Positions 1 to 64,000 of a DNA stretch of 64,000 nucleotides are shown here, piece after piece. The notes below the pieces were generated by a model. That model worked only from the letters and a program-made list of their open reading frames with translations, made no database searches and was not told the DNA's origin. Positions within the stretch are counted from its first letter, which is position 1, and each line of letters starts with the position of its first letter. A program made the translations under genes and the position numbers. Source of the DNA: an uncultured Kordiimonas sp. (GTDB lineage: Bacteria; Pseudomonadota; Alphaproteobacteria; Sphingomonadales; Kordiimonadaceae); the NCBI GenBank assembly GCA_947503575.1, contig CANNDZ010000001.1, positions 1,240,001 through 1,304,000 of the forward strand, in the 5' to 3' direction.

Positions 1-1
1 C

Positions 2-754
2 AGACGCGTGCGTAAGGCTTTTGAGGAACGCGGCATACAAGACTTCCGTGACGTGTCCATTGAGGTTGTCGGTGCAGAAGCCGTCTATGGCCCCCATGCA
101 CAGGCGAACGACACTCGGGAAGTCATGTGCAAATTTGGCCTGCATCACGATGATCCGAAGGCACTGGCGTTTGCATCGGCGGAGCTGGCATATCTGGGCA
201 CATCTGGCACACCGGGCATGAGCGGCCTTGGCGGCGGGCGGTTCAAGCCGCAGCCTCTGATGCGCATCCATTCCGGCCTGATGAAAAAGTCAACCGTGCC
301 AGTAAAGGTTCAGGTGGGGGACGCGATCATTGCAGAAGAACCGTATGACGTGGGCGAAACGTCCGACCTGGCAAATGGTCCGGCGATGCCCATTGCGCCC
401 GCTGATGTTCAACCCGATTGGGTGGAAGTACCGCTGGAAAAACTGTGTTATGCGCGCAGCGGCGACAAAGGCAACAAAGCCAACGTGGGACTGATGGTGC
501 GCGATCCTAAATATCTGCCTATTTTGGAAGGGCAGGTCACAGCAGACGCTGTTTCCACCTATTTTAGCCATTTGGTATACGGAAGTGTATCGCGCTATGC
601 CTTGCCCGGATTTGGGGCCTATAATTTCCTGATGACCGAAGCGCTGGGCGGCGGCGCAACGGCCTCTATCCGCATGGATAGCCAAGGCAAGGCTTATGGT
701 CAGATGCTGCTGTCGATGCCTGTGAAAGTGCCGCCGGAGTGGGGCCTCGCTTAA
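2..754 (+). CDS. AtuA/DUF1446 family protein, C-terminal part (5' end outside window)
   Basis: The reading frame is open to the window edge, so the gene is truncated at its 5' end and only about 250 C-terminal residues are visible. They cover the end of the DUF1446 (AtuA) domain with a Gly-rich segment (residues 64-80), then the AtuA-like C-terminal domain with its conserved RSGDKGNKAN motif and a PGFGAYNFL segment. The family takes its name from acyclic terpene utilisation in Pseudomonas. Many alphaproteobacterial members lie instead in acyl-CoA or branched-chain degradation clusters, and their reaction is not established. The stop codon overlaps that of the convergent allantoicase gene. Family assignment is firm, substrate unknown. 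The gene probably belongs to an operon to the left and not to the purine cluster. Confidence 0.85.
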   Translation, partial: RRVRKAFEERGIQDFRDVSIEVVGAEAVYGPHAQANDTREVMCKFGLHHDDPKALAFASAELAYLGTSGTPGMSGLGGGRFKPQPLMRIHSGLMKKSTVPVKVQVGDAIIAEEPYDVGETSDLANGPAMPIAPADVQPDWVEVPLEKLCYARSGDKGNKANVGLMVRDPKYLPILEGQVTADAVSTYFSHLVYGSVSRYALPGFGAYNFLMTEALGGGATASIRMDSQGKAYGQMLLSMPVKVPPEWGLA

Positions 755-1752
755 TCAAAGACTGGTTTGCCAAACAGGCGCAGACGGCTGATGCCCCCGT
801 CCGGGAAGATATTGATCCGTACATGTGTGATGGGTGCGCCGTCTGCCGTAGGCTTGAAGCTATGTTCGGCGTCCGGGCCCAACTCGTTTTTTTCCAGCAA
901 TAGTGGCCAGCTTTCGCTGTCTTTCAAAATTGCATCTGTGTCGGTGGTCGTAACGCTCGTGCCTTGAAGCGATACCGCCGCCGGGTAATTGCCCTTGAAG
1001 TAAGCTGTATCGACCAGAATGTCTTCAATGACGCCCCGATGACCCAGCGCGACGACCGCCCAATCATTGCCGGGTTCGCGGCGGCGGCGGGTTTCCCAGC
1101 CATCGCCCATGTTGATGCCCTTGCCCGGTGCCATCAGGTTGGCGAGCGTGCCAAAATGTTCATCATTTGCGAAAATGGGCCTGCCGCCATTTTTTGCGGC
1201 CAGTAGATCGACAGTTTTTGAAGCATCTTCCGGCAGCCAACCCCGGTGCACCTGACCGTACACTCGCAGCCGGGCAATGCCGCCATCAGGGTACATATGC
1301 AGCCGCAAATGCGTGTAAGGCTGTTGCGCATCAACATCAATTAGGTGCTGGCTGTTACCGTTTAGAGCGCGGCGGCTGACAATTTCTGTCCATATGGCCT
1401 TTTCTCCCGGCATTTCATTGGGTGTTTCACTGTGCCACACGCAGGCTTCCAGCGACGCTTCGGGTGGGTAGTTGCCCGTAAAATGGCGCGTGTCTATATC
1501 GACAGCCGCGATGATGCCGGGCTGCCCCAGCCACACTATACAGTAATCATGACCGGGGGTGCGTTTACGGCGCGATTCCCATCCGTCCATCCATTTGCCG
1601 TGATCGTCATATTTACCAGGAATAAAGACCGGGTCTTCCGGTTTGATGAGCCGTTCCTTGGGTGCAAAAAAATCATCTGTTGCATAAATCACCGCAGCGC
1701 CAAGACGCGGATCGGCAAGGTTGATATTGGTTTTGGATTTATCGGTAGACAT
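751..1752 (-). CDS. alc: Allantoicase
   Basis: Allantoicase hydrolyses allantoate to ureidoglycolate and urea in cytosolic purine breakdown. The 333-residue protein shows the two homologous jelly-roll halves typical of the family. The repeated signatures are GKWMDGWESRRKR and GINMGDGWETRRRR, each followed by a W.V..LG..G.I..V.VDT..F.GNYP motif. The ATG at 1752 is preferred over the upstream TTG because it begins a normal MSTDKSK N-terminus. It is the last gene of a minus-strand run gntR-puuE-uraD-alc, placed 57 bases after uraD, and the gap contains short TCAGG repeats. The product feeds AllA, encoded at 10,339, and the urea feeds urease at 13.9-18.9 kb. Confidence 0.95.
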   Translation of the reverse strand: MSTDKSKTNINLADPRLGAAVIYATDDFFAPKERLIKPEDPVFIPGKYDDHGKWMDGWESRRKRTPGHDYCIVWLGQPGIIAAVDIDTRHFTGNYPPEASLEACVWHSETPNEMPGEKAIWTEIVSRRALNGNSQHLIDVDAQQPYTHLRLHMYPDGGIARLRVYGQVHRGWLPEDASKTVDLLAAKNGGRPIFANDEHFGTLANLMAPGKGINMGDGWETRRRREPGNDWAVVALGHRGVIEDILVDTAYFKGNYPAAVSLQGTSVTTTDTDAILKDSESWPLLLEKNELGPDAEHSFKPTADGAPITHVRINIFPDGGISRLRLFGKPVFD

Positions 1753-1778
1753 GAGGATACTCTGTACTTTCAAAAATA

Positions 1779-1823
1779 TTCAGGCCAAGTCAGGCCAGTT
1801 CAGATGATGTCAGGTCAGGTCAG
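1779..1823. repeat. Short imperfect TCAGG tandem repeats between uraD and alc
   Basis: Two copies of TCAGGCCA(A/G) lie back to back at 1780-1799. They are followed by TCAG, a six-base spacer, and three more TCAGG units at 1810-1823 that run into the end of uraD. The unit is seen directly. Replication slippage or a regulatory role is only conjecture. Confidence 0.6.
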
Positions 1824-2325
1824 CAAGGCGGAAGCCAGCGATTTTATGAATCTCATCCATGGCAGTGCGGAACTCGCGTTCCCGATCATTGTTCAGGCGG
1901 GCGCGAAATGCCGCCAGGATACTGTGCCGGTCATGACCCTTAACCGCAATGATGAAGGGGAAACCAAACTTCTGTTTGTAAGCAGCATTTAGTGTTTGGA
2001 ATTCTTCGAATTCTTCGGTTGTGCACTGGTCAAGGCCCGCACCTTTTTGCTCTGTGCGCGATTCTTTGGTCAGATCACCCGCCACCGCAGCCTTTCCTGC
2101 AAGGTCCGGGTGCGCGCACACAAGCGCCATTTGACGCGTTTCATCTGCAGCTTCAACCGCATCGCGCATGGCGACTGTGAGCTGTTCAAGCGTATCAATG
2201 CTGGTGGCAGTTCGCTGGTCCCACACGGTTTCTGCGACCCAGGGTGAGTGCTCATAAATACCGCCGTAAACATCTGTAAAAGTTTCGCGGTTACACAGGC
2301 TGGCCTTAAGTTTCATATCAGTCAT
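1810..2325 (-). CDS. uraD: 2-oxo-4-hydroxy-4-carboxy-5-ureidoimidazoline (OHCU) decarboxylase
   Basis: UraD decarboxylates OHCU to S-allantoin, the last step of the urate-to-allantoin conversion. The 171-residue product matches the family length. It contains the conserved AHPDLAGKAA motif, the E..FQ.LN..Y..KFGFPFI.AVKG segment, and the C-terminal R..N....E...A..EI.KIA.FRL..L block. The ATG at 2325 overlaps the puuE stop codon (ATGA), which fixes the start; the longer upstream frame lies inside puuE. It lies between puuE and alc, so three consecutive pathway enzymes are translationally coupled under the GntR-family gene. Confidence 0.95.
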   Translation of the reverse strand: MTDMKLKASLCNRETFTDVYGGIYEHSPWVAETVWDQRTATSIDTLEQLTVAMRDAVEAADETRQMALVCAHPDLAGKAAVAGDLTKESRTEQKGAGLDQCTTEEFEEFQTLNAAYKQKFGFPFIIAVKGHDRHSILAAFRARLNNDREREFRTAMDEIHKIAGFRLADLT

Positions 2326-3242
2326 GCGCCGTTTCCCGGATAAGGGTGTGTCGCCCGCCAATGGCGTGCAATATCGACCCGGCGGGCAAACCAAACGTGT
2401 TTATGGTTCTTTGCATACTCGAGGAAGCGCCGTAGAGCCTGAATGCGCCCCGGTCTGCCAATAATACGGCAATGCAACCCGACAGACATCATTTTGGGGT
2501 GGTCCGCGCCTTCTGCGTACAGCGCGTCAAATGTATCCTTCAGGTAACTGAAGAACTGATCGCCAGCGTTGAACCCCTGCGGGCTGGCAAACCGCATATC
2601 GTTAGCATCCAGCGTGTAGGGCACAATAAGCTGCGGGGTGCCACCGATGTCGCGCCAGAACGGCAGGTCATCGGAATAATCGTCAGCGTCATATAGGAAG
2701 CCGCCATATTCAGCGACCAAACGGCTGGTGTTGGGGCCTGTGCGCCCGGTGTACCAGCCTAAGGGCCGCTCGCCGATAAGGTCTGTCAGGATTGTCATGG
2801 CGCGCTCTATGTGTTCGCGCTCAATATCTTCCGGCACGTCCTGATAATTGATCCATTTATAGCCATGACTACAGATTTCATGGCCGGCTGCAACGCAAGC
2901 CTTGGCGACTTCAGGGTGTTTTTGCAGCGCGGTGGCAACGGCAAATACCGTGATCGGGATGTCATAGTCTGCGAACAAGCGCAGCAACCGCCATACGCCA
3001 GCCCGGCTGCCGTATTCATAGATCGATTCCATGCTCATGTGGCGCGCGCCGGTGATGGTGGGGGCATTGATAATTTCTGAAAGGAAAGTTTCTGCCCCAG
3101 CATCACCGTTCAGTACACAGTTTTCGCCGCCTTCTTCATAGTTCATCACCAGTTGTACTGCAATGCGCGCGCCGTCCGGCCAGTTGGCGTGTGGCGGCGT
3201 CGCCCCGTAGCCGATCAGGTCTCGAGCGTGAGTATCCTTCAT
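2322..3242 (-). CDS. puuE: Allantoinase, PuuE (polysaccharide-deacetylase fold) type
   Basis: PuuE-type allantoinase opens the hydantoin ring of allantoin to give allantoate. It belongs to the NodB/polysaccharide deacetylase superfamily and not to the amidohydrolase-type allantoinases. The 306 residues include the family N-terminus (RDLIGYGATPPHANWP), the NYEEGGE segment, and the SHGY.WI.Y metal-site region. Also present are GWYTGRTGPNTSRL and DDYSDDLPFW, both hallmarks of PuuE. The ATG at 3242 overlaps the gntR stop codon and the gene ends in an ATGA overlap with uraD, so it is tightly coupled on both sides. Confidence 0.96.
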   Translation of the reverse strand: MKDTHARDLIGYGATPPHANWPDGARIAVQLVMNYEEGGENCVLNGDAGAETFLSEIINAPTITGARHMSMESIYEYGSRAGVWRLLRLFADYDIPITVFAVATALQKHPEVAKACVAAGHEICSHGYKWINYQDVPEDIEREHIERAMTILTDLIGERPLGWYTGRTGPNTSRLVAEYGGFLYDADDYSDDLPFWRDIGGTPQLIVPYTLDANDMRFASPQGFNAGDQFFSYLKDTFDALYAEGADHPKMMSVGLHCRIIGRPGRIQALRRFLEYAKNHKHVWFARRVDIARHWRATHPYPGNGA

Positions 3243-3982
3243 GCTGACCTCATGGGAGCAAAGGCAGATACAAGATCGTTTTGCTTTTCTGGTTTGTTGA
3301 ATTCAAGCTGAGCTTCGATTTCCCGCAAATGGCTGTCGAGAATATCCTGTGCCGACGACAGGTCACCGTCTCGCATGGCGGCAACTATCTTTGCATGATC
3401 CCCGCCGGAGCAATTGGAGCCGTTATTTGATGGGCCGTACAGCGCCACAATGAGCGATGTTTGAAACACGAGCTGCTTCAGGAACTCAAGCATAACCCTG
3501 TTGCCCGCAAGCCGCGCCAAATGCAGGTGGAAATCGCCGGTTAGTCGTATCCAGCGGCCTACATCGCCAGCGGTAAGCGCGGTTCGTTCTTGCTCAAGGT
3601 GGTCTTCAAGTGCGGTGATAGATGCGGGTGCGATTGTGCTGGCTGCCTGCTGTAGCAAGGCGTGTTCGATCATGCGGCGGCTTTCAAACACGTCGCGTGC
3701 TTCTGCGGGGGTTGGTGACGCCACAACCGCCCCGCGGTTGCGATGCAGGTCGACAATATTGTCGCGCTTGAGCAGCAGAAACGCACGTCGGACGGTGGTC
3801 CGACCCACGCCAAAAATACTGCATAACGACTCTTCCGTCAGTTTGGTGCCAGGGGCCAGCCGCCGTTCCAGAACACTGTCGCGCACGTGGGCGCACACGT
3901 CCTCTTCGGTCATGGGCGCTTCGGCCATGTGGGTCTTTGCCGTACTGCTATTTGCTATGGTGGCAGCGCTTGCCATCGTCAT
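3239..3982 (-). CDS. GntR family regulator, FadR/FCD subfamily, probable purine-catabolism regulator
   Basis: The protein (247 residues from the ATG at 3982) has an N-terminal winged helix with a GRTTVRRAFLLLKRDNIV recognition segment. An FCD ligand-binding domain follows, with the metal/ligand residues of the D...H......H type (GDFHLHLARLAGNR, a GGDHAKIV helix and an SHLREIE end). It is the first gene of gntR-puuE-uraD-alc and divergent from uraH-xdhABC-puuD-allA. That position makes it the obvious local regulator, probably sensing a purine intermediate; the effector is inferred, not shown. The longer frame begins with TTG at 4042 inside the presumed operator, so an internal ATG is more likely. 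The exact start remains uncertain. Confidence 0.85.
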   Translation of the reverse strand: MTMASAATIANSSTAKTHMAEAPMTEEDVCAHVRDSVLERRLAPGTKLTEESLCSIFGVGRTTVRRAFLLLKRDNIVDLHRNRGAVVASPTPAEARDVFESRRMIEHALLQQAASTIAPASITALEDHLEQERTALTAGDVGRWIRLTGDFHLHLARLAGNRVMLEFLKQLVFQTSLIVALYGPSNNGSNCSGGDHAKIVAAMRDGDLSSAQDILDSHLREIEAQLEFNKPEKQNDLVSAFAPMRSA

Positions 3983-4040
3983 TCCACTGTTTTTTGCGTA
4001 TTTTCCGTCACGCAGTAAGCGAATTGTCCCGTCTGCAGGC

Positions 4041-4056
4041 AAATTGTCAACAATTT
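4041..4056. promoter_or_regulatory. FadR-type operator palindrome between gntR and uraH
   Basis: AAATTGT-CA-ACAATTT is a perfect inverted repeat with seven-base arms and a two-base centre. Its core TTGTCAACAA matches the t.GT-N(0-3)-AC.a consensus known for FadR-subfamily GntR regulators. It lies in the divergent promoter region of the FCD regulator and the uraH-led operon. Autoregulation and control of both operons is inferred. Confidence 0.7.
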
Positions 4057-4163
4057 ATGGGTAAAAGTGTCGACGATTGGCTTTACAATTCTACTTTCCT
4101 GCTTCAGGCTTTATGGTTGAAAGTGAAACAAGCAAAAGACCGTATACAAAGGTAAGGAATACC

Positions 4164-4517
4164 GTGGGTAAGCTGACAACACATGTTCTGGACACGGCAA
4201 CAGGCTGTCCCGGCGGCGGCATCAAGGTGCGGCTGTTCCGCCTGGAAGGCGATGCACGCACCCTTCTGGCAGAAAGTGTGACCAACTCTGATGGTCGTGT
4301 GGATGCACCGCTGTTGTCAGGGGATGATTTCCGTACTGGCAGCTATGAGCTTGAATTCGGTGCAGGCGATTATTTCCGGGCACAGGGCACGGCGCTGCCT
4401 GACCCTGCATTCCTTGATAGGGTACCCATCCGCTTTGGTATCGCAGACGACGATGCACATTATCATGTACCCTTGCTCATTTCGCCGTATGGCTACAGCA
4501 CGTATCGTGGCAGTTAA
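4164..4517 (+). CDS. uraH: 5-hydroxyisourate hydrolase (transthyretin-like)
   Basis: HIU hydrolase converts 5-hydroxyisourate, the product of urate oxidation, to OHCU. From the GTG at 4164 the protein is 117 residues, the normal size. It carries the N-terminal GKLTTHVLDTATGCPG motif, the RVDAPLL region and the C-terminal YSTYRGS signature of the active site. A ribosome site (GGTAAGG at 4151) sits just before this GTG. The longer frame starting at 4077 would add an unrelated N-terminus and is rejected. It begins the plus-strand operon uraH-xdhA-xdhB-xdhC-puuD-allA. Confidence 0.95.
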   Translation: MGKLTTHVLDTATGCPGGGIKVRLFRLEGDARTLLAESVTNSDGRVDAPLLSGDDFRTGSYELEFGAGDYFRAQGTALPDPAFLDRVPIRFGIADDDAHYHVPLLISPYGYSTYRGS

Positions 4518-4526
4518 GGGGCGGGC

Positions 4527-6008
4527 ATGAGCAATGTAATCCGATTTCTGCTGGATGGTGAAGTGGTCGAACTGGCGGGGGTGGACCCAACGGATACGGT
4601 ACTGAACCATTTACGTTACCGGATGGCACGCACAGGCACCAAGGAAGGGTGTGCTGAAGGGGATTGCGGCGCCTGCACTGTGATAGTGGGCGAGCTGGAT
4701 GGTGACAGTGTGCGCTACCAGGCGGTGAATGCCTGCATTCTGTTTTTGCCCGTGCTGGATGGCAAAGAATTGCTAACGGTGGAAAGCCTGCGCAAGCCAG
4801 ATGGTAGCCTGCATCCGGTGCAGCAGGCGATGGTGGATACTCACGGCTCCCAGTGTGGTTTTTGCACGCCGGGTATTGTCATGTCGCTTTATGCCCACTG
4901 GTTGATGAGCGGCCCCACCGATACTGCGAGCATTGAAGATGCGCTGGCCGGTAACCTGTGCCGCTGCACGGGGTACGGTCCGATTATTGAAGCCGCACAG
5001 AAGGTGGGCGGTGCGGACGATGCTGTGCGGCGGGCCCAAGTCGCCGCGCTTAGGTCAATCCAGCGGACAGAAACGCTGAAAATGCAGGCAAAAAGTCGGC
5101 TAACCAGTCTTGAAAAGCAATATTTCGCGCCCGTAACGGTTGATGCGCTGGCTGATATTGCAGCGGCGTACCCTGATGCCACATTCCTGGCGGGTGGTAC
5201 AGATGTCGGCCTGTGGGTCACCAAACAACACCGGGAGCTGGAAACGGTGATTTACATCGGCGATGTGGCTGACCTAAAGGTGATTGACGACACCGGTGAA
5301 GCACTCGAAATTGGGGCAGGCGTTAGCTACACGGACGAGATGGACACGCTGGCTCAGTATTATCCTGATATGGGCGAACTGATCCGCCGTATCGGGTCTG
5401 TGCAAATCAGAAACAGCGGCACCATTGGCGGCAACATCGCTAACGGATCGCCGATTGGTGACAGCATGCCCGCGCTTATTGCGGCTGGTGCAACGCTTGT
5501 GCTGCGAAAAGGCGCGGACCAGCGCATGATGCCGCTTGAGGATTATTTCATCGATTATGGCAAACAGGACCTGTTGCCCGGTGAATTTGTCGAGAAGGTG
5601 ATTGTGCCCAAACCTGCCACGAACCAGCATTTCAGGGCCTACAAACTCTCCAAACGCTTTGATCAGGATATTTCCGCTGTGTGCGGATGTTTCCGCCTGA
5701 CCCTTGACGGTGGCACGGTCGCCGACGCGCGCATCTGCTATGGCGGCATGGCCGCTACACCCAAGCGCGCTACTGCTGCCGAAGCCGCTCTTGTCGGCAA
5801 ACCCTGGTCGGAAGCCACCGTGCGCGCCGCCATGCAGGCAATGGAAGCGGACTATACACCCCTGACCGATATGCGGGCGTCTGCTGATTACCGGATGGCG
5901 TCAGCGAAAAACCTACTGCTAAAAGCATATGCGGAAATAGAAGCCAAAGGCCCGACCCGAGTGCTTGAGCATCGAGAGACTGCATGCGGAGAACGCGCGC
6001 ATGGCTGA
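4527..6008 (+). CDS. xdhA: Xanthine dehydrogenase small subunit (2x[2Fe-2S], FAD)
   Basis: This subunit passes electrons from the molybdenum centre to NAD+ through two [2Fe-2S] clusters and FAD during hypoxanthine and xanthine oxidation. The plant-type ferredoxin cysteines are at 42, 47, 50 and about 72. The second cluster uses QCGFCTPG (about 111-118) and LCRCTGYGPI (about 146-155). The FAD domain follows from about residue 190 (FLAGGTDVGLW, GGNIANGSPIGD), then the CO-dehydrogenase flavoprotein C-terminal domain. At 493 residues it is a typical bacterial XdhA. A GGGGCGGGC ribosome site precedes the ATG. It overlaps xdhB by eight bases. Confidence 0.97.
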   Translation: MSNVIRFLLDGEVVELAGVDPTDTVLNHLRYRMARTGTKEGCAEGDCGACTVIVGELDGDSVRYQAVNACILFLPVLDGKELLTVESLRKPDGSLHPVQQAMVDTHGSQCGFCTPGIVMSLYAHWLMSGPTDTASIEDALAGNLCRCTGYGPIIEAAQKVGGADDAVRRAQVAALRSIQRTETLKMQAKSRLTSLEKQYFAPVTVDALADIAAAYPDATFLAGGTDVGLWVTKQHRELETVIYIGDVADLKVIDDTGEALEIGAGVSYTDEMDTLAQYYPDMGELIRRIGSVQIRNSGTIGGNIANGSPIGDSMPALIAAGATLVLRKGADQRMMPLEDYFIDYGKQDLLPGEFVEKVIVPKPATNQHFRAYKLSKRFDQDISAVCGCFRLTLDGGTVADARICYGGMAATPKRATAAEAALVGKPWSEATVRAAMQAMEADYTPLTDMRASADYRMASAKNLLLKAYAEIEAKGPTRVLEHRETACGERAHG

Positions 6009-8334
6009 AATGCTCTCGGAAATAAAAGGTGCCGTCCATAAGGAACTGCGCCACGACAGCGCGCACAAGCACGTATCGGGCGACGCGGTCTATATTGATG
6101 ATTTGCCGGAGCCTAAAAACCTGCTGCATATTTATGTGGCCATGAGCGAAAAGCCGCACGCGCGTATCACGTCCATGGATTTGGCTGCTGTAAGAACAGC
6201 CAAAGATGTCGTGCTGGCACTGACAGCAGACGATATTCCCGGCCATAACGACGTAAGCCCGTTTGCAGGGGATGACCCGCTCTTGGCAGATGGTTTGGTG
6301 GAATATATCGGGCAGCCAATTTTTGCTGTTGCCGCTGAAACATTGGAAGCCGCGCGTGCTGGGGCAAAGCTTGCTAAGGTTCAGTACGAAGCGTTGCCCG
6401 CTGTCACCACCATTGATCAGGCGCTTGCCGCCGATAGCGCAATTGAACCTATGCAGACAATGGGTCACGGCGACCCGGAGCGGGCTCTGGCGTCCGCTTC
6501 CCACCGCACGCAGGGCAGCTTCCGCATCGGCGGGCAGGATCATTTTTATCTTGAAGGGCAAATCGCAGTTGCCACACCGCAGGAAGACGGCGACGTGCAT
6601 GTGTTTTCCTCAACCCAGCATCCGAGCGAAGTGCAGCATCTGGTCGCGCACGTGCTGGGGCGGCCCACCAACGCTGTTACGGTTGAAGTGCGGCGCATGG
6701 GCGGTGGTTTTGGCGGTAAGGAAACGCATCCGGCTATGTTTGCCGCGTTGTCCGCGCTGGTGGCCGTGAAAACCGACAGGCCTGCCAAGCTTCGGCTGGA
6801 TCGCGACGACGATATGGTCGTGACCGGCAAGCGGCATGATTTCCGTTATGATTATGACATTGGTTACAACAGCGATGGCTTGATCACCGGTATCAGCATT
6901 GACATGGCGTCGCGCTGCGGGCGCTCGACCGATCTGTCGCCTGCCATCAATGATCGCGCTATGTTTCATGCAGATAACTGCTACTTCCTGTCGGATGTGG
7001 TGATCAAATCTCACCGCTGCAAAACCCACACCGTGTCCAACACTGCTTTCCGGGGGTTTGGTGGCCCGCAAGGCATGCTAGGCATCGAATATGCGCTGGA
7101 CGATATCGCCCGCGCCCTAGGCAAAGATCCGCTCGGTATCCGACTCCTGAACTTGTATGGCGGTGAAGGTCGGACCACCACACCGTATGGCATGACGGTT
7201 GAGGACAATATCGCGCCAGAATTGATGGAAACATTGGCCGACCAATCCGGTTACCGTGGCAGACGGCAGGAGATTAAGCAGTTTAATGCTTCAAGCCCGT
7301 TCCTGAAAAAGGGTATTGCCCTAACACCAGTGCGGTTTGGCATCAGCTTTACCACCACGCATCTTAACCAGGCGGGCGCGTTGGTGCATGTTTATGCCGA
7401 TGGCAGTGTGCATCTTAACCACGGCGGCACCGAAATGGGGCAGGGGCTGTTTGTTAAGGTTGCGCAGGTGGTGGCGGAAGAATTTCAAATAGATGTTGAC
7501 CACATTAAGATCACGGCAACCACAACTGCCAAGGTGCCTAATACGTCTGCAACGGCGGCGTCTAGTGGCTCTGACCTGAATGGTATGGCGGCGCTGGATG
7601 CCGCCCGCAAAATCAAGGCTCGGCTGGTTAATTTTGCCGCCGAAAAATATGAATGCCCCACGGATCGCATCAGTTTCCGCAACAATCATGTGTATATAGA
7701 AAACCGGGAAATGACCTTTGCCGATCTGGTGCGGGAGGCATACTTGGGCCGGGTTTCGTTGTCGTCAACCGGGTTTTATAAAACGCCCAAAATTCATTAT
7801 GACCGCGCCACGCACAAAGGCAGGCCATTTTTCTACTTCTGTTACGGTGCAGCCGTGTCCGAGGTGATAATCGACACACTCACGGGTGAAAACCGGGTTT
7901 TGCGCACTGACATATTACATGACGCGGGTCGCTCGCTTAACCCGGCGATTGACAAGGGCCAGATTGAAGGCGGCTTTGTGCAAGGCATGGGCTGGCTGAC
8001 GACAGAAGAACTGGTGTTCAGCGATGATGGCCGTTTGATGACCCATGCACCGAGCACCTACAAAATTCCAACCGCCAGCGATAGGCCGGATCAGATGAAT
8101 ATTGAGCTTTATAAGCGCGGCCGTAATGTGGAGGCAACGATTCACCGCTCAAAAGCAGTGGGAGAGCCGCCCTTTATGCTGGCGAACTCGGTTTTCCTGG
8201 CGATCCGCGATGCCATTGCCAGTGTCGGGGACGGCACACAGTCCCCGGACCTGAATGCACCCGCCACGCCAGAGGAAGTCTTGCGCTCGGTGCAGGCACT
8301 GCAAGCGGCCATCACCCAACGGGCCGGGGACTAA
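6001..8334 (+). CDS. xdhB: Xanthine dehydrogenase large (molybdopterin) subunit
   Basis: This is the catalytic molybdenum-cofactor subunit that hydroxylates hypoxanthine and xanthine to urate. The 777-residue protein shows the family motifs FYLEGQ, RRMGGGFGGKE, FRGFGGPQG, a GGTEMGQGLFVKVAQV segment, and the catalytic-glutamate motif AVGEPPFMLANSVF near the C-terminus. The ATG at 6001 has a GGAG ribosome site nine bases upstream and overlaps the xdhA stop. The TTG at 5965 is less likely. It needs XdhC, encoded directly downstream, for insertion of sulfurated cofactor. Confidence 0.97.
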   Translation: MAEMLSEIKGAVHKELRHDSAHKHVSGDAVYIDDLPEPKNLLHIYVAMSEKPHARITSMDLAAVRTAKDVVLALTADDIPGHNDVSPFAGDDPLLADGLVEYIGQPIFAVAAETLEAARAGAKLAKVQYEALPAVTTIDQALAADSAIEPMQTMGHGDPERALASASHRTQGSFRIGGQDHFYLEGQIAVATPQEDGDVHVFSSTQHPSEVQHLVAHVLGRPTNAVTVEVRRMGGGFGGKETHPAMFAALSALVAVKTDRPAKLRLDRDDDMVVTGKRHDFRYDYDIGYNSDGLITGISIDMASRCGRSTDLSPAINDRAMFHADNCYFLSDVVIKSHRCKTHTVSNTAFRGFGGPQGMLGIEYALDDIARALGKDPLGIRLLNLYGGEGRTTTPYGMTVEDNIAPELMETLADQSGYRGRRQEIKQFNASSPFLKKGIALTPVRFGISFTTTHLNQAGALVHVYADGSVHLNHGGTEMGQGLFVKVAQVVAEEFQIDVDHIKITATTTAKVPNTSATAASSGSDLNGMAALDAARKIKARLVNFAAEKYECPTDRISFRNNHVYIENREMTFADLVREAYLGRVSLSSTGFYKTPKIHYDRATHKGRPFFYFCYGAAVSEVIIDTLTGENRVLRTDILHDAGRSLNPAIDKGQIEGGFVQGMGWLTTEELVFSDDGRLMTHAPSTYKIPTASDRPDQMNIELYKRGRNVEATIHRSKAVGEPPFMLANSVFLAIRDAIASVGDGTQSPDLNAPATPEEVLRSVQALQAAITQRAGD

Positions 8335-8338
8335 GGCG

Positions 8339-9115
8339 GTGTCTGTTGAGTACGGCGTGCTTGTCCGGGTCGACGCGACCGAGGGTTCCGCCCCCCGCGA
8401 AGAAGGCACAGTCATGTGGGTTGATGCGCGCGGCATTCAGGGCACCATTGGTGGTGGCAATTTAGAATTTTTAGCGATAGAGCAAGCGCGTAAACTGCTT
8501 GAGGTCGATGAAATGGAAGCGACCCAGCGCTATGCCCTCGGCCCGTTGTTGGAACAATGCTGCGGCGGTAGTGTGGTGCTGAAACTGAAGAAGATGCCAA
8601 CAGCAAACCGGCTGAGTGCCATGAGGGATACCCGCACACTGGCACCGCTTTATATGTTTGGTGCTGGGCATGTGGGCAAGGCGGTGATGACGGCGATCCG
8701 CAAACTGCCGTTTCAGGTAACCTGGGTGGATGGGCGTGCGGACGAATTTCCCAGCCTCGTGTCCAAGCGGACGACAAAGGTGCTGGATGATACACCCGTC
8801 CGTCATGTCGAAAGCGCGCCTGCATACAGCCTGTATCTTATTTTCACCCACAGCCACCAGCTTGATTATGACATCACGGCAGCAGTGTTAAAGCGTGGCG
8901 ATGCAGCCTACTGCGGGCTGATTGGCTCGGACACCAAACGCGCGCGCTTTGTCTCGCGATTTCGCAAAGAAGAGGGTCTGTCGGAAGATCAGATTGCCCG
9001 GCTTACGTGTCCCATTGGTATTGTGGGCATTCACGGCAAAGAGCCAGAGGTCATTGCCGCTTCTGTCGCCGCGCAGTTGCTGCAGGTGATTAGCCCTGTG
9101 CCAGATGATAGATAA
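8339..9115 (+). CDS. xdhC: Xanthine dehydrogenase accessory protein XdhC
   Basis: XdhC binds molybdenum cofactor, promotes its sulfuration and delivers it to the XdhB subunit. The protein has the N-terminal XdhC/CoxI motif (EGSAPREEGTVM, GTIGGGNLEF) and an EQCCGGSV cysteine pair. A Rossmann-type C-terminal domain follows (LYMFGAGHVGKAV, YCGLIGSDTKRARF, PIGIVGIHGKEPEVIA). GTG at 8339 is the best start, four bases after the xdhB stop, giving 258 residues. This leaves almost no N-terminal helix before the first strand, shorter than many homologues. In-frame codons further upstream lie wholly inside xdhB. Confidence 0.93.
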   Translation: MSVEYGVLVRVDATEGSAPREEGTVMWVDARGIQGTIGGGNLEFLAIEQARKLLEVDEMEATQRYALGPLLEQCCGGSVVLKLKKMPTANRLSAMRDTRTLAPLYMFGAGHVGKAVMTAIRKLPFQVTWVDGRADEFPSLVSKRTTKVLDDTPVRHVESAPAYSLYLIFTHSHQLDYDITAAVLKRGDAAYCGLIGSDTKRARFVSRFRKEEGLSEDQIARLTCPIGIVGIHGKEPEVIAASVAAQLLQVISPVPDDR

Positions 9116-9151
9116 TGCGCCATAAGATAAATAAGAAGAATAAGGACACCC

Positions 9152-10342
9152 ATGGAACTTGATATCACCCCCTGGATCAATATGGCGATCCGCTGGCTGC
9201 ATTTTATCACCGGCATTGCCTGGATCGGCTCCAGCTTTTATTTTGTCTGGCTAGACAACCACTTGGAGGCGCCCAAAGAGCCTAAAAAGGGTATGTCCGG
9301 GGAGTTGTGGTCTGTGCACGGAGGTGGGTTTTACCACAAGCAGAAGTATGCCGTTGCCCCCGAAGTGATGCCGGACACCCTGCATTGGTTTAAGTGGGAG
9401 GCCTATTTCACCTGGATGAGCGGTTTTGCGCTGCTGGCGGTGATTTACTATTTGGGCGCGGACCTGTTCCTGATCGATAAATCCAAGATGGATCTGACGC
9501 AGTGGCAAGCGATTGGTATCAGCCTCGCGTTTCTGGTTGGGGGCTGGGTGTTTTATGATGGCTTGTGCCGGTCCCCGATTGGCCAAAACAATCGTTTGAC
9601 GGGCATTATCTGGTTTGCGAGCCTTGTTGGCGCAGCGTATGGTTTGAGCCAGATTTTCAGTGACCGCGCGGCTTTCATTCATGTTGGGGCGATCACTGGC
9701 ACCGCTATGGCGGCCAACGTGTTTATGGTGATTATCCCGAACCAGAAAAAAGTGGTGGCGGCCCTGACAGCAGGAGAAGCACCGGACCCAAAATTGGGCC
9801 AGATCGGCAAGCAACGCAGCCTGCATAACAATTACATGACCCTGCCGGTGTTGCTGTTGATGATTTCCAATCATTACCCGATGACATTCTCCAACCCCTA
9901 TAATTGGGCCGTGATTGCCGGCCTTGGGCTGGTGGGGGTAATGGTGCGGCACTTTTTCAATTTACGGCATAAGGGTAAAACCAGCCCGGGTTTGGTTGTG
10001 GCGTCCATCCTTTTGTTCATTGCTGTGATGATATTTGCCAGCGAAGCGGAAAAGCAGACCCGTGTGAACGTTGGGGACCAGACGGTCAGCTTCAGCCGGG
10101 TTCAGGTGATTGTGGGCAAGCACTGTGTGATGTGCCATGCAGCCAGCCCGGCGCATGAGTTTTTTGACGAAGCACCAGGCGGCGTGATGCTGGACCGGGC
10201 TGACCTGATACGCCAGTTTGCACCTTCGATCATGGAGCAGGTGGTCATGTCCGACATTATGCCGCTGGGTAACGAGACCGGCATGACCGCCGAGGAACGT
10301 GCGCTTCTGGGCAAATGGATCGAAGACGGGGCAAAGCGATGA
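9152..10342 (+). CDS. puuD: Urate hydroxylase PuuD, membrane protein with C-terminal cytochrome c domain
   Basis: PuuD oxidises urate to 5-hydroxyisourate in the cytoplasmic membrane, replacing soluble uricase. About 300 residues form eight or so membrane segments, beginning with the family motif IRWLHFITGIAWIGSSFYF. They carry the SLHNNYMTLPVL and SNHYP signatures. A C-terminal cytochrome c domain follows, with heme motif CVMCH (residues 325-329) and a likely distal Met in SDIMPLGNETGMT. The heme domain suggests that electrons from urate enter the respiratory chain and do not go directly to oxygen as peroxide. It is preceded by a purine-rich ribosome site and ends in an ATGA overlap with allA. 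Confidence 0.96.
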   Translation: MELDITPWINMAIRWLHFITGIAWIGSSFYFVWLDNHLEAPKEPKKGMSGELWSVHGGGFYHKQKYAVAPEVMPDTLHWFKWEAYFTWMSGFALLAVIYYLGADLFLIDKSKMDLTQWQAIGISLAFLVGGWVFYDGLCRSPIGQNNRLTGIIWFASLVGAAYGLSQIFSDRAAFIHVGAITGTAMAANVFMVIIPNQKKVVAALTAGEAPDPKLGQIGKQRSLHNNYMTLPVLLLMISNHYPMTFSNPYNWAVIAGLGLVGVMVRHFFNLRHKGKTSPGLVVASILLFIAVMIFASEAEKQTRVNVGDQTVSFSRVQVIVGKHCVMCHAASPAHEFFDEAPGGVMLDRADLIRQFAPSIMEQVVMSDIMPLGNETGMTAEERALLGKWIEDGAKR

Positions 10343-10848
10343 CGCGTACTTTAGTCGCAGAGCCGCTGACAGCAGACGCCTTTGTGCCGTTTGGCGATGT
10401 AATTGAAGCCTCTGGCGCAGCGGTGCAGAAAGCAATCAATTACGGCAATACCACCCGATTTCATGACCTGGCGGCGCTGGATCTAACGGCACAGGGCGGC
10501 AAACCGGGCGTCAGCATTTTCCGCTCTACCCCGCTTGAGATGCCGGTCACGGTGAAAGTGATGGAGTATCATCCGTTATCGTCGCAGGCGTTTGTACCGC
10601 TTTCTGCCCGACCTTATCTGATAGTGGTTGCGCCAAAGGGGCCGTTTGACGCGAGTGCACTACGCGCCTTTGTGGCATCGGGCGAGCAGGGCGTGAATTA
10701 TCACCCCGGCACATGGCATCATTTCAGTTTGGCATTAGAGGCCGTGAGCGATTTTCTGGTGATCGACCGCATCGCCGATGAGGCCGACAGCGTGAATTGT
10801 GTTGAGCATAAACTAACTGACTCTGAGCAGCTCCTTGTGATGCGATAG
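10339..10848 (+). CDS. allA: Ureidoglycolate lyase
   Basis: AllA splits ureidoglycolate to glyoxylate and urea, finishing the pathway started by allantoicase. The 169-residue cupin-like protein matches the family in length. It shows AFVPFGDVIE near the N-terminus, SIFRSTP, MEYHPLSSQAFVPL, the GVNYHPGTWHH motif and an FLVIDR segment. The start at 10339 overlaps the puuD stop codon (ATGA). The absence of a dedicated ureidoglycolate dehydrogenase fits carbon going to glyoxylate and all nitrogen to urea, then to urease. Confidence 0.95.
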   Translation: MTRTLVAEPLTADAFVPFGDVIEASGAAVQKAINYGNTTRFHDLAALDLTAQGGKPGVSIFRSTPLEMPVTVKVMEYHPLSSQAFVPLSARPYLIVVAPKGPFDASALRAFVASGEQGVNYHPGTWHHFSLALEAVSDFLVIDRIADEADSVNCVEHKLTDSEQLLVMR

Positions 10849-10882
10849 CTGGGGCAATGAACCAGTTTTTTCGGTAGGTTAT

Positions 10883-11347
10883 TCACTCTGTCGGTTGTTT
10901 TGTAGGTTTTAGGGCACCTAGAATTTTTGACACCCCATGCGACAAAGCCTCGATCTCCGCTACATCAACAACCTGTTGCACTGCCTGATCAATGTCGGTG
11001 AAGGCGTCTAACAGGTCATTGAGCGCCTTTTTGCCCAGCGCAGTGGGTTGCAGGGTGGATGCACGACGGTCCTGCTTGTCAGCGACACGCTCCACAAATC
11101 CGGCGCTTTCCAGCCGCCGGGCCATTGTGGTCATCGCACTTTTTCGCTGGCCCAGTGCATTGGCGATATAGGCCAGGCTGGCGCCCTTTTTTTCAACAAC
11201 GATGCGCAGTGCTGCCGCCTGAGCTGTCGTAATCCCGGACTTTTCCAGCAAAGCTTCATCTGCAGTGCGTTTTAATACTTGGCCCAATTGGTCCACCAGA
11301 TAATACAGGGTGTGGGTCGGATTGTTGGGTGGATGTTTGGTTGACAT
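10883..11347 (-). CDS. MarR family transcriptional regulator
   Basis: The 154-residue protein has the MarR winged helix-turn-helix: an ALRIVVEKKGASLAYIANAL helix pair, a QRKSAMTTMARRLE recognition helix and the DKQDRRASTL wing. The ATG at 11347 follows an AGGAAAA ribosome site. It is divergent from an oxidoreductase gene, and the shared gap carries a 14-base perfect palindrome. Together these suggest a typical one-repressor, one-target pair responding to a small phenolic or electrophilic compound. The ligand cannot be read from the sequence, and nothing ties the gene to purine use except position. Confidence 0.9.
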   Translation of the reverse strand: MSTKHPPNNPTHTLYYLVDQLGQVLKRTADEALLEKSGITTAQAAALRIVVEKKGASLAYIANALGQRKSAMTTMARRLESAGFVERVADKQDRRASTLQPTALGKKALNDLLDAFTDIDQAVQQVVDVAEIEALSHGVSKILGALKPTKQPTE

Positions 11348-11368
11348 TATTTTTCCTATGCGATAATG

Positions 11369-11382
11369 GTACATATATGTAC
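11369..11382. promoter_or_regulatory. Palindromic probable MarR operator
   Basis: GTACATATATGTAC is a perfect 14-base palindrome in the 81-base gap between the divergent marR-type gene and the oxidoreductase gene. Its length and dyad symmetry match MarR-family operators. Function is inferred from position and symmetry. Confidence 0.65.
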
Positions 11383-11428
11383 TAAATAAAATCTCAAGTC
11401 AAGACAGCACAGGGAAAGGGTTACGGAT

Positions 11429-12382
11429 ATGTTTATGCGTGCCGCCACACAAAAAAAATATGGTCCTCCATCCGTAATGAGCGTCCGCGCAATCAACCGA
11501 CCCGTCGTTTCAGATGAAACACTATTGATACGGGTGAAGGCGGCAGCGGTGAACCCTTATGATTGGCGCTTCATGCGGGGGAAACCCAAATTGCTGCGAC
11601 TAAAAAGTGGCGTTTTTGGCCCAAAAACGCCTATTTTGGGTGTGGATTTTGCGGGCATTGTTGAAGATGTCGGTGCTCGCGTAACCGGCTACGCGCCGGG
11701 CGATGCTGTCTTTGGGTTAAAGGCGGGTACGTTTACGGAATACCTGACGGCTCTTCCGTCACAGATTGCAAAAAAGCCAGCGCACCTGAGTTTTGAAGAA
11801 GCTGCAGGAGTTCCTGCATCTGCTTACACGTCGCTACAAGCGCTGCGTAACTGCGGCGGTATTCAATCCGGCATGAAAGTTCTGATAAATGGCGCTTCTG
11901 GCGGGGTGGGCACCTTTGCGGTTCAGCTTGCAAAATATTTTGGCACGCATGTTACGTCTGTATGCAGTGGCAGAAACACAGAGCTGGTTGCAAGCCTGGG
12001 CGCGGACGAGGTGATCGACTATACTCAGACTGACTTGGCGGTGCTGGATCAACGTTTTGACATCGTGCTCGACAATGTCGGGAACCATAGTATCAGGGTG
12101 TTTGAAAGTTTGCGCACACCAGAAGGGACCTATGTTGCTGTCGCTGCGGGGAACATCAGCCGGTTGTTGTGGCTTGCAGTCAGAAAAGCCAAACGCAGTG
12201 TAACTATGTTTGGCAACCCGAACCCTACCGACCTTGAACTGTTGCGCACTCTTTTGGAAAGCCGGACCTTGAGAGTAGTCATCGACCGGGTTTTCCCGTT
12301 GGAGCAAGTTGGGGAGGCAATCGGGTATCTGGAAGCGGGCAGGGCACGCGGCAAGGTCCTTGTGTCCATGGAAACGACGTAA
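11429..12382 (+). CDS. MDR-superfamily NAD(P)-dependent quinone oxidoreductase-like protein
   Basis: This is a 317-residue medium-chain dehydrogenase/reductase. It has the N-terminal GroES-like fold (VKAAAVNPYDW, GVDFAGIVEDVG, YAPGDAVFG). The Rossmann domain carries the nucleotide motif NGASGGVGTFAVQLAKYFG, followed by SLGADEVIDYTQ. Structural and catalytic zinc cysteines are absent, so it belongs to the zinc-free quinone oxidoreductase/enoyl reductase type. An AAAGGG ribosome site precedes the ATG; a second ATG two codons on is also possible. The divergent MarR regulator suggests induction by a reactive carbonyl or quinone. Substrate unknown. Confidence 0.88.
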   Translation: MFMRAATQKKYGPPSVMSVRAINRPVVSDETLLIRVKAAAVNPYDWRFMRGKPKLLRLKSGVFGPKTPILGVDFAGIVEDVGARVTGYAPGDAVFGLKAGTFTEYLTALPSQIAKKPAHLSFEEAAGVPASAYTSLQALRNCGGIQSGMKVLINGASGGVGTFAVQLAKYFGTHVTSVCSGRNTELVASLGADEVIDYTQTDLAVLDQRFDIVLDNVGNHSIRVFESLRTPEGTYVAVAAGNISRLLWLAVRKAKRSVTMFGNPNPTDLELLRTLLESRTLRVVIDRVFPLEQVGEAIGYLEAGRARGKVLVSMETT

Positions 12383-12394
12383 TACCTTATTGCA

Positions 12395-13696
12395 TTACCC
12401 CTTTTTGTAGTGGCCATTTCCGGCAATCCATGTCTCGGCAATACAGCGGTCGTCGCCCAGGATCGATAGCACAAACAGCGTTTCTTCAATGGTTTTGCAG
12501 TGTTTGAGCCGCCGTGCGAGCAACGGCGTAGCCGCCATATTATACACCAGAAAATCTGCTTCCTTGCCCACTTCCAGGCTGCCAACTTTGTCCGCCATGT
12601 GAAGGGCTTTGGCTCCGCCAAGGGTGGCCAGATAAAAGGATTTGAATGGGTTCAACTTGTTGCCGCGCAACTGCCCGATTTTGTAGGCTTCGTTCAGCGT
12701 TTGCAGCATGGAAAAGCTGGTGCCTGCGCCCACGTCCGTTCCCATGCCGACGGTAATACCGTATTTTTCCGCTTCTTTCAGGTGAAACAGCCCGCTGCCC
12801 AAAAACAGGTTCGAGGTTGGGCAATAGGCGATTGCGGCCCCTGCCTCGCCCATGCGCTGGAATTCCTCCCCCGACAGATGAACGCAGTGAGCAAAAACGC
12901 AGCGGTCGGTCAGCAGGCCAAAGCGGGCGTATGCGTCCAGATAACCGCTGGCATCCGGGTACAGCTCTTTCACCCAATCGATTTCGGCGGTATTTTCCGA
13001 CAGGTGTGTATGCATAAGGAGGCCATCATAGTCCTGCAGCATTTGGCCCGCGCGGGTTAGTTGCTCGTCAGAGCAGGCTGGCGCAAACCGGGGGGTAACG
13101 GCATAGCCAAGCCGTCCCTTGCCGTGCCATTTGTCGGCAAGCCAGCGGCTGTCTGCGTCACCGCTTTCTGCTGTATCCCGCACATCATACGGCACGTTGC
13201 GGTCCATCAAAGATTTGCCGGCGACCAGCCGCATGTTGTGTTTATGGGCTTCCTCAAATAGGGCATCAACCGCACCCGCATGTACGGAGCCATACACCAA
13301 AGCGCTGGTCGTGCCGTTCCTCAGCAACTCTCGGATAAAAAACTGTGCGGCGTCTGCAGCATGCGCTTCGTCTGCATACTGAGCTTCTGCCGGGAAGGTG
13401 TAATTCTCCAGCCAGTCCAGCAACTGCTCGCCGTAGCTGGCGATCATATCAATCTGGGGGAAATGAATGTGTGTATCAATGAACCCCGGCGTGATCAGCG
13501 CGCCCGTGTGATCAATAAGCTTCGTGCCCTCTGATAGATTTGGTTCAAGCTCGTTGCGCTTGCCAACCGCTGCGATGTGGCCGTCTTCAACAAGCAATAT
13601 ACCGTTAGGGATATAGCGGTGGGCGTCCTGTGCGCCAACAACCGCCGGGTCATCGACCAGCGTAAAAATGTCCCCAATTATGGCTGTTGCTGTCAC
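12395..13696 (-). CDS. guaD: Guanine deaminase
   Basis: GuaD deaminates guanine to xanthine and ammonia, supplying xanthine dehydrogenase. The 433-residue amidohydrolase has the metal motif PGFIDTHIHFPQ (His76, His78) and LLMHTHLSENTAEIDWV. It also has VFAHCVHLSGEE, the CPTSNLFLGSG motif typical of guanine deaminases, and the catalytic Asp in GMGTDVGAGTSFSM. GTG at 13696 is the start. It is transcribed away from the urease operon and shares a 220-base gap with it. It lies between allA and ureD, so all the enzymes of the pathway sit together. Confidence 0.95.
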   Translation of the reverse strand: MTATAIIGDIFTLVDDPAVVGAQDAHRYIPNGILLVEDGHIAAVGKRNELEPNLSEGTKLIDHTGALITPGFIDTHIHFPQIDMIASYGEQLLDWLENYTFPAEAQYADEAHAADAAQFFIRELLRNGTTSALVYGSVHAGAVDALFEEAHKHNMRLVAGKSLMDRNVPYDVRDTAESGDADSRWLADKWHGKGRLGYAVTPRFAPACSDEQLTRAGQMLQDYDGLLMHTHLSENTAEIDWVKELYPDASGYLDAYARFGLLTDRCVFAHCVHLSGEEFQRMGEAGAAIAYCPTSNLFLGSGLFHLKEAEKYGITVGMGTDVGAGTSFSMLQTLNEAYKIGQLRGNKLNPFKSFYLATLGGAKALHMADKVGSLEVGKEADFLVYNMAATPLLARRLKHCKTIEETLFVLSILGDDRCIAETWIAGNGHYKKG

Positions 13697-13772
13697 GCGT
13701 GCTTCCCCTCGCGGCTGTTCCGCAGCCTTCTGTCAAACTTTGCCAGAGGCCGACGCTTCACGCCATAGTTTG

Positions 13773-13836
13773 TTTGATGCAGATGCAATCTTTCGTAAAT
13801 GTTGACTATAGGGTCAAGATTTTGATGCAGGCATCA
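13773..13836. promoter_or_regulatory. Candidate operator region upstream of ureD
   Basis: TTTGATGCAG occurs twice, at 13773-13782 and 13821-13830. The second copy forms part of a perfect inverted repeat TGATGC-AG-GCATCA (13823-13836). This sits in the divergent gap between guaD and the urease operon, 80 bases before ureD. A dyad plus a repeated half-site suggests a regulator binding site. The regulator is unknown. Confidence 0.45.
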
Positions 13837-13916
13837 TGAAAACCATATTCTGCCATTGCGTTTTTTGCAGCTTTCCATACTGTTGATGGGCGTGGGTTTG
13901 GGCAACCGGAGGTAAG

Positions 13917-14777
13917 GTGGACGGCACCATACAAGATTTCAGCGCGCTTGAACGCGCATCGGGAAAACTTACACTCGGCTTTAAGCGCCGCGGTGCCAAA
14001 ACTGCACTCGATACCTTGTATCAGGAAGGGTGCCTAAAAGCCCGGTTTCCCCGGTGGCAGGAAGCCGCTAAATCTGGTTATCTGATCAATACTACAGGCG
14101 GTATCGCTGACGGTGACCAGCTTCAAACTCACATCACCCTGGCCGCACATACGTCTGCAGTGTTAACAACACAAGCGGCGGAGCGTGTTTACCGTGCGCG
14201 GGCTATCAACGCTCCGGCGTCCGTATCAACGCAAATATCAGTCGCTCGAGGTGCGCAGCTTTTTTGGATCCCGCAGGAAACCATTCTTTTTGATGGGGCA
14301 GCCATCAGGCGTGCCTTTGACTTTGATGTTGCCATCGGGGGTACACTGGTTGCCGCCGAAACGCTGGTGCTGGGCCGGACGGCAATGAAAGAGCGGGTAC
14401 AGGCAGTCAATCTGTTTGATCGCTGGCGTGTACGGCAGGGCGGCAAGCTGGTATTTGCCGACGGATTTCACCTTGAGGATGATAGTGCAGATACACTGAG
14501 CGGAGCGGCCTTGCTGGGTGGGAACACCGCCGTTGCAAGTTTGCTGATCCTTTCTTCCTGCACGGGGGCTGTCGTAGATGCTGTGCGGGCGGTTGCTGCC
14601 CCCGAAGGGGTAGTGTTTGGTTGCTCGCTACGTAACCCAGTTGTTCTGGCTCGCTTTGCCAGCGCTGATGCCGCGCAGCTTCAGGCCACAGTCAATGCGG
14701 CCCTAAGCGCGATAGATCACATTATGAACGGCGATAAGCCGGTCACGCCGCCAATCCTTTCCCGACGGCATTTTTGA
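13917..14777 (+). CDS. ureD: Urease accessory protein UreD
   Basis: UreD (UreH) is the scaffold that binds apo-urease and recruits UreF and UreG for nickel insertion. The 286-residue protein has the expected L.....G.L.L.F..RG.KT.L..LYQEGCLKARFP start, a G.INTTGGIADGDQL motif, LTTQAAERVYRA, and FWIPQETILFDGA. A GGAGGT sequence lies just before the GTG start at 13917, slightly close but usable. It leads the operon ureDABCEFG, whose later genes overlap or nearly touch. Confidence 0.93.
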   Translation: MDGTIQDFSALERASGKLTLGFKRRGAKTALDTLYQEGCLKARFPRWQEAAKSGYLINTTGGIADGDQLQTHITLAAHTSAVLTTQAAERVYRARAINAPASVSTQISVARGAQLFWIPQETILFDGAAIRRAFDFDVAIGGTLVAAETLVLGRTAMKERVQAVNLFDRWRVRQGGKLVFADGFHLEDDSADTLSGAALLGGNTAVASLLILSSCTGAVVDAVRAVAAPEGVVFGCSLRNPVVLARFASADAAQLQATVNAALSAIDHIMNGDKPVTPPILSRRHF

Positions 14778-14810
14778 CCTGAAGATATTTTGACCTGAGG
14801 AACGACCTAA

Positions 14811-15113
14811 ATGAACCTAAGTCCCCGAGAAAAAGACAAATTGCTGGTCAGCGTCGCTGCCATGGTTGCTGAACGGCGGCTGGCCCGCGGCGTGAAACTG
14901 AACTACCCGGAAGCGATTGCGCTGATCACCGACTATGTCATCGAAGGCGCACGCGATGGCCGGTCTGTCGCCGAGCTAATGGCTGCGGGCGCAACTGTTC
15001 TCACCCGTGATCAGGTGATGGATGGTATCGCAGACATGATCCATGACGTGCAAGTGGAAGCCACGTTCCCCGATGGCACCAAGCTTGTCACCGTGCATGA
15101 ACCTATTCGCTGA
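14811..15113 (+). CDS. ureA: Urease gamma subunit
   Basis: This is the smallest structural subunit of cytosolic urease, at exactly the standard 100 residues. It begins [14 protein letters not shown], carries [15 protein letters not shown] and the DGRSVAELM region, and ends with [17 protein letters not shown]. It precedes ureB by ten bases, with a GAGGAG ribosome site for ureB in the gap. The gap before it (14,778-14,810) carries a short repeat, TTTTGACCTGA, twice. Confidence 0.97.
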
Positions 15114-15123
15114 GGAGACACGT

Positions 15124-15456
15124 ATGAGTTCCACAATTACGCCAGGTGAGGTCATAACGCCCGAGGGCAATATTACCTTAAACAACGGTGCCTACACGGT
15201 TGAAGTTACGGTCGCTAATACCGGTGACAGGCCCGTGCAGGTTGGCAGCCATTATCATTTTTATGAAGTGAACAACGCGCTGGCGTTTGACCGCGCATCA
15301 ACGCGCGGCTTTCGCCTCGATATCCCGGCGGGAACGGCAGTTCGGTTTGAACCCGGCATGGAACGCACCGTCACTTTGGTTCCCTATCAAGGGGCGCGGC
15401 GTGTCAATGGCTTTCAGGGCAAGGTTATGGGCCCGGTTGACGAGGAGGCGGGCTGA
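15124..15456 (+). CDS. ureB: Urease beta subunit
   Basis: This structural subunit is 110 residues long. It shows the family start ([16 protein letters not shown]), the [13 protein letters not shown] motif, [17 protein letters not shown] and the [10 protein letters not shown] end. The ATG at 15124 sits after a GAGGAGA ribosome site; the longer frame from 15043 lies inside ureA and is rejected. The stop overlaps the ureC start (TGATG). The gamma and beta subunits are separate here, as usual in alphaproteobacteria, and not fused. Confidence 0.97.
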
Positions 15457-17168
15457 TGGCTTATACCATGAAGCGCAGTGACTATGCCGCCATGTTTGGC
15501 CCCACGGTGGGCGACAAGGTAAGACTTGCGGATACCGATCTGTTTATCGAGGTTGAGAAGGATTTCACCACCTACGGTGACGAGGTAAAATTTGGTGGCG
15601 GTAAGGTCATCAGGGATGGCATGGGCCAGTCACAGGTATCGCGCACAGACGGCGCTGTGGATACCGTCATTACCAATGCGCTGATCGTTGACCATACGGG
15701 TATTGTGAAGGCCGACGTGGGCCTGAAAGACGGGCGCATAGCGGCCATCGGAAAGGCAGGCAACCCGGATGTGCAAGACGGCGTTGATATTATCATCGGC
15801 CCCGGTACCGAGGCGATCGCTGGCGAAGGCAAAATCCTGACCGCTGGCGGTTTTGACGCCCATATTCATTATATTTGCCCGCAGCAAATTGAAGAAGCCC
15901 TGATGTCCGGTGTTACCACCATGCTGGGCGGCGGCACGGGCCCGGCAACCGGCACAAACGCCACCACCTGCACACCTGGCCCCTGGCATATTGGGCGCAT
16001 GCTGCAATCAGCAGAGGCCTTCCCGATGAACCTGGCATTTGCGGGTAAAGGCAACGCCAGCACACCAGCCGCCTTGCAGGACCAAATTCTTGCCGGTGCC
16101 TGTGCTCTGAAACTGCATGAAGATTGGGGAACAACGCCAGCGGCGATAGACTGCTGCCTGTCGGTTGCGGACGACATGGATATCCAGGTCATGATCCATA
16201 CCGATACGCTCAATGAAAGCGGGTTTGTCGAGGATACCATCAAGGCGATTGCAGGACGCACCATCCACGCCTTCCACACCGAAGGGGCAGGCGGTGGCCA
16301 TGCTCCGGACATCATTAAAGTCGCAGGGCTGTCTCATATCCTGCCATCATCCACGAACCCAACCCGCCCCTATACAGTGAATACGGTGGATGAGCATCTG
16401 GATATGTTGATGGTGTGTCATCATCTGGACCCGTCTATCCCGGAAGACATTGCTTTTGCCGAAAGCCGTATCCGCAAGGAAACCATCGCAGCGGAAGATA
16501 TTTTGCATGATATGGGGGCGTTTTCGATTATCGCATCGGACAGTCAGGCCATGGGCCGGGTTGGTGAAGTGATTATCCGCACCTGGCAAACCGCCGACAA
16601 AATGAAAAAACAGCGCGGCAGCCTGCCGGGCGAAACCGGCGACAATGATAACCTTCGGGTCAAGCGCTACATTGCCAAATATACCATCAACCCAGCTATT
16701 GCGCACGGCGTCTCGGCGCACATTGGGTCGGTTGAAGTGGGCAAGCTGGCGGATCTGGTTTTATGGTCGCCCGCCTTTTTTGGTGTAAAGCCGGATTTGA
16801 TACTCAAGATGGGGACAATTGCGGCCGCCCTCATGGGGGATCCCAATGCATCTATTCCGACACCGCAACCCGTGCACTACAGGCCTATGTTCGGTGCGTT
16901 TGGTGAAAGCCTGACCCGAAACGCCGTTACTTTTGTTTCCGAAGCTGCGTTGCATGCAGATATCGGTGGCAAATTGTCACTGCGCAAAGACCTTCTTGCG
17001 GTTCAAAACACCCGTGGTGGCATCGGCAAGCAGGCGATGGTGCTGAACGATGCTCAGCCCGATATTTCCGTAGACCCCGAAACCTATGAAGTGCGCGCTG
17101 ACGGAGAGCTGCTGACTTGTGAGCCCGCAACAGAGCTGGCGCTGGCGCAGCGCTATTTTATGTATTGA
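15456..17168 (+). CDS. ureC: Urease alpha (catalytic) subunit
   Basis: UreC carries the dinuclear nickel site that hydrolyses urea to ammonia and carbamate. At 570 residues it has family length. The nickel ligands are visible: His pair in [14 protein letters not shown], the carbamylated lysine in ALKLHEDWG (around residue 219), [15 protein letters not shown], and the Asp in [13 protein letters not shown]. The mobile flap is [13 protein letters not shown], with its catalytic His, followed by FAESRIR. The active site therefore looks intact. The urea comes from allantoicase and AllA. Confidence 0.98.
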
Positions 17169-17176
17169 GGAACAGT

Positions 17177-17644
17177 ATGAGTGGCAAAGACTATACCGCC
17201 TTTATGGTGCGCAAGGCCGGAAGTTGGCTCGGTGATCCGGTCGACCGGGTTATCCTGACCTATGATGACAGGTTCCGCCGCCGCGTAACCTTGTCGGGCG
17301 AGCGCGGTAGCCAGATTTTGTTAAGCCTTGCGGATGCAGAGCGCTTGCAGGACGGGGATGCGTTGGTGCTTGATACCGGAGACTTTGTCGAGGTTCGTGC
17401 CGCTGCCGAACAGTTGATTGAAATAACCTGTGCGGACGCAAGCGCTTTGTTGAAAATGGCGTGGCATCTGGGCAACCGGCATTTACCAGCAGAAATTGGT
17501 GCAGATGCGATCCGCATTCGTCATGACAAGGTGATTTTGGACATGATCGAAGGGCTGGGGGGCACGGCGACTATCATTGAGGCCCCTTTTAACCCGGAAG
17601 GCGGTGCTTATGAAGGAGGCCCCCATGGCCACAGCCATGATTAG
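17177..17644 (+). CDS. ureE: Urease accessory protein UreE (nickel chaperone)
   Basis: UreE donates nickel to UreG during urease maturation. The 155-residue protein has the peptide-binding N-terminal domain and the metal-binding domain with the MAWHLGNRHLPAEI motif and conserved His. The C-terminal histidine tail is very short (GPHGHSHD) compared with the His-rich tails of Klebsiella-type UreE. That suggests delivery without much nickel storage. The start at 17177 follows a TTGAGGAA site. Its 3' end overlaps the ureF start by 20 bases. Confidence 0.93.
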   Translation: MSGKDYTAFMVRKAGSWLGDPVDRVILTYDDRFRRRVTLSGERGSQILLSLADAERLQDGDALVLDTGDFVEVRAAAEQLIEITCADASALLKMAWHLGNRHLPAEIGADAIRIRHDKVILDMIEGLGGTATIIEAPFNPEGGAYEGGPHGHSHD

Positions 17645-18326
17645 CGACGCCTTCAATTCAGCGGCATTATATCAGCTTATGACATGGCTTTCGCCGTCCT
17701 ATCCAGTGGGGGCCTACACATACAGTCACGGCCTCGAGCAGGCGATAGAAGCAGGCTGGGTAACCGACCGTGGGACGATGGAAGACTGGGTGCGCCAAAT
17801 CGTAAAAGCTGGTGACGGATTTGCCGATGCCGTGTTTTTGGCTGCGGCCCATCAAGCTGCGGATGATGCACATGCCCTGCGGGATGTTAATGATCTGGCG
17901 CTGGCGTTTGTTCCAACCAAAGAATTGGCGCTGGAGAGCGAAATGCAGGGTGGTGCGTTTCTGGAGATTACGGCAAAGGCCTGGCCGGGGGCCAAGCTGG
18001 CGCGGCTGAACAAGGGTGTTGAAGGGCCTCATGCGTATCCGGTGGTGATAGGGGCCGCCGCCGCTGGTGCTGGTATCGCAGTTAATGCTGCTGTGCACGG
18101 CTATTTGCATGCGTTTGCCGCTAATATGGTATCTGCCGCCGTTCGGCTTATTCCGCTGGGACAAACCGACGGGCAGCTTACAACCGCATCCCTGGCAGAT
18201 ACTGTGCATGAAAGTGCCGTGCGTGCCGTTCAAACCGACCCGGATGATGTGGCGTCAAACGGTATCCTCTCGGATATCGCCTCCATGCGTCACGAAACCC
18301 AATATACAAGGCTATTCAGATCATGA
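17625..18326 (+). CDS. ureF: Urease accessory protein UreF
   Basis: UreF acts with UreD as the activating platform that controls the UreG GTPase. The 233-residue, mostly helical protein shows [27 protein letters not shown] near the N-terminus (the family hallmark PVG.Y..S.GLE). It also shows [20 protein letters not shown] and the C-terminal [16 protein letters not shown] tail. AAGGAGG at 17613-17619 places the start at 17625 instead of the earlier ATG at 17610. The ureG ATG overlaps its stop. Confidence 0.94.
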
Positions 18327-18940
18327 AACATACAGGACCTCTTCGCGTTGGCATAGGTGGGCCAGTTGGCTCAGGTAAAACCGCTCTTACCGATGCTTTA
18401 TGCAAGCATATGCGAGATACCTATTCAGTTGCTGCTATTACCAATGATATTTACACCAAAGAGGACGCAGAGTTTCTGACCCGTTCTGGCGCATTGCCGG
18501 TGGAACGTATCATGGGTGTTGAAACCGGCGGTTGCCCACATACAGCAATCCGCGAGGATGCATCCATCAACATGGTAGCGGTCCGGGAAATGAACGCCAA
18601 ATTCCCAGACCTGGAAATGGTCATTATCGAAAGCGGGGGTGACAATCTGGCGGCAACTTTTTCGCCGGAACTTGCAGACATAACGCTGTATGTAATTGAT
18701 GTGTGCGCGGGTGATAAAATCCCGCGCAAGGGGGGGCCTGGGATCACTAAATCTGACCTACTGGTGATCAACAAAATTGATTTGGCGGAATTTGTGGGCG
18801 CCGACCTTGGGGTCATGGACCGGGACAGCAAAAAAATGCGCGGCGACAAGCCGTTTATTTTTACCAATATCCGGGCGGGAGACGGGGTGGCCGAAGTTGC
18901 CGACTTCATTGTTAAAACCGGCGGCTTGAAACAAGGCTAA
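18323..18940 (+). CDS. ureG: Urease accessory GTPase UreG
   Basis: UreG is the SIMIBI-class GTPase that delivers nickel to urease. The P-loop GPVGSGKT spans residues 13-20. [12 protein letters not shown], the ESGGDNLAA switch, the [15 protein letters not shown] segment and the NKIDLA base-specificity motif follow. At 205 residues it is full length. The [13 protein letters not shown] motif contains the Cys-Pro-His nickel site. It is the last gene of the operon, and its stop overlaps the stop of the convergent sortase gene by four bases, with no room for a terminator. Confidence 0.97.
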
Positions 18941-19497
18941 CGCCCGGTCGCCAGGTTTGCTGTTTCCGCGAGCACCAGAAACCGTTTGGGTGTATTGGGA
19001 TCAATCGCGTCAAACGGCCAGCAGGTGATCAACATCATTTGCCCGTCACCGGGGGGCAGCAGTACACCCTCGCGCAGGTCATAAATGCGGGTATCGGTTA
19101 CCCGGTATTCGGTTAGACCTGTTGCCGTTTCATAGCTGATGGTGTCGCCGGTTTGTGTGCCTTCGAGACTGGCAAAATCGGTATCCCGGTGCCCGGACAG
19201 AACGAGGGGGCCATCCGCTGCATACTCCTCATGCCTGCCAGCGCCAAACGCCAGTGCCTGGTCAGTTGCCCGGTCCAGTACATGGATGATGTCTTCGGCG
19301 ATTTGAAGCCTGCCGATAACGCTGAAGTCCGCCCAGGACCAGGGTTTTGCAGGGGCTTCTGTTGTTACCGATGTTTCAAACGCGCGGTCCATCAGGCCGT
19401 AAGCCAGTTCTGCCTTCAATGGTATCCACAGCCCTTTAGCGAGAAGAACAGCGCCGCATAACGCCGTAAGTAAGGTGGGTGTGCGCAGGTATTTCAC
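18937..19497 (-). CDS. Class GN (marine proteobacterial) sortase
   Basis: This is a 186-residue transpeptidase-like protein with an N-terminal membrane segment (residues 6-24). The catalytic set is complete: His103 in LSGHRDTDF, Cys159 in LITCWPFD and Arg172 in TPKRF. The TCWPF motif marks the proteobacterial GN-class sortases, each usually paired with one dedicated VIT/VWA substrate. GTG at 19497 overlaps the stop of the upstream VIT/VWA gene, so the pair is translationally coupled. It is expected at the inner membrane facing the periplasm. What the system anchors the substrate to in a Gram-negative cell is not settled. Confidence 0.9.
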
Positions 19498-21599
19498 ACC
19501 CGCACCTGTATGTGTCTGCGGGTGAGCATGAAGCTGGCAAGCGACAGCAGCAATAGTAGCAACCCAAACAGCGTGTTAAGCATCATGGGAGATGCGGATG
19601 CCCTTGGGCGAACTGCCGGATCAGTCGCCGTATCGGCGGCGATAAGCCCGCGTGAGATGGTCATGCGTTTGCGCTCTGCCCAGTCCATGCCCGCGGGCAG
19701 GTTTTGAGATACTTCGCGCCTGAATTGTTGTTCGGTGGAGGGGCGTGCCGCCTCTTGTTCCACAGCTACAAGGCTGGTGAAGTCGCTAACCAAATGATAA
19801 GCAAGCGCAAGGCGCAATATATCTGTACGTTTTTGTGTCTGATCATCGGCGCTATACTTGCCAATATAACTGCGGTTTAAGGCCTGAATTTTCCGCCGCG
19901 CCCAAAGGCTGGCGACGCCCGCGGCCGTGCCGCGCTGCGCAGCGGGAACCGCCATTGACCAAGGCGTGCCGTTTTGGGTCCCGCTAATGTGTATGGTATT
20001 GGCAATATCGCCCTTAAGCGCGAGCACAATGGGTTCCCCGGCATATAAATCAGGTATGGTTTCCGGTGCCATATCCATGCCGTTGGACAGCCCTGAGATT
20101 TTGATATAGGTGAGCTGTGGTTTTTCGATTTTGGCAAACAATCCCGCCATAGCGGTCATCACATCATCCTGCATGGCGATGTTGATAAAAGTGCCGCGCC
20201 CAAAGTGGGCAGCTTCGCTCATAAAATAGCTGTTGGGTGCACTGCCAATGCCGACGGTGAACAGGCGTGCATCGCCCAGTTCGTTTTTAATCTGCGCCAT
20301 CAGCGCGGCTTCGTTGCCAACCGCACCGTCTGTGATGAATATCACCTGCTTAAGCTTTTCAGAACGGTCGATATCGGCTGGGAGCGCAAGGGTCAGTGCC
20401 TCGGCCATATTGGTGCCGCCGCCCGCCTGCATGTTGCCGACAAAATCCAGTGCATCATCAATGGTGCGGTCCGTCACAGGTTGGCTTGTGTCAAACAAAG
20501 CTTGGGCTGTGCTGTCGAAGGCGATCACATTGAAGGTATCCTGGTTCCGCATTCTCAAGATAGCGCGGCGCACCGCAGCCTTGGCATGCCTGATCGCCTG
20601 TCCGCCCATGGACCCGGATTTATCCAATACGATAACAAGGTTGCGGGGCGCCAAATCCTGTGATGCTGTTGTATCGGTTGGTGGCAGCAGCATCACAAGG
20701 GTGTGGGAACCTTGGTCTGTCCCCTCTTCAAATACCCCGAGTTGCGGCGCGCTATTTGCCATTGGTGACCAGCGAAGGATGAAGTCCTGATCGGCAGGCA
20801 CGTCGCCGTTCGCCAGAGTAACTGTGGCCTGGCGTTCCTGTTGAACCACCGAAATATCGTGGCTCGGGCTTGAAAGCTGATCCAGGGCAAAGCCCGGTGA
20901 CAGCGAGACGCTTAAGGATACCGGGTTGTGGTTTTGTTGGGCACCGTCCACCCACGGTGGGTTCAGGGTGCTGCCGTCCGGCACTTGGTCAGTATCAAAC
21001 CCCCACCCTGCGCGCGCCTGCACGTCATCCAGCGGTATGCCCGGGGTATAGCGCGGGCGCACAACCATCGGGAACCGCAGTTCAAACACATTGTCACGCG
21101 GGGTAATCAGATCCTGATACTCTATGGTAACCTCAATGGTTTCGCCGGGGCCGATGTTGGCGATACGCGTTGAAAAAATATTGGGGCGGCGCTGTACAAC
21201 AAGGCTGGCGCGTTTGCCGTCAAGGCTGGCTTGCTCAAATGTTCGTTGGGCTTCCGCTTTTTCCTTTATTTCGCCTTCAATGATACGGTTGCCGACCTGC
21301 ATTTTCAGTACATCAATCGCGGACCCTTTCGGCAGTGGGTAGGTATAGATACCTTCAACCCACGCCTTGCTGCGGTTCTTGAAAAACTGGGTCACCCGTG
21401 TGCGCACAACCGGCCCCGATACATCCATATGCACGTTTGCTTTAAGGCTGGGGGCTGGAACCACGCGCCCGGGCGTTTCTGTTGCGAAATACAGACCACC
21501 AGGTTCGACAGTGTTGACGTCGTACGTTGGGGATGAAGGTGAAGCATGGGCAATGGTGGGCAGGAAAACGGCAAGAAGCAACAGACGAACGATGGGCAT
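19494..21599 (-). CDS. Marine proteobacterial sortase target protein (VIT and VWA domains)
   Basis: This 701-residue exported protein starts at the ATG at 21599 with a signal peptide (PIVRLLLLAVFLPTIAHA). A VIT domain follows (residues about 15-150: FFKNRSKAWVEGIYTYPLP, GEIKEKAEAQRTFE). A VWA domain has an intact MIDAS start, VLDKSGSMGG, near residue 325. The C-terminus has a hydrophobic helix followed by TRRHIQVRV, the layout of a sorting signal. The expected LP.TA-like motif ahead of the helix is not obvious: the segment reads AVRPRASASPMM. It is coupled to the sortase gene. The ligand of the VWA domain is unknown. Confidence 0.88.
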   Translation of the reverse strand: MPIVRLLLLAVFLPTIAHASPSSPTYDVNTVEPGGLYFATETPGRVVPAPSLKANVHMDVSGPVVRTRVTQFFKNRSKAWVEGIYTYPLPKGSAIDVLKMQVGNRIIEGEIKEKAEAQRTFEQASLDGKRASLVVQRRPNIFSTRIANIGPGETIEVTIEYQDLITPRDNVFELRFPMVVRPRYTPGIPLDDVQARAGWGFDTDQVPDGSTLNPPWVDGAQQNHNPVSLSVSLSPGFALDQLSSPSHDISVVQQERQATVTLANGDVPADQDFILRWSPMANSAPQLGVFEEGTDQGSHTLVMLLPPTDTTASQDLAPRNLVIVLDKSGSMGGQAIRHAKAAVRRAILRMRNQDTFNVIAFDSTAQALFDTSQPVTDRTIDDALDFVGNMQAGGGTNMAEALTLALPADIDRSEKLKQVIFITDGAVGNEAALMAQIKNELGDARLFTVGIGSAPNSYFMSEAAHFGRGTFINIAMQDDVMTAMAGLFAKIEKPQLTYIKISGLSNGMDMAPETIPDLYAGEPIVLALKGDIANTIHISGTQNGTPWSMAVPAAQRGTAAGVASLWARRKIQALNRSYIGKYSADDQTQKRTDILRLALAYHLVSDFTSLVAVEQEAARPSTEQQFRREVSQNLPAGMDWAERKRMTISRGLIAADTATDPAVRPRASASPMMLNTLFGLLLLLLSLASFMLTRRHIQVRV

Positions 21600-21769
21600 G
21601 AAGGTCCTTTCAGGGCAGGCGGGAGAGAAACCCTTCATGCGCCCCGAGCATGGCAAGCTGATGCCGGAACCGTGCCGAACCAGCGGCTTTCTTGCGGTTT
21701 AATTGTGGCAGCCGACGGGATTTGATGCAGACGGTTGATTTCTGAGCCTTGATATGGCCCTGTGTCTCG

Positions 21770-22630
21770 ATGAAAAAGGCGGCAAAACAGTATCCATCAG
21801 ACAAGGCGACACTGGACCGGGAGTATTCGCCCAGTCTGCTGGTCGACAGTCTGGATGCGTACCTGCAGGACTATGCTGCATTGAGCGCAGAAACACGCGC
21901 AGTGCTATCAGGCCAAGCCCGGATCGATGTCGCTTATGGTCCGCATGACCGCCATCGGCTGGACTTTTTTGATTGCGGGTGGGCGAATGCGCCTGTTGTG
22001 ATATTTGTCCATGGCGGGTTCTGGAGCGCGCTTGATCAAAGTTCGTTCAGTTTCCCGGCAAGAGCGTTTCTGGCAGCTGGCATTCATTATGTTTCAATGA
22101 CCTACCGGCTGGCGCCTGAGGCATCACTGAGCGAAATTGTGGACGATGTTGCCCTTGGCCTGAAGTGGCTGGCGGGCAACGCCGTCAGCCTTGGTGTTGA
22201 TACAGGCCGTATGGTGCTTGTGGGTCATTCCGCAGGGGCGCACCTGTCGGCCATGATGCTGACACGACAAGATGCGCCGCAGGTCGTGAGTGCTCTGCTA
22301 ATCAGCGGTGTGTATGACCTAAAGCCTGTGCAAATGTCTTACGTGAATGACACCGCTGCGATTAGCGATAAGGAAGTCGCATCTTGCAGCCCTGCTCGTT
22401 TACATCCGGTACGATTGTGCCCGGTTGATATTGTGGTGGGGGAGCATGAAACCGATGAATTCAAGCGGCAATCCAAAGAATTTGCAGAAATCTGGTCCCC
22501 CATGCTGCCAGCAGGCGGGCATGCTGTACTGACCGGACAAAATCATTTCGATGTTCTTTTTGCCTTGGCGAACCCTGACTCTGGACTGTTTCGTCGGCTC
22601 GTGCAATTGGTCAAAGGGAGGGCTGAGTGA
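21770..22630 (+). CDS. Alpha/beta hydrolase, probable arylformamidase (N-formylkynurenine hydrolase)
   Basis: The 286-residue alpha/beta hydrolase has an oxyanion motif HGGFW (from His81) and a nucleophile elbow GHSAGAH (Ser154). A late catalytic His is in GQNHFDVLF. The HGG.W motif and size match the BNA7/arylformamidase-like hydrolases, which are a different fold from KynB cyclases. The gene overlaps kynureninase, which uses the product kynurenine, and this is the main reason for the functional call. The start at 21770 is favoured over 21749. By sequence alone it could be a general esterase. Confidence 0.8.
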   Translation: MKKAAKQYPSDKATLDREYSPSLLVDSLDAYLQDYAALSAETRAVLSGQARIDVAYGPHDRHRLDFFDCGWANAPVVIFVHGGFWSALDQSSFSFPARAFLAAGIHYVSMTYRLAPEASLSEIVDDVALGLKWLAGNAVSLGVDTGRMVLVGHSAGAHLSAMMLTRQDAPQVVSALLISGVYDLKPVQMSYVNDTAAISDKEVASCSPARLHPVRLCPVDIVVGEHETDEFKRQSKEFAEIWSPMLPAGGHAVLTGQNHFDVLFALANPDSGLFRRLVQLVKGRAE

Positions 22631-23862
22631 TGGACCCAGAAATTATCAAACAACTGGACGCTGATGACACACTGGCCTGGGTGCGGGAAAAGTTTTTGCT
22701 GCCAGAAGGGGTGATTTATCTGGATGGTAATTCGTTGGGACCTTTGCCGAAGGCCGCCGCGTCGCGCGTGCAGCAGATTGTCGAACAGGAATGGGGCAAT
22801 CGCCTGATCAGAAGCTGGGGCGAAGCCGGGTGGTACGATATGCCGGTGCGGCTGGGTGACCGCATTGGTGGATTGATCGGCGCGACACCAGGCCAAACGT
22901 TGGTGACAGACAGCATTTCGGTGAACCTGTTCAAATTGGTATGCTGTGCGCTGGAGATGCGACCAGGTAGGCGACGCCTGATCACCGAGGCCAGCAATTT
23001 CCCGTCAGACATTTATGTGCTGCAAGGGATTGAGCGTTTCTGGCCCGGTGTGGAAGTGGTCCTGGTCGGCCGCGATGGCACGCTGGATGACTTGCTGAAC
23101 GAAGACACCGCCGCCGTCTTGATAACTGGTGTAGATTTCAAAACTGGTGCCGAGCACGATATGGCGGCAATGACCAAAAAAGTGCAGGCAAGTGGTGCGC
23201 TGATGATATGGGACCTGGCCCACAGCGCAGGCGCGCTGCCGGTTGATCTGGATACTATTGGTGCCGACATGGCCGTTGGCTGCACCTACAAGTATTTGAA
23301 CGCTGGGCCGGGGGCACCAGCCTTTCTGTATGTCGCGGCGCGGCACCACGCTACCGCCACCAACCCCATCAGCGGCTGGTTTGGCCATAAAGACCCGTTT
23401 GCCTTTGCTATTGATTATGAACCGGCGGATGGCATCCGTCAGTTTTTGGCAGGCACGCCGCCCATTGTCAGCCTTGGTGCGCTGGAGGCATCGCTGGACA
23501 TCTGGGAAGCAGTTGATATGGCAGATGTGCGCGCCAAAAGTGTCGCCATGAGTGACTTGTTTATTTCATTTGTGCAGGACCTGAACCCCTACTTTGGGTT
23601 TACGATTGTTTCGCCAAAAAATGCGAGCGAGCGGGGCAGTCAGGTATCTATCCGGCATGAAAATGGTCTGGCGATCATGCGTGCGCTCATCGACCGGGGC
23701 GTGGTAGGTGATTTTCGGGACCCGGACATCCTGCGGTTTGGTTTTACGCCGCTGACCCTGCGATATCAGGACATTCAGGATGCGGTCGACATTTTGCAGG
23801 ACATCATGCAAACGGAGAGCTGGCAACGCTTTTCGGGCGCGCGCGGTCAGGAAGTGACCTGA
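22630..23862 (+). CDS. kynU: Kynureninase
   Basis: Kynureninase is a PLP enzyme that cleaves kynurenine to anthranilate and alanine. The 410-residue protein shows YLDGNSLGPLPKAA near the N-terminus, the DSISVNLFKL segment and the Asp of IWDLAHSAGALPVDL. The PLP lysine is in GCTYKYLNAGPGAPAF (about Lys221), and ISGWFGH and the GTPPIVSLGAL motif follow. AGGGAGGG lies seven bases before the ATG at 22630; a GTG one codon earlier is possible. It is coupled to the putative arylformamidase. Tryptophan dioxygenase, the first step, is not in the window. Confidence 0.95.
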   Translation: MDPEIIKQLDADDTLAWVREKFLLPEGVIYLDGNSLGPLPKAAASRVQQIVEQEWGNRLIRSWGEAGWYDMPVRLGDRIGGLIGATPGQTLVTDSISVNLFKLVCCALEMRPGRRRLITEASNFPSDIYVLQGIERFWPGVEVVLVGRDGTLDDLLNEDTAAVLITGVDFKTGAEHDMAAMTKKVQASGALMIWDLAHSAGALPVDLDTIGADMAVGCTYKYLNAGPGAPAFLYVAARHHATATNPISGWFGHKDPFAFAIDYEPADGIRQFLAGTPPIVSLGALEASLDIWEAVDMADVRAKSVAMSDLFISFVQDLNPYFGFTIVSPKNASERGSQVSIRHENGLAIMRALIDRGVVGDFRDPDILRFGFTPLTLRYQDIQDAVDILQDIMQTESWQRFSGARGQEVT

Positions 23863-23972
23863 CAGATTGCAGCTACAGCTATCCTATTGTTGATCCCCCG
23901 CAATCTGCTCGTTAGGGTCGGACGTTGGCAGGTGCGGCTGCGCCAGAAGGTACCAACCAGAGGGAGAGCAGC

Positions 23973-25046
23973 GTGGCGCTGGAGCTGCAAAAAGTCAGCA
24001 AACTTGTGGACGGAGACGCGCATATCGTGGACGTGTCTGTACGCTGTGAACCGGGCACCTTCAACGTATTGCTGGGGCCAACGCTTGCAGGCAAAACCAG
24101 CTTACTGCGCCTTATGGCAGGCCTTGATCAGCCATCAGATGGCAAAATTGTTCTTAACGGTGCGGACGTAACGGACAAGCCCGTGCGCAAACGGGATGTA
24201 GCGTTTGTGTATCAGCAATTCATCAATTATCCCGGCTTTAGTGTGTTCGATAATATCGCCTCGCCCTTGAAGGTGGCGCGGTTGCCAAAGGATATCATTG
24301 CATCACGTGTGGAGAAAATTGCAGATCTTCTGTCAATTCGGCGTTATCTGGATCGCAAGCCGCTGGAGCTTTCTGGTGGCCAACAGCAAAGGGTGGCGCT
24401 GGCGCGGGCACTGGTGCGGGAGGCCGAGCTGGTGCTCCTGGACGAGCCACTTGCCAACCTGGACTACAAGCTACGCGAAGAACTGCGGGCAGAACTACCT
24501 AAGCTGTTTGCCAACACCGGATCGATCGTTGTGTATGCAACGTCAGAGCCGGAGGAAGCATTATTGCTTGGTGGGCAGGTGACGGTTTTGCACGAAGGGC
24601 AGGTGCAGCAGTCTGGTCCAACGCTTGATGTCTACAACAACCCGTCATCTTTAACGGCTGCGCACAGGTTTTCTGATCCGCCGCTTAATCAAATATCCGG
24701 CCAGAAGCAGGGTGGTGTGGTTACATTGGCGAGCGGTACAGGTATTTCGCTGCCAGTAAATGGGAATGCTGAATCTGTCGCTGACGGTAGTTCCTGTGGT
24801 GTCGGATTTCGGCCCCATCAGCTTGGGGTGGTGCGCAAGTCTGATGCAGACATCGAAATCAAAGGCGAAGTGACCCTGACGGAAATCACCGGGTCAGAGA
24901 GCTTTATCCATGTTGATGCCATGGGGCAACGCTGGACAGCACTTGTCCACGGTGTGCATACACCTGCAATTGGCAGTGATATCACGCTGTTTCTGGACCC
25001 GTCCGAGGTTTTTGTTTTTGCCGATGAAGGTAGTGTCCGTGGCTGA
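23973..25046 (+). CDS. glpS: Glycerol-type ABC importer, ATP-binding protein 1 (GlpS-like)
   Basis: This is a MalK/UgpC-family ATPase of 357 residues. The Walker A is GPTLAGKT (residues 35-42), the signature LSGGQQQR is intact (from about 133), and the Walker B is LVLLDEPL. The switch position, where a VTHD His is normal, reads YATSEPEEA (about 188-196), so the H-loop His is missing. A C-terminal TOBE-like regulatory domain is present. GTG at 23973 follows AGGGAGAG and is preferred over the upstream frame. It overlaps the second ATPase gene. Gene order glpS-T-P-Q plus DUF2160 matches the GlpSTPQV glycerol importer of rhizobia. Substrate inferred from that. Confidence 0.8.
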   Translation: MALELQKVSKLVDGDAHIVDVSVRCEPGTFNVLLGPTLAGKTSLLRLMAGLDQPSDGKIVLNGADVTDKPVRKRDVAFVYQQFINYPGFSVFDNIASPLKVARLPKDIIASRVEKIADLLSIRRYLDRKPLELSGGQQQRVALARALVREAELVLLDEPLANLDYKLREELRAELPKLFANTGSIVVYATSEPEEALLLGGQVTVLHEGQVQQSGPTLDVYNNPSSLTAAHRFSDPPLNQISGQKQGGVVTLASGTGISLPVNGNAESVADGSSCGVGFRPHQLGVVRKSDADIEIKGEVTLTEITGSESFIHVDAMGQRWTALVHGVHTPAIGSDITLFLDPSEVFVFADEGSVRG

Positions 25047-26112
25047 AATTCACCTGAAAGACATTGCCCATAGTTATTTTCCTATCCCCGCTGGCGAGGC
25101 GGACTACGCGCTGAAGCCGATGGACCACGTTTGGCAGGATGGCAGCGCCTATGCGCTCCTGGGGCCGTCCGGCTGCGGCAAGACAACCCTTTTGAACATC
25201 ATATCCGGCTTGCTGAGGCCCAGCGAAGGGCAGGTTTTGTTTGACGGTAATGACGTAACTTCACGCGATACCGCTCACCGCAACATCGCGCAGGTTTTTC
25301 AGTTTCCCGTAATTTATGACACCATGACCGTATATCAGAACCTCGCGTTCCCCTTGAAGAACCGGGGCATGGATGTAGGCATGGTAAAGACCAGGGTGGA
25401 GGAGATTGCTGACCTGCTGGACCTGACACCCCGTTTAGGGGAGCGGGCGGCGGGTCTGTCGGCTGACGCAAAACAAATTATCTCACTCGGGCGCGGTCTC
25501 GTGCGCACAGACGTTAGTGCCATCCTGTTTGATGAGCCGCTCACGGTGATTGATCCGCATCTGAAATGGCAGATCAGGTCGAAATTGAAAGCTCTGCATC
25601 AGCAGTTCAATCATACCATGGTTTATGTCACCCACGACCAAACTGAAGCACTCACGTTTGCCGATAAAGTCGTCGTGATGAATGACGGGCAGGTATTGCA
25701 GGTCGGGACGCCGGAGGAATTGTTCGAGCGGCCAGCCCACACTTTCGTTGGCTACTTCATAGGCTCGCCAGGCATGAATTTTATTGATGCAACTGTTGAT
25801 GGCGGATCAGCCCGTGTGGGAGAGCAAAAGATCCTGTCGCCGTATGGGTGCGTGGATGGCCCGGTGCAAATTGGCATCCGGCCCGAGTTCTTGACGCTTG
25901 AGGACAGCAGCGCGGACGGCCTTGACTGCACCATTCAGGCGGTTGACGATTTGGGGCGTCATCGGATTGTGCGCACGCGTGTTAACGGTCAGGACGTAAC
26001 TGTTGTCGTCCCCGCAAGTAAAGCGATACCAGCGAGTGCCGCGACATTGAGGTTAGATCCACAGCATACGCTTTTGTTCCGCGATGGTTTTTTGCTGGAA
26101 GGGGCAGCCTGA
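25039..26112 (+). CDS. glpT: Glycerol-type ABC importer, ATP-binding protein 2 (GlpT-like)
   Basis: This is the second ATPase of the importer (357 residues from the GTG at 25039; GTG 25033 or ATG 25024 are alternatives). Walker A GPSGCGKTT, Q-loop FQFPVIYDTM, Walker B ILFDEPL and the H-loop YVTHDQTEAL are normal. The ABC signature is replaced by LSADAKQIISLGRGLV, lacking the SGGQ core. Its defect is complementary to that of the first ATPase, so the pair should form one canonical and one degenerate nucleotide site. A TOBE-type C-terminal domain follows. The stop overlaps the next gene (TGATG). Confidence 0.82.
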   Translation: MAEIHLKDIAHSYFPIPAGEADYALKPMDHVWQDGSAYALLGPSGCGKTTLLNIISGLLRPSEGQVLFDGNDVTSRDTAHRNIAQVFQFPVIYDTMTVYQNLAFPLKNRGMDVGMVKTRVEEIADLLDLTPRLGERAAGLSADAKQIISLGRGLVRTDVSAILFDEPLTVIDPHLKWQIRSKLKALHQQFNHTMVYVTHDQTEALTFADKVVVMNDGQVLQVGTPEELFERPAHTFVGYFIGSPGMNFIDATVDGGSARVGEQKILSPYGCVDGPVQIGIRPEFLTLEDSSADGLDCTIQAVDDLGRHRIVRTRVNGQDVTVVVPASKAIPASAATLRLDPQHTLLFRDGFLLEGAA

Positions 26113-26984
26113 TGCAAAAACAGAAAAATCAAAAAGCCTGGTTTTTGGTGTTGCCTGTTTTCCTGCTGGTGGCTTTTTCCGCCATCATTCCGCTGATGAC
26201 GGTTGTCAACTATTCGGTGCAGGACAGTTTTGGCAATAATGAGTTTTTCTGGGTTGGCAGCGAATGGTTTGTTGAGGTTTTGAATTCTGACCGCTTTCAT
26301 TCGGCCCTTGGTCGGCAACTGATGTTCTCAGGCATCATTCTGGCGATTGAAATTCCCTTGGGTATCTGGATTGCGTTGCAGATGCCGAAAAAGGGTTGGG
26401 CTGTGTCTGCATGTCTGGTGCTGATGGCACTACCGCTGCTGATCCCCTGGAATGTGGTGGGCACCATTTGGCAAATTTTTGCCCGTGAGGATATTGGCTT
26501 GCTGGGCCATACGCTCGCTGCGTTGGGCGTGGATTACAACTATACACAGGATACCCTGTCGGCCTGGATAACGGTTGTCGTGATGGATGTGTGGCACTGG
26601 ACCAGCCTCGTGGTCCTGCTGTGTTATGCCGGTTTGTCCTCCATACCTGACGCTTATTATCAGGCGGCGCGCATTGACGGGGCAGACCGCTGGGCCGTGT
26701 TCCGCCATATCCAGTTACCGAAAATGCAACGGGTGCTACTGATTGCTGTGCTGCTGCGGTTCATGGACAGTTTCATGATTTATACGGAACCGTTTGTGGT
26801 AACAGGCGGCGGGCCGGGTAACGCCACAACTTTCCTGTCGATTGATCTGGTGAAAATGGCGATTGGCCAGTTTGATGTGGGTCCTGCGGCGGCCTTTTCG
26901 CTCATCTATTTCCTGATCGTGCTGCTGATAAGCTGGGTTTTCTACACCGTGGTTACCGCATGGGACGGGGAGGGGCAGTCATGA
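26112..26984 (+). CDS. glpP: Glycerol-type ABC importer, permease 1
   Basis: This MalF/UgpA-type inner-membrane permease has 290 residues and about six membrane segments. The first is at residues 10-32 (VLPVFLLVAFSAIIPLMTVV). The cytoplasmic coupling motif of binding-protein-dependent permeases is present as YYQAARIDGADRWAVFRHIQLPKM (EAA loop). Starts and stops overlap both neighbours. It would form the translocation heterodimer with the permease encoded next. Confidence 0.85.
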   Translation: MQKQKNQKAWFLVLPVFLLVAFSAIIPLMTVVNYSVQDSFGNNEFFWVGSEWFVEVLNSDRFHSALGRQLMFSGIILAIEIPLGIWIALQMPKKGWAVSACLVLMALPLLIPWNVVGTIWQIFAREDIGLLGHTLAALGVDYNYTQDTLSAWITVVVMDVWHWTSLVVLLCYAGLSSIPDAYYQAARIDGADRWAVFRHIQLPKMQRVLLIAVLLRFMDSFMIYTEPFVVTGGGPGNATTFLSIDLVKMAIGQFDVGPAAAFSLIYFLIVLLISWVFYTVVTAWDGEGQS

Positions 26985-27793
26985 ACCGCTCTGGCCTGAA
27001 AAATATCCGCCTGACGCCTATTCTTTACATCATATTCCTGATGGTGCCGATTTATTGGCTTTTGACCATGTCGCTGAAGACCAACACGGAAATATTGGGT
27101 GGGTTTTCGCTCTGGCCAAAGGACCCCACGCTGGATAACTTCCGCACCATTTTGACGGATGCAAGCTGGTATTCAGGTTACATAAATTCCACCATTTACG
27201 TTGTGCTGAACACCATCATTTCGATTACTGTGGCACTGCCTGCGGCCTATGCTTTTTCGCGCTACCGGTTTCTGGGGGACAAACACCTGTTTTTCTGGCT
27301 GCTTTCCAACCGTATGGCGCCGCCCGCCGTATTTGTGTTGCCCTTTTTCCAGCTTTACAGCTCCATTGGCCTATTCGATACCCATATTGCGGTGGCGCTA
27401 GCGCATTGCTTGTTTAATGTGCCGCTGGCGGTGTGGATTTTGGAAGGGTTCATGTCCGGCGTGCCAAAGGAAATTGATGAAACCGCGCAAATCGACGGTT
27501 ACAGTTTCCCGGCCTTTTTTACCCGCATTTTCATGCCGCTTATCGCCAGCGGCATCGGTGTCGCGGCCTTTTTCTGCTTTATGTTCAGTTGGGTGGAGCT
27601 GCTGATCGCGCGAACGCTTACCAGTGTGGATGCCAAGCCCATCGCCGCTGTGATGACACGTACGGTTTCGGCGTCGGGGTTGGATTGGGGCGTGCTCGCG
27701 GCGGCGGGCATACTCACCATTGTGCCGGGCGCGATTGTTATCTGGTTTGTGCGCAACCATATCGCCAAGGGCTTTGCCCTTGGTAGGGTTTAA
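26981..27793 (+). CDS. glpQ: Glycerol-type ABC importer, permease 2
   Basis: This MalG/UgpE-type permease has 270 residues and an N-terminal YIIFLMVPIYWLLTMSLK segment. The EAA coupling loop is VPKEIDETAQIDGYSFPAFFTRIFMPL. The ATG at 26981 overlaps the stop of the preceding permease gene (ATGA). Eleven bases separate it from a short membrane-protein gene. In rhizobial glp operons this is also the permease before the small membrane proteins. Confidence 0.85.
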   Translation: MNRSGLKNIRLTPILYIIFLMVPIYWLLTMSLKTNTEILGGFSLWPKDPTLDNFRTILTDASWYSGYINSTIYVVLNTIISITVALPAAYAFSRYRFLGDKHLFFWLLSNRMAPPAVFVLPFFQLYSSIGLFDTHIAVALAHCLFNVPLAVWILEGFMSGVPKEIDETAQIDGYSFPAFFTRIFMPLIASGIGVAAFFCFMFSWVELLIARTLTSVDAKPIAAVMTRTVSASGLDWGVLAAAGILTIVPGAIVIWFVRNHIAKGFALGRV

Positions 27794-27804
27794 GGAGGGC
27801 CCTG

Positions 27805-28032
27805 ATGAAGGACCGTGTTCACTACTGGTTAACAGGCCCCCACCACATGTGGGTTGGTCTGATAACTATTTGGTTTTCTATGATATTCACGATTTTATTT
27901 GCAATTGGATGGGCTGGCACAGATCGATTTATGTTTGTGTGCCTTCTTTCCGGGTTTCTCTATTGTGTGAATCTGTGGATTTGGAGGTTCGAACTGCGTC
28001 GTTCCAATCAGAGTAATGAGAAACAAGAATGA
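27805..28032 (+). CDS. Small two-helix membrane protein of the importer operon
   Basis: The 75-residue protein has two hydrophobic segments, roughly residues 15-37 (MWVGLITIWFSMIFTILFAI) and 41-60, with a positively charged C-terminus (RFELRRSNQSNEK). A GGAGGG ribosome site precedes the ATG and the stop overlaps the DUF2160 gene start, so it is co-translated with the transporter. I recognise no characterised family. A helper or assembly role for the permease is inferred from position. Confidence 0.75.
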   Translation: MKDRVHYWLTGPHHMWVGLITIWFSMIFTILFAIGWAGTDRFMFVCLLSGFLYCVNLWIWRFELRRSNQSNEKQE

Positions 28033-28313
28033 TGGATCTTGGCTGGATGGGATGGACGCCTTTTACCGCCACTTTTTTTGCTGTGATCGCGTCCTTGCTC
28101 GTGACCATGACGGTGTGGGAAATTGCCCGCCCCGGCGGTGCACCTCGGCGCGGAGTGCTCGGGTTTGAAACCACGCGGGGTGACCGTTTGTTTGTGTCCT
28201 TGCTCGGCAGCGCCTTCATTCATTTGGGGTGGCTATTTTTTGGCGGCACAGACCTTTGGTGGGCGTTGGGTGTGTCTGTCCTCTACGCCTTCGCGGTCTT
28301 CAGGTGGGTTTAA
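28029..28313 (+). CDS. DUF2160 family small integral membrane protein
   Basis: The 94-residue protein has three hydrophobic stretches: TPFTATFFAVIASLLVTMTVWE, LFVSLLGSAFIHLGWLFF and WWALGVSVLYAFAVF. An RPGGAPRRGVLGFETTRGDRLF connector lies between the first two. This is the DUF2160 pattern, a family found beside glycerol-type ABC transporters, normally directly before the binding-protein gene. Here the binding-protein gene does not follow; the next plus-strand gene of the system is at 35,722. Function unknown; perhaps an accessory membrane subunit. Confidence 0.85.
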   Translation: MMDLGWMGWTPFTATFFAVIASLLVTMTVWEIARPGGAPRRGVLGFETTRGDRLFVSLLGSAFIHLGWLFFGGTDLWWALGVSVLYAFAVFRWV

Positions 28314-28328
28314 TAGACTTGAGCGGCG

Positions 28329-30617
28329 TCAGACAAAAAAGCCCTCTTTTGAGATTGGCAGTGTACGCACCCTGTGGCCTGTGACGGCAAAAATCGCATT
28401 GCATACCGCAGGCGCAAGAGGCGGTAGTGCGGGTTCGCCGACCCCAGTAGGTGGGTTGTCGCTTCGAATGAAATGCACGTCGACTATGGGCGCGCTCTCC
28501 ATACGCAACAGTGGATAGGTATCGAAATTGGCCTGCTCAATACGGCCCTGTTCCATGGTTATTTCCTGCTCTGCCATCACGCTCAGGCCGTCAATAACCG
28601 ATCCCTGAACCTGATTTTCAGCACCGCTCATGTTCACAACAGCGCCGATATCCGCCGCCACAGTAACCCGATGCACGGTCACCTGTTTCGTCTCATCAAC
28701 GCTGACGTCCGCCACTTCTGCAAAGTACCCGGCATGGCTGAAATGAAATGCCAGGCCGAGCGCACGGCCGGTGGGCAAAGTCTTGTTCCAGCCAGCTTTT
28801 TCCGCTGCAAGCTTGATGACGTCCACCGCCCGGCCTGTATTTAGGCCGTATGGGGTTCGGGGTGGTAGCCACCGTGGCTCACCCATGATTTCAAGTAGGA
28901 ATGCGAGATGGTCCCGCCCAGCAGCAGTCGAAAGCTCATGCAAGAAGCTCTGGATTGCCCATGCCCGCGTATTTGAGCCAGGCGCGCGCAATAAGCCGCA
29001 CCGCGTCCGCAAAGGCAGCAAAGACTGGCTCAGGCGAAAATTGTTTACCAGATGCGCTGGAAACTCGTGCTCAGGTTGGCGCGGCACTGCAGCGATCACG
29101 GGTTTTTCGCCGTCATTGCTGAAAGTGATTATATGATCCTGCCATGCGGTGAGCTTGCCGCCTTCATCCAGTCCGCCCATGAAAGCATGAAAACCTGCGG
29201 TACGATAAAAATCATGCTGCATGTCATCTTCGCGGGTCCATGTCAGTTTGACAGGTGCGTTGATCGCCCTGGAAATCGCCGCGGCTTCACAGGCGTAATC
29301 ATTGACCAACCGGCGTCCAAACCCACCGCCTACACGCGTTTGATGCAACATAACGGCGTCTTGGCTGATACCTAGCAGGCGGGCGACAGCGGTTACGCCG
29401 CGCGTGGGCGACTGAGTTGGTGCCCACAGCTCGACTGTGTCGCCTTTAAACCAGGCCGTGCAGTTTTGTGGCTCAAGGTTGGCGTGGGCGGCAAAATGAT
29501 AGGTATAGTAGGCACCTACAGACGTTGCTGCAGCGGCTGTTGCAGCGTCCGCATCGCCGGTTTCATGCAACACTTTCTTGCCTGGCTTGTCTTTCAGGCC
29601 TTCTGCTGCCTGCTGAAGTGCACTCCAGCTGTCCTTCGAAGCCTCCGCTTCATCCCACTCAACCCGTAACTGTTCTTTGGCCTGAAACGCCGCCCAGGTC
29701 GATGTGGCGACAATCGCCACACCCGGCATCAGTTCGAGGTCATTGCCGTTGCCGTCGAGAATAAAGGCATGCTTAACGCCGGGCAGCGCCAGAATTTCAT
29801 CCAAATTGGCACTCTTGGCCTTGCCACCGACGGCTGGGCATTTTTGATAAATAGCGAAAAGCATACCGGGCAGGGTCTGGTCGATGCCAAACAATGGCTT
29901 GCCGGTTACGACGGCGAGATTATCAACGCCGCCCTTGCGGGTACCAATGAGTGTAAAGTCCTCGCGGTCTTTCAGTCTCAAGCTCGCCGTCGGCGGCACG
30001 GGCAGAGTGGCTGCTTTTTCTACAAGCGTGCCGTATGCCGCCCGGCGGCCTGTTGGCTCATGAACAACAAAGCTTTTTTTTGTGGTGCACTCAGTGGCGG
30101 GCACTTGCCATTCTATGGCTGCCGCCTGCACCAGCATGTGCCGAGCTGCCGCTCCGACCTCTCGCATGCTGTTCCAGTTGCGAGCGATAGAACGCGAGCC
30201 ACCAGCATTTTGGCGGCCAAACAGCGTTACGTTGATTGGCGACTGTTCCACCTTCACATCGGCCCAGTCGGCGTCCAACTCTTCGGCGATAATCATTGGC
30301 ATCGCGGTTTTGATACCCTGACCTATCTCGGGGTTTTTCGAATAGATATAGATGGTGCCTTCGGGCGTAATTCGGATATAGGCATTGAGCGCCGTCTCCG
30401 CACCCGGTGAGGCGGCCTTTGCCCTGCCTTCCAAGCTAAAGGCCAGGACAAGCCCCATGCCTGCCGCACCGGCTACTTTCAGGAATGAGCGGCGACCCAT
30501 GCCGGCGTTCTGCTGTGGGCTTGACATTTCGTTCTGCTCGTTTTGGCCAGCGCTCGCCAAAGGCTCGATTTCGTCCAAAAGTTCTTCAAGGCTGCAGCTT
30601 GCTGTGCGTTCGGTCAT
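28329..30617 (-). CDS. Tat-exported molybdenum hydroxylase large subunit (IorB-like aldehyde/N-heterocycle oxidase)
   Basis: This 762-residue protein has a twin-arginine signal (GRRSFLKVAGAAGMGLVLAF, from about residue 40) behind an unusually long N-region. An ATG at 30527 would give a shorter leader. Molybdopterin-binding motifs of the isoquinoline 1-oxidoreductase beta family are present: EIGQGIKTAMPMIIAEELDA, RVGGGFGRRLVNDYACEA and the C-terminal catalytic-glutamate motif TGVGEPALPPLAPAVCNAI. The enzyme would hydroxylate aldehydes or aromatic heterocycles in the periplasm. No [2Fe-2S] partner subunit or cytochrome c gene is adjacent, so it is an orphan here. Substrate unknown. Confidence 0.87.
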   Translation of the reverse strand: MTERTASCSLEELLDEIEPLASAGQNEQNEMSSPQQNAGMGRRSFLKVAGAAGMGLVLAFSLEGRAKAASPGAETALNAYIRITPEGTIYIYSKNPEIGQGIKTAMPMIIAEELDADWADVKVEQSPINVTLFGRQNAGGSRSIARNWNSMREVGAAARHMLVQAAAIEWQVPATECTTKKSFVVHEPTGRRAAYGTLVEKAATLPVPPTASLRLKDREDFTLIGTRKGGVDNLAVVTGKPLFGIDQTLPGMLFAIYQKCPAVGGKAKSANLDEILALPGVKHAFILDGNGNDLELMPGVAIVATSTWAAFQAKEQLRVEWDEAEASKDSWSALQQAAEGLKDKPGKKVLHETGDADAATAAAATSVGAYYTYHFAAHANLEPQNCTAWFKGDTVELWAPTQSPTRGVTAVARLLGISQDAVMLHQTRVGGGFGRRLVNDYACEAAAISRAINAPVKLTWTREDDMQHDFYRTAGFHAFMGGLDEGGKLTAWQDHIITFSNDGEKPVIAAVPRQPEHEFPAHLVNNFRLSQSLLPLRTRCGLLRAPGSNTRAWAIQSFLHELSTAAGRDHLAFLLEIMGEPRWLPPRTPYGLNTGRAVDVIKLAAEKAGWNKTLPTGRALGLAFHFSHAGYFAEVADVSVDETKQVTVHRVTVAADIGAVVNMSGAENQVQGSVIDGLSVMAEQEITMEQGRIEQANFDTYPLLRMESAPIVDVHFIRSDNPPTGVGEPALPPLAPAVCNAIFAVTGHRVRTLPISKEGFFV

Positions 30618-30758
30618 ATCTCGTTGTGTCCGGATAATGTTTTCTTTGCGTGTACAATCAATGGGCTGCTGCCCCTATCCAAGATCGACGAAGCGTGCGC
30701 CGTACGGCGTGAACAGAAAGTGTATACGAGAACGAGAAAAATGAGAGTCTGCGCCGGG

Positions 30759-31007
30759 CTAAAACTTCGGGGCCTGCACGATGTAAGCGCCGATCTCCGT
30801 TTCGCCAACGGCTTTACTTGCTTCAAGCCGGTGAACCCCTTCAATAAGGACCATGCGCCCTTTTCCTTCACGCACCTTGATGGGTTTCATGTCGTCGCCT
30901 GCCAGCATTTGCTCAACTGTCGCGTCAACCTTGTCTTGCTGCAGTTCGTTGCGCCGCGCCGTTGGCACATAAATATCGTCAATCTTGACCGCGACAATTT
31001 TCATCAT
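30759..31007 (-). CDS. Small ParB/sulfiredoxin-fold protein
   Basis: The 82-residue protein is a stand-alone ParB-N/Srx-like domain: an N-terminal VKIDDIYVP strand, an M.A.D..KPIKVREGKGRMVLIEGVHRLEASKAVGE core and a short end. The EGVHRLEA segment corresponds to the nucleotide-binding G.HR..A box of ParB-type domains. No helix-turn-helix is attached, so chromosome segregation is unlikely. It belongs to a run of small minus-strand genes whose neighbours are also uncharacterised. A role as a small CTPase or nuclease-like factor is speculation. Confidence 0.75.
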   Translation of the reverse strand: MMKIVAVKIDDIYVPTARRNELQQDKVDATVEQMLAGDDMKPIKVREGKGRMVLIEGVHRLEASKAVGETEIGAYIVQAPKF

Positions 31008-31185
31008 GGCTCATGCCTCTCCCCATCTGTGGCCAAAACTGTCGCATAGAATAGGCTCGGTATCTAATCTCTTTTTACTGTGGACTGGAAATGCCGCCGA
31101 AACCAAGATGCAGCAACTCTATGGTCTTAACGACGGCGCATGTAGTTCGAGGCGGGGAATGATCAGCTCTTGTTTGGGTCGTCTG

Positions 31186-31347
31186 CTAACGCGTCTTCTC
31201 GCAGCGCTTGGCTTGCGCAATGGCATCCTTAAGAGAAGTATAGCGGAAAGTATCAAAAATATAATAGTCCACCGGTTCACGTGTGATGCCGTATTTTGCC
31301 ATTTCTTCCGCGTCCTGGGACTGCTGCACTTCAGTGTTTTGGGTCAT
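31186..31347 (-). CDS. Very short conserved-looking protein (53 residues)
   Basis: A frame of 53 codons encodes MTQNTEVQQSQDAEEMAKYG followed by an EPVDYYIFDTFRYTSLKDAI core and a basic end (AQAKRCEKTR). A strong AGGAGG ribosome site lies nine bases upstream of the ATG at 31347; a second in-frame ATG at 31353 is closer. The MAKYGIT..PVDYY pattern is one I recall from small alphaproteobacterial proteins of unknown function. It lies in the same direction as its small neighbours. Existence is well supported by the ribosome site; function unknown. Confidence 0.7.
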   Translation of the reverse strand: MTQNTEVQQSQDAEEMAKYGITREPVDYYIFDTFRYTSLKDAIAQAKRCEKTR

Positions 31348-31423
31348 CGTCATTCTCCTCCTAAAAAATCAAATAGTTGAGCACCTTTTTGCATTTTTTG
31401 AAACAGGTGCTGAGGCCGTCATA

Positions 31424-31642
31424 CTAACTTGAGGAAGAATGCCCACGCCGATGATTGTTCTGGCGGGTTGCTTCCAATGGAACACCATTTTTCCAAGTGT
31501 TTTTACATTTGCATCGACGGCATATGCGTTCGCCGACCCAAGTGCTTTCAAACGGAACCTCACATGTCAAACAAGGCCTGAGTCTGGCGCCACTTGATGT
31601 GGCGGTAGGCTTGGTTGATTCTACTTTATTCGTCTGGGTCAT
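31424..31642 (-). CDS. Small zinc-ribbon protein
   Basis: The 72-residue protein has a CLTC...C(R)RC arrangement: RPCLTCEVPFESTW then GERICRRCKCKN, a likely four-cysteine zinc ribbon. A Thr/Ser-rich N-terminal tail and a basic C-terminal tail flank it. The ATG at 31642 overlaps the stop of the 103-residue gene upstream (ATGA), supporting co-translation. A frame at 31369-31563 overlapping its 3' part lacks any such pattern and is not counted. Possible nucleic-acid or protein binding; no known function. Confidence 0.72.
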   Translation of the reverse strand: MTQTNKVESTKPTATSSGARLRPCLTCEVPFESTWVGERICRRCKCKNTWKNGVPLEATRQNNHRRGHSSSS

Positions 31643-31950
31643 GACTTTTTCTCCTCTGCTGCATAAAGTCGCGTCAAAGCATCCCTGGTTTGCACAAGAA
31701 GCTTTTTGCGTGTCCCACTTAGAGCGCCGGACTCGGCTGCGAATACTTCGAGTAAGTAAAGTGCCCGTGCACCGACCTCAGGCCAGGTTGATGCTGAAGA
31801 TTTCAGGTATGACCGTTCAAGCTCTTGCTGCTGTTCCTTTAAGGCATGTGTACGCGCCAAAAACTCTACAATGTCGTGGCATCGTGCTTCGGTCGCCTTC
31901 TGGGCGTTCGCGCCACGATATTTGTCAAGGTCAACGGGTAGGTCAGGCAT
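31639..31950 (-). CDS. Small helical protein of unknown function
   Basis: The 103-residue product is predicted to be mainly helical: a KATEARCHDIVEFLARTHALKEQQQ stretch, a TWPEVGARALYLLEVFAAE helix and a C-terminal LVQTRDALTRLYAAEEKK. The TWPE.....YLL..FA pattern resembles short uncharacterised alphaproteobacterial proteins. It overlaps the zinc-ribbon gene by four bases. No signal peptide or membrane segment is seen. Confidence 0.68.
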   Translation of the reverse strand: MPDLPVDLDKYRGANAQKATEARCHDIVEFLARTHALKEQQQELERSYLKSSASTWPEVGARALYLLEVFAAESGALSGTRKKLLVQTRDALTRLYAAEEKKS

Positions 31951-32041
31951 TTTCTCATTCCCTCTTCGGGCGGGTTAATCGGAGATAACACGAGCCGGCT
32001 TTAGCGACGCGGATATCATCCGTTGCAATGGTTTGGCGGTA

Positions 32042-32956
32042 TTAAGACGCCACGCATGTGTCCCGACGTTTTTGAAACTTCGGATCACAGTCCCAGCCGT
32101 TGCCAGAAACGCTGATGTGAGCATTTGCAGGTAATCGGATGGCTTCGCATGCGTCGCCGCGGGCGGCAAATCCTCGCAAACAGCTCCAGCCTTCCCGGTA
32201 GGATGCCGTGTCGAGATATCCGTTCAGGGGAACCTTGATTTCATTGCATGCGCCACGTTTTTTTTGAAATCCACGCTCGCAGGCCCAACCGTCGCCCGAG
32301 GAGTCATTGTTGAGATATCCGTTGGCGGGTACCTCAATTGGCGCGCAAGTATTTCCATTCGCGCGAAACCCTCGTCCACAGGCCCAGCCTACAGACCAAG
32401 ATGAGTCCGAAAAATAGGCGTTTTCGGGCAATTCGATTAGAATACAACTTTCGCCTTCCTTGCGGTAGGTTCGGTTGCAGGCCCAGTCAGGGTTTGCACT
32501 ACTTGTCGTGAGGTGGGCATTTTCGGGTACGGGTACCAATACGCATGCTGCTCCCTCGCGGCGATAGCCCCTTTTGCATGCCCAGCCAGTTCCATACAGG
32601 GAGGAGGCAAGAAATCCGTTTTCGGGTACCTGGATTTCATAGCAACTATCTTGTCTGTGCATATAGCCGCGCAGGCATTCCCAACCGCGTCCATAAGTTG
32701 TTGTTGTGAAGTAAGCATTTACGGGCAGTGCAATCTCGGTGCAGCTCGAATCATTGGCACGGTACCCAAGATCACAGGTCCAACCTCTGCCATAATTGTT
32801 GGCCCGGGCATTTGCGGGAACAGCGTTATCTGAAACTTGTCCCTGAGCGATTGACGCAGACGACGTCACCGCAGCCAGTGTCGCTGTGAAGGCAGCTAAA
32901 CCTATAAGGCGGACCAAACGCGCCATGCTTGTTTTAAGGTATATTGATGGTTTCAT
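32042..32956 (-). CDS. Exported protein made of eight cysteine-pair tandem repeats
   Basis: After a signal peptide (about residues 10-38) the 304-residue protein consists of eight tandem units of about 32 residues. The consensus unit is (V/L)P.NA(Y/H)(L/F)..SS...GW.C.RGY...G.(S/A)C..I. Each repeat has one Cys after the GW pair and a second about 12 residues later, so eight disulfides are plausible in the periplasm or outside. An AGAGGAAAT ribosome site precedes the ATG at 32956. Similar repeats occur in hypothetical proteins of other proteobacteria; I know of no function. An adhesive, carbohydrate-binding or structural role is possible but unproven. Confidence 0.85.
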   Translation of the reverse strand: MKPSIYLKTSMARLVRLIGLAAFTATLAAVTSSASIAQGQVSDNAVPANARANNYGRGWTCDLGYRANDSSCTEIALPVNAYFTTTTYGRGWECLRGYMHRQDSCYEIQVPENGFLASSLYGTGWACKRGYRREGAACVLVPVPENAHLTTSSANPDWACNRTYRKEGESCILIELPENAYFSDSSWSVGWACGRGFRANGNTCAPIEVPANGYLNNDSSGDGWACERGFQKKRGACNEIKVPLNGYLDTASYREGWSCLRGFAARGDACEAIRLPANAHISVSGNGWDCDPKFQKRRDTCVAS

Positions 32957-33049
32957 TTGATTTCCTCTGGTCGGAACTTACGTCCGCAAAAGTCGGTGCG
33001 GGCCGCATACTCATTATTGGCGCGCATGAACGGTGCATCCGGGCAGTTT

Positions 33050-33319
33050 TCAATTCCTTTGCAGGCCGTCCCGTGCGAGTGCGGCATCCAGTTCACGAGG
33101 GTCACGCAGTGTGATAACGTCGGACTGACCGGGATGGCGCGGATCCGGTGGCAGATAGAGCGAGACCTGTGTGCGTCGATGGGCAGTAAAAGTAAGGCCG
33201 TCGAGAATGTCTTCTTCAATCACCACCTTATAAGACCCGGCGGGCAGGGTTTTCGCGTAACCGCTGAACGAAAAACAGTTCTGAAATGTCACGATTTTTT
33301 CGGTTGTCCGGTTTTTCAC
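33050..33319 (-). CDS. Small conserved hypothetical protein
   Basis: The 89-residue protein begins MKNRTTEKIVTFQNCFSFSG and continues with LPAGSYKVVIEEDILDGLTF, a HRRTQVSLYLPP strand and an ELDAALARDG end. This pattern, FxxPFxLxG...LP.G.Y.V..DEE...GL....YRR, matches a small alphaproteobacterial family I have seen only as hypothetical. It is predicted to be mostly beta and has no signal peptide. The overlapping frame 32953-33219 begins inside it in another phase and is treated as a shadow, though its last 30 residues fill the gap to the repeat-protein gene. Confidence 0.75.
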   Translation of the reverse strand: MKNRTTEKIVTFQNCFSFSGYAKTLPAGSYKVVIEEDILDGLTFTAHRRTQVSLYLPPDPRHPGQSDVITLRDPRELDAALARDGLQRN

Positions 33320-33405
33320 GATGAATTCCTGGATGACACCGCTTGTGTCAGGGGGAGAAGGAACGCCTTCCCACCCCCTTGAACCAATTCACTGAATCAG
33401 TTCAG

Positions 33406-33424
33406 AAAGCCGATTGTCGGCTTT
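33406..33424 (-). terminator. Hairpin at the 3' end of the 41-residue gene
   Basis: AAAGCCGA-TTG-TCGGCTTT forms a perfect eight-pair hairpin that overlaps the TAA of the short gene. On the minus strand it is not followed by a long T-run. A run of eight T lies on the plus-strand side. A weak terminator or an RNA stability element is possible. Confidence 0.4.
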
Positions 33425-33548
33425 AAGTTTTTTTTGGCTCTTCTGCGGGCGTCTTTTCGACTGCCTTGTCGGTCGCGTCAGCTGGCTTTGTATCCGGTTT
33501 TGCCGGGCCTGATGCGGTTGTTCCTTTGGGTAGGTCTTTATAGGACAT
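33423..33548 (-). CDS. Very short Lys/Pro/Ala-rich protein (41 residues)
   Basis: A 41-codon frame encodes MSYKDLPKGTTASGPAKP, then a disordered, charged run with repeated KP.D/A.DK.VEK elements and a PAEEPKKT end. An AAAGGG ribosome site lies seven bases before the ATG at 33548; an in-frame ATG at 33563 has none. Short Ala/Lys/Pro proteins of this type occur in alphaproteobacteria. Low complexity makes similarity weak evidence, so existence is moderately supported and function unknown. Confidence 0.55.
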   Translation of the reverse strand: MSYKDLPKGTTASGPAKPDTKPADATDKAVEKTPAEEPKKT

Positions 33549-33599
33549 CAAATGCCCTTTCATGGATGCGGCAATAATCTGCCGCTAAGCACAGCCATG

Positions 33600-33695
33600 A
33601 TCGGCTGCATGCCTATATATGGGGATTAGCAATAAAATTACAACAGCGTATTATATATTAACAAAATTTATATGTTTATTGTAATATTATTTCTA
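33600..33695. promoter_or_regulatory. AT-rich intergenic stretch, probable promoter of the small-gene run
   Basis: This stretch is far richer in A and T than the rest of the window, with runs such as TATTATATATTAACAAAATTTATA. It lies upstream of the minus-strand small genes and downstream of the DUF885 gene. On the minus strand a TATAAT-like box is present (AATATATAATACG). It may be a promoter or a boundary of acquired DNA. Confidence 0.4.
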
Positions 33696-33828
33696 ATCAG
33701 CCGCAACCCTAACCGGAAACTGGGGTTTGGGCCGGGTAGTTCCCATTCTCATACGGGTTCCATCCCTCTTTGGTGAGCCTGAACCCTCACGCCTGTCAGC
33801 GGCCATCCCTTTCAGGGAGCCAACACCG

Positions 33829-35508
33829 TCACTCGTCAGGTATTGGCTCAAACTCGAAAAAGGCGTCAATTTCATCTGTGTCACCCAACATTTCATAACG
33901 AATAAGGCTTACGGGCAGTCGCCCCGCCGCCATGAAGGCATCATGAAAAGCTTTCAGGTCAAATGCAGGCCCATCGCGCAGCCTCATTTCCGCCAGCAGG
34001 TTTTGAATTTGCAGGTTGCCGATGGTGTACCCCAGCCCATAGCCTGGCGGACTGCGCAGGTAAATCTCGGCATCCACTTGGGCGACGCTCTGGTCCAACC
34101 AAGGGGAGCCGTTTTTCATTTGGTCCGCCGCTTGCTGGATGCTCAACTCATTTAGCTGCATGCCAATATCTGCCCAAACTCGTGTGGCGCGGAAAATACC
34201 AAACAGATACATCAGCTCATGAACGCGGGGCTGTGCGTCCAGCACCCCGGCGCGCATCATCGGCTCTTCCAGATAGACGCCCCAGCCTTCTACCCTCACA
34301 CCATCTGAAATATGTGAGCGGATAGGGTGGTGGGACCGCTTCGCAAACCAGCCGTCATACCGGTGGCCTGGAATAACCGCATGTAAATGGTCCGGGTGCG
34401 GGTCTCTGAACTGCACCTTCTCCCAAAAATTCAGACCGTTTGGCCGCTCGATAAAGGGTGCGTTATAACCAAATGTCTCAAAATCCGGTGTGTCTTCTGG
34501 CAGCGTAATGATGCCCGCTGACTTCAACCACTCACGGATGTTTTTGTCGGTTGCCCTCAGGCGCTTCTCATAGTCCTGTGCGTTGCTTGCTGGCTCAAGG
34601 ACAGGAAGCTTCTGGTTGCGCTGTTCTTCCAGCGCGAGGAACGCAACAAGCCGCTTCCATTCCCGGTCCGCGAGCGCGGTCAGCTCTTCCGAAGTCCAGG
34701 GTAGAAGCTTTGCATGGCGCATATACCAGTCAAACCGCGCGCGTCCCACGCCTGCCTGCGCCGTCATGGCTGGTTCGGCGGCATCCAGCCAACCTGCGAA
34801 GTCCTGCACAGCCGCCAACGCCTCTTCCACCACCGGCACCAGTGCGGGCTGCTGCGCCCTTGCGCGCGCCAGCAAGTCCTCATACCAGCCGATAACCCCC
34901 ATGGGCGGCACCGCTCGATAGGGGTGGCCGTGGCCAACCCCGTCTGGCTGGCGCATGTTAAAGCGGGCCAGCATCAGATAGTCCGCGGCGCCTTCTGTAA
35001 GCGTTGATTTCGCAAGCGCAACAATTTCCGGCACAGCCTCCAGTCGCTGGCGGATGCGGTGCAGTCGGTCGCCGGTTGCCGTCATGTCAGAAAAGGACAG
35101 GCGCAGTAGCGGGTCTACATAGGTCCCGGGGTCCCGTGCCCAGGGGCGACTGACCTCAAGGTAAAAACGCTGGGCGGCAAACTGTGCTTTCACCGCCAGA
35201 TAATCAACTTTTTGCGCCACCGGCCATCCCGCGGGATCAAGCGCCCGCAATCGGGTTTCCAGTGCGTCCAGGGCCGCAGACCGTGCCTGCACCTCGTCCG
35301 CGCCGTAGTTCACCACACCATAGGGCGCTTCGGGGTCATCAAACGCGGCGGACCATGCCTTTGATGCCCGGACCGTGCGAAAGTCATCAAAAATTTCAAT
35401 CAGGTCGGCGTAGCCACTTGTTGCCTGAGGGGTTTGGCCAATAGCCGCAGTGGCAAAGACGTTGGCGATAAGCTGAACGCAAAGGTACCCGATAAAAAAG
35501 CGCTTCAT
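33829..35508 (-). CDS. DUF885 family exported protein with altered metal motif
   Basis: The 559-residue protein has a signal peptide (about residues 1-24) and the DUF885 fold, related to M32-like metallopeptidases. The family's H-E-x-x-P-G-H motif appears here as HAVIPGH (about residues 376-382), so the catalytic Glu is replaced by Ala. Downstream EGWGVYLEEPM, which carries another ligand in the family, is kept. PPGYGLGYTIGNLQI and the DGPAFDLKAFHDAFMAAGRLPVSLI end are typical. It may be inactive as a peptidase or act differently. It stands alone, divergent from the binding-protein gene. Confidence 0.85.
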   Translation of the reverse strand: MKRFFIGYLCVQLIANVFATAAIGQTPQATSGYADLIEIFDDFRTVRASKAWSAAFDDPEAPYGVVNYGADEVQARSAALDALETRLRALDPAGWPVAQKVDYLAVKAQFAAQRFYLEVSRPWARDPGTYVDPLLRLSFSDMTATGDRLHRIRQRLEAVPEIVALAKSTLTEGAADYLMLARFNMRQPDGVGHGHPYRAVPPMGVIGWYEDLLARARAQQPALVPVVEEALAAVQDFAGWLDAAEPAMTAQAGVGRARFDWYMRHAKLLPWTSEELTALADREWKRLVAFLALEEQRNQKLPVLEPASNAQDYEKRLRATDKNIREWLKSAGIITLPEDTPDFETFGYNAPFIERPNGLNFWEKVQFRDPHPDHLHAVIPGHRYDGWFAKRSHHPIRSHISDGVRVEGWGVYLEEPMMRAGVLDAQPRVHELMYLFGIFRATRVWADIGMQLNELSIQQAADQMKNGSPWLDQSVAQVDAEIYLRSPPGYGLGYTIGNLQIQNLLAEMRLRDGPAFDLKAFHDAFMAAGRLPVSLIRYEMLGDTDEIDAFFEFEPIPDE

Positions 35509-35721
35509 GGTATGTCCTCTTGAAGGGGGCCTGTTTGAATGGTTTTGGGATGAAAGCCCATGGTAGCTAGCATGGCTGCCGGTGTATAGATTGAAATGTG
35601 GGATGACAGGGCAGGTTTATGGTCACTTCTGTTCTTGCCCTTCTTTGCTGGGTCTGTTTGTATTTTGCCCTACGTCACAATTTCAAGGCGTCACAGTTTC
35701 AAGGGTAGGGAGAGAGTGCCT

Positions 35722-37440
35722 GTGAAATATCTTGCAACAGTTGCTGCAGCGCTGCTGGCGTGTGTGCCTGCAACCGCGAATAATCAAGCCGCGCAAAAAT
35801 GGATAAGCCAGGAATTCAGCCAGTCTACGCTGACACCCGAGCAGCAGATGGCAGAAATGCGATGGTTCGCGAAAGCGGCGGAGCCCTATAAGGGCATGAC
35901 GATCAATGTGGTGTCTGAAACGCTGACAACGCACGAGTATGAAGCCCGCGTGCTCGCCGAGGCCTTTTTTGAAATCACCGGCATTCGGGTAAACCACGAT
36001 TTGATCGGCGAAGGCGATGTGGTTGAAAAACTGCAAACTCAGATGCAGTCTGGCCGCAACATCTACGACGCCTACATCAACGACAGTGACCTGATTGGCA
36101 CGCATTACCGCTACCAGCAGGTGCGCAACCTGTCTGACTGGATGACAGGCGAGGGCGCTGATGTCACCAATCCCGGGCTTGATATTGATGACTTCATCGG
36201 CAAAAGTTTTACCACTGGCCCCGACGGTAAACTGTATCAGTTGCCGGACCAGCAATTCGCCAACCTTTATTGGTTTCGCTACGACTGGTTCACAGACCCA
36301 GCGCTGAAAGCGCAGTTTAAGGAAAAATACGGTTACGATCTGGGTGTGCCAGTAAACTGGTCGGCGTACGAAGATATCGCTGCCTTCTTCACCAAGGATG
36401 TCGGTGAAATTGACGGCGAAAAAGTATACGGCCACATGGATTACGGCAAGAAAGACCCGTCGCTTGGCTGGCGCTTCACCGACGCGTGGCTCTCGATGGC
36501 GGGTGCGGGCGATGTGGGCCTGCCAAACGGTAAGCCGGTGGACGAGTGGGGTATCCGCGTTGATGGCTGTCGCCCGGTGGGCTCAAGCGTCACGCGCGGC
36601 GGGGCTACCAATGGCCCGGCGGCTGTTTATTCTGTTGAAAAATACATCGACTGGCTCAAAAATTATGCGCCCCCCACTGCGGCAGGCATGACGTTTTCTG
36701 AGGCGGGGCCTGTCCCTGCACAAGGGGCAGTAGCGCAGCAAATTTTCTGGTATACGGCCTTTACAGCCGACATGGTCAAACCCGGCATTGCTGTCATGGA
36801 CGGCGAGCGGCCCAAGTGGCGCATGGCCCCCAGCCCGCGCGGTGTGTATTATGACGAGGGCATGAAGCTGGGGTACCAGGACACGGGTGCCTGGACGTTG
36901 ATGAAATCAACCCCCGTGGACCGCGCCAAAGCCGCTTGGCTGTATGCGCAATTTGTGGTCTCGAAAACCGTGTCCTTGCGCAAAAGCCATGTTGGCCTGA
37001 CCTTCATTCGTGAAAGCGATATCTGGGATGAAAGCATGACTGAACGCGCGCCGTCATTGGGTGGCCTTGTGGAATTTTATCGGTCTCAGGCGCGGGTTTT
37101 ATGGACGCCGACAGGTACCAACATCCCGGACTATCCGCGCCTTGCGCAGCTGTGGTGGCAGGACATTGGCGATGCGATTTCGGGCGACAAGACCCCGCAG
37201 GAAGCGATGGATAGTCTGGCTAACCAGCAGGACCGGATTTTGCGGCGGCTCGAGCGGGCGGGCGTGCAGGGCGAATGCGGGCCCAAGCTTAATACACCCC
37301 GCGATGCGGCTTATTGGCTGAACCAGCCGGGCGCCCCAAAGGCAAAGCTTGATAACGAAAAGCCACAGGGCATAACGGTGGATTACGACGAGCTTCTGAA
37401 ATCATGGGCCGCTGTGCCAAGGGCAGGTGCCAGTGAGTAG
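35722..37440 (+). CDS. glpV: Glycerol-type ABC importer, substrate-binding protein (GlpV-like)
   Basis: This 572-residue extracellular solute-binding protein starts at the GTG at 35722 (GGGAGAG site upstream) with a signal peptide ending near VPATA. A family-1 solute-binding domain follows, with NVVSETLTTHEYEARVLAEAF, QMQSGRNIYDAYINDSDLIG, LPDQQFANLYWFRYDWF and the characteristic GATNGPAAVYSVEKYIDWLK. FSEAGPVPAQGAVAQQIFWYT comes next. These match the large binding protein of the GlpSTPQV-type importers. The other subunits are encoded at 23,973-28,313, so the operon is split by about 7.4 kb. Glycerol as ligand is inferred. Confidence 0.82.
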   Translation: MKYLATVAAALLACVPATANNQAAQKWISQEFSQSTLTPEQQMAEMRWFAKAAEPYKGMTINVVSETLTTHEYEARVLAEAFFEITGIRVNHDLIGEGDVVEKLQTQMQSGRNIYDAYINDSDLIGTHYRYQQVRNLSDWMTGEGADVTNPGLDIDDFIGKSFTTGPDGKLYQLPDQQFANLYWFRYDWFTDPALKAQFKEKYGYDLGVPVNWSAYEDIAAFFTKDVGEIDGEKVYGHMDYGKKDPSLGWRFTDAWLSMAGAGDVGLPNGKPVDEWGIRVDGCRPVGSSVTRGGATNGPAAVYSVEKYIDWLKNYAPPTAAGMTFSEAGPVPAQGAVAQQIFWYTAFTADMVKPGIAVMDGERPKWRMAPSPRGVYYDEGMKLGYQDTGAWTLMKSTPVDRAKAAWLYAQFVVSKTVSLRKSHVGLTFIRESDIWDESMTERAPSLGGLVEFYRSQARVLWTPTGTNIPDYPRLAQLWWQDIGDAISGDKTPQEAMDSLANQQDRILRRLERAGVQGECGPKLNTPRDAAYWLNQPGAPKAKLDNEKPQGITVDYDELLKSWAAVPRAGASE

Positions 37441-37484
37441 CACCGTGGTCAAACTTAAGGGGGTGAAACTGGGGGGCAAACGGC

Positions 37485-39689
37485 ATGACGCCTGAACGTG
37501 AAGAGGCTGAGGAACGGTCCCTCATGGGGCGTTTTTTACGTGGCTTTGGCCTGTTTGTAGCGGCAAGCCTGATGGTTGTAGGGTTTTATCTGTATGACCC
37601 CTTGCCAGACAATCCACCTGCGTCTGCGTTGTCGGCAGCAGCATCCCGTTACGATGCCGAAATAATCCGCGACAACTGGGGTGTGCCGCACATTTTTGGT
37701 AAGCGGGACGCTGACGTATCGTTCGGCCTCGCTTACGCTCACGCCGAAGATGATTTTGAGACCATTCAGGAAGTTGTTGCCGCTACGCGCGGTGTGCTGG
37801 CGCGCTATCGCGGCGCGGACGCGGCGCCCACTGATTATGTGGTGTCGTTTCTGAACGTTTGGCCCACCATGGATGCGCAGTATGCAAACGGTGTTCCGGC
37901 AGAGGTGAAAGCCATCGCAGAGGCTTATGCCGCTGGCGTTAACTTGTATGCTGCCGAAAACCCTGACGCAACCTGGGCTGGTCTTGCACCGTTTCGGGCC
38001 GAAGATGTTGTTGCCGGGTTCATATTTAAAACACCGTTTTTTTATGGTTTGGATAAAGTGTTGCAGGGGTTGTTTGAAGGCGATGACCCCCGCGAAGTTG
38101 CCCGCGCCATATCGCTAGCGCCGACCCATAAAAACAACGCTTTTACCTTGGCACCCAAAACCGAGGCTGAGCTGGGTTCTAACGCCATTGCTGTGTCGGC
38201 AGAGCGTGGAGGTGACGGTGTTACCCGTTTGCTGATCAATTCACACCAGCCGCTCTCCGGCCCCGTAGCATGGTATGAGGCGCAACTGTCTTCCGAGCAA
38301 GGCCTTAATATAACAGGCGGTTTGTTCCCGGGAACGCCATTGATTTTGCATGGATTTAACGATCATTTGGGCTGGGCCAACACAGTTAACCACATTGATT
38401 TGTCAGACGTTTATGTGCTGACACGCAACCCTGATAACCCGATGCAATACAAACTGGACGGCGAATGGGTTGATTTTGAAGTGACGGAAGTGACGCTTCC
38501 GGTCAAGCTGTTTGGACCGTTTGTGTACCCGGCCAAACGGCTTCTTCTAAGGTCAAAACATGGCCCGGTTGTTGAGCGGGATGGCGCGGCTTATGCGCTG
38601 CGCTACACAGGGATGGGCGAGGTACGCCAGCTTGAGCAATACTACCGGTTTAATCAGGCGAAAAGTCTGGAAGACTTCATGAATGCGATGGCCATGAACG
38701 CACTACCCAGCATCAACTATGTGTATGCCGATAAAGAGAACAACATCGCCTTCATCCATAACGCACAATACCCGAACCGGGTTGATGGTTGGGACTGGTC
38801 CAAAGACATTCCGGGCGATCGGTCTGATCTTATTTGGCAAGGGTACCGCCCGTTTGCGCAGGTGCCAAAGCTTATCAACCCGCAATCGGGGTTGCTGTTC
38901 AATGCTAACAACACGCCCTATACGGCCACGGATGGTCCGGATAACCTGGCCCCGGCGATGTTCCCGGACTCTATGGGGTTGGCGACCAACCAAACGAACC
39001 GGTCGTTGCGGTTGATGGAATTAACCGACGGTACATCGCTTATCGACCGTGAGCGGTTGCTGGAAATCAAGTTTGATGATGATTATTCGCCGCTGTCGCG
39101 CCCGGCGCGCCTGCGTGACCTCATGGTCGGCATGGATTGGAGCGCCCACGCGGACCTACTGCCTGCTGTTGAGCATATGAAAGACTGGGACCTCTCTACC
39201 GATGTGGACAACCGGCATGCGGCGCTGGTGATTATGGCGCTGCGCAAGCAAAGCCGGAACGGTGCAGATGATGAAAGCCCAGCGGCAATGGCGGCGGCGC
39301 TGCGCTGGGCGGTGGACTATTTAACCACACATCACGGTGGCATCGACGTGCGCTGGGGTGATGTTAGCAGATTGGTGCGCGGTGATCTGAATATGGAAAT
39401 AGACGGCGGTCCAGACGTCTTGCGCGCCATTTATGCCGCGGGTGACTATGAAGGCGGTATTGCGCCAGCCACTCACGGCGACACCTGGATTGGGCTTGTG
39501 GAGTGGGATGCAGAAGGCCGCCAAACGGCTGACGTTATCCATAACTATGGCAGCGCGACGCTGGATGCGACCTCCCCCCATTATGCAGATCAAGCGCCGT
39601 TGTTCGCGACCAAAAAATGGCGTCGGGCGCTGACCACGCGCGAGGCAGTGCTAGCGAACGCTACGCGGGTTTATCATCCTGGTAAGTAG
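37485..39689 (+). CDS. Penicillin acylase family protein (peptidase S45, possible acyl-homoserine lactone acylase)
   Basis: This is a 734-residue precursor with an N-terminal membrane segment (residues 18-38). The alpha-chain start is YDAEIIRDNWGVPHIFGKRDADVSFGLAYAHAEDDF. An autoprocessing site is at Gly-Ser in ELGSNAIAVS; the new N-terminal Ser232 would be the catalytic nucleophile of this Ntn hydrolase. NSHQPLSGP, GFNDHLGWANTVNHID and the C-terminal THGDTWIGLVEWD are family motifs. It would act in the periplasm on N-acyl amides. Substrate (lactone, beta-lactam or acylated amino acid) cannot be told. It follows the binding-protein gene by 44 bases. Confidence 0.9.
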   Translation: MTPEREEAEERSLMGRFLRGFGLFVAASLMVVGFYLYDPLPDNPPASALSAAASRYDAEIIRDNWGVPHIFGKRDADVSFGLAYAHAEDDFETIQEVVAATRGVLARYRGADAAPTDYVVSFLNVWPTMDAQYANGVPAEVKAIAEAYAAGVNLYAAENPDATWAGLAPFRAEDVVAGFIFKTPFFYGLDKVLQGLFEGDDPREVARAISLAPTHKNNAFTLAPKTEAELGSNAIAVSAERGGDGVTRLLINSHQPLSGPVAWYEAQLSSEQGLNITGGLFPGTPLILHGFNDHLGWANTVNHIDLSDVYVLTRNPDNPMQYKLDGEWVDFEVTEVTLPVKLFGPFVYPAKRLLLRSKHGPVVERDGAAYALRYTGMGEVRQLEQYYRFNQAKSLEDFMNAMAMNALPSINYVYADKENNIAFIHNAQYPNRVDGWDWSKDIPGDRSDLIWQGYRPFAQVPKLINPQSGLLFNANNTPYTATDGPDNLAPAMFPDSMGLATNQTNRSLRLMELTDGTSLIDRERLLEIKFDDDYSPLSRPARLRDLMVGMDWSAHADLLPAVEHMKDWDLSTDVDNRHAALVIMALRKQSRNGADDESPAAMAAALRWAVDYLTTHHGGIDVRWGDVSRLVRGDLNMEIDGGPDVLRAIYAAGDYEGGIAPATHGDTWIGLVEWDAEGRQTADVIHNYGSATLDATSPHYADQAPLFATKKWRRALTTREAVLANATRVYHPGK

Positions 39690-39699
39690 GGGGAGGAAG

Positions 39700-40314
39700 A
39701 TGGCAGAAGATGCTTTGATATCCTGTACATGCGGCAAAGTGAGGGGCATTGCCCGTAATCTGTCCTCATCAAGTTCCAACCATGTCGTTTGTAGTTGCAA
39801 GGGCTGTCAATCCTACGCTCACTACCTAGGGCGAACCGACGATATGCTGGATGCAGATGGTGGGTCCAACATCGTCCAACTTAATCCGGCCAGTTTTGAT
39901 ATAACCGATGGCATGGAGCATGTTGCCTGCATGAGTGTAACACCAAAAGGCCCGCTTCGGTGGCACACACGCTGCTGCAATACACCGCTTGGCAACAGTT
40001 TCCGGCGAGGGGGTGTGCCTTTTTTGGGCGTTTTGCCCATATGTCTTGGTCACAAAGGCACTTCGCCAGAGGTGGTTCGCCTTTTCGGGCCGGCGAGGGG
40101 GCACGTTAATCCAACAACACCTATCTCGTTCGGCATGCGATTGAAGAATACTGTTATGTTGCTGCGTCTTCTTGCCAAGCTTATGTGGTGGCGAATTTGG
40201 GGTGGAAAGGCCTGCAAGCCCTTTTTCGACAAGGATACGCTGCGCCCCATCGCAAAGCCCATTAAGCTGAGCGATGAAGGTCGTGCCGCGTTGGAAGCCA
40301 AAGCCGGTTTCTAG
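39700..40314 (+). CDS. DUF6151 family protein (GFA-like cysteine pattern)
   Basis: The 204-residue protein has cysteines spaced as in glutathione-dependent formaldehyde-activating (GFA)-like proteins: ISCTCGKVRG, VCSCKGCQSYAHYLGR and HTRCCNTPLGNS. It may bind zinc. A helical, basic stretch (MLLRLLAKLMWWRIWGGKAC) follows. The pattern fits DUF6151. GGGGGAGGA precedes the ATG, and ten bases separate it from the acylase gene, so co-transcription is likely. Function unknown. Confidence 0.75.
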   Translation: MAEDALISCTCGKVRGIARNLSSSSSNHVVCSCKGCQSYAHYLGRTDDMLDADGGSNIVQLNPASFDITDGMEHVACMSVTPKGPLRWHTRCCNTPLGNSFRRGGVPFLGVLPICLGHKGTSPEVVRLFGPARGHVNPTTPISFGMRLKNTVMLLRLLAKLMWWRIWGGKACKPFFDKDTLRPIAKPIKLSDEGRAALEAKAGF

Positions 40315-41657
40315 TTTTTGCCGATGATGTGCAATTTGGTTTGGCGCCCGTTGATGTAACGAACCGTTGAGCCATCAAAAAAGGCGTCTTCTTCCAGCAT
40401 GATACGCACTTTCTGGCCGCCCCATTCCGGTATGGGAACGGTGGCATTCAACTCGATCGACCAGGCCGTGTTGGCGACCACTGGGTAATCCCCCCGGCCC
40501 GGCACACCGCCTTGGCTGTCCCACATGCCAATAGTCGCCCCCGCGCCGTGCCCATGATAACCGATGGGGTGGGTATAAATGCTGGGCACAATCCCCTCCG
40601 CAATTGCCTGCGCCCGGCTGGCTGCCAAAACAGCATCACCACTAAGGCCGGTTTTGTAATTGCCGGTTAAAATGTCCTGTAACCGGTTACCCGTTGCCAG
40701 CGCAGATTTAATACCCGCAGGCGCGTCGGTTTCCCCGTTTTTCAACACATAGCCATGATGCTGTGTGTCAGTGTTCAGCCGCATGTAGGTGATGCCAAAA
40801 TCTACGTGGATCAGGTCCCCCCGGCGGATCACATTGTCGCTGGACGGGTCAAACAACTCAGTCATTTTTTGACCCTGGTCGTCTAAAGTTTGCCGCTGAA
40901 TAGAGACCGTTGGATGAAACCAGGCGGTTACGCCTTTTTCGCGAATTTTGTCCCGGAACCACCACATTACATCAGCGGTGGTTGTTGTGCCGGGCGTGAT
41001 GACGGCATCAGAAAACCCTTCCTGAATAATGGCGTGCGCCAATTCCATTACGTGAGGGTAAAGGGCCATCTCTTCCAGGATACGACGTTCCAGCCATCCA
41101 ATGGCAAGAGCAGGGTCATAAACGATGCGGGTGCGCAGTGTTTCTGGCAGGGCATCAAGCAATCCGCGATGCTGGCTTTCTGTAATGCCGTCTGCCAGCG
41201 CGAAAACGTCAGACGCATTCAGGGCAATTTTTTTTGGGTTACGTTCTGTGATCAGCTCAGCGATCCGTGCCCACTGATCGGGCTGGTCTTCCGGGTTCCA
41301 GGCGGCTGGAAAAATATCTCCCACGGCGTAGCGGCTGACGGCAAATCGTTCGACTGCTTCCCCCGTATCATGGAAAACCAGTACCGTGCGCCGCCGTGCT
41401 GATAGCCAGGTTGCGGGCAGCATAGTTTTGACCACAGGGTCTTCATTATACTCGCGCGCGATCAACACCCACATATCGATGCTGCGATCCCGCATGACGG
41501 CAGGAATGACCGTATCAAGCCGTTTTTTCAGCCATGCGTCCTGGAATGCAGCGCGGTCCTTCATGGAATAAACATCGGGGTAGGCGCTGGTGTTTTGCGC
41601 CGACACATTAACCGTTAGCGCCAGCATCGTGATAACAAATTTAGAAAGCAGCCTCAT
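40311..41657 (-). CDS. Exported M24-family metallopeptidase (Xaa-Pro aminopeptidase-like)
   Basis: The 448-residue pita-bread-fold protein has a signal peptide (residues 1-20). The metal ligands are in place: Asp in HVDFGITYM and NTDTQHH, His in PIGYHGHGAG, Glu in WSIELNATV and Glu in RIMLEEDAF. This supports an active dinuclear aminopeptidase in the periplasm. A degenerate N-terminal creatinase-like domain is present (DMWVLIAREYNEDPV). The stop codon overlaps the convergent DUF6151 stop by four bases. It fits a peptide-using lifestyle with the other hydrolases nearby. Confidence 0.87.
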   Translation of the reverse strand: MRLLSKFVITMLALTVNVSAQNTSAYPDVYSMKDRAAFQDAWLKKRLDTVIPAVMRDRSIDMWVLIAREYNEDPVVKTMLPATWLSARRRTVLVFHDTGEAVERFAVSRYAVGDIFPAAWNPEDQPDQWARIAELITERNPKKIALNASDVFALADGITESQHRGLLDALPETLRTRIVYDPALAIGWLERRILEEMALYPHVMELAHAIIQEGFSDAVITPGTTTTADVMWWFRDKIREKGVTAWFHPTVSIQRQTLDDQGQKMTELFDPSSDNVIRRGDLIHVDFGITYMRLNTDTQHHGYVLKNGETDAPAGIKSALATGNRLQDILTGNYKTGLSGDAVLAASRAQAIAEGIVPSIYTHPIGYHGHGAGATIGMWDSQGGVPGRGDYPVVANTAWSIELNATVPIPEWGGQKVRIMLEEDAFFDGSTVRYINGRQTKLHIIGKN

Positions 41658-41709
41658 CTGGTCCCCCTGGGTTCTGATTGGCCAAGCCTAAGCCCATTCT
41701 GGCGGGCAT

Positions 41710-42183
41710 TCAATCTTCAAGCCCGGTTTCTTTTACGGACTGCATCGCGACAAAAGTGGACGTATGCGCGACATGAGGCAGGGTTGAAATCTGTTCACCT
41801 AAAACCTGCCGGTAGACATTGATGTCTTTTGTGCGCACTTTCAGTAAATAGTCAAAGGACCCGGCGATCAAATGGCATTGCTCTATTTCCGGTATTGCCA
41901 GAACAGCTTTGTTGAAAGCGTCAAGCGCCCGCTCTGTCGTGGTTTCAAGTTTGACTTCCGTGAAAGCAACATGATTGCGGCCAAGCTTGGCATCATTAAG
42001 AACTGCACGAAAGCCGAGAATGTAGCCATCCGCCTGCAGACGCTTCAGGCGCACCTGGCACGGGCTTTTCGACAAGCCTACCTTATCGGCGAGGTCGGTC
42101 ACCGACATGCGGCCATCAAGGCTTAGTAATCTCAGTATATTGCGATCAATTCGGTCAATTGTATTGTCTTTGATGGTTTCCAT
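41710..42183 (-). CDS. Lrp/AsnC family transcriptional regulator, probable regulator of putA
   Basis: The 157-residue protein has the Lrp helix-turn-helix (DRNILRLLSLDGRMSVTDLADKVGLSKSPCQVRLKRLQADGYI) and the RAM effector domain (CHLIAGSFDYLLKVRTKDINVY). It is divergent from putA, as PutR is in several alphaproteobacteria. There it activates proline use, since PutA lacks its own DNA-binding domain. The gap holds a spaced direct repeat. Proline as effector is inferred. Confidence 0.9.
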   Translation of the reverse strand: METIKDNTIDRIDRNILRLLSLDGRMSVTDLADKVGLSKSPCQVRLKRLQADGYILGFRAVLNDAKLGRNHVAFTEVKLETTTERALDAFNKAVLAIPEIEQCHLIAGSFDYLLKVRTKDINVYRQVLGEQISTLPHVAHTSTFVAMQSVKETGLED

Positions 42184-42192
42184 AACGATTTT

Positions 42193-42223
42193 GACCTTTA
42201 AAAATCCTGAGAATAGACCTTTA
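42193..42223. promoter_or_regulatory. Direct repeat GACCTTTA, candidate Lrp-type binding sites
   Basis: GACCTTTA occurs at 42193-42200 and 42216-42223, 23 bases apart (about two helical turns). This is in the 139-base gap between the Lrp-type gene and putA. Phased repeats suit an octameric Lrp-type protein. Function is inferred. Confidence 0.4.
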
Positions 42224-42322
42224 GTCTTGATTTCTTCGATGTACAGGAAAAAGTCTTGGTAAAGCTACCTTAAATTGACGCTCGGTCCTGTTTGGACATG
42301 GGATGTTAATGGAGGGCGGCAA

Positions 42323-45300
42323 ATGCCAAGTGTGCAGGATCTAGAAGGTATCAGAGAGCGCAGTCGTAGTCTGCATCGGGCCCCGGAAGCCGATGTTATT
42401 GGCGCGCTGATGAAAAGTGATGCGCCGGATATAAAGACACGGTCTCGGATCAAAACGCGCGCAATCTCTTTCGTAGAAGATCTGCGTAAAGAAAAAGACC
42501 TCGGCTTGATGGAGGCATTTCTGTCTGAGTATGGGTTATCCACCAGCGAAGGTGTGGCCCTGATGTGCCTGGCGGAAGCCATGTTGCGTGTACCGGATCA
42601 GGAAACCATTGATGACCTTATCGAAGACAAGATCGTTCCATCCAAATGGGCAGACCATCTTGGGGATTCGCCTTCCACGCTTGTAAACACGTCAACGCTT
42701 GCGCTTGTACTGGTTGGTAAAGTGCTGCAGCCAGCGCCTGCAGATGGTGTTTTGTCATCCATCAAAGGGGCCGTCAAAAGGCTGGGTGAGCCCGTTATCA
42801 GGATCGCGATTGCCCGCGCCATGCGGATACTGGGCAAACAGTTTGTTCTGGGGCGCACCATTGAGGAAGCGGTGGCTGAAGGGGCAGAAGACGCAAAAAA
42901 AGGCTTTTGTTTTTCGTATGACATGCTAGGCGAAGCCGCCATGACAGCGGCTGATGCCACAGTCTATTTTAATGCCTATTCTGATGCCATCGCCTATCTT
43001 GCCAAGCGCAGCGACCATCCCGAAAGCCGAAAAAACCCCGGCATTTCCATCAAGCTTTCTGCCTTGCACCCAAGGTATGAGGTCGCAAAACGCGACCGGG
43101 TCATGAAAGAGCTGGTACCTCGAGTGCACGCGTTGGCGTTGGCGGCACGCAAGGCCAATATGGGCCTTAATATCGACGCCGAAGAAGCAGATCGTCTCGA
43201 CCTGTCGCTTGATATTATTGAAGCCGTGCTGTCAGACCCAGTTTTTGCTGGTTGGGATGGTTTTGGTGTGGTTGTGCAGGCATACGGCAAGCGCGCAGGC
43301 GCTGTCATTGATTGGCTTTATGCCCTTGCCACCAATTTGGACCGGCACATCATGGTGCGGCTGGTCAAGGGCGCTTATTGGGACAGTGAAATCAAACAGG
43401 CACAGGTTGACGGTGCAGAGGACTACCCTGTGTTTACGCGCAAGGTGGCGACCGATGTCTCCTATATCTGTTGCGCAAAAAAGCTGCTCGGTATGACGGA
43501 CTGCATCTACCCTCAATTTGCGACCCATAATGCCCATACTGTTGCGGCGATCCTTGAACTGGCGGGCGCTGATAAACCGTTTGAATTCCAAAGGCTGCAT
43601 GGCATGGGCAAAAGTCTGCTGGAAACAGTGCTGCGCCAGCAAAATTGTCGTTGTCGTATTTATGCGCCGGTGGGCGCGCACCAGGATTTGCTAGCTTATC
43701 TGGTCAGGCGGTTGCTGGAAAACGGCGCTAATTCTTCTTTCGTCAATCAAGTTGTCGATGAAGACGTTCCTGCTGATTTGGTTGCAGCGGACCCCTTTGA
43801 CAGCATTGAGGTTAGGCTCCATGAACCCGGGCTCGAGAGCCCAACCCAACTTTATGCACCCGGTCGCATCAACTCAAGTGGGTGGGACTTGCGCAACACT
43901 GTTGATATCGAAACCTTTGATTGTGCCCGCGCGCCGTTTCAGGAAACGGTATGGACTTTGAAGCCAACTGTCGCTGCAGAGCAAGCAACACCAACACCCA
44001 TCTACAATCCGGCGGATCCGTTGGATACTGTTGGAACGGTTTGGGAATTAGATGCGGAAGGTGCTCAGCGTGCCATCCAACGGGCAAAACCATGGACTGC
44101 GCCCCTTGAAGAACGAGCCGACGTCTTGCGGAAGGCATCTGATCTGTTTGAGGAAAACAGCGGTGAGATATTTGCGCTATTGGCTCGGGAAGCAGCAAAA
44201 ACACCTGTGGATGCGGTTGCGGAACTGCGCGAAGCCGTTGACTTTCTGAGGTATTACGCAAACGAAGCATGCCACCACGCAGACCGCCAGCCCGTTGGTT
44301 TGTTTACGTGCATCTCGCCGTGGAATTTCCCGCTTGCTATTTTTACGGGCCAGATTGCCGCAGCGCTCGTGACCGGCAACGGCGTACTGGCAAAACCTGC
44401 AGAAACAACCCCGCTAATTGCGGCGCTTGCTGTCAGGTTGTTGCATCAGGCAGGCGTGCCTGCAGACGTGTTACAGTTGGTGCCGGGTGCCGGGGCCACA
44501 GTGGGTGGCGCCCTCACGTCTGACCCCCGCATTGGCGGCGTTTGTTTTACCGGCTCTACCGAAACAGCACAGCGGATTAATCGGGCAATGGCAAAAAACC
44601 TGCCACCCCATGCACCGTTAATCGCTGAAACTGGCGGCATAAATGCCATGATCGTCGACTCAACTGCCCTTGCAGAGCAGGCGGTGCGCGACATCGTGGC
44701 ATCAGCGTTCCAGTCCGCCGGTCAGCGCTGTTCTGCATTGCGGATGCTATATGTGCAGGAAGATGTTGCTGACACCATGCTCGAAATGTTGTTTGGCGCG
44801 ATGGATGAGCTGGCTATGGGTGCGCCGTGGTCTCATGAAACCGATGTTGGGCCGGTGATTGATGCAGCCGCCAAAGCAGGCATTTTGGCTTATATTCAGG
44901 CCGCAGTAGCAGAAGACCGCGTGATTAAGCAGCTGCTGGTGCCAGGTGTCGGCCATTTTGTACCACCAACGGTGATATCTGTGCCGGGCATCGAAGCGCT
45001 GGAGCGAGAGGTATTTGGCCCCATCCTTCATGTGGCCAAGTTTAAAGCGTCAGAGATTGATGCCGTTGTTGATGCGGTTAATGGCTGCGGATATGGTCTG
45101 ACTTTCGGTCTTCATACCCGCATCAATGAGCGGATTGAGCATGTAAAAGCGCGTATTCGCGTTGGCAACTTTTATGTCAACCGCAACCAGATCGGGGCGA
45201 TTGTCGGGTCGCAGCCATTCGGCGGGGAAGGTCTTTCGGGTACAGGGCCCAAGGCCGGTGGCCCACATTATCTGGCGCGTTTCTGCGCTGAAACACTGCC

Positions 45301-45808
45301 GTCTCATCCGGTTTGCGCGGGCAGTGATGTTACAGCCAAAGGTGTGCAGCAGATGGTGGATGCCCAGTCCTTTGCCACATCGATGCCGCTGACTACGCAA
45401 TTGATGCCGGGGCCCACGGGTGAGCTGAACGAACTGTCCAGCTACGCGCGTGGTGTTGTGTTGTGCCTTGGCCCTAGTGTCGATGATGCCAACCAACAGG
45501 CAGAACTGGCGAAAAGTCAGGGGTGCGTTGCGGTGCGTGTTGCTCCTGGTGCAATGGGGGACGGTGCTATTGATGGCTATTTGCCAAGGAGGCATCTGCT
45601 GGACATAGAAGGTATTGCTGCTGTTGCGCTCTGGAGTGAGCGGGATGACTTGCAGCAGGCACGTGCAGCACTTTCTGCCCGCCCTGGAGCGATCATTCCG
45701 TTGCTTGCAACAAAAGAGATGGCCATGTGGTGTGTTCTGGAGCGGCACGTCTGCATTGATACAACAGCCGCCGGAGGCAATGCCTCCTTGCTTGCCGCCG
45801 ACCTGTAG
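42323..45808 (+). CDS. putA: Bifunctional proline dehydrogenase / L-glutamate gamma-semialdehyde dehydrogenase
   Basis: PutA oxidises proline to glutamate in two steps with channelling. The 1161-residue protein starts at 42323 after GGAGGG. It has the alpha-domain, then the FAD barrel with [12 protein letters not shown] (about 345-356) and [12 protein letters not shown]. The aldehyde dehydrogenase follows, with [20 protein letters not shown] (about 769) and catalytic Cys in [10 protein letters not shown] (about 803). A C-terminal extension of about 150 residues follows the [17 protein letters not shown] motif. The N-terminal ribbon-helix-helix DNA-binding domain of enterobacterial PutA is absent, so regulation must come from elsewhere, probably the divergent Lrp-type protein. 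Confidence 0.97.
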
Positions 45809-45812
45809 GGGC

Positions 45813-47180
45813 TTAGGCGCTCTGGTGGGCTTTTTTCCGGGCGTTCACATGGATGATGATCTCGCCAATTGTCAGCAGTGTCAGCGCACCCCAAAACACC
45901 TCCCATTGCATGCCGTCGCCCGGCGCATACATGAACAGGCCTATGGTTAGTATCAAAACGACGCCGCAAACCGATGCCAGCAGGGTTGGCAGAAAAGCCG
46001 GCCCGCTGATTTTAAAGGGGCGGTCGCGGTCTGGGTCGGTTTTGCGCAACTTCACATACGCAAACACCATACCCAGATAGGGGATCATGAAAATGACCCC
46101 ACTGAAGGCAAACAAGGACCAGAACAGTTCTTCATTGCTGCCTGCCAGTGCGCCATACAAAACCAGAATGACCGTGCTGGCGGTGCCAAGGGCAACCGCG
46201 GCCCCGACCGGTGTGCCGCGAGTTTTGCTTTCTATGGCAAAAAAGGCGGGCAGTTCGCCTTCAATTGCGGCTTCTGCGGCGGCACGGTTTGCGCCCAGCG
46301 CCCATGTCACCCCGTTGGAGAAAAACGTATAAAGCGCCCCGACCGCAAGGACGGAGACAAACAAGCCGCCGATGCCGCTGTCGCCAAAAAATAGATGCAG
46401 TGTATCCACCAACCCTTCAACAAGGTTGATATTATCAACCGGGATCGCTGTTAGCACAGCAATGGTTGCCAGAATATAGAAGGAAATAATGATAAGCCCG
46501 GACAGTAAAACCCCGGCTGGCACATTCTTTTCCGGGTTTCTTATTTCGTCGGACCCGGCGCATATAAGTTCAAATCCCAGCATGCCATAGATGATAACGG
46601 GTAAATACTGAAGGCCGTCACTGAGGTTGGGTTTAAGGGCTTCAAACGACATGTCGTTGACCGCGCCGTTTTCAAAATAATATTGCCCGGCCCCCACAAT
46701 GATGGCGGTAAAGACGACCATTTTAATGATGGCGCCAATGTTGGGTATCCATTTGCCAATTTCCAGTGTGACAATGTTGACCAGAACCGTCAGCCACGAC
46801 ATGCACACACCCAATATTATTTGGCCCATGAGCGACAGGTCAGGCCAGAAAAGCTGTTTGAAAATACCCGCAAACAAAACTGACAATGACGGGAACCAGA
46901 CGGCGACATTCACCCAGTAAGACCAGGTGATACGGCTGGCCCAGCGGGGGCCGTATGCTCGATGAACCCAGGCATATATGCCGCCTTGATCGGGGTAGGC
47001 GCAGCCAAGTTCTGCAGAAATCAAGGAGAAGGGGATAAAGAATATAATCGCCAGGAACACCCACCAGAAGATGCTGGAAGCGCCAATAGCGGCACCGGCG
47101 GCCACAGTGTCCAGCAACAGGATTGCGGATATGCAGAAAAGAACAATGTCTTTTTTGCCGATAACCTTTTGATGGCTCAT
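45813..47180 (-). CDS. APC-superfamily amino acid permease
   Basis: The 455-residue inner-membrane protein has about twelve hydrophobic segments. APC motifs are present: an AIGASSIFWWVFLAI start, SAELGCAYPDQGGIYAWVHRAYGPRWA, GFELICAGSDEIRNPEKNVP, and a GANRAAAEAAIEGELPAFFA loop. It converges on putA with only four bases between stop codons. Glutamate/GABA-type exchangers have a related AELG.A.P..GG.Y.W start. Proline, glutamate or another amino acid is possible; the substrate cannot be read from sequence. Confidence 0.87.
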   Translation of the reverse strand: MSHQKVIGKKDIVLFCISAILLLDTVAAGAAIGASSIFWWVFLAIIFFIPFSLISAELGCAYPDQGGIYAWVHRAYGPRWASRITWSYWVNVAVWFPSLSVLFAGIFKQLFWPDLSLMGQIILGVCMSWLTVLVNIVTLEIGKWIPNIGAIIKMVVFTAIIVGAGQYYFENGAVNDMSFEALKPNLSDGLQYLPVIIYGMLGFELICAGSDEIRNPEKNVPAGVLLSGLIIISFYILATIAVLTAIPVDNINLVEGLVDTLHLFFGDSGIGGLFVSVLAVGALYTFFSNGVTWALGANRAAAEAAIEGELPAFFAIESKTRGTPVGAAVALGTASTVILVLYGALAGSNEELFWSLFAFSGVIFMIPYLGMVFAYVKLRKTDPDRDRPFKISGPAFLPTLLASVCGVVLILTIGLFMYAPGDGMQWEVFWGALTLLTIGEIIIHVNARKKAHQSA

Positions 47181-47281
47181 AAGCCCCCCTGATCCCCCGA
47201 TCTGCTGACACTATGCATACACTTTGCGCATATCGCGACGTTTGAGCAAGGGCGGCTTTCATGCAGCAGCATGTAGACAGC

Positions 47282-48139
47282 TTATTTTACCGTCAGATCA
47301 AGCTTTTTAGCTTCGGTGTGTATGTAATAGGCAGCGTCAATGGCAAACAAGGTGCTGCACGCCATATAGCGGCCTGGCAGGTCAATAACTGGCAGGCCTT
47401 CAAGCATATCTGTAATACGCGGGTGCCCAGACAGGGACCAGTTTGAAGGTGCGCGCGGCAGGTCAAAAAAGCTGGTGACAATGATATCGGGCTGATCTTG
47501 CACAAGCGCTTCCATCGGTATGGGCCCCCAGCCTCTACGCCCGAATTTTTCTGCCATTGTCTCAAGTCCGGCGTGTTTGATGGTGTCGTCTACACCGGTG
47601 CCAAGGCCCGCGGTGTAACCGCTGGGGGTAAGATACAGTGCTTTGAGAGGTATCGGTTTCGCTTCAGCAAGGGTTGCCGCCATCGCCTGCCGTTTGGCGA
47701 CAAAACGCTGTGCATCAGCGTCGCGATCAATGCGGCTGCCAAAGCTGATCATGCTGTTCAGGGCATCTTGCGTCGTAAGAGCAAAAGGTAGAGCAATGGT
47801 TTTTATGCCCGCCCGGTTAAGAATTTTGTCCATCGCGGGGCTGCCCTGCCATTGCCGCACCATCATGGTCGGTGAAAGGGCAAGCAGCTCTTCCGTGCTG
47901 CCGCGTGTTTGGGGCAGCCCAGTGGCCTGTTCGCGGAAAAAGGAATTCACGCTTGTCGCATCACGAGACAAGGCAGCAATATGGTGCCGGGGCACCAGCG
48001 CCAGTACAAACTGGTCTGCGCAATAGTCGATAGACGCTATCTGCTCATTGCGGGACTCGGCGGATGCGAATGGGGACACGAGCACGCCCATAAAAACGGC
48101 GCCGCACAACACGCTGCTTATGCGACGCCACAACGTCAT
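47282..48139 (-). CDS. btuF: Periplasmic cobalamin-binding protein, BtuF-like
   Basis: The 285-residue exported protein (signal peptide to about residue 27) has the class III helical-backbone binding fold: ASIDYCADQFVLALVPRHHIAALS, STEELLALSPTMMVRQW and a VDDTIKHAGLETMAEKFGRRGWGPIPMEAL segment. It overlaps the btuB stop by one base and lies behind the same cobalamin riboswitch. That makes vitamin B12 or a corrinoid the likely ligand. The matching permease and ATPase (BtuCD) are not in the window; the next gene on this strand is an unrelated APC permease. Confidence 0.85.
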   Translation of the reverse strand: MTLWRRISSVLCGAVFMGVLVSPFASAESRNEQIASIDYCADQFVLALVPRHHIAALSRDATSVNSFFREQATGLPQTRGSTEELLALSPTMMVRQWQGSPAMDKILNRAGIKTIALPFALTTQDALNSMISFGSRIDRDADAQRFVAKRQAMAATLAEAKPIPLKALYLTPSGYTAGLGTGVDDTIKHAGLETMAEKFGRRGWGPIPMEALVQDQPDIIVTSFFDLPRAPSNWSLSGHPRITDMLEGLPVIDLPGRYMACSTLFAIDAAYYIHTEAKKLDLTVK

Positions 48140-49989
48140 TAGAAACGGGCCCTTACGCCACCAAACGCAGAAATCCCGGGCGTTCCATACCCATTGACCT
48201 GTTGGTAGTCAGCATCGAACAGATTGTCGACCCGGCCATACAGTTCAAACGTTTCGTCCAACCGGTAACTGGCGCGCAGGTCAAACCGTGTCCAACCTTC
48301 AACGGTGCCTGTGGTATCGGCCTCCTGCCCGTTGTAGGTAAAGGACAGGTTGGTGTTTAACCGTTCGGTTGCCTGCCAAACCAGAGACGCGAACGCTTGG
48401 TTTTTGGGCCGCCGGATAAGGCGTTCACCCGTCGCGCGGTCCTCCGCATCGGTCAGTGTATAGTTCCCCTGAAAGCGCAGCGTATCGGTCAGATCGGCTT
48501 CTAGGGTAACTTCAATACCCTTGGCGCTTGTACGGTCCACATTCTGGTAACCACCAGTGAAAGTAAAGATGATCAGATCGCGGGTGTTTTGTTCAAAATA
48601 GGTCACGCCAATTTGGGCTTTGCCGTCTGCAAAGGGTTGGTTGACGCCAACTTCAAAAGCTTTCGCGCGTTCTGGTGCCAAGTTTGGATTGGCATCAAAA
48701 CCGCAGCAGCTAAAGGTTAGCTGGAAGATGGTTGGTGCCTTGAAGCCTTCGCTCCAAGCTGCAATGATGCGTGTGCCTGTGCCGTCGAACAGGTAGGACG
48801 CGTTAACTTCGCCGTTTGTGGTGCCGCCAAAAGTTTCGTGGTCGTCATAACGAAGGCCTGCCGCAAACGCGAGCCCGTTAGCCGCATAGGCAAGGCTGCC
48901 AAATACGCTAGAGGTTGAAATGGCCTCCGGGTCCACAGACTTTGCATCAACATTTTCATATTGAGCACCGGCCAGTAGCGTCCAGTCATCGTCAATGGCA
49001 AACTCGCCCAGATAATCGAGGTTTGTGCGGTCCGCTTCAGCGCCATTTGAAAAAGTGCCGTTCGAGAAACTGTTTCGCTCAATGGATGAATATTCGACAG
49101 AAAGCGTATTTTTCAACCGGCCGTCCAGCAGGTCAATGAAACCGCGCCCGGCGACGGAAAACTCTTCTGTTTCGCTAACATCATCGGTGTCACCCAGCGC
49201 GAAGGTACCATTCGCAAAGGCAAACCCGTCAAATTCATTTTCTGCGTCGATATAGTTGCTGCTGACCTCAAGGCGAATAGTATCGCTGACCTTCGCGCTC
49301 AGTTTGCCGCGCACGGAGAGGCTTTGGAAACCGTCGGTTTCAGTGTTGCCGTCAGCAGCGTCTGCGGCCGAAATGCCGTCTTGGTCGGTGTAGCTTGCGG
49401 ACAGATTAAAACCAATCCGGTCAGTGCCACCCTGTGCCGAGCCGCCAATACGAAGGCTATCAAATGCGCCATATTCGGCGAAGGCGTCGCCGCCAAACCC
49501 TTCGGACCCGGCTTTGGTGATAATGTTAATCACGCCGCCAATGGCGTCAGAGCCATACAGCACAGCCTGTGGGCCTTTCAGGACTTCGATGCGTTCCACA
49601 CCGCTTGGATCGAGCCGGGCAAAATCAAACCCACCGCCGGGCGAGGAACCATCATTGACTTGTACGCCGTCGATCAGCACCACCGTTTGGTCGGTGCTGG
49701 CACCGCGCAGGCTGACAAAGGCTGTGCCGCCAAACGCCCCGTTCTGGTTAATTGATACGCCGGGCAGGGATTGCACAGCATCCAGCAAATATGAAAACTG
49801 TCCAATTTGCAGGTCTTCTGCGGTTAATACGCTGACCGATTTTGCAACTTCGCTCGCGGGCTGTGCGCGCCGCCCTGCCGTGATGATCACTTCTTCAATA
49901 TCGTCATCGTCTTGGCTCTGGGCATAGGTTGGGGCGGTCAAAAGCGTGCTTGCCGCCAACAGGACCTTTAACGGTCTGATGTGTTTCAT
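48139..49989 (-). CDS. btuB: TonB-dependent cobalamin receptor, BtuB-like
   Basis: The 616-residue outer-membrane receptor has a signal peptide (to about residue 23) and a TonB-box-like stretch, DDDDIEEVIITAGRR. A plug domain has LPGVSINQNGAFGGTAFVSLRGAS and IEVLKGPQAVLYGSDAIGGVINIITK. A 22-strand barrel ends in a C-terminal aromatic residue (GVRARF). The cobalamin riboswitch about 180 bases upstream on the same strand, and the overlapping btuF, give the substrate. Expression should fall when cobalamin is plentiful. Confidence 0.94.
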   Translation of the reverse strand: MKHIRPLKVLLAASTLLTAPTYAQSQDDDDIEEVIITAGRRAQPASEVAKSVSVLTAEDLQIGQFSYLLDAVQSLPGVSINQNGAFGGTAFVSLRGASTDQTVVLIDGVQVNDGSSPGGGFDFARLDPSGVERIEVLKGPQAVLYGSDAIGGVINIITKAGSEGFGGDAFAEYGAFDSLRIGGSAQGGTDRIGFNLSASYTDQDGISAADAADGNTETDGFQSLSVRGKLSAKVSDTIRLEVSSNYIDAENEFDGFAFANGTFALGDTDDVSETEEFSVAGRGFIDLLDGRLKNTLSVEYSSIERNSFSNGTFSNGAEADRTNLDYLGEFAIDDDWTLLAGAQYENVDAKSVDPEAISTSSVFGSLAYAANGLAFAAGLRYDDHETFGGTTNGEVNASYLFDGTGTRIIAAWSEGFKAPTIFQLTFSCCGFDANPNLAPERAKAFEVGVNQPFADGKAQIGVTYFEQNTRDLIIFTFTGGYQNVDRTSAKGIEVTLEADLTDTLRFQGNYTLTDAEDRATGERLIRRPKNQAFASLVWQATERLNTNLSFTYNGQEADTTGTVEGWTRFDLRASYRLDETFELYGRVDNLFDADYQQVNGYGTPGISAFGGVRARF

Positions 49990-50164
49990 GAGGTTTCAAC
50001 TCCAATCCGGCCCGCTGCAGATCAATTTTCTCAAAATCAATTCTGTGAACGAACCAATTTAACCAACCGTATGGAGTTTGTTTTTGCTGAAAACACCCCG
50101 CACACGGCAACTCAATCGTCGCCTGTACGGATGTCCGTTCTTGATGGCTAACCCGGCCTCAAGA

Positions 50165-50342
50165 GGGGCGACCGGACGGCAGGTCTCCTGGCTTGTGGAT
50201 CAGTGCCTCGCCCCTACCTTCCCGGCCGCATTTGGGGCCAGTGGCATTCTTGGGGTGGCTCCCCACTCACAGTTGCGGGTACAGCTGCGGTTTTGTGACT
50301 AATCATGACTGACGTGTCACGCACCGCATTCCCTCTTAGCTT
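50165..50342 (-). ncRNA. Cobalamin (AdoCbl-class) riboswitch
   Basis: Read on the minus strand, the leader contains the classical elements in order. They are GGGAATGCGGTG (50333-50322), CCGCAGCTGTACCCGCAACTGT, GCCACTGG, GGGAAGG, and the B12 box AGCCAGGAGACCTGCC (50193-50178), closed by a GC-rich stem. It lies upstream of btuB and would shut off btuB-btuF when cobalamin binds. The 176 bases between the B12 box and the btuB ATG can hold the expression platform; no strong T-tailed hairpin was seen, so translational control is as likely. Confidence 0.93.
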
Positions 50343-50624
50343 CTGACCTAATCCTCATTACGGCCAGAAGAACCATCACGGTTACCGGCATACTGTGCTG
50401 ATTTGCCTTTGGCAAACGAATTATCGGCGCAAACCGGGTCAAAAAATTACGGAAACATGCAAAAAAGTGACGAAGGCGTAACAAAAAAGGAACAAAACCC
50501 GCCAAAAAATGCGCCGCGCATCATAATAGCGTGGCACCACCTTCGATCTTCGTTTATTGAAATCAGGTAAGGACGGCACGCCAAAAACATTGGCGGCGAC
50601 AAAAAAGAAACAGGATCCAGAAGA
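50343..50624. other. Intergenic region before the cyanophycin operon, with a hairpin
   Basis: This 282-base gap separates the riboswitch leader from cphB. It holds a perfect inverted repeat TTTGCC-TTT-GGCAAA at 50402-50416, a candidate operator. It also has A-rich stretches and a TGGCAC-N7-GA sequence near 50532, a poor match to a sigma-54 promoter. Short reading frames here have no ribosome site. No gene is seen. Confidence 0.5.
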
Positions 50625-51488
50625 ATGTGCCCAGCAATTGTTCCTGAGGGCCAAAAACGCGGATATCTTGTCCCGATCGGCGGTGCCGAGGACAAAGAAG
50701 CCAAACCAACTATCCTCAAAAGATTTGCAGAAATCAGTGGCGGCAACAAAGCCAGAATCGTTGTTATCCCAACAGCATCACGGCTTGATGACACTGGTAA
50801 GCTATATCAAACCTTGTTCACCCGGTTGGGGGCAGGCGAAGTCAATTATATACCCATCACCAGCCGGGAAGACTGTGATAACCCTGAGTTTGCGCAATTG
50901 TGTGAAGACGCAACTGGTATTTTCATCACCGGTGGTAACCAGTTGCGGCTGACCACCATCCTTGGTGGAACCGAGGTGGCACAAGCCATCCGGCGCGGGA
51001 ATGCAGCTGGTATCCATATCGCAGGCACATCAGCGGGCGCATCAATCATGGCGCAGCATATGATGGCAGGTGGGCCGGGTGACAGCGGTGCGCGCGAAGG
51101 CGGGGCAACCCTTGCGCCGGGCCTTGGGCTGACTAATGCCGCCATCATTGACCAGCATTTTTCGGAACGAAACCGCATTGGCAGACTTTTGTCGGCTGTG
51201 GCCTATAACCCCTATCTTTTTGGTATTGGGGTGGACGAGGACACAGCCGCTTTCATCGACCCTGACAATGTTATCGAAGTTGTTGGCAGTGGCGGCGTCA
51301 CCATCGTTGACGGGTCTGGGCTGAAATACTCATCGCTAAGTCACGCACGAAAAGGCGAAGCACTGGGGCTTCTTGGGCTGAAGCTCGATATCCTTCATGA
51401 AGGGTGCCACTATGACCTGAATACGCGGGAGGCTTTTCCACCCGCAGAAGACGGCCAGGGCCATTGCAACATCTCGGTGGGAGACTAA
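50625..51488 (+). CDS. cphB: Cyanophycinase
   Basis: CphB is a serine exopeptidase that releases beta-Asp-Arg dipeptides from cyanophycin. The 287-residue protein has the S51-family features: GYLVPIGGAEDKE near the N-terminus, ARIVVIPTASR, FITGGNQLRL, the nucleophile motif AGTSAGASIMAQ (Ser136) and the IDQHFSERNRIGRL segment with its His. VDEDTAAF follows. No signal peptide is present, fitting intracellular granule degradation. It lies 57 bases before cphA in the same direction, so synthesis and breakdown genes are co-transcribed. Confidence 0.95.
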   Translation: MCPAIVPEGQKRGYLVPIGGAEDKEAKPTILKRFAEISGGNKARIVVIPTASRLDDTGKLYQTLFTRLGAGEVNYIPITSREDCDNPEFAQLCEDATGIFITGGNQLRLTTILGGTEVAQAIRRGNAAGIHIAGTSAGASIMAQHMMAGGPGDSGAREGGATLAPGLGLTNAAIIDQHFSERNRIGRLLSAVAYNPYLFGIGVDEDTAAFIDPDNVIEVVGSGGVTIVDGSGLKYSSLSHARKGEALGLLGLKLDILHEGCHYDLNTREAFPPAEDGQGHCNISVGD

Positions 51489-51545
51489 CGGACTTTCACA
51501 GGTCCAAAGACGCAGGCGGCGCTTAAAAATATCTAGGGGACGACG

Positions 51546-54347
51546 ATGCAGATACTAAAGACCAATGTCTATGTGGGGCCTAACTTGTATGCCAGGTTCC
51601 GTGTTATTCGCCATATCCTGAATTTGGGCCCCCTAGAGGAATGGCCGTCTGTAAAGCTTGGCAAAGACTTTATTGACGGTCTGGTTGCTGCACTGCCCGG
51701 CCTTGAAGAACATGGCTGTTCATACAAAACCCACGGTGGGTTCCTGCGCCGCTTGCGCGAAGATGAAGGCACCTGGATGGGCCACATCATGGAACATGTG
51801 GCCATTGAATTGCAGTGTGTTGCCGGTAACGAGGTCACGTTTGGGCGCACGCGTTCCACCGGCAATCCGGCTGAATACAATATGGTGTTTGCCTACAAAC
51901 ACAGGGATGTTGGCCTAGCCGCCTCCAAGCTTGCCATTCGCCTGTTGATGCACCTGCTGCCTGCCCATGTGCAAAAGCTGGTTGATTATGACATCGATCC
52001 CGAATTCGACTGGGACGAGGAACTAACAGCCTTTATTCGCCGGGCGCAGCGCCATGCTTTTGGCCCCTCAACCGGGTCCTTGGTGGATGCAGCGGTCGAG
52101 CGCGGTATCCCTTTTTTACGGCTTAATAGTCACAGCCTGGTGCAGTTTGGCCACGGCAAATACCAGAAACGCATTCAGGCAACCATCACCGGCGAAACCC
52201 GCCATATCGCGGTCGAAATATCCTGTGACAAGGAAGATACGCATCGCTTGCTAAACGACCTTGGCCTGCCGGTGCCGCAGCAATATATGGTGTACAACGA
52301 GCGCGAAACCGTGCGCGCTGCCCGCAAGATCGGCTTTCCGGTTGTGGTTAAACCCTTAAGCGCCAACCATGGTCGCGGTGTCACCATCAATATCAATGAC
52401 GACGACGAAGCCGCCGCCGCATTTTCCACCGCCAAAGAACAAGGCACCAGCCGCGCCGTGTTGGTAGAAAGCTTTATCACCGGCATGGATCACCGGATGC
52501 TGGTTGTGAACAACGAGCTTGTTGCGGTAGCGAAACGGGTTCCGGGCCATGTGGTTGGCGACGGCACCAAAACCATTGCAGAGCTTGTTGATCAGGTAAA
52601 CGAAGACCCGCGCCGCGGTGTGGGGCATGAAAAAGTTCTGACCCGGCTTGAAATTGACCATCAGGCAGAACGTTTGATGGAAAAGGCTGGCTACACCGTA
52701 GATACTGTTTTGCAGTCCGGGGAGCCCTTCTTCCTGCGGTCTACCGCCAACCTATCCACCGGCGGCACTGCCGTCGACATGACCGATGTGGTACACCCCG
52801 ATAACCGCGAAATGGCCGTGCGGGCCGTGCAGGCCGTTGGCCTTGACGTGGGCGGAGTTGATTTTCTAACTGATGACATCACCCAGTCTTACCGCGATAT
52901 TGGCGGTGCGATTGTTGAAGTAAACGCCGCCCCTGGTTTCCGTATGCATGTGGCCCCAAGTGAAGGACAGCCGCGCGATGTGTCGGGCAAAGTGATTGAA
53001 ATGCTGTTCCCGGCAGATACGCCCAGCCGCATCCCAATCGCTGCAATCACGGGCACCAACGGCAAAACCACAACCTCACGCATGCTTGCGCACATCATGA
53101 AGGGCTGCGGCAACACCGTTGGCCTGACCACGACAGATGGTATTTATGTTGATGGCAAGCAAACCGTGAAAGGCGACACCACAGGGCCGCAGTCAGCCCA
53201 AATGGTTTTGCGCGACCCAACAGTTGACTTTGCCGTGTTGGAAACCGCGCGCGGTGGTTTGGTGCGCAGTGGCCTTGGGTATGAATTCACCAATGTATCA
53301 GCCTGTTTGAACGTGTCCTCTGACCATTTGGGGCAGGGCGGTATCAACACGCTTGAAGAACTGGCGGCGGTGAAACGCATTGTGGTTGAAGCCGCTACCG
53401 ACAGTGTTGTGCTCAATGCCGATGACCGCAACTGCCTGATGATGGCGGATTATACCGACGCAGAAAACATCGTTTACATCACCATGACGCACGAGCATCC
53501 GCTGGTGAAACAGCATATTAACGTGGGTGGCCGGGCCGTTGTGCTGGAAAAAGGTATGAACGGTGACATGATTACCATTTACGACAATGGCACCCATATC
53601 CCGCTTTTGTGGTCACATCTTATCCCGGCAACGCTGGAGGGCCGGGCAACGCACAATGTGCAAAACGCCATGTTTGCCGCTGCAATGGCCTATAGTTTCG
53701 ATACAGACCTTGATAAAATTCGTGAAGGCCTGCGCACGTTCAATACCAGCTTCTTCCAGGCACCGGGCCGCATGAATGTGTATGACGAGCATCCTTTCCG
53801 GGTCATTTTGGATTATGCGCACAACGCTGCTGCGTTCCGTGCGATGGCCAACCTGACAGACCAGCTTGAGGTTGTTGGTAAACGTATTGCGGTTATCGCC
53901 TGCCCGGGGGACCGGCGCGACGAAGACATTGTGGACAGTGCGTCCATGCTTGCTGGGCATTTTGACCATTACATCTGTAAAGCCGATGATAATCGCCGCA
54001 ATCGGGGCGTTGACGAAGTGCCACAGATGATGCGGCAGGCGCTCAAGGACAACGGGGTTGATGACGCCAAGATCGAAGTGATCCCGGACGAACAGGAAGC
54101 CGTAAACGCGGGCCTTGCCATGGCACGGGAAGGCGATCTGGTTGTGGTATTTGGCGACAATGTTATCAGATGTTGGAAACAGATCATCTATTTCGGTGGT
54201 GAAAACGCCGAAGTGCAGGTGGGAACGGGTGAGGCCAAGCCGCTAATTACCGAAGCCTACGAAGACCTGATCGATGATGACCAGAAATTGGTCAGTGATG
54301 GTCGGGGTGTGCGCCTCGCGCGTGAAGAAGATGAAGACGGGGACTAG
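51546..54347 (+). CDS. cphA: Cyanophycin synthetase
   Basis: CphA1-type enzyme elongates multi-L-arginyl-poly-L-aspartate using ATP, Asp and Arg. The 933-residue protein has the N-terminal domain (VYVGPNLYARFRVIRH, GHIMEHVAIELQ). An ATP-grasp module follows (about residues 220-480: KPLSANHGRGVTINI, EVNAAPGFRMHVAP), then a Mur-ligase module with P-loop GTNGKTTTSRM (about 502-512), ETARGGLVRSGLG, SSDHLGQ and DYAHNAAAF. The acidic C-terminal tail (AREEDEDGD) extends it slightly beyond the usual length. An AGGGGACG site precedes the ATG. All catalytic parts look intact. Confidence 0.97.
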   Translation: MQILKTNVYVGPNLYARFRVIRHILNLGPLEEWPSVKLGKDFIDGLVAALPGLEEHGCSYKTHGGFLRRLREDEGTWMGHIMEHVAIELQCVAGNEVTFGRTRSTGNPAEYNMVFAYKHRDVGLAASKLAIRLLMHLLPAHVQKLVDYDIDPEFDWDEELTAFIRRAQRHAFGPSTGSLVDAAVERGIPFLRLNSHSLVQFGHGKYQKRIQATITGETRHIAVEISCDKEDTHRLLNDLGLPVPQQYMVYNERETVRAARKIGFPVVVKPLSANHGRGVTININDDDEAAAAFSTAKEQGTSRAVLVESFITGMDHRMLVVNNELVAVAKRVPGHVVGDGTKTIAELVDQVNEDPRRGVGHEKVLTRLEIDHQAERLMEKAGYTVDTVLQSGEPFFLRSTANLSTGGTAVDMTDVVHPDNREMAVRAVQAVGLDVGGVDFLTDDITQSYRDIGGAIVEVNAAPGFRMHVAPSEGQPRDVSGKVIEMLFPADTPSRIPIAAITGTNGKTTTSRMLAHIMKGCGNTVGLTTTDGIYVDGKQTVKGDTTGPQSAQMVLRDPTVDFAVLETARGGLVRSGLGYEFTNVSACLNVSSDHLGQGGINTLEELAAVKRIVVEAATDSVVLNADDRNCLMMADYTDAENIVYITMTHEHPLVKQHINVGGRAVVLEKGMNGDMITIYDNGTHIPLLWSHLIPATLEGRATHNVQNAMFAAAMAYSFDTDLDKIREGLRTFNTSFFQAPGRMNVYDEHPFRVILDYAHNAAAFRAMANLTDQLEVVGKRIAVIACPGDRRDEDIVDSASMLAGHFDHYICKADDNRRNRGVDEVPQMMRQALKDNGVDDAKIEVIPDEQEAVNAGLAMAREGDLVVVFGDNVIRCWKQIIYFGGENAEVQVGTGEAKPLITEAYEDLIDDDQKLVSDGRGVRLAREEDEDGD

Positions 54348-54362
54348 GACGGGGTTTGAGCG

Positions 54363-56108
54363 ATGGTCATGACGGTTGATGAGCTGGAAACTGCTCTTTC
54401 GATTCCTGTTCCTGACGACCCACGGCTGGTGCTGGATGACAGCCGCCGCCTGACAGGTCCAGGTTTGTTGTGGAAGCATTACGGCGCCATTCTGGACGTA
54501 TTTGTCGAAGGTGTTGATACCGCAAAAGTGGCTGATGTCTGGTCGGCAGAAGCACGGCGGGTGCTGGATGCCGTTGGCTGGCAGGCGGAAAAGCTCATCG
54601 CGCGGCAGTTTGAAGACGGCCTTAACCTGGCGATAACGGCACCGATTGACCAGCTATATTCCGCCATCTTTGTGGCGCAAGTTGCCTGGCACTATACTGC
54701 GCATACGCTATTGGGAACCGAACCCGATAGTCTTGAGCCGTTTGTGTCTGGCGTAACTGCAGTTATGGCAGAAGAGGCAAACCCGGATTTGCTAGCGCTC
54801 CAAAAAGCGGCGGATGAGCGTGCGATTGATTTCCTGAGCGACGACGATCATGTGTCCCTGGGGCACGGTGCCGGTTCAATGACGTGGCCTGTGCGGTCCA
54901 TACCGCCGTTGGAGGATATCCCGTGGGATAGCCTTTATAACCTGCCCGTTGCATTGATTACCGGCACCAACGGCAAATCCACCAGTGTGCGCCTGTCGGC
55001 TGCCATTGGCGAAGCGGCGGGTATTGGCTCCGGCACCACATCCACGGATTATGTAAAAATTGGCGACGATATTCTGGATTACGGTGACTATTCCGGGCCC
55101 GGCGGCGCACGCATGTTGTTGCGCGACAAGCGGCTTGAATTGGCGTTTCTGGAAGTGGCGCGCGGCGGTATTTTGCGGCGCGGCCTTGCGCTGCGGCAGG
55201 CGCAGGCGGCGCTGGTAACCAACATCGCCAATGACCATTTGGGCCAGTACGGTGTTAATACGGTGGAGGCCCTGGCGGACGCAAAGTTTGCAGTGGCGCG
55301 CACGCTGGCTGTTGACGGTATTTTAGTCCTGAACGCCGATGACCCGCTGGTGGTGCGCAACGGCCATCAGGCAGAACGGCAAGTGTGCTGGTTTTCGCTT
55401 GATCCTGAAAACCCTGAAATTCAGGCAGCCAAATCAACCGGCAACCTGTGTTGCTGGCTAGAAGACGGAATGATCATTTATTTTGACGGCACCAGCGCGC
55501 AGCCCATGCTGGCTGCGGCAGATGCACCGGTTACCATGGGCGGGGCCGCCAAGTTTAACATCCGCAATGTAATGGGGGCTTTGTGCCTAGGTAAAGCGCT
55601 GGGCCTGTCGGACGCGGCGATCATCAAAGGCCTATCCACATTTGAAAGCAAGCCAGAAGATAACCCCGGCCGCTGTAATGAGTTTTTTGCCAAAGGCGCG
55701 CGGGTGTTTGTTGACTTTGCTCACAATCCGCATTCGGTTGAGGCGGTGTCTGATGCGCTGGCGCACTTACCATCAAAGCGTAAGTTTTTGCTGCTGGGGC
55801 ACGCCGGCGATCGGTCGGACGAGGATATTCGTAACCTGACGCTGGCGGCGCTCGCGTTTGGCCCGGACCAGATTATTATCGTGGAACTGGAAGAATACCT
55901 GCGCGGGCGCAGATTTGGTGAAGTCAGTGATTTGATCGAAAAAGCCTGTCTTGAAAACGGCGTACCCGGCGACGTTATCCGCAAGGCAGACAGCCCGCCC
56001 ACCGGCACCGAACTAATTATCAAAGATCTGGCGGAAGGCGACCTTGCCTTGCTGTTGGTGCTGGATGAGCGCGATAAGGTTTTTGCGCTTTTGGAAGCAG
56101 CGGCCTAA
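54363..56108 (+). CDS. Second Mur-ligase-type cyanophycin synthetase-like protein (no ATP-grasp)
   Basis: The 581-residue protein carries only the Mur-ligase half related to Cph[21 protein letters not shown] (about 201-220), [45 protein letters not shown] and [14 protein letters not shown]. The first 190 residues are not an ATP-grasp domain and show no motif I know. It follows cphA by 15 bases. Cyanobacterial CphA2, which joins beta-Asp-Arg dipeptides into polymer, likewise uses only the Mur-type site, so dipeptide salvage is a reasonable hypothesis. Another amide-ligase role on the polymer is possible. Confidence 0.85.
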
Positions 56109-57004
56109 CGACAGGGTGCAAACGTTGTGGCCATGACGGGCGTGCCTGATGAAACGCTGGCGCGCTTCATGCCGTCTGAATTGTAGGCCATCACAATCTC
56201 ACCGGCTTTGTTGACGGCGACAACACCGCCGTCGCCCTTCAGGCTTTGGACGTCATCAAGCATCCGCCAAACGGCTTTTTCCAGGCTATCACCGGCCAGC
56301 TTGACGCCGTTGGTAATGGTGCTGGCACCACCTGACAGGATGAAATATTCACCCACACCTGTGCAAGATACCGCGACCTCGCTGTCGGCCCAGTTACCGA
56401 CACCGTTGATGGGTGTGTCGCCAAGTCGGCCTTCTGGTTTGCCGAAAACACCGCCTGTGGACGTAGCAGCCGCCAGATTGCCGTGGATATCAAGCGCAAC
56501 CGCACCAACCGTGCCGTGGGACAGGGTTTCTGTTTGGGTGTCTTCTTCCGTCGTACCGTCCGGCAGTGTGTAATAGGCCGCAGGATTTTCGACTGTTTCC
56601 AGGCCATGTTTGGCGGCAAACTTGGTTGCGCCGTCGCCCGCCAGCATCACATACGGCGTTTTGTCCATCAGGGTGCGTGCTGCGCTGATAGGGTGTTTCA
56701 CATCGCGGATTGCAGCAACTGCTCCTGCATTTCGGGCAGCGCCGTCCATGATAGCAGCGTCCAGTTCCACATATCCCGCATTGTTGGCGGCAGACCCGCG
56801 CCCGGCAACATATAGGCCCGATGCTTCCATTTCGCGCACCATGTGCTCCACCACATCAACAGCGGTTGCGCCGCCCGCCAACATCTGCTCGCCTTGGCGT
56901 GCAAGTTCTCTCAAATGCGCTTCCGCCCGGGCATAGGACCGGCCTTTTTGGGCGCCTGCACCGCCGTGCAATGCAAGGGCAAATTTTGGTTGGCTGTCTG
57001 TCAT
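56105..57004 (-). CDS. iaaA: Isoaspartyl peptidase / plant-type L-asparaginase
   Basis: This Ntn hydrolase cleaves beta-aspartyl dipeptides, here probably beta-Asp-Arg from cyanophycinase, to Asp and Arg. The 299-residue precursor has [10 protein letters not shown] at the start and [24 protein letters not shown]. The autocleavage site comes before Thr165 in [38 protein letters not shown] and CTGVGEYFI follow. It converges on the Mur-ligase-type gene with a four-base stop overlap. Its location next to cphBA gives it the cyanophycin role. It is on the opposite strand, so it is separately expressed. Confidence 0.93.
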
Positions 57005-57128
57005 GATGCAAAAGGTCCCTAATGCTGGTAGATGTGGCGCTTCTTTAGCGCGGGTGCGGGGGCTTTAAAAGTGTCAATTTGATCTATGGTGCCCTTCCTC
57101 GCGTTAAAAGAAGCAACAGGAGACAATT

Positions 57129-57542
57129 ATGAAACTCTTTGCTCGGGCTTATCTTTTTGCATTTTTGGCCTTTGCCATCATGGACGGTGTGTGGCTGTCA
57201 GTGGTTGCCAGTGATTTTTACGCAGAAACCCTGGGGTACATTATGCGAGAGCAGATTGTGTGGGCGTCTGCGCTGGTGTTTTACGCGCTGTATATCGGCG
57301 GGGTTGCCTATTTTGCCAGCTTACCTGCGGTGCAAGCCGGTAGCTGGAAAAAAGCCGTGGGTAATGGTGCTTTGTTGGGTCTTGTGGCTTACGGCACCTA
57401 TGACCTGACCAATCATGCCACGTTACAGGGTTGGCCGCTTATTGTGGTGGTGGTTGATATGGCCTGGGGCGCAACCGTGACCAGTGTTATGGCAATTGCC
57501 GGGTATTTTGGCGCGCGCGGCGCAGCGGATACCACAGCGTAA
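57129..57542 (+). CDS. DUF2177 family membrane protein
   Basis: The 137-residue integral membrane protein has four hydrophobic segments: AYLFAFLAFAIMDGVWLSVV, WASALVFYALYIGGVAYFA, the GALLGLVAYGTYDLTNHATL region and IVVVVDMAWGATVTSVMAIA. The DGVWL and GTYDLTN...L.W motifs are those of DUF2177. AGGAGACA precedes the ATG. Function unknown. A bidirectional terminator follows. Confidence 0.88.
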   Translation: MKLFARAYLFAFLAFAIMDGVWLSVVASDFYAETLGYIMREQIVWASALVFYALYIGGVAYFASLPAVQAGSWKKAVGNGALLGLVAYGTYDLTNHATLQGWPLIVVVVDMAWGATVTSVMAIAGYFGARGAADTTA

Positions 57543-57565
57543 TATCTGGCCCCGTTAGCGATAAG

Positions 57566-57592
57566 AAAAAGGCGGCCTAAGCCGCCTTTTTT
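57566..57592. terminator. Bidirectional rho-independent terminator
   Basis: AAAAAGGCGGC-CTAA-GCCGCCTTTTTT forms a strong GC hairpin flanked by A and T runs. It works on either strand. It lies between the convergent DUF2177 and S9 peptidase genes. Confidence 0.9.
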
Positions 57593-57618
57593 GTGTTTTT
57601 GCAAGCCGCATCAGGCAG

Positions 57619-59649
57619 CTATTCCTTTTTCCATTCCTTGAACCATTTATCCAGAATGGCGATGGTTCGCAGCATATTCGAGGGAATGCTTGTTGTGCCG
57701 TGATATTCCCCGTGAATGGAAATCAGTTTTGTCGGCGTGCCCAACACCTTGAGCGCTGTGTACATTTCTTCGGCTTGAGCCAGCGGTGTGCGCAGGTCCT
57801 TGTCGCCGGTCATGAACAGCGTTGGTGTTTTGATGTGCGGTGCGCGCATCAGCGGGCTATGCTTCAACCACAATTCCGGGTCTTCCCACCAAGGTGTACG
57901 GAAACGTTTGTTACCCCACGCCACAATATCGGCTGTGCCTGCAAAGCTGATCCAGTTGATCACGGGGCATAGTGCGGCGGCGCCAGCGAAACGGTCTGTG
58001 TTGCCCACAACCCATGTGGTTAACACGCCACCACCAGAACAGCCGGCGACATACATCTGGCTTTCATCGATGTAGCCACGGTTCACGACGGTATCAACGC
58101 CTGCCATCAGGTCGTCAAAGTCCCTGCGTCCTGGATAGCGATTGTCGATGGCGTTGGCAAAATCAGACCCGTACCCAACAGAACCACGGGGGTTTGTGTA
58201 CACAACCACATAACCTTTGGCTGCCAGCGCTTGCCACATGAAGTTGAAGTTCACGCCGTACATACCGTGCGGCCCACCATGGATATAAAGCAGCATCGGA
58301 TATTTTTTGCTGGCGTCAAAATCAGGCGGAGTCATGACCCAGCCCTGAACGCGGGTATCGTCGCTGCTGTCGTACCAGATTTCCTCGACATCACCGATGG
58401 TAACACCGCCCATAATGTCAGCGTTCAGGTCGGTAAGCTGTGTCAGTTCACCGTTAGATACGTCACCAATGACAAGGTTGAAGTCCGTTTTTGGGTCGCG
58501 GTAGCGGCCAACAAACTTGCCAGCCTCTGTAATGCTATCCAGCGACACCTGGTGCATACCTTTGGTTATGGCTTCCATCCGGCCATTCATACGCAGTCGC
58601 ATGACCTGAATGTCGCCTTCGGTGCGCACAGCGAAATACACACGGTCGCTGCGGCGGCTAAACATAAAGCCACCCGCCCCTGAGGGTAGATCATTGGTGA
58701 TGATGCGCTCGTTGCTGCCATCCATGTTGATAGCTCGCACTTCGTCAGTGCCATATGTCGTGATCACATCAGACTTGCCAGCATAAACAATGGTGGTGCC
58801 GTCAGGGCTGACCGCGGGGTCAGACCAATAGCCTTCGGCCTTGGTGAGTTGCGTAATCTCGCCGGTGGCGATGTCCAGCTTATGAATTTGCGAGTTATAT
58901 TTGGTTTCTTCCACATCGCCAGCAGGGCCATTACCGTCAAAAATGATGGCAGACCCGTCGGGGGTGAAAGCGTAGGCCGCGTTACCAACCATGCCAGAGA
59001 AGCGCGAAACCGTGTGCCACTTGCCAGATGTTAACTGGCGCGCTGTGCCACCCTCGGATGGTACCATAAACAGATGATCAAACCCTGAAATCGCCCCAAC
59101 CCGGTCTTGCCGGTAATGCAGGCTATCAATCACTGTCGCGTTTTTGGTCCATTTCGCCCCTTCGGGTGGTGCGGCGATGGAAATTTTCCAGTCACTGGTG
59201 GCAGGCACGCGGGACCGGAAGGCAATGGATGAACCATCTGGTGACCAACGCAGCATCTTTGGCGGGTTTTGGCCGTGCGTTAACTGGCTAACGGCGCCTT
59301 CATCATCCATCCAGCGAACGAATATTTGGGCGGTGTCATCATCGGCTTTTGCTACATAGGCGATACGGTCGCCATTTGGTGACCAACGCATACTGGCGCC
59401 CTTGACCAGAAACCTGTTTTTACTGCCATCCGCATTCATCAACCAAATTTCAGATGACCAGCGGTCATTCATTTCATCGACACGCGACCGGACATAGGCA
59501 ATCTGGTTACCATCTGGTGACAGCTGGGCACCCGATACGCGCTCCCAGTTCATGTACATTTCCGGTTTGATGGTATCTGCCGCGCTGGTTGTCCCAACCG
59601 ACGACAGCAGCATAAGCGCGGTACCCACCGCGCATAACAATCGTTTCAT
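57619..59649 (-). CDS. S9 family prolyl oligopeptidase-like exported peptidase
   Basis: The 676-residue protein starts at the ATG at 59649 (GGGAGGG site), with a signal peptide ending near TTSAA. The first 400 residues are a WD40-like beta-propeller with repeated LSPDG/WSPDG/VSPDGT units. The C-terminal alpha/beta hydrolase holds YIHGGPHGMYG, TNPRGSVGYGSDFA, the nucleophile in GCSGGGVLTTW (about Ser538), and MTGDKDLRTPLAQAEEMY. A catalytic His follows in the IHGEYHGT region. It is a dipeptidyl- or acylaminoacyl-peptidase acting on peptides in the periplasm. Exact specificity unknown. Confidence 0.92.
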   Translation of the reverse strand: MKRLLCAVGTALMLLSSVGTTSAADTIKPEMYMNWERVSGAQLSPDGNQIAYVRSRVDEMNDRWSSEIWLMNADGSKNRFLVKGASMRWSPNGDRIAYVAKADDDTAQIFVRWMDDEGAVSQLTHGQNPPKMLRWSPDGSSIAFRSRVPATSDWKISIAAPPEGAKWTKNATVIDSLHYRQDRVGAISGFDHLFMVPSEGGTARQLTSGKWHTVSRFSGMVGNAAYAFTPDGSAIIFDGNGPAGDVEETKYNSQIHKLDIATGEITQLTKAEGYWSDPAVSPDGTTIVYAGKSDVITTYGTDEVRAINMDGSNERIITNDLPSGAGGFMFSRRSDRVYFAVRTEGDIQVMRLRMNGRMEAITKGMHQVSLDSITEAGKFVGRYRDPKTDFNLVIGDVSNGELTQLTDLNADIMGGVTIGDVEEIWYDSSDDTRVQGWVMTPPDFDASKKYPMLLYIHGGPHGMYGVNFNFMWQALAAKGYVVVYTNPRGSVGYGSDFANAIDNRYPGRRDFDDLMAGVDTVVNRGYIDESQMYVAGCSGGGVLTTWVVGNTDRFAGAAALCPVINWISFAGTADIVAWGNKRFRTPWWEDPELWLKHSPLMRAPHIKTPTLFMTGDKDLRTPLAQAEEMYTALKVLGTPTKLISIHGEYHGTTSIPSNMLRTIAILDKWFKEWKKE

Positions 59650-59723
59650 AAGACCCTCCCAAATCTGTTGAAGAGCAGCACTATAGAGCAAGGATCGTCA
59701 TTTGTCAGGGGGTGCAGACATAG

Positions 59724-59749
59724 AAAAAGGCTCGGAAACCGAGCCTTTT
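59724..59749 (-). terminator. Rho-independent terminator of ompW
   Basis: AAAAGGCTCGG-AAA-CCGAGCCTTTT forms an eleven-pair hairpin. On the minus strand it ends in TTTTTC, just after the ompW stop codon. Confidence 0.85.
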
Positions 59750-59771
59750 CTGTAAACTTTGATCGCTTTTT

Positions 59772-60386
59772 TTAGAAGCGCTTGCCGAAACCAACCCCAA
59801 AAACCCACGGGTTCAGGTTCACGTCGGCGGTCACTGCACCGCCGTTGATTTCAACGTCGGTGTCCAGCCAAATGCGTTTGGCATCCACGTTGAAGAACCA
59901 GTCATCATTGATCTGGAAATCAACACCAGCCTGCAGGGCAAAACCGAAACCATCTTTGTATTTGATGGAACCAACATCGCCGGGATCGTCACCGTAAAAG
60001 ATTGTATAGTTCACGCCTGCACCCACATAGGGGCGAACATCACCGCCAGGGTTGACGTTATACTGGAATGTCAGGGTCGGTGGCAGAACCCACACATCAC
60101 CCAAGCTTAGGTCACCAAGGGCTGTGCCGCGCGCCGATACATTGTGCTGAGCTGTAGCCAGGATCAGCTCTGTTGAAAAATGCTCGGTCCAGAAATAGGT
60201 GATATCCAGTTCTGGCATGATCTGGTTATCAACGCGGGCTTCACCGCCGATTGATACCGTGCTGCTTTCGTCTGGTGCGATATTGATTGCCCGCAAACGA
60301 ACTTGCCATGGCCCATCCTGAGCCGTTGCTGTCACAGATGCCCCCAACAGGGCCGCTGCGCAAATGATGCCTCTCATAAGTGTCAT
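59772..60386 (-). CDS. ompW: OmpW family outer membrane protein
   Basis: The 204-residue protein has a signal peptide (to about residue 22, TATAQ). The OmpW eight-strand barrel pattern follows: QVRLRAINIAPDES, an LDITYFWTEHFSTELI segment, LPPTLTFQYN, and VRPYVGAGVNYTIFY. D.....A.VDF.I.D.WFFNVDAKRIWLDTD and a C-terminal aromatic residue (VGFGKRF) complete it. GAGGAAATGAC precedes the ATG at 60386. OmpW proteins form a hydrophobic outer-membrane channel, and several are controlled by oxygen. An FNR-like box lies upstream here. Confidence 0.93.
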   Translation of the reverse strand: MTLMRGIICAAALLGASVTATAQDGPWQVRLRAINIAPDESSTVSIGGEARVDNQIMPELDITYFWTEHFSTELILATAQHNVSARGTALGDLSLGDVWVLPPTLTFQYNVNPGGDVRPYVGAGVNYTIFYGDDPGDVGSIKYKDGFGFALQAGVDFQINDDWFFNVDAKRIWLDTDVEINGGAVTADVNLNPWVFGVGFGKRF

Positions 60387-60443
60387 GTCATTTCCTCATC
60401 CTTTGAGATGACATGGTTTTAGAAAACACGATCCTGATTGCGT

Positions 60444-60457
60444 TTGATAATGGTCAA
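60444..60457. promoter_or_regulatory. FNR/FnrL-type box upstream of ompW
   Basis: TTGAT-AATG-GTCAA fits the TTGA(T/C)-N4-(A/G)TCAA consensus of FNR-family regulators with both half-sites intact. Its centre is about 64 bases upstream of the ompW ATG, which suits an activator site. Regulation of ompW by FNR is known in enterobacteria; here it is inferred. Confidence 0.65.
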
Positions 60458-60603
60458 GAATTCCAGGCAGAATGTCGTATGCGACATTTTGTCCTAATAG
60501 GGGCCAGCCACATTGGGGGCGGCTTGTGCTTGAGTGATGCAGGCTGGATGACTAAGGTTTAGGAAGCGATGTTACTATTCAGGTGCTGAAGAGGGGATGA
60601 ACC

Positions 60604-62322
60604 ATGAAAAGATACTTAGCGGCGGCCATTGCCGCATCGGCGGTTGTGGCACTGATTGCCTATTCCTACCTTGGCACAGCACCAAGCGTCACGTACGACA
60701 TCGTTATCACCAACGGTATTGTCTATGACGGGTCTGGCGGTGCCGCGCGCAGTGTCGATGTGGGCATCATAGATGACCGGATAGCAAAGATTGGTAACCT
60801 TGATCTGGCGGATGCAAACACAGTTATTGACGCCGGTGGAAAGGCTGTTACACCGGGGTTCATCAATGTACTGAGCTGGGCAACCGAATCCCTGCTGGTG
60901 GATGGCAAGGGCGAAAGCGATATCCGACAAGGTGTAACCACAGAAATTTTTGGCGAAGGCTGGTCGATGGGGCCCATCAACGCCGAGATGCGCCAAACCA
61001 TGGTTGAGCGGCAGGGCGACCTGAAATTTGATGTGGAGTGGACAAGCCTCGGCGATTATCTGATGCATATGGAAACCAAAGGGGTGTCGCCGAACGTGGC
61101 CTCTTTCGTGGGTGCGACAACAGTGCGTATCCATACGCTGGGGTATGAAGACAGGCACGCAACAGCCGCCGAACTGTCCCGGATGCAGGAACTGGTTGCC
61201 GAGTCCATGGAAGAAGGCGCACTGGGTGTGGGGTCTTCGTTAATTTATGCACCAGCCTCCTACGCCAACACCGAAGAACTTGTCGCGCTGATGAAGACGG
61301 CGTCCAAGTATGATGGTAGCTACATTTCGCACATGCGCAGCGAAGGGGATCGCTTTGAGGAGGCGGTTGATGAACTGATTCATATCGCACGCGAAACTGG
61401 CGCACCTGCAGAAATTTATCACCTTAAGGCTGCGGGAACGCAGAACTGGGACAAAATGGACCGGGTGATCGCAAAAATAGAGGCTGCGCGTGCAGAAGGC
61501 CTGAAAATTACAGCAGATATGTACAGTTACACGGCCGGTGCTACCGGGCTGGATGCTATGATGCCGCCATGGGTGCAGGAAGGCGGTTATGAGGCATGGG
61601 CCGAGCGCCTGCAAGACCCGCTGGTGCGGGAACAGTTGATTGTTGAAATCGCAACCCCACAAAATTGGGAAAACCTGTATCTTGCTGCAGGCGGCGCAGA
61701 TAAACTGTTGTTAATCGGCTTTAAAAACCCGGACCTCAAGCCCCTGACGGGCAAGTCGCTGGCAGAGGTTGCTGCCATGCGCGGCAAAGGGCCAATTGAA
61801 ACCGCCATGGATTTGGTTGTGGAAGACGGTAGCCGGGTCGGCACAGCTTATTTCATTATGTCGGAAGACAATATCCGGAAAAAAATTGTGCAGCCCTGGA
61901 TGAGCTTTGGCTCTGACGCAGGGGCAATCGCACCCCAGCCGCCCTTTACACTGAGCGGTGCGCACCCGCGTGCCTACGGTAACTTTGCGCGTGTCTATGC
62001 CAAATATGTGCGGGAAGAAGGGGTGCTGACCATCGAAGAAGCGGTGCGTAAAATGACGTCCCTCCCGGCGGAAAACCTGAAACTCAAGGATCGCGGTCAC
62101 ATACGCGAAGGGTATTTTGCCGATATCGTCATTTTTGACCCTGAAACCATTAAGGATCATTCGACGTTCGATGATCCACATCAATATTCCACGGGCGTAA
62201 ATGATGTAATCATTAACGGCATTCCGGTCCTGAAGGACGGCGAACACACGGGCGCGATGCCCGGTCGTGCGCTGCGGGGCCCGGGTTGGCTTGGCTGGAC
62301 GGAGGCTGCCGCCGCGCAGTAA
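60604..62322 (+). CDS. Exported amidohydrolase, N-acyl-D-amino-acid deacylase family, atypical metal site
   Basis: The 572-residue protein has an N-terminal membrane/signal segment (residues 5-23), then a D-aminoacylase-type amidohydrolase: ITNGIVYDGSGG, GGKAVTPGF, IRQGVTTEIFGEGWS, EIYHLKAAG, DMYSYTAGATGLDA, and SFGSDAGAIAP with the catalytic Asp. Two expected metal motifs are altered. The HxH after PGF reads PGFINVLSW, and the Cys of NCGFS is replaced in GEGWS. This matches an exported subgroup of the family whose chemistry is unproven. GGGGATGAACC precedes the ATG. It begins a run of three exported-protein genes. Confidence 0.85.
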   Translation: MKRYLAAAIAASAVVALIAYSYLGTAPSVTYDIVITNGIVYDGSGGAARSVDVGIIDDRIAKIGNLDLADANTVIDAGGKAVTPGFINVLSWATESLLVDGKGESDIRQGVTTEIFGEGWSMGPINAEMRQTMVERQGDLKFDVEWTSLGDYLMHMETKGVSPNVASFVGATTVRIHTLGYEDRHATAAELSRMQELVAESMEEGALGVGSSLIYAPASYANTEELVALMKTASKYDGSYISHMRSEGDRFEEAVDELIHIARETGAPAEIYHLKAAGTQNWDKMDRVIAKIEAARAEGLKITADMYSYTAGATGLDAMMPPWVQEGGYEAWAERLQDPLVREQLIVEIATPQNWENLYLAAGGADKLLLIGFKNPDLKPLTGKSLAEVAAMRGKGPIETAMDLVVEDGSRVGTAYFIMSEDNIRKKIVQPWMSFGSDAGAIAPQPPFTLSGAHPRAYGNFARVYAKYVREEGVLTIEEAVRKMTSLPAENLKLKDRGHIREGYFADIVIFDPETIKDHSTFDDPHQYSTGVNDVIINGIPVLKDGEHTGAMPGRALRGPGWLGWTEAAAAQ

Positions 62323-62360
62323 AACAACCGCTTCCCGCCAGTATTGGAGGGGGAAGCATT

Positions 62361-63263
62361 ATGAACACATCTTTTGTCACTAAACTGATTGGCGTAAGTG
62401 CATGGTTGGTTGCCGCACCAGCGGTGTATGGCCAAGGTCAGGATTCGTCGCCCGGTGAACGCAATCTGCTAGTTTTATCAGAGCTTTTACCCGGCATCTA
62501 CAGCAGCGCGAACCAAGCACTTTTTGATGCGCGCCGCGGTATTGCAGACGCGGAACGCCATGGCCGCGAAGAGTTCCGCATCGAACGGCGTGATGGTGTC
62601 CATCAGTTCTCGCTCACGGGCACCATTGCGGGTCGGGGCGTTACATATGGCCTGTCACTGGTTGGCGGCCCAACGGATCAGGAACTCACGGCAAATCTAT
62701 CGCAGCAGTCTGGTGATGCCTGGGTGGATTTTGAAGACTGTGAATTACGGTTCAAGCGCCGCGCCGAGCATTATGATGGAACCGCCGTTGGGACTGGCTG
62801 TGAGGCTGTCGGTTTCATAGGCATGCAGGTGTCCCGCAAGGAAGTGTGGGTTGAAGTAGCGTCAAAAGCCGAACCATACTGGTACGAGCGCGCGCGCGAA
62901 TTTCATTGCTACGCAGACCTGCCCGGCGTTAGCGGCGGACGCGATATTCCTTTTGAGCGCTACGACAACATTGTTTTGCATGACAAAGGGGCAACGCACA
63001 CCTTTACCACGCGCGACGAGGAAAAGCGGGAAATCAGCCTGACCCTGCAGGCGATCACCTGGCATGTGCTGAACGAAAACAACGGCAACTTTAACCGCAA
63101 TTCATTGGTGCTGTATGCATCCGAACGCTTGAAGGACGGCAGCATCAAATCGCACCCTTATACCTTCACGGAACCAAGTGCGACACGCATTGGCTATAAC
63201 TTACGCTGGATGCTGGTGAACTGCGCCATGACACCCAGAGATGAGGCCCGGCCCGAGATGTAG
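62361..63263 (+). CDS. Exported protein of unknown function, weak CpcT/CpeT-like features
   Basis: The 300-residue protein starts at the ATG at 62361 (GGAGGGGGA site) with a signal peptide ending near AVYGQ. The LSELLPGIYSSANQAL start and the CELRFKRRAEHYDGTAVGTGC segment, followed by GMQVSRKEVWVE, recall the CpcT/CpeT lyase fold, but the resemblance is loose. The second half (FHCYADLPGVSGGRDIPF..YDNIVLHDKGA) is unplaced. It lies 38 bases after the amidohydrolase gene and 55 before a DUF1838 gene, all in one direction. Function unknown. Confidence 0.7.
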   Translation: MNTSFVTKLIGVSAWLVAAPAVYGQGQDSSPGERNLLVLSELLPGIYSSANQALFDARRGIADAERHGREEFRIERRDGVHQFSLTGTIAGRGVTYGLSLVGGPTDQELTANLSQQSGDAWVDFEDCELRFKRRAEHYDGTAVGTGCEAVGFIGMQVSRKEVWVEVASKAEPYWYERAREFHCYADLPGVSGGRDIPFERYDNIVLHDKGATHTFTTRDEEKREISLTLQAITWHVLNENNGNFNRNSLVLYASERLKDGSIKSHPYTFTEPSATRIGYNLRWMLVNCAMTPRDEARPEM

Positions 63264-63318
63264 GTCTGAGATATAGAAGGTTTTAAAATATTCGTGGCAT
63301 TTAGGAGAGGGGAAGACC

Positions 63319-64000
63319 ATGAAGAAATTATTATTTGGCGCACTGCTGCTAGGCGGAATGTCCGCTATGCCGCCAGGCGTTCAAGCACAAGACAGGCTTG
63401 ACTTGAATGTGCCGGAAGACGCGCTGGAAGTGCAGCGGAAATTTATTTGTTCCCGCGCGGAAGGCGACACAACCTACGGCTATTTTCAGGGCAAGATGTA
63501 TTCCCGGGTTGAAGGTGAACGCGACCGCATTCTATTCAATCTTGTTGGTGTCAATGTGCGCCAATGTAAAAATCTGGATCATCCAGAGCGCGGGCGTGGG
63601 TTCCGCAGCGTTAGCCGCGAGGTAATGCTGTATCTCGACCCCGACACCAACGAGGTTCTCAAAACATGGGAAAACCCCTGGACTGGCGAGACCCTGAACG
63701 TAGTGCATGTAGCCAACGATCCAGTGAACATGCGCAACCCAATCCATGTGTACCGCGAAGATGGTACGCCGATTACATTTAATGGCATGTTCAAGAACGG
63801 TCGGGTGTTCAGCTCTTTTAATGTGCCGCTGTTTTACAAGAACCCGCTGGGCGGGGACTATCAGGATTATATTGGCGGCACGTATCACGCGATGGAGATG
63901 TTTAATGATTATGCCTACGAGGAGGAGGTTCTCGATCGCAATAACATGAAGCTATCGCGCCTGAGTTTCAGTTGGACGCGGGTGGCGGACTGGCTGCCCT
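63319..64000 (+). CDS. DUF1838 family exported protein (3' end outside window)
   Basis: The frame starts at the ATG at 63319 after TTAGGAGAGGGGA and stays open to the window end, giving 227 visible residues. A signal peptide (to about residue 24, GVQAQ) is followed by the DUF1838 pattern: VQRKFICSRAEGDTTYGYFQGKMYSR, REVMLYLDPDTNEVLKTWENPWTG and PVHVYR-like strands (NPIHVYREDG). A family member would be about 270-300 residues, so most of the gene is present. Function unknown; probably co-transcribed with the two exported proteins upstream. Confidence 0.8.
   Translation, partial: MKKLLFGALLLGGMSAMPPGVQAQDRLDLNVPEDALEVQRKFICSRAEGDTTYGYFQGKMYSRVEGERDRILFNLVGVNVRQCKNLDHPERGRGFRSVSREVMLYLDPDTNEVLKTWENPWTGETLNVVHVANDPVNMRNPIHVYREDGTPITFNGMFKNGRVFSSFNVPLFYKNPLGGDYQDYIGGTYHAMEMFNDYAYEEEVLDRNNMKLSRLSFSWTRVADWLP

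Follow-up and report, generated by a model that had tools for sequence, protein, structure and literature searches.

Genes and limits of the unit

Within a 64,000-nt stretch of DNA from an uncultured Kordiimonas sp. (the window), seven small genes crowded on the minus strand raise the question of which of them belong together, where the resulting unit begins and ends, and what it might be for. The run described in the first-pass annotation holds up: the genes span 30759–33563 and all seven are under purifying selection (dN 0.11–0.33 vs dS 0.91–2.14 against the related Kordiimonas genome G025), and, with dN well under dS, all seven ORFs are more than chance. The AT-rich stretch noted next to them is also there, positions 33564–33828 having 46% G+C vs 54.8% in the whole window.

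The limits of the unit are set by comparison with G025, where g7-g6-g5-g4-g3-g2 lie in identical order, promoter region included, at a site some 470 kb away from the counterparts of the window flanks. Window positions 31196–32820 and 33068–33643 align to contig C1 of G025 near 812.8–815.3 kb; the flanks (25103–30699), g1, and most of 35646–42000 align to C1 at 1,280–1,304 kb, where the transporter locus keeps g1 without the six-gene block. Since g1 stays with the transporter locus and the other six genes lie ~470 kb away, it is well supported by this alignment that the unit covers approximately 31190–33644, running from an RpoH-like promoter through a short RNA leader to g7-g6-g5-g4-g3-g2. The same displacement argues for a mobile stretch. 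Hence, of the earlier proposal of a small-protein system or an acquired island, both the system and the mobility are retained, and the inclusion of g1 is not.

The gene g1 (30759–31007, minus strand, 82 aa) is, judged by synteny, a neighbor only, and was rejected as a system member. Its description as a ParB/Srx-fold mini-protein fits: the ParB N-terminal domain is recognized by PHROG 3264 (E 4e-11), with NCBIfam matches under the cut-off and no Pfam model above it. The 82 aa stop after this domain, without the ParB helix-turn-helix or dimer domains, and neither a parA partner nor an integrase is seen among the ten flanking proteins scanned. It is found in 11 of the 29 family genomes, and a flank search limited to a few loci recovered only g1.

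ABC-transporter genes (Pfam ABC_tran, two BPD_transp_1, and DUF2160) do flank the block, as the view of an interrupted transporter locus had it; however, the site is variable and carries other genes in G025 as well, which makes the block just one of its interruptions. A 614-aa ORF at 35596 has the appearance of a solute-binding protein, with no Pfam match at E 0.001. No tRNA was found at the locus, and the ends of the block lack a direct repeat.

Promoter and RNA leader

In the sequence, one predicted promoter region and one RNA leader stand ahead of the six co-directional genes; both had been overlooked in the earlier account of the block. Together they occupy 33540–33644, past the end at 33548 originally assigned to the feature.

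The RpoH (sigma-32)-like promoter (33617–33644, minus strand) reads GTTGTA-N14-CCCCATAT and scores 12 of 14 against CTTGAA/CCCCATAT; directly upstream is a sigma-70-like site, TAAACA-17-TATAAT (33678–33650, minus strand). RpoH-like scores of at least 11 are seen in 10 of 16 leader operons vs 1 of 311 other genes, for a consensus picked after some of the leader operons had been seen. The criterion for an RpoH-dependent promoter was a -35 CTTGAA, a -10 CCCCATNT, and sigma-32 spacing. Similar to alphaproteobacterial RpoH (sigma-32) heat-shock regulons, for which the portion of the published account used here gives TTG as a feature of the -35 (PMC3441632), the site has TTG at -35, a C-run before an AT-rich -10, and the usual spacing. 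Unlike these regulons, leader operons mostly have TTGTAA at -35, whereas groES promoters of the same family have CTTGAA and another -10. They also differ in that the site is not found in plasmid relatives, with none scoring at least 10 upstream of 22 plasmid-island genes; hence, heat control would be at best a Kordiimonadales trait. Upstream of 116 genes, the strict consensus for the general stress factor EcfG is seen once (0.45 expected), the relaxed one five times (3.5 expected), and the Crp consensus not at all.

The leader (33540–33588, minus strand), whose end spans the g7 start codon, matches covariance model R1 with E 3e-14, being itself a seed of that model; at E 0.5 it is the single R1 match in this genome, with 150 of 570 first-look candidates scored. 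A de novo palindrome search gave a modest excess, and those regions led to the leader. Hairpin P1, GCGGCA-N6-TGCCGC (33568–33585, minus strand), shows covariation over 16 sites, eight of which were themselves found using the structure model: 10 double-changed cells, seen in 0 of 500 shuffles, with at most 3 in slid versions. The eight seeds alone give 2 double-changed cells, not above shuffles. Hairpin P2, GGGCAT-N3-ATGTCC (33543–33557, minus strand), is short, contains the start codon, and is present in eight seed sites; it is not conserved in every leader member and is too invariant for a covariation test. Taken together, the aligned sites give good support to a structured cis-RNA with compensatory base changes in helix P1.

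Heat-shock RNA thermometers, ROSE-type and others, are short 5' leaders with hairpins by the start codon of stress genes. The leader resembles the ROSE type as a short, hairpin-bearing 5' leader adjoining the start codon, but differs from ROSE and fourU thermometers in having no Rfam match (none at E 5 in positions 30500–34000) and no predicted melting at 25–55 °C. When the temperature is raised from 25 to 55 °C, the mean unpaired fraction of the Shine–Dalgarno sequence goes from 0.43 to 0.52 in 16 leaders vs 0.44 to 0.52 in 117 control genes, so it is no more hidden than in the latter. The thermometer reading, unsupported by these folding predictions, was rejected. At seven other loci, eight Rfam matches at E 1 all fall in one locus, off its leader and under gathering scores.

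The leader is not tied to one gene: at some loci it precedes g2 instead of g7, and leader-plus-g7 sites in G027 and at the second site of G013 have no g2–g6 within 1.5 kb. Of 34 R1 rows, 25 are weak matches in other genomes (E at least 0.005), and none of the eight weak matches read on their own strand lies upstream of a g7-like gene.

Encoded proteins

No Pfam model reaches its cut-off for g2, g3, g4, g6, or g7, and Pfam, Rfam, and PADLOC assign no family to the unit, bar the EGF-like match of g5. All six genes are on the minus strand. The first, g7 (33423–33548), encodes a microprotein of 41 aa (46 aa if an upstream ATG is used) that starts with MSYKDL; most relatives begin M[ST][YF]K[DEQ][LMF]. 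It is rich in Lys, Pro, Ala, and Thr, and is probably disordered. g6 (33050–33319; 89 aa, GTG start) is a beta-strand protein with a C-terminal helix, its predicted fold having a mean pLDDT of 77 and no PDB match at E 0.001. g4 (31639–31950; 103 aa) is helical, and g3 (31424–31642; 72 aa) is a zinc-ribbon protein, CxxC...CxxC, with four Cys conserved in aligned relatives (one misframed row left out). These are the two overlapping genes of the first-pass annotation; they share 4 bp, as do their counterparts on Paracoccus and Roseovarius plasmids. Searches of g3, g4, and g6 against solved-structure sequences gave nothing useful. The last gene, g2 (31186–31353), carries the signature YGI...FRYTSLxDAVAQAKR; its product has the previously given 53 residues only from the second ATG, the first giving 55. 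In the solved-structure search, g2 matched short stretches of designed PPR proteins; the E of 3e-13 applies to the full repeat protein, none of the stretches passes by itself, and the match was taken as chance.

g5 (32042–32956; 304 aa) agrees with its description as an exported Cys-repeat protein, with a signal-like N-terminus followed by tandem EGF-like repeats, each with two invariant Cys. It matches EGF_MSP1_1 (PF12946) above the cut-off (E 2.8e-8, 34 vs 27 bits) and, weakly, the malaria MSP1 EGF among solved-structure sequences (E 0.009). The classical EGF is a six-cysteine, three-disulfide module. g5 resembles EGF/TNFR-type repeat proteins in its Pfam match and in fold searches, where EGF-module proteins come best and TNFR lower, all with low TM-scores; it differs from classical EGF in having two Cys per repeat instead of six, and in being bacterial with a signal-like N-terminus.

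Distribution and genomic neighbors

The outcome named beforehand as refuting, unrelated contexts with no co-occurrence, was not seen, as g2–g6 relatives recur jointly in Alphaproteobacteria, in shuffled order. At least one of g3–g6 is present in the fetched flanks of 20 of 25 named g2 loci (none in the other five); g6 is found in 4 of 10 non-self g2 genomes vs 32 of 374 genomes without g2 (p 0.009), and g2–g5 lie within ~1.5 kb of g6 at 10 of 29 g6 loci vs 0 of 38 control loci. In one genome (G349), g6 and g2 are fused into one protein. Relatives listed are nearly all from Alphaproteobacteria, the exception being a Shewanella plasmid (g5). A phage or viral origin was rejected: phage records yielded nothing related to g3 or g6, and viral contigs, searched with one or two peptide patterns per protein, nothing related to g2, g4, or g5.

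Fifteen annotated plasmid stretches were hand-picked, and their gene table is incomplete; in 13 of them stress or regulator genes adjoin the families, and the other two have none of those counted. In these stretches, transglutaminase is seen in 8, HflK/C in 5, GroEL in 4, cold-shock proteins in 3, and NhaA and desaturase in 2 each. GroEL/ES are also among the plasmid neighbors of g2–g6 relatives, and NhaA is at most 1.5 kb from g2 at 3 of 10 non-self class-level loci. In Kordiimonas marina the operon has NhaA/SLC13 on one side and HflK/C on the other; NhaA, HflK, and HflC there share 73%, 76%, and 81% identity, respectively, with their plasmid counterparts. Since relatives adjoin stress-protection genes in other bacteria, the unit is probably an undescribed stress kit.

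Interpretation

A stress function is suggested by the neighbors together with the promoter. With about even confidence, we read 31190–33644 as a self-contained, horizontally moving operon for protein and envelope stress tolerance. The six genes would form one transcript, turned on by an RpoH-type sigma factor under heat or protein damage, and the leader hairpin would set the output of g7, or of g2 where it follows the leader. Two small cytosolic adaptor pairs, g6 with g2 and g4 with g3, may feed protein or membrane quality control (HflK/HflC-FtsH and GroEL, where an island has them); g7 might act as a disordered shield or tag protein, while exported g5 might build a disulfide-stapled rod in the envelope.

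The genes could instead have accreted as cargo at plasmid and island hot spots, sharing vehicles and having minor roles each but no joint function. Gene order and content do differ between loci, 19 of 29 g6 loci have no g2–g5 close by, and several plasmid stretches also carry transposases; however, the g4-g3 overlap and order are conserved from Kordiimonas to Rhodobacterales, the g6-g2 fusion exists, the six-gene order is kept in G025, and a single promoter-and-leader region precedes all six. We consider accretion unlikely. Rather unlikely, too, is a redox or low-oxygen response module under Crp/Fnr that plays no part in heat stress; the RpoH-like promoter would then be a look-alike or a later Kordiimonas addition. 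The missing RpoH-like site of the plasmid islands would fit it, as would the Crp/Fnr gene in 8 of the 15 annotated stretches (in six at most 2 kb upstream of g6) and a 16-bp motif, ACTGATCnAnAGCAGT, common to four islands before the crp gene; yet the island Crp/Fnr has no match at Kordiimonas loci, and FNR boxes show no clear excess upstream of the 116 genes (1 seen, 0.4 expected). Small genes, patchy distribution, and plasmid carriage might also suggest a toxin–antitoxin or anti-phage defence island, but this is highly improbable: PADLOC matches none of the seven proteins at E 0.1, the searches of phage records (g3, g6) and of viral contigs (g2, g4, g5; one or two peptide patterns per protein) were negative, and an exported EGF-like protein and chaperone neighbors do not fit.

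Returning to the stress-tolerance operon, we propose its wider form more tentatively, at somewhat below even confidence: an undescribed alphaproteobacterial system of five families below Pfam cut-offs (g2, g3, g4, g6, g7) and an exported EGF-like rod, moved as a kit between chromosomes and plasmids, to which Kordiimonadales would add a new portable promoter-plus-RNA leader before g7 or g2. "Undescribed" here means by literature search plus Pfam, NCBIfam, PHROGs, PADLOC, and Rfam; no account of this island was found in the portions of the literature covered. If true, Alphaproteobacteria would own a transferable stress kit of tiny proteins annotated merely as "hypothetical protein", analogous to the enterobacterial heat and chlorine resistance island but with different parts; several small families of rhizobial and marine plasmids would gain first functions, and the role of the new RNA leader could be tested by one reporter.

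That known island, the transmissible locus of stress tolerance (tLST), confers heat and chlorine resistance, and its core genes, as given in the part of the source used here, are sHsp20, clpK, sHsp, pscA/pscB, kefB, and degP (PMC8407380). None of the six unit genes matches a tLST core family; sHsp20, ClpK, PscA/B (YfdX), HdeD, KefB, and DegP are unnamed in the 15 plasmid stretches, by annotation only and with the gene table incomplete; and the small proteins come from other families, with their listed relatives in nearly all cases alphaproteobacterial. Within the same portion of the source, the likeness to tLST is that of a movable cluster combining a chaperone, an antiporter, and small or periplasmic proteins, some of them exported.

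The Shared Unit and Its Neighbor

The window covers positions 1,240,001–1,304,000 on C1 of the 3.6-Mb genome G000. It contains the seven minus-strand ORFs described in the first-pass annotation; they are numbered here g1–g7 (window 30759–33563), with g7 promoter-proximal. In comparison with the related Kordiimonas genome G025, dN is well below dS for all of them (dN/dS values 0.11/0.91 for g1, 0.17/1.25 for g2, 0.26/1.47 for g3, 0.24/1.64 for g4, 0.26/2.14 for g5, 0.12/1.16 for g6, and 0.33/1.01 for g7), hence all seven are considered real genes.

Their description as one block holds for g2–g7, which lie together at another site in G025, and fails for g1, which stays with the flanks. Window 25103–30699 (ABC transporter, permeases, DUF2160, molybdopterin oxidoreductase), g1 (30759–31046), and most of 35646–42000 align to G025 C1 1,280,001 to 1,303,722 with 70–86% DNA identity (78–79% where longer pieces align, as far as 38057); this G025 stretch shows no match to g2–g7 or DUF885, and carries other ORFs between the same flank landmarks. 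Window 31196–32820 and 33068–33643 align to G025 C1 near 812.8–815.3 kb, approximately 470 kb from the flank match. Given this separate alignment, the shared unit extends from the predicted −35 element (33644) through the end of g2. Among 29 family genomes, the complete order g7-g6-g5-g4-g3-g2 is seen only in the source genome (G000) and G025, and at least one of the six genes in G002, G004, G005, G009, G010, G012, G013, G017, G018, G022, G026, and G027; searches for g3 and g6 covered 147 genomes of the order. The ParB-like neighbor g1 is present in 11 of the 29, adjoins the block only in G000, and lies 5.4 kb from it in G012.

The transporter locus said to be interrupted by the block varies in both genomes. 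The variable site is window 28332–35508, between the DUF2160 gene and a 614-aa solute-binding-like gene; the oxidoreductase and g1 are common to G000 and G025, and the remainder differs. The unit has a G+C content of 51.8%, compared with 54.8% over the whole window; among overlapping segments of equal length, 1.9% are as low. The 64-kb window contains no tRNA, the block ends (searched over 30500–34000) show no direct repeat, and none of ten flanking proteins is an integrase.

Promoter and RNA Leader

A putative RpoH-like promoter, GTTGTAATTTTATTGCTAATCCCCATAT, is located upstream of g7 (33644–33617, minus strand). The 110 nt before the leader were scored against the sigma-32 consensus CTTGAA-N12-17-CCCCATAT (maximum 14). 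At least 11 is reached in 10/16 leader operons vs. 1/311 for the remaining genes in these loci and 0.9% for shuffled sequences, the consensus having been chosen after viewing some sequences and the 16 sites being related to one another. In the groES positive control (200 nt scored at 28 of the 29 family loci, one being too short), 11 is reached in 15/28 and 10 in 26/28, mostly from a perfect −35, with a different −10. None of 22 upstream regions from plasmid islands (14 of g6, 2 of hflK, 6 of crp) reaches 10, and a sigma-70-like site with 10/12 matches occurs at 33678–33650. Taken together, these observations make RpoH control plausible in Kordiimonadales and leave it unsupported elsewhere. 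No terminator-like site is seen on the minus strand inside the block; a hairpin, AAAGCCGA...TCGGCTTT, occurs at the g7 stop codon (33406–33424), its T-run being confined to the plus strand.

Between the promoter and the start codon lies a leader with hairpin P1, followed by the Shine–Dalgarno GAAAGG; the eight seeds also have a short helix, P2 (GG[AG]CAT-N3-ATGTCC), enclosing the start codon. The covariance search, which scored 150 first-look candidates per genome, yields nine sites at E < 1e-6 in 7/29 family genomes, one of them in G000; seven are seeds, and the new ones, one in G027 and the other a second G013 site, have no g2–g6 relative within 1.5 kb. In the other loci examined, two further sites (L113 and L100 minus) have E < 0.002, and four (L090, L094, L089, L125) are below significance, yet at matching places. 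Eleven of the 16 sites precede a g7-like microprotein, three precede g2 (L082, L083, L085), one an 11-codon open frame (L100 plus), and one an unclear ORF (L125). P1 shows 93.8% standard pairs over the 16 aligned sites, and in 10 cells both bases have changed, a count matched by 0/500 shuffles (slid versions, at most 3), 8 of the 16 rows having come from the structure-model search; for the eight seeds alone, covariation is not above shuffles. P2 is near-invariant across seeds and absent from several members.

Folding of the 16 leaders from 25 to 55°C predicts no melting, and the Shine–Dalgarno is hidden no more than in 117 control genes, which does not support an RNA thermometer; we therefore speak of a structured leader. 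In 10/16 leaders vs. 26/117 controls, folding at 25°C leaves the start codon mostly paired. Rfam shows no match in window 30500–34000, nor at any of the leaders in seven further loci.

Protein Families

The sole match of g1–g7 above the Pfam and NCBIfam cut-offs is EGF_MSP1_1 to g5; g1–g4, g6, and g7 have none. In PHROGs, g1 matches ParB-like proteins (E 4e-11), and g3 matches one family of unknown function (E 4e-6). PADLOC yields no match for the block proteins, and no Pfam family matches more than one member in the family alignments (g6, n = 21; g3, n = 10; g4, n = 10; g2, n = 11).

The model of g5 has an N-terminal helix and a chain of short-strand repeats (mean pLDDT 82, pTM 0.46), each with two invariant cysteines; its top Foldseek PDB matches are NEL/NELL2, proteins with EGF modules (E 5e-4 to 9e-4, TM-scores < 0.2), with TNFR structures ranking lower. 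For g6, strands and a C-terminal helix are predicted (mean pLDDT 77, pTM 0.59); comparison with the PDB at E 0.001 gives no match. Four cysteines are conserved in the zinc ribbon g3, an N-terminal LD..R and a central W.E motif in g4; g7 has a high content of Lys, Pro, Thr, and Ala. Several longer g6 relatives (L083, L104, L165, L075, L076) carry a short motif, [ED][DN]EGM, past the conserved domain, absent from the window g6. A second g5-type exported repeat protein is encoded in G000 (C3:95323–96036), with no further g2–g7 relatives in the 20 kb around it.

Co-occurrence and Competing Readings

We consider it unlikely that the genes are cargo without joint function. A scan of 84,980 species, one genome each, yields 25 g2 loci, 20 of which (13/18 among the newly found) have at least one of g3–g6 in the examined flanks. 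Over 385 genomes of the class, g2 occurs in 11 and g6 in 37; g6 is present in 4/10 non-self g2 genomes vs. 32/374 lacking g2 (Fisher p 0.009). A g2–g5 member lies within ~1.5 kb of 10/29 non-self g6 loci, part of a larger number found, vs. 0/38 controls, which comprise 28 groES loci and 10 g1 loci from the family and are not class-matched. In G349, a single 247-aa ORF carries both g6 and g2, a direct sequence hint that the two act together. Within 1.5 kb, the 10 non-self g2 loci have hypU (an unnamed 159-aa family) in four, NhaA in three, g6 in two, g5 and a cold-shock gene in one each, and none of the sought families in two.

Starting from what the sequences display directly (the unit and its presence at different sites, the leader, common families, overlaps, and the fusion), the six genes would form one transcript, possibly switched on by stress, with the leader controlling translation; g6-g2 and g4-g3 may be adaptor pairs, and g5 may have a role in the envelope. 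For a stress operon we see an even chance, because of the neighbors HflK/C, GroEL/ES, NhaA, cold-shock proteins, and desaturase, and the RpoH-like promoter in one lineage. In 15 annotated plasmid stretches (of 17 picked from many listed, two being plasmids of one strain), HflK/HflC occur in 5, GroEL in 4, cold-shock proteins in 3, and NhaA and fatty-acid desaturases in 2 each. Crp/Fnr regulators occur in 8/15, as would suit a Crp/Fnr redox module, a reading we hold to be improbable; transglutaminases are equally frequent (8/15), and the Rhizobium T136 and Azospirillum B510 stretches have none of these families.

Relatives on Plasmids and in Other Genomes

Plasmid relatives comprise 83 records for g6, 27 for part of g5, 10 for g4, and 7 for g2; the named hosts are nearly all Alphaproteobacteria, except for one Shewanella record (g5). 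Genes g6-g4-g3 overlap end to start in Paracoccus pPZ03, and Roseovarius pRIdsm_03 has the row g5, transglutaminase, small ORF, g6, g4-g3; in both, g3 is an ORF called here, without annotation. The order in K. marina is NhaA, SLC13, g2, g7, g6, g5, 103-aa ORF, HflK, HflC; its HflK and HflC are 76% and 81% identical to Rhodobacterales plasmid copies, which would fit transfer across orders. At L091 (G004:C1:1777000–1796999), a tandem g2-g6-g2-g6-g6 precedes HflK and HflC, as if the g2/g6 pair had been duplicated locally. Finally, a 16-bp motif, ACTGATCnAnAGCAGT, stands ~50–65 bp before the Crp/Fnr gene in four plasmid islands (L079:5633, L129:5832, L233:10827, L234:8751), and is perhaps the operator of the island regulator.
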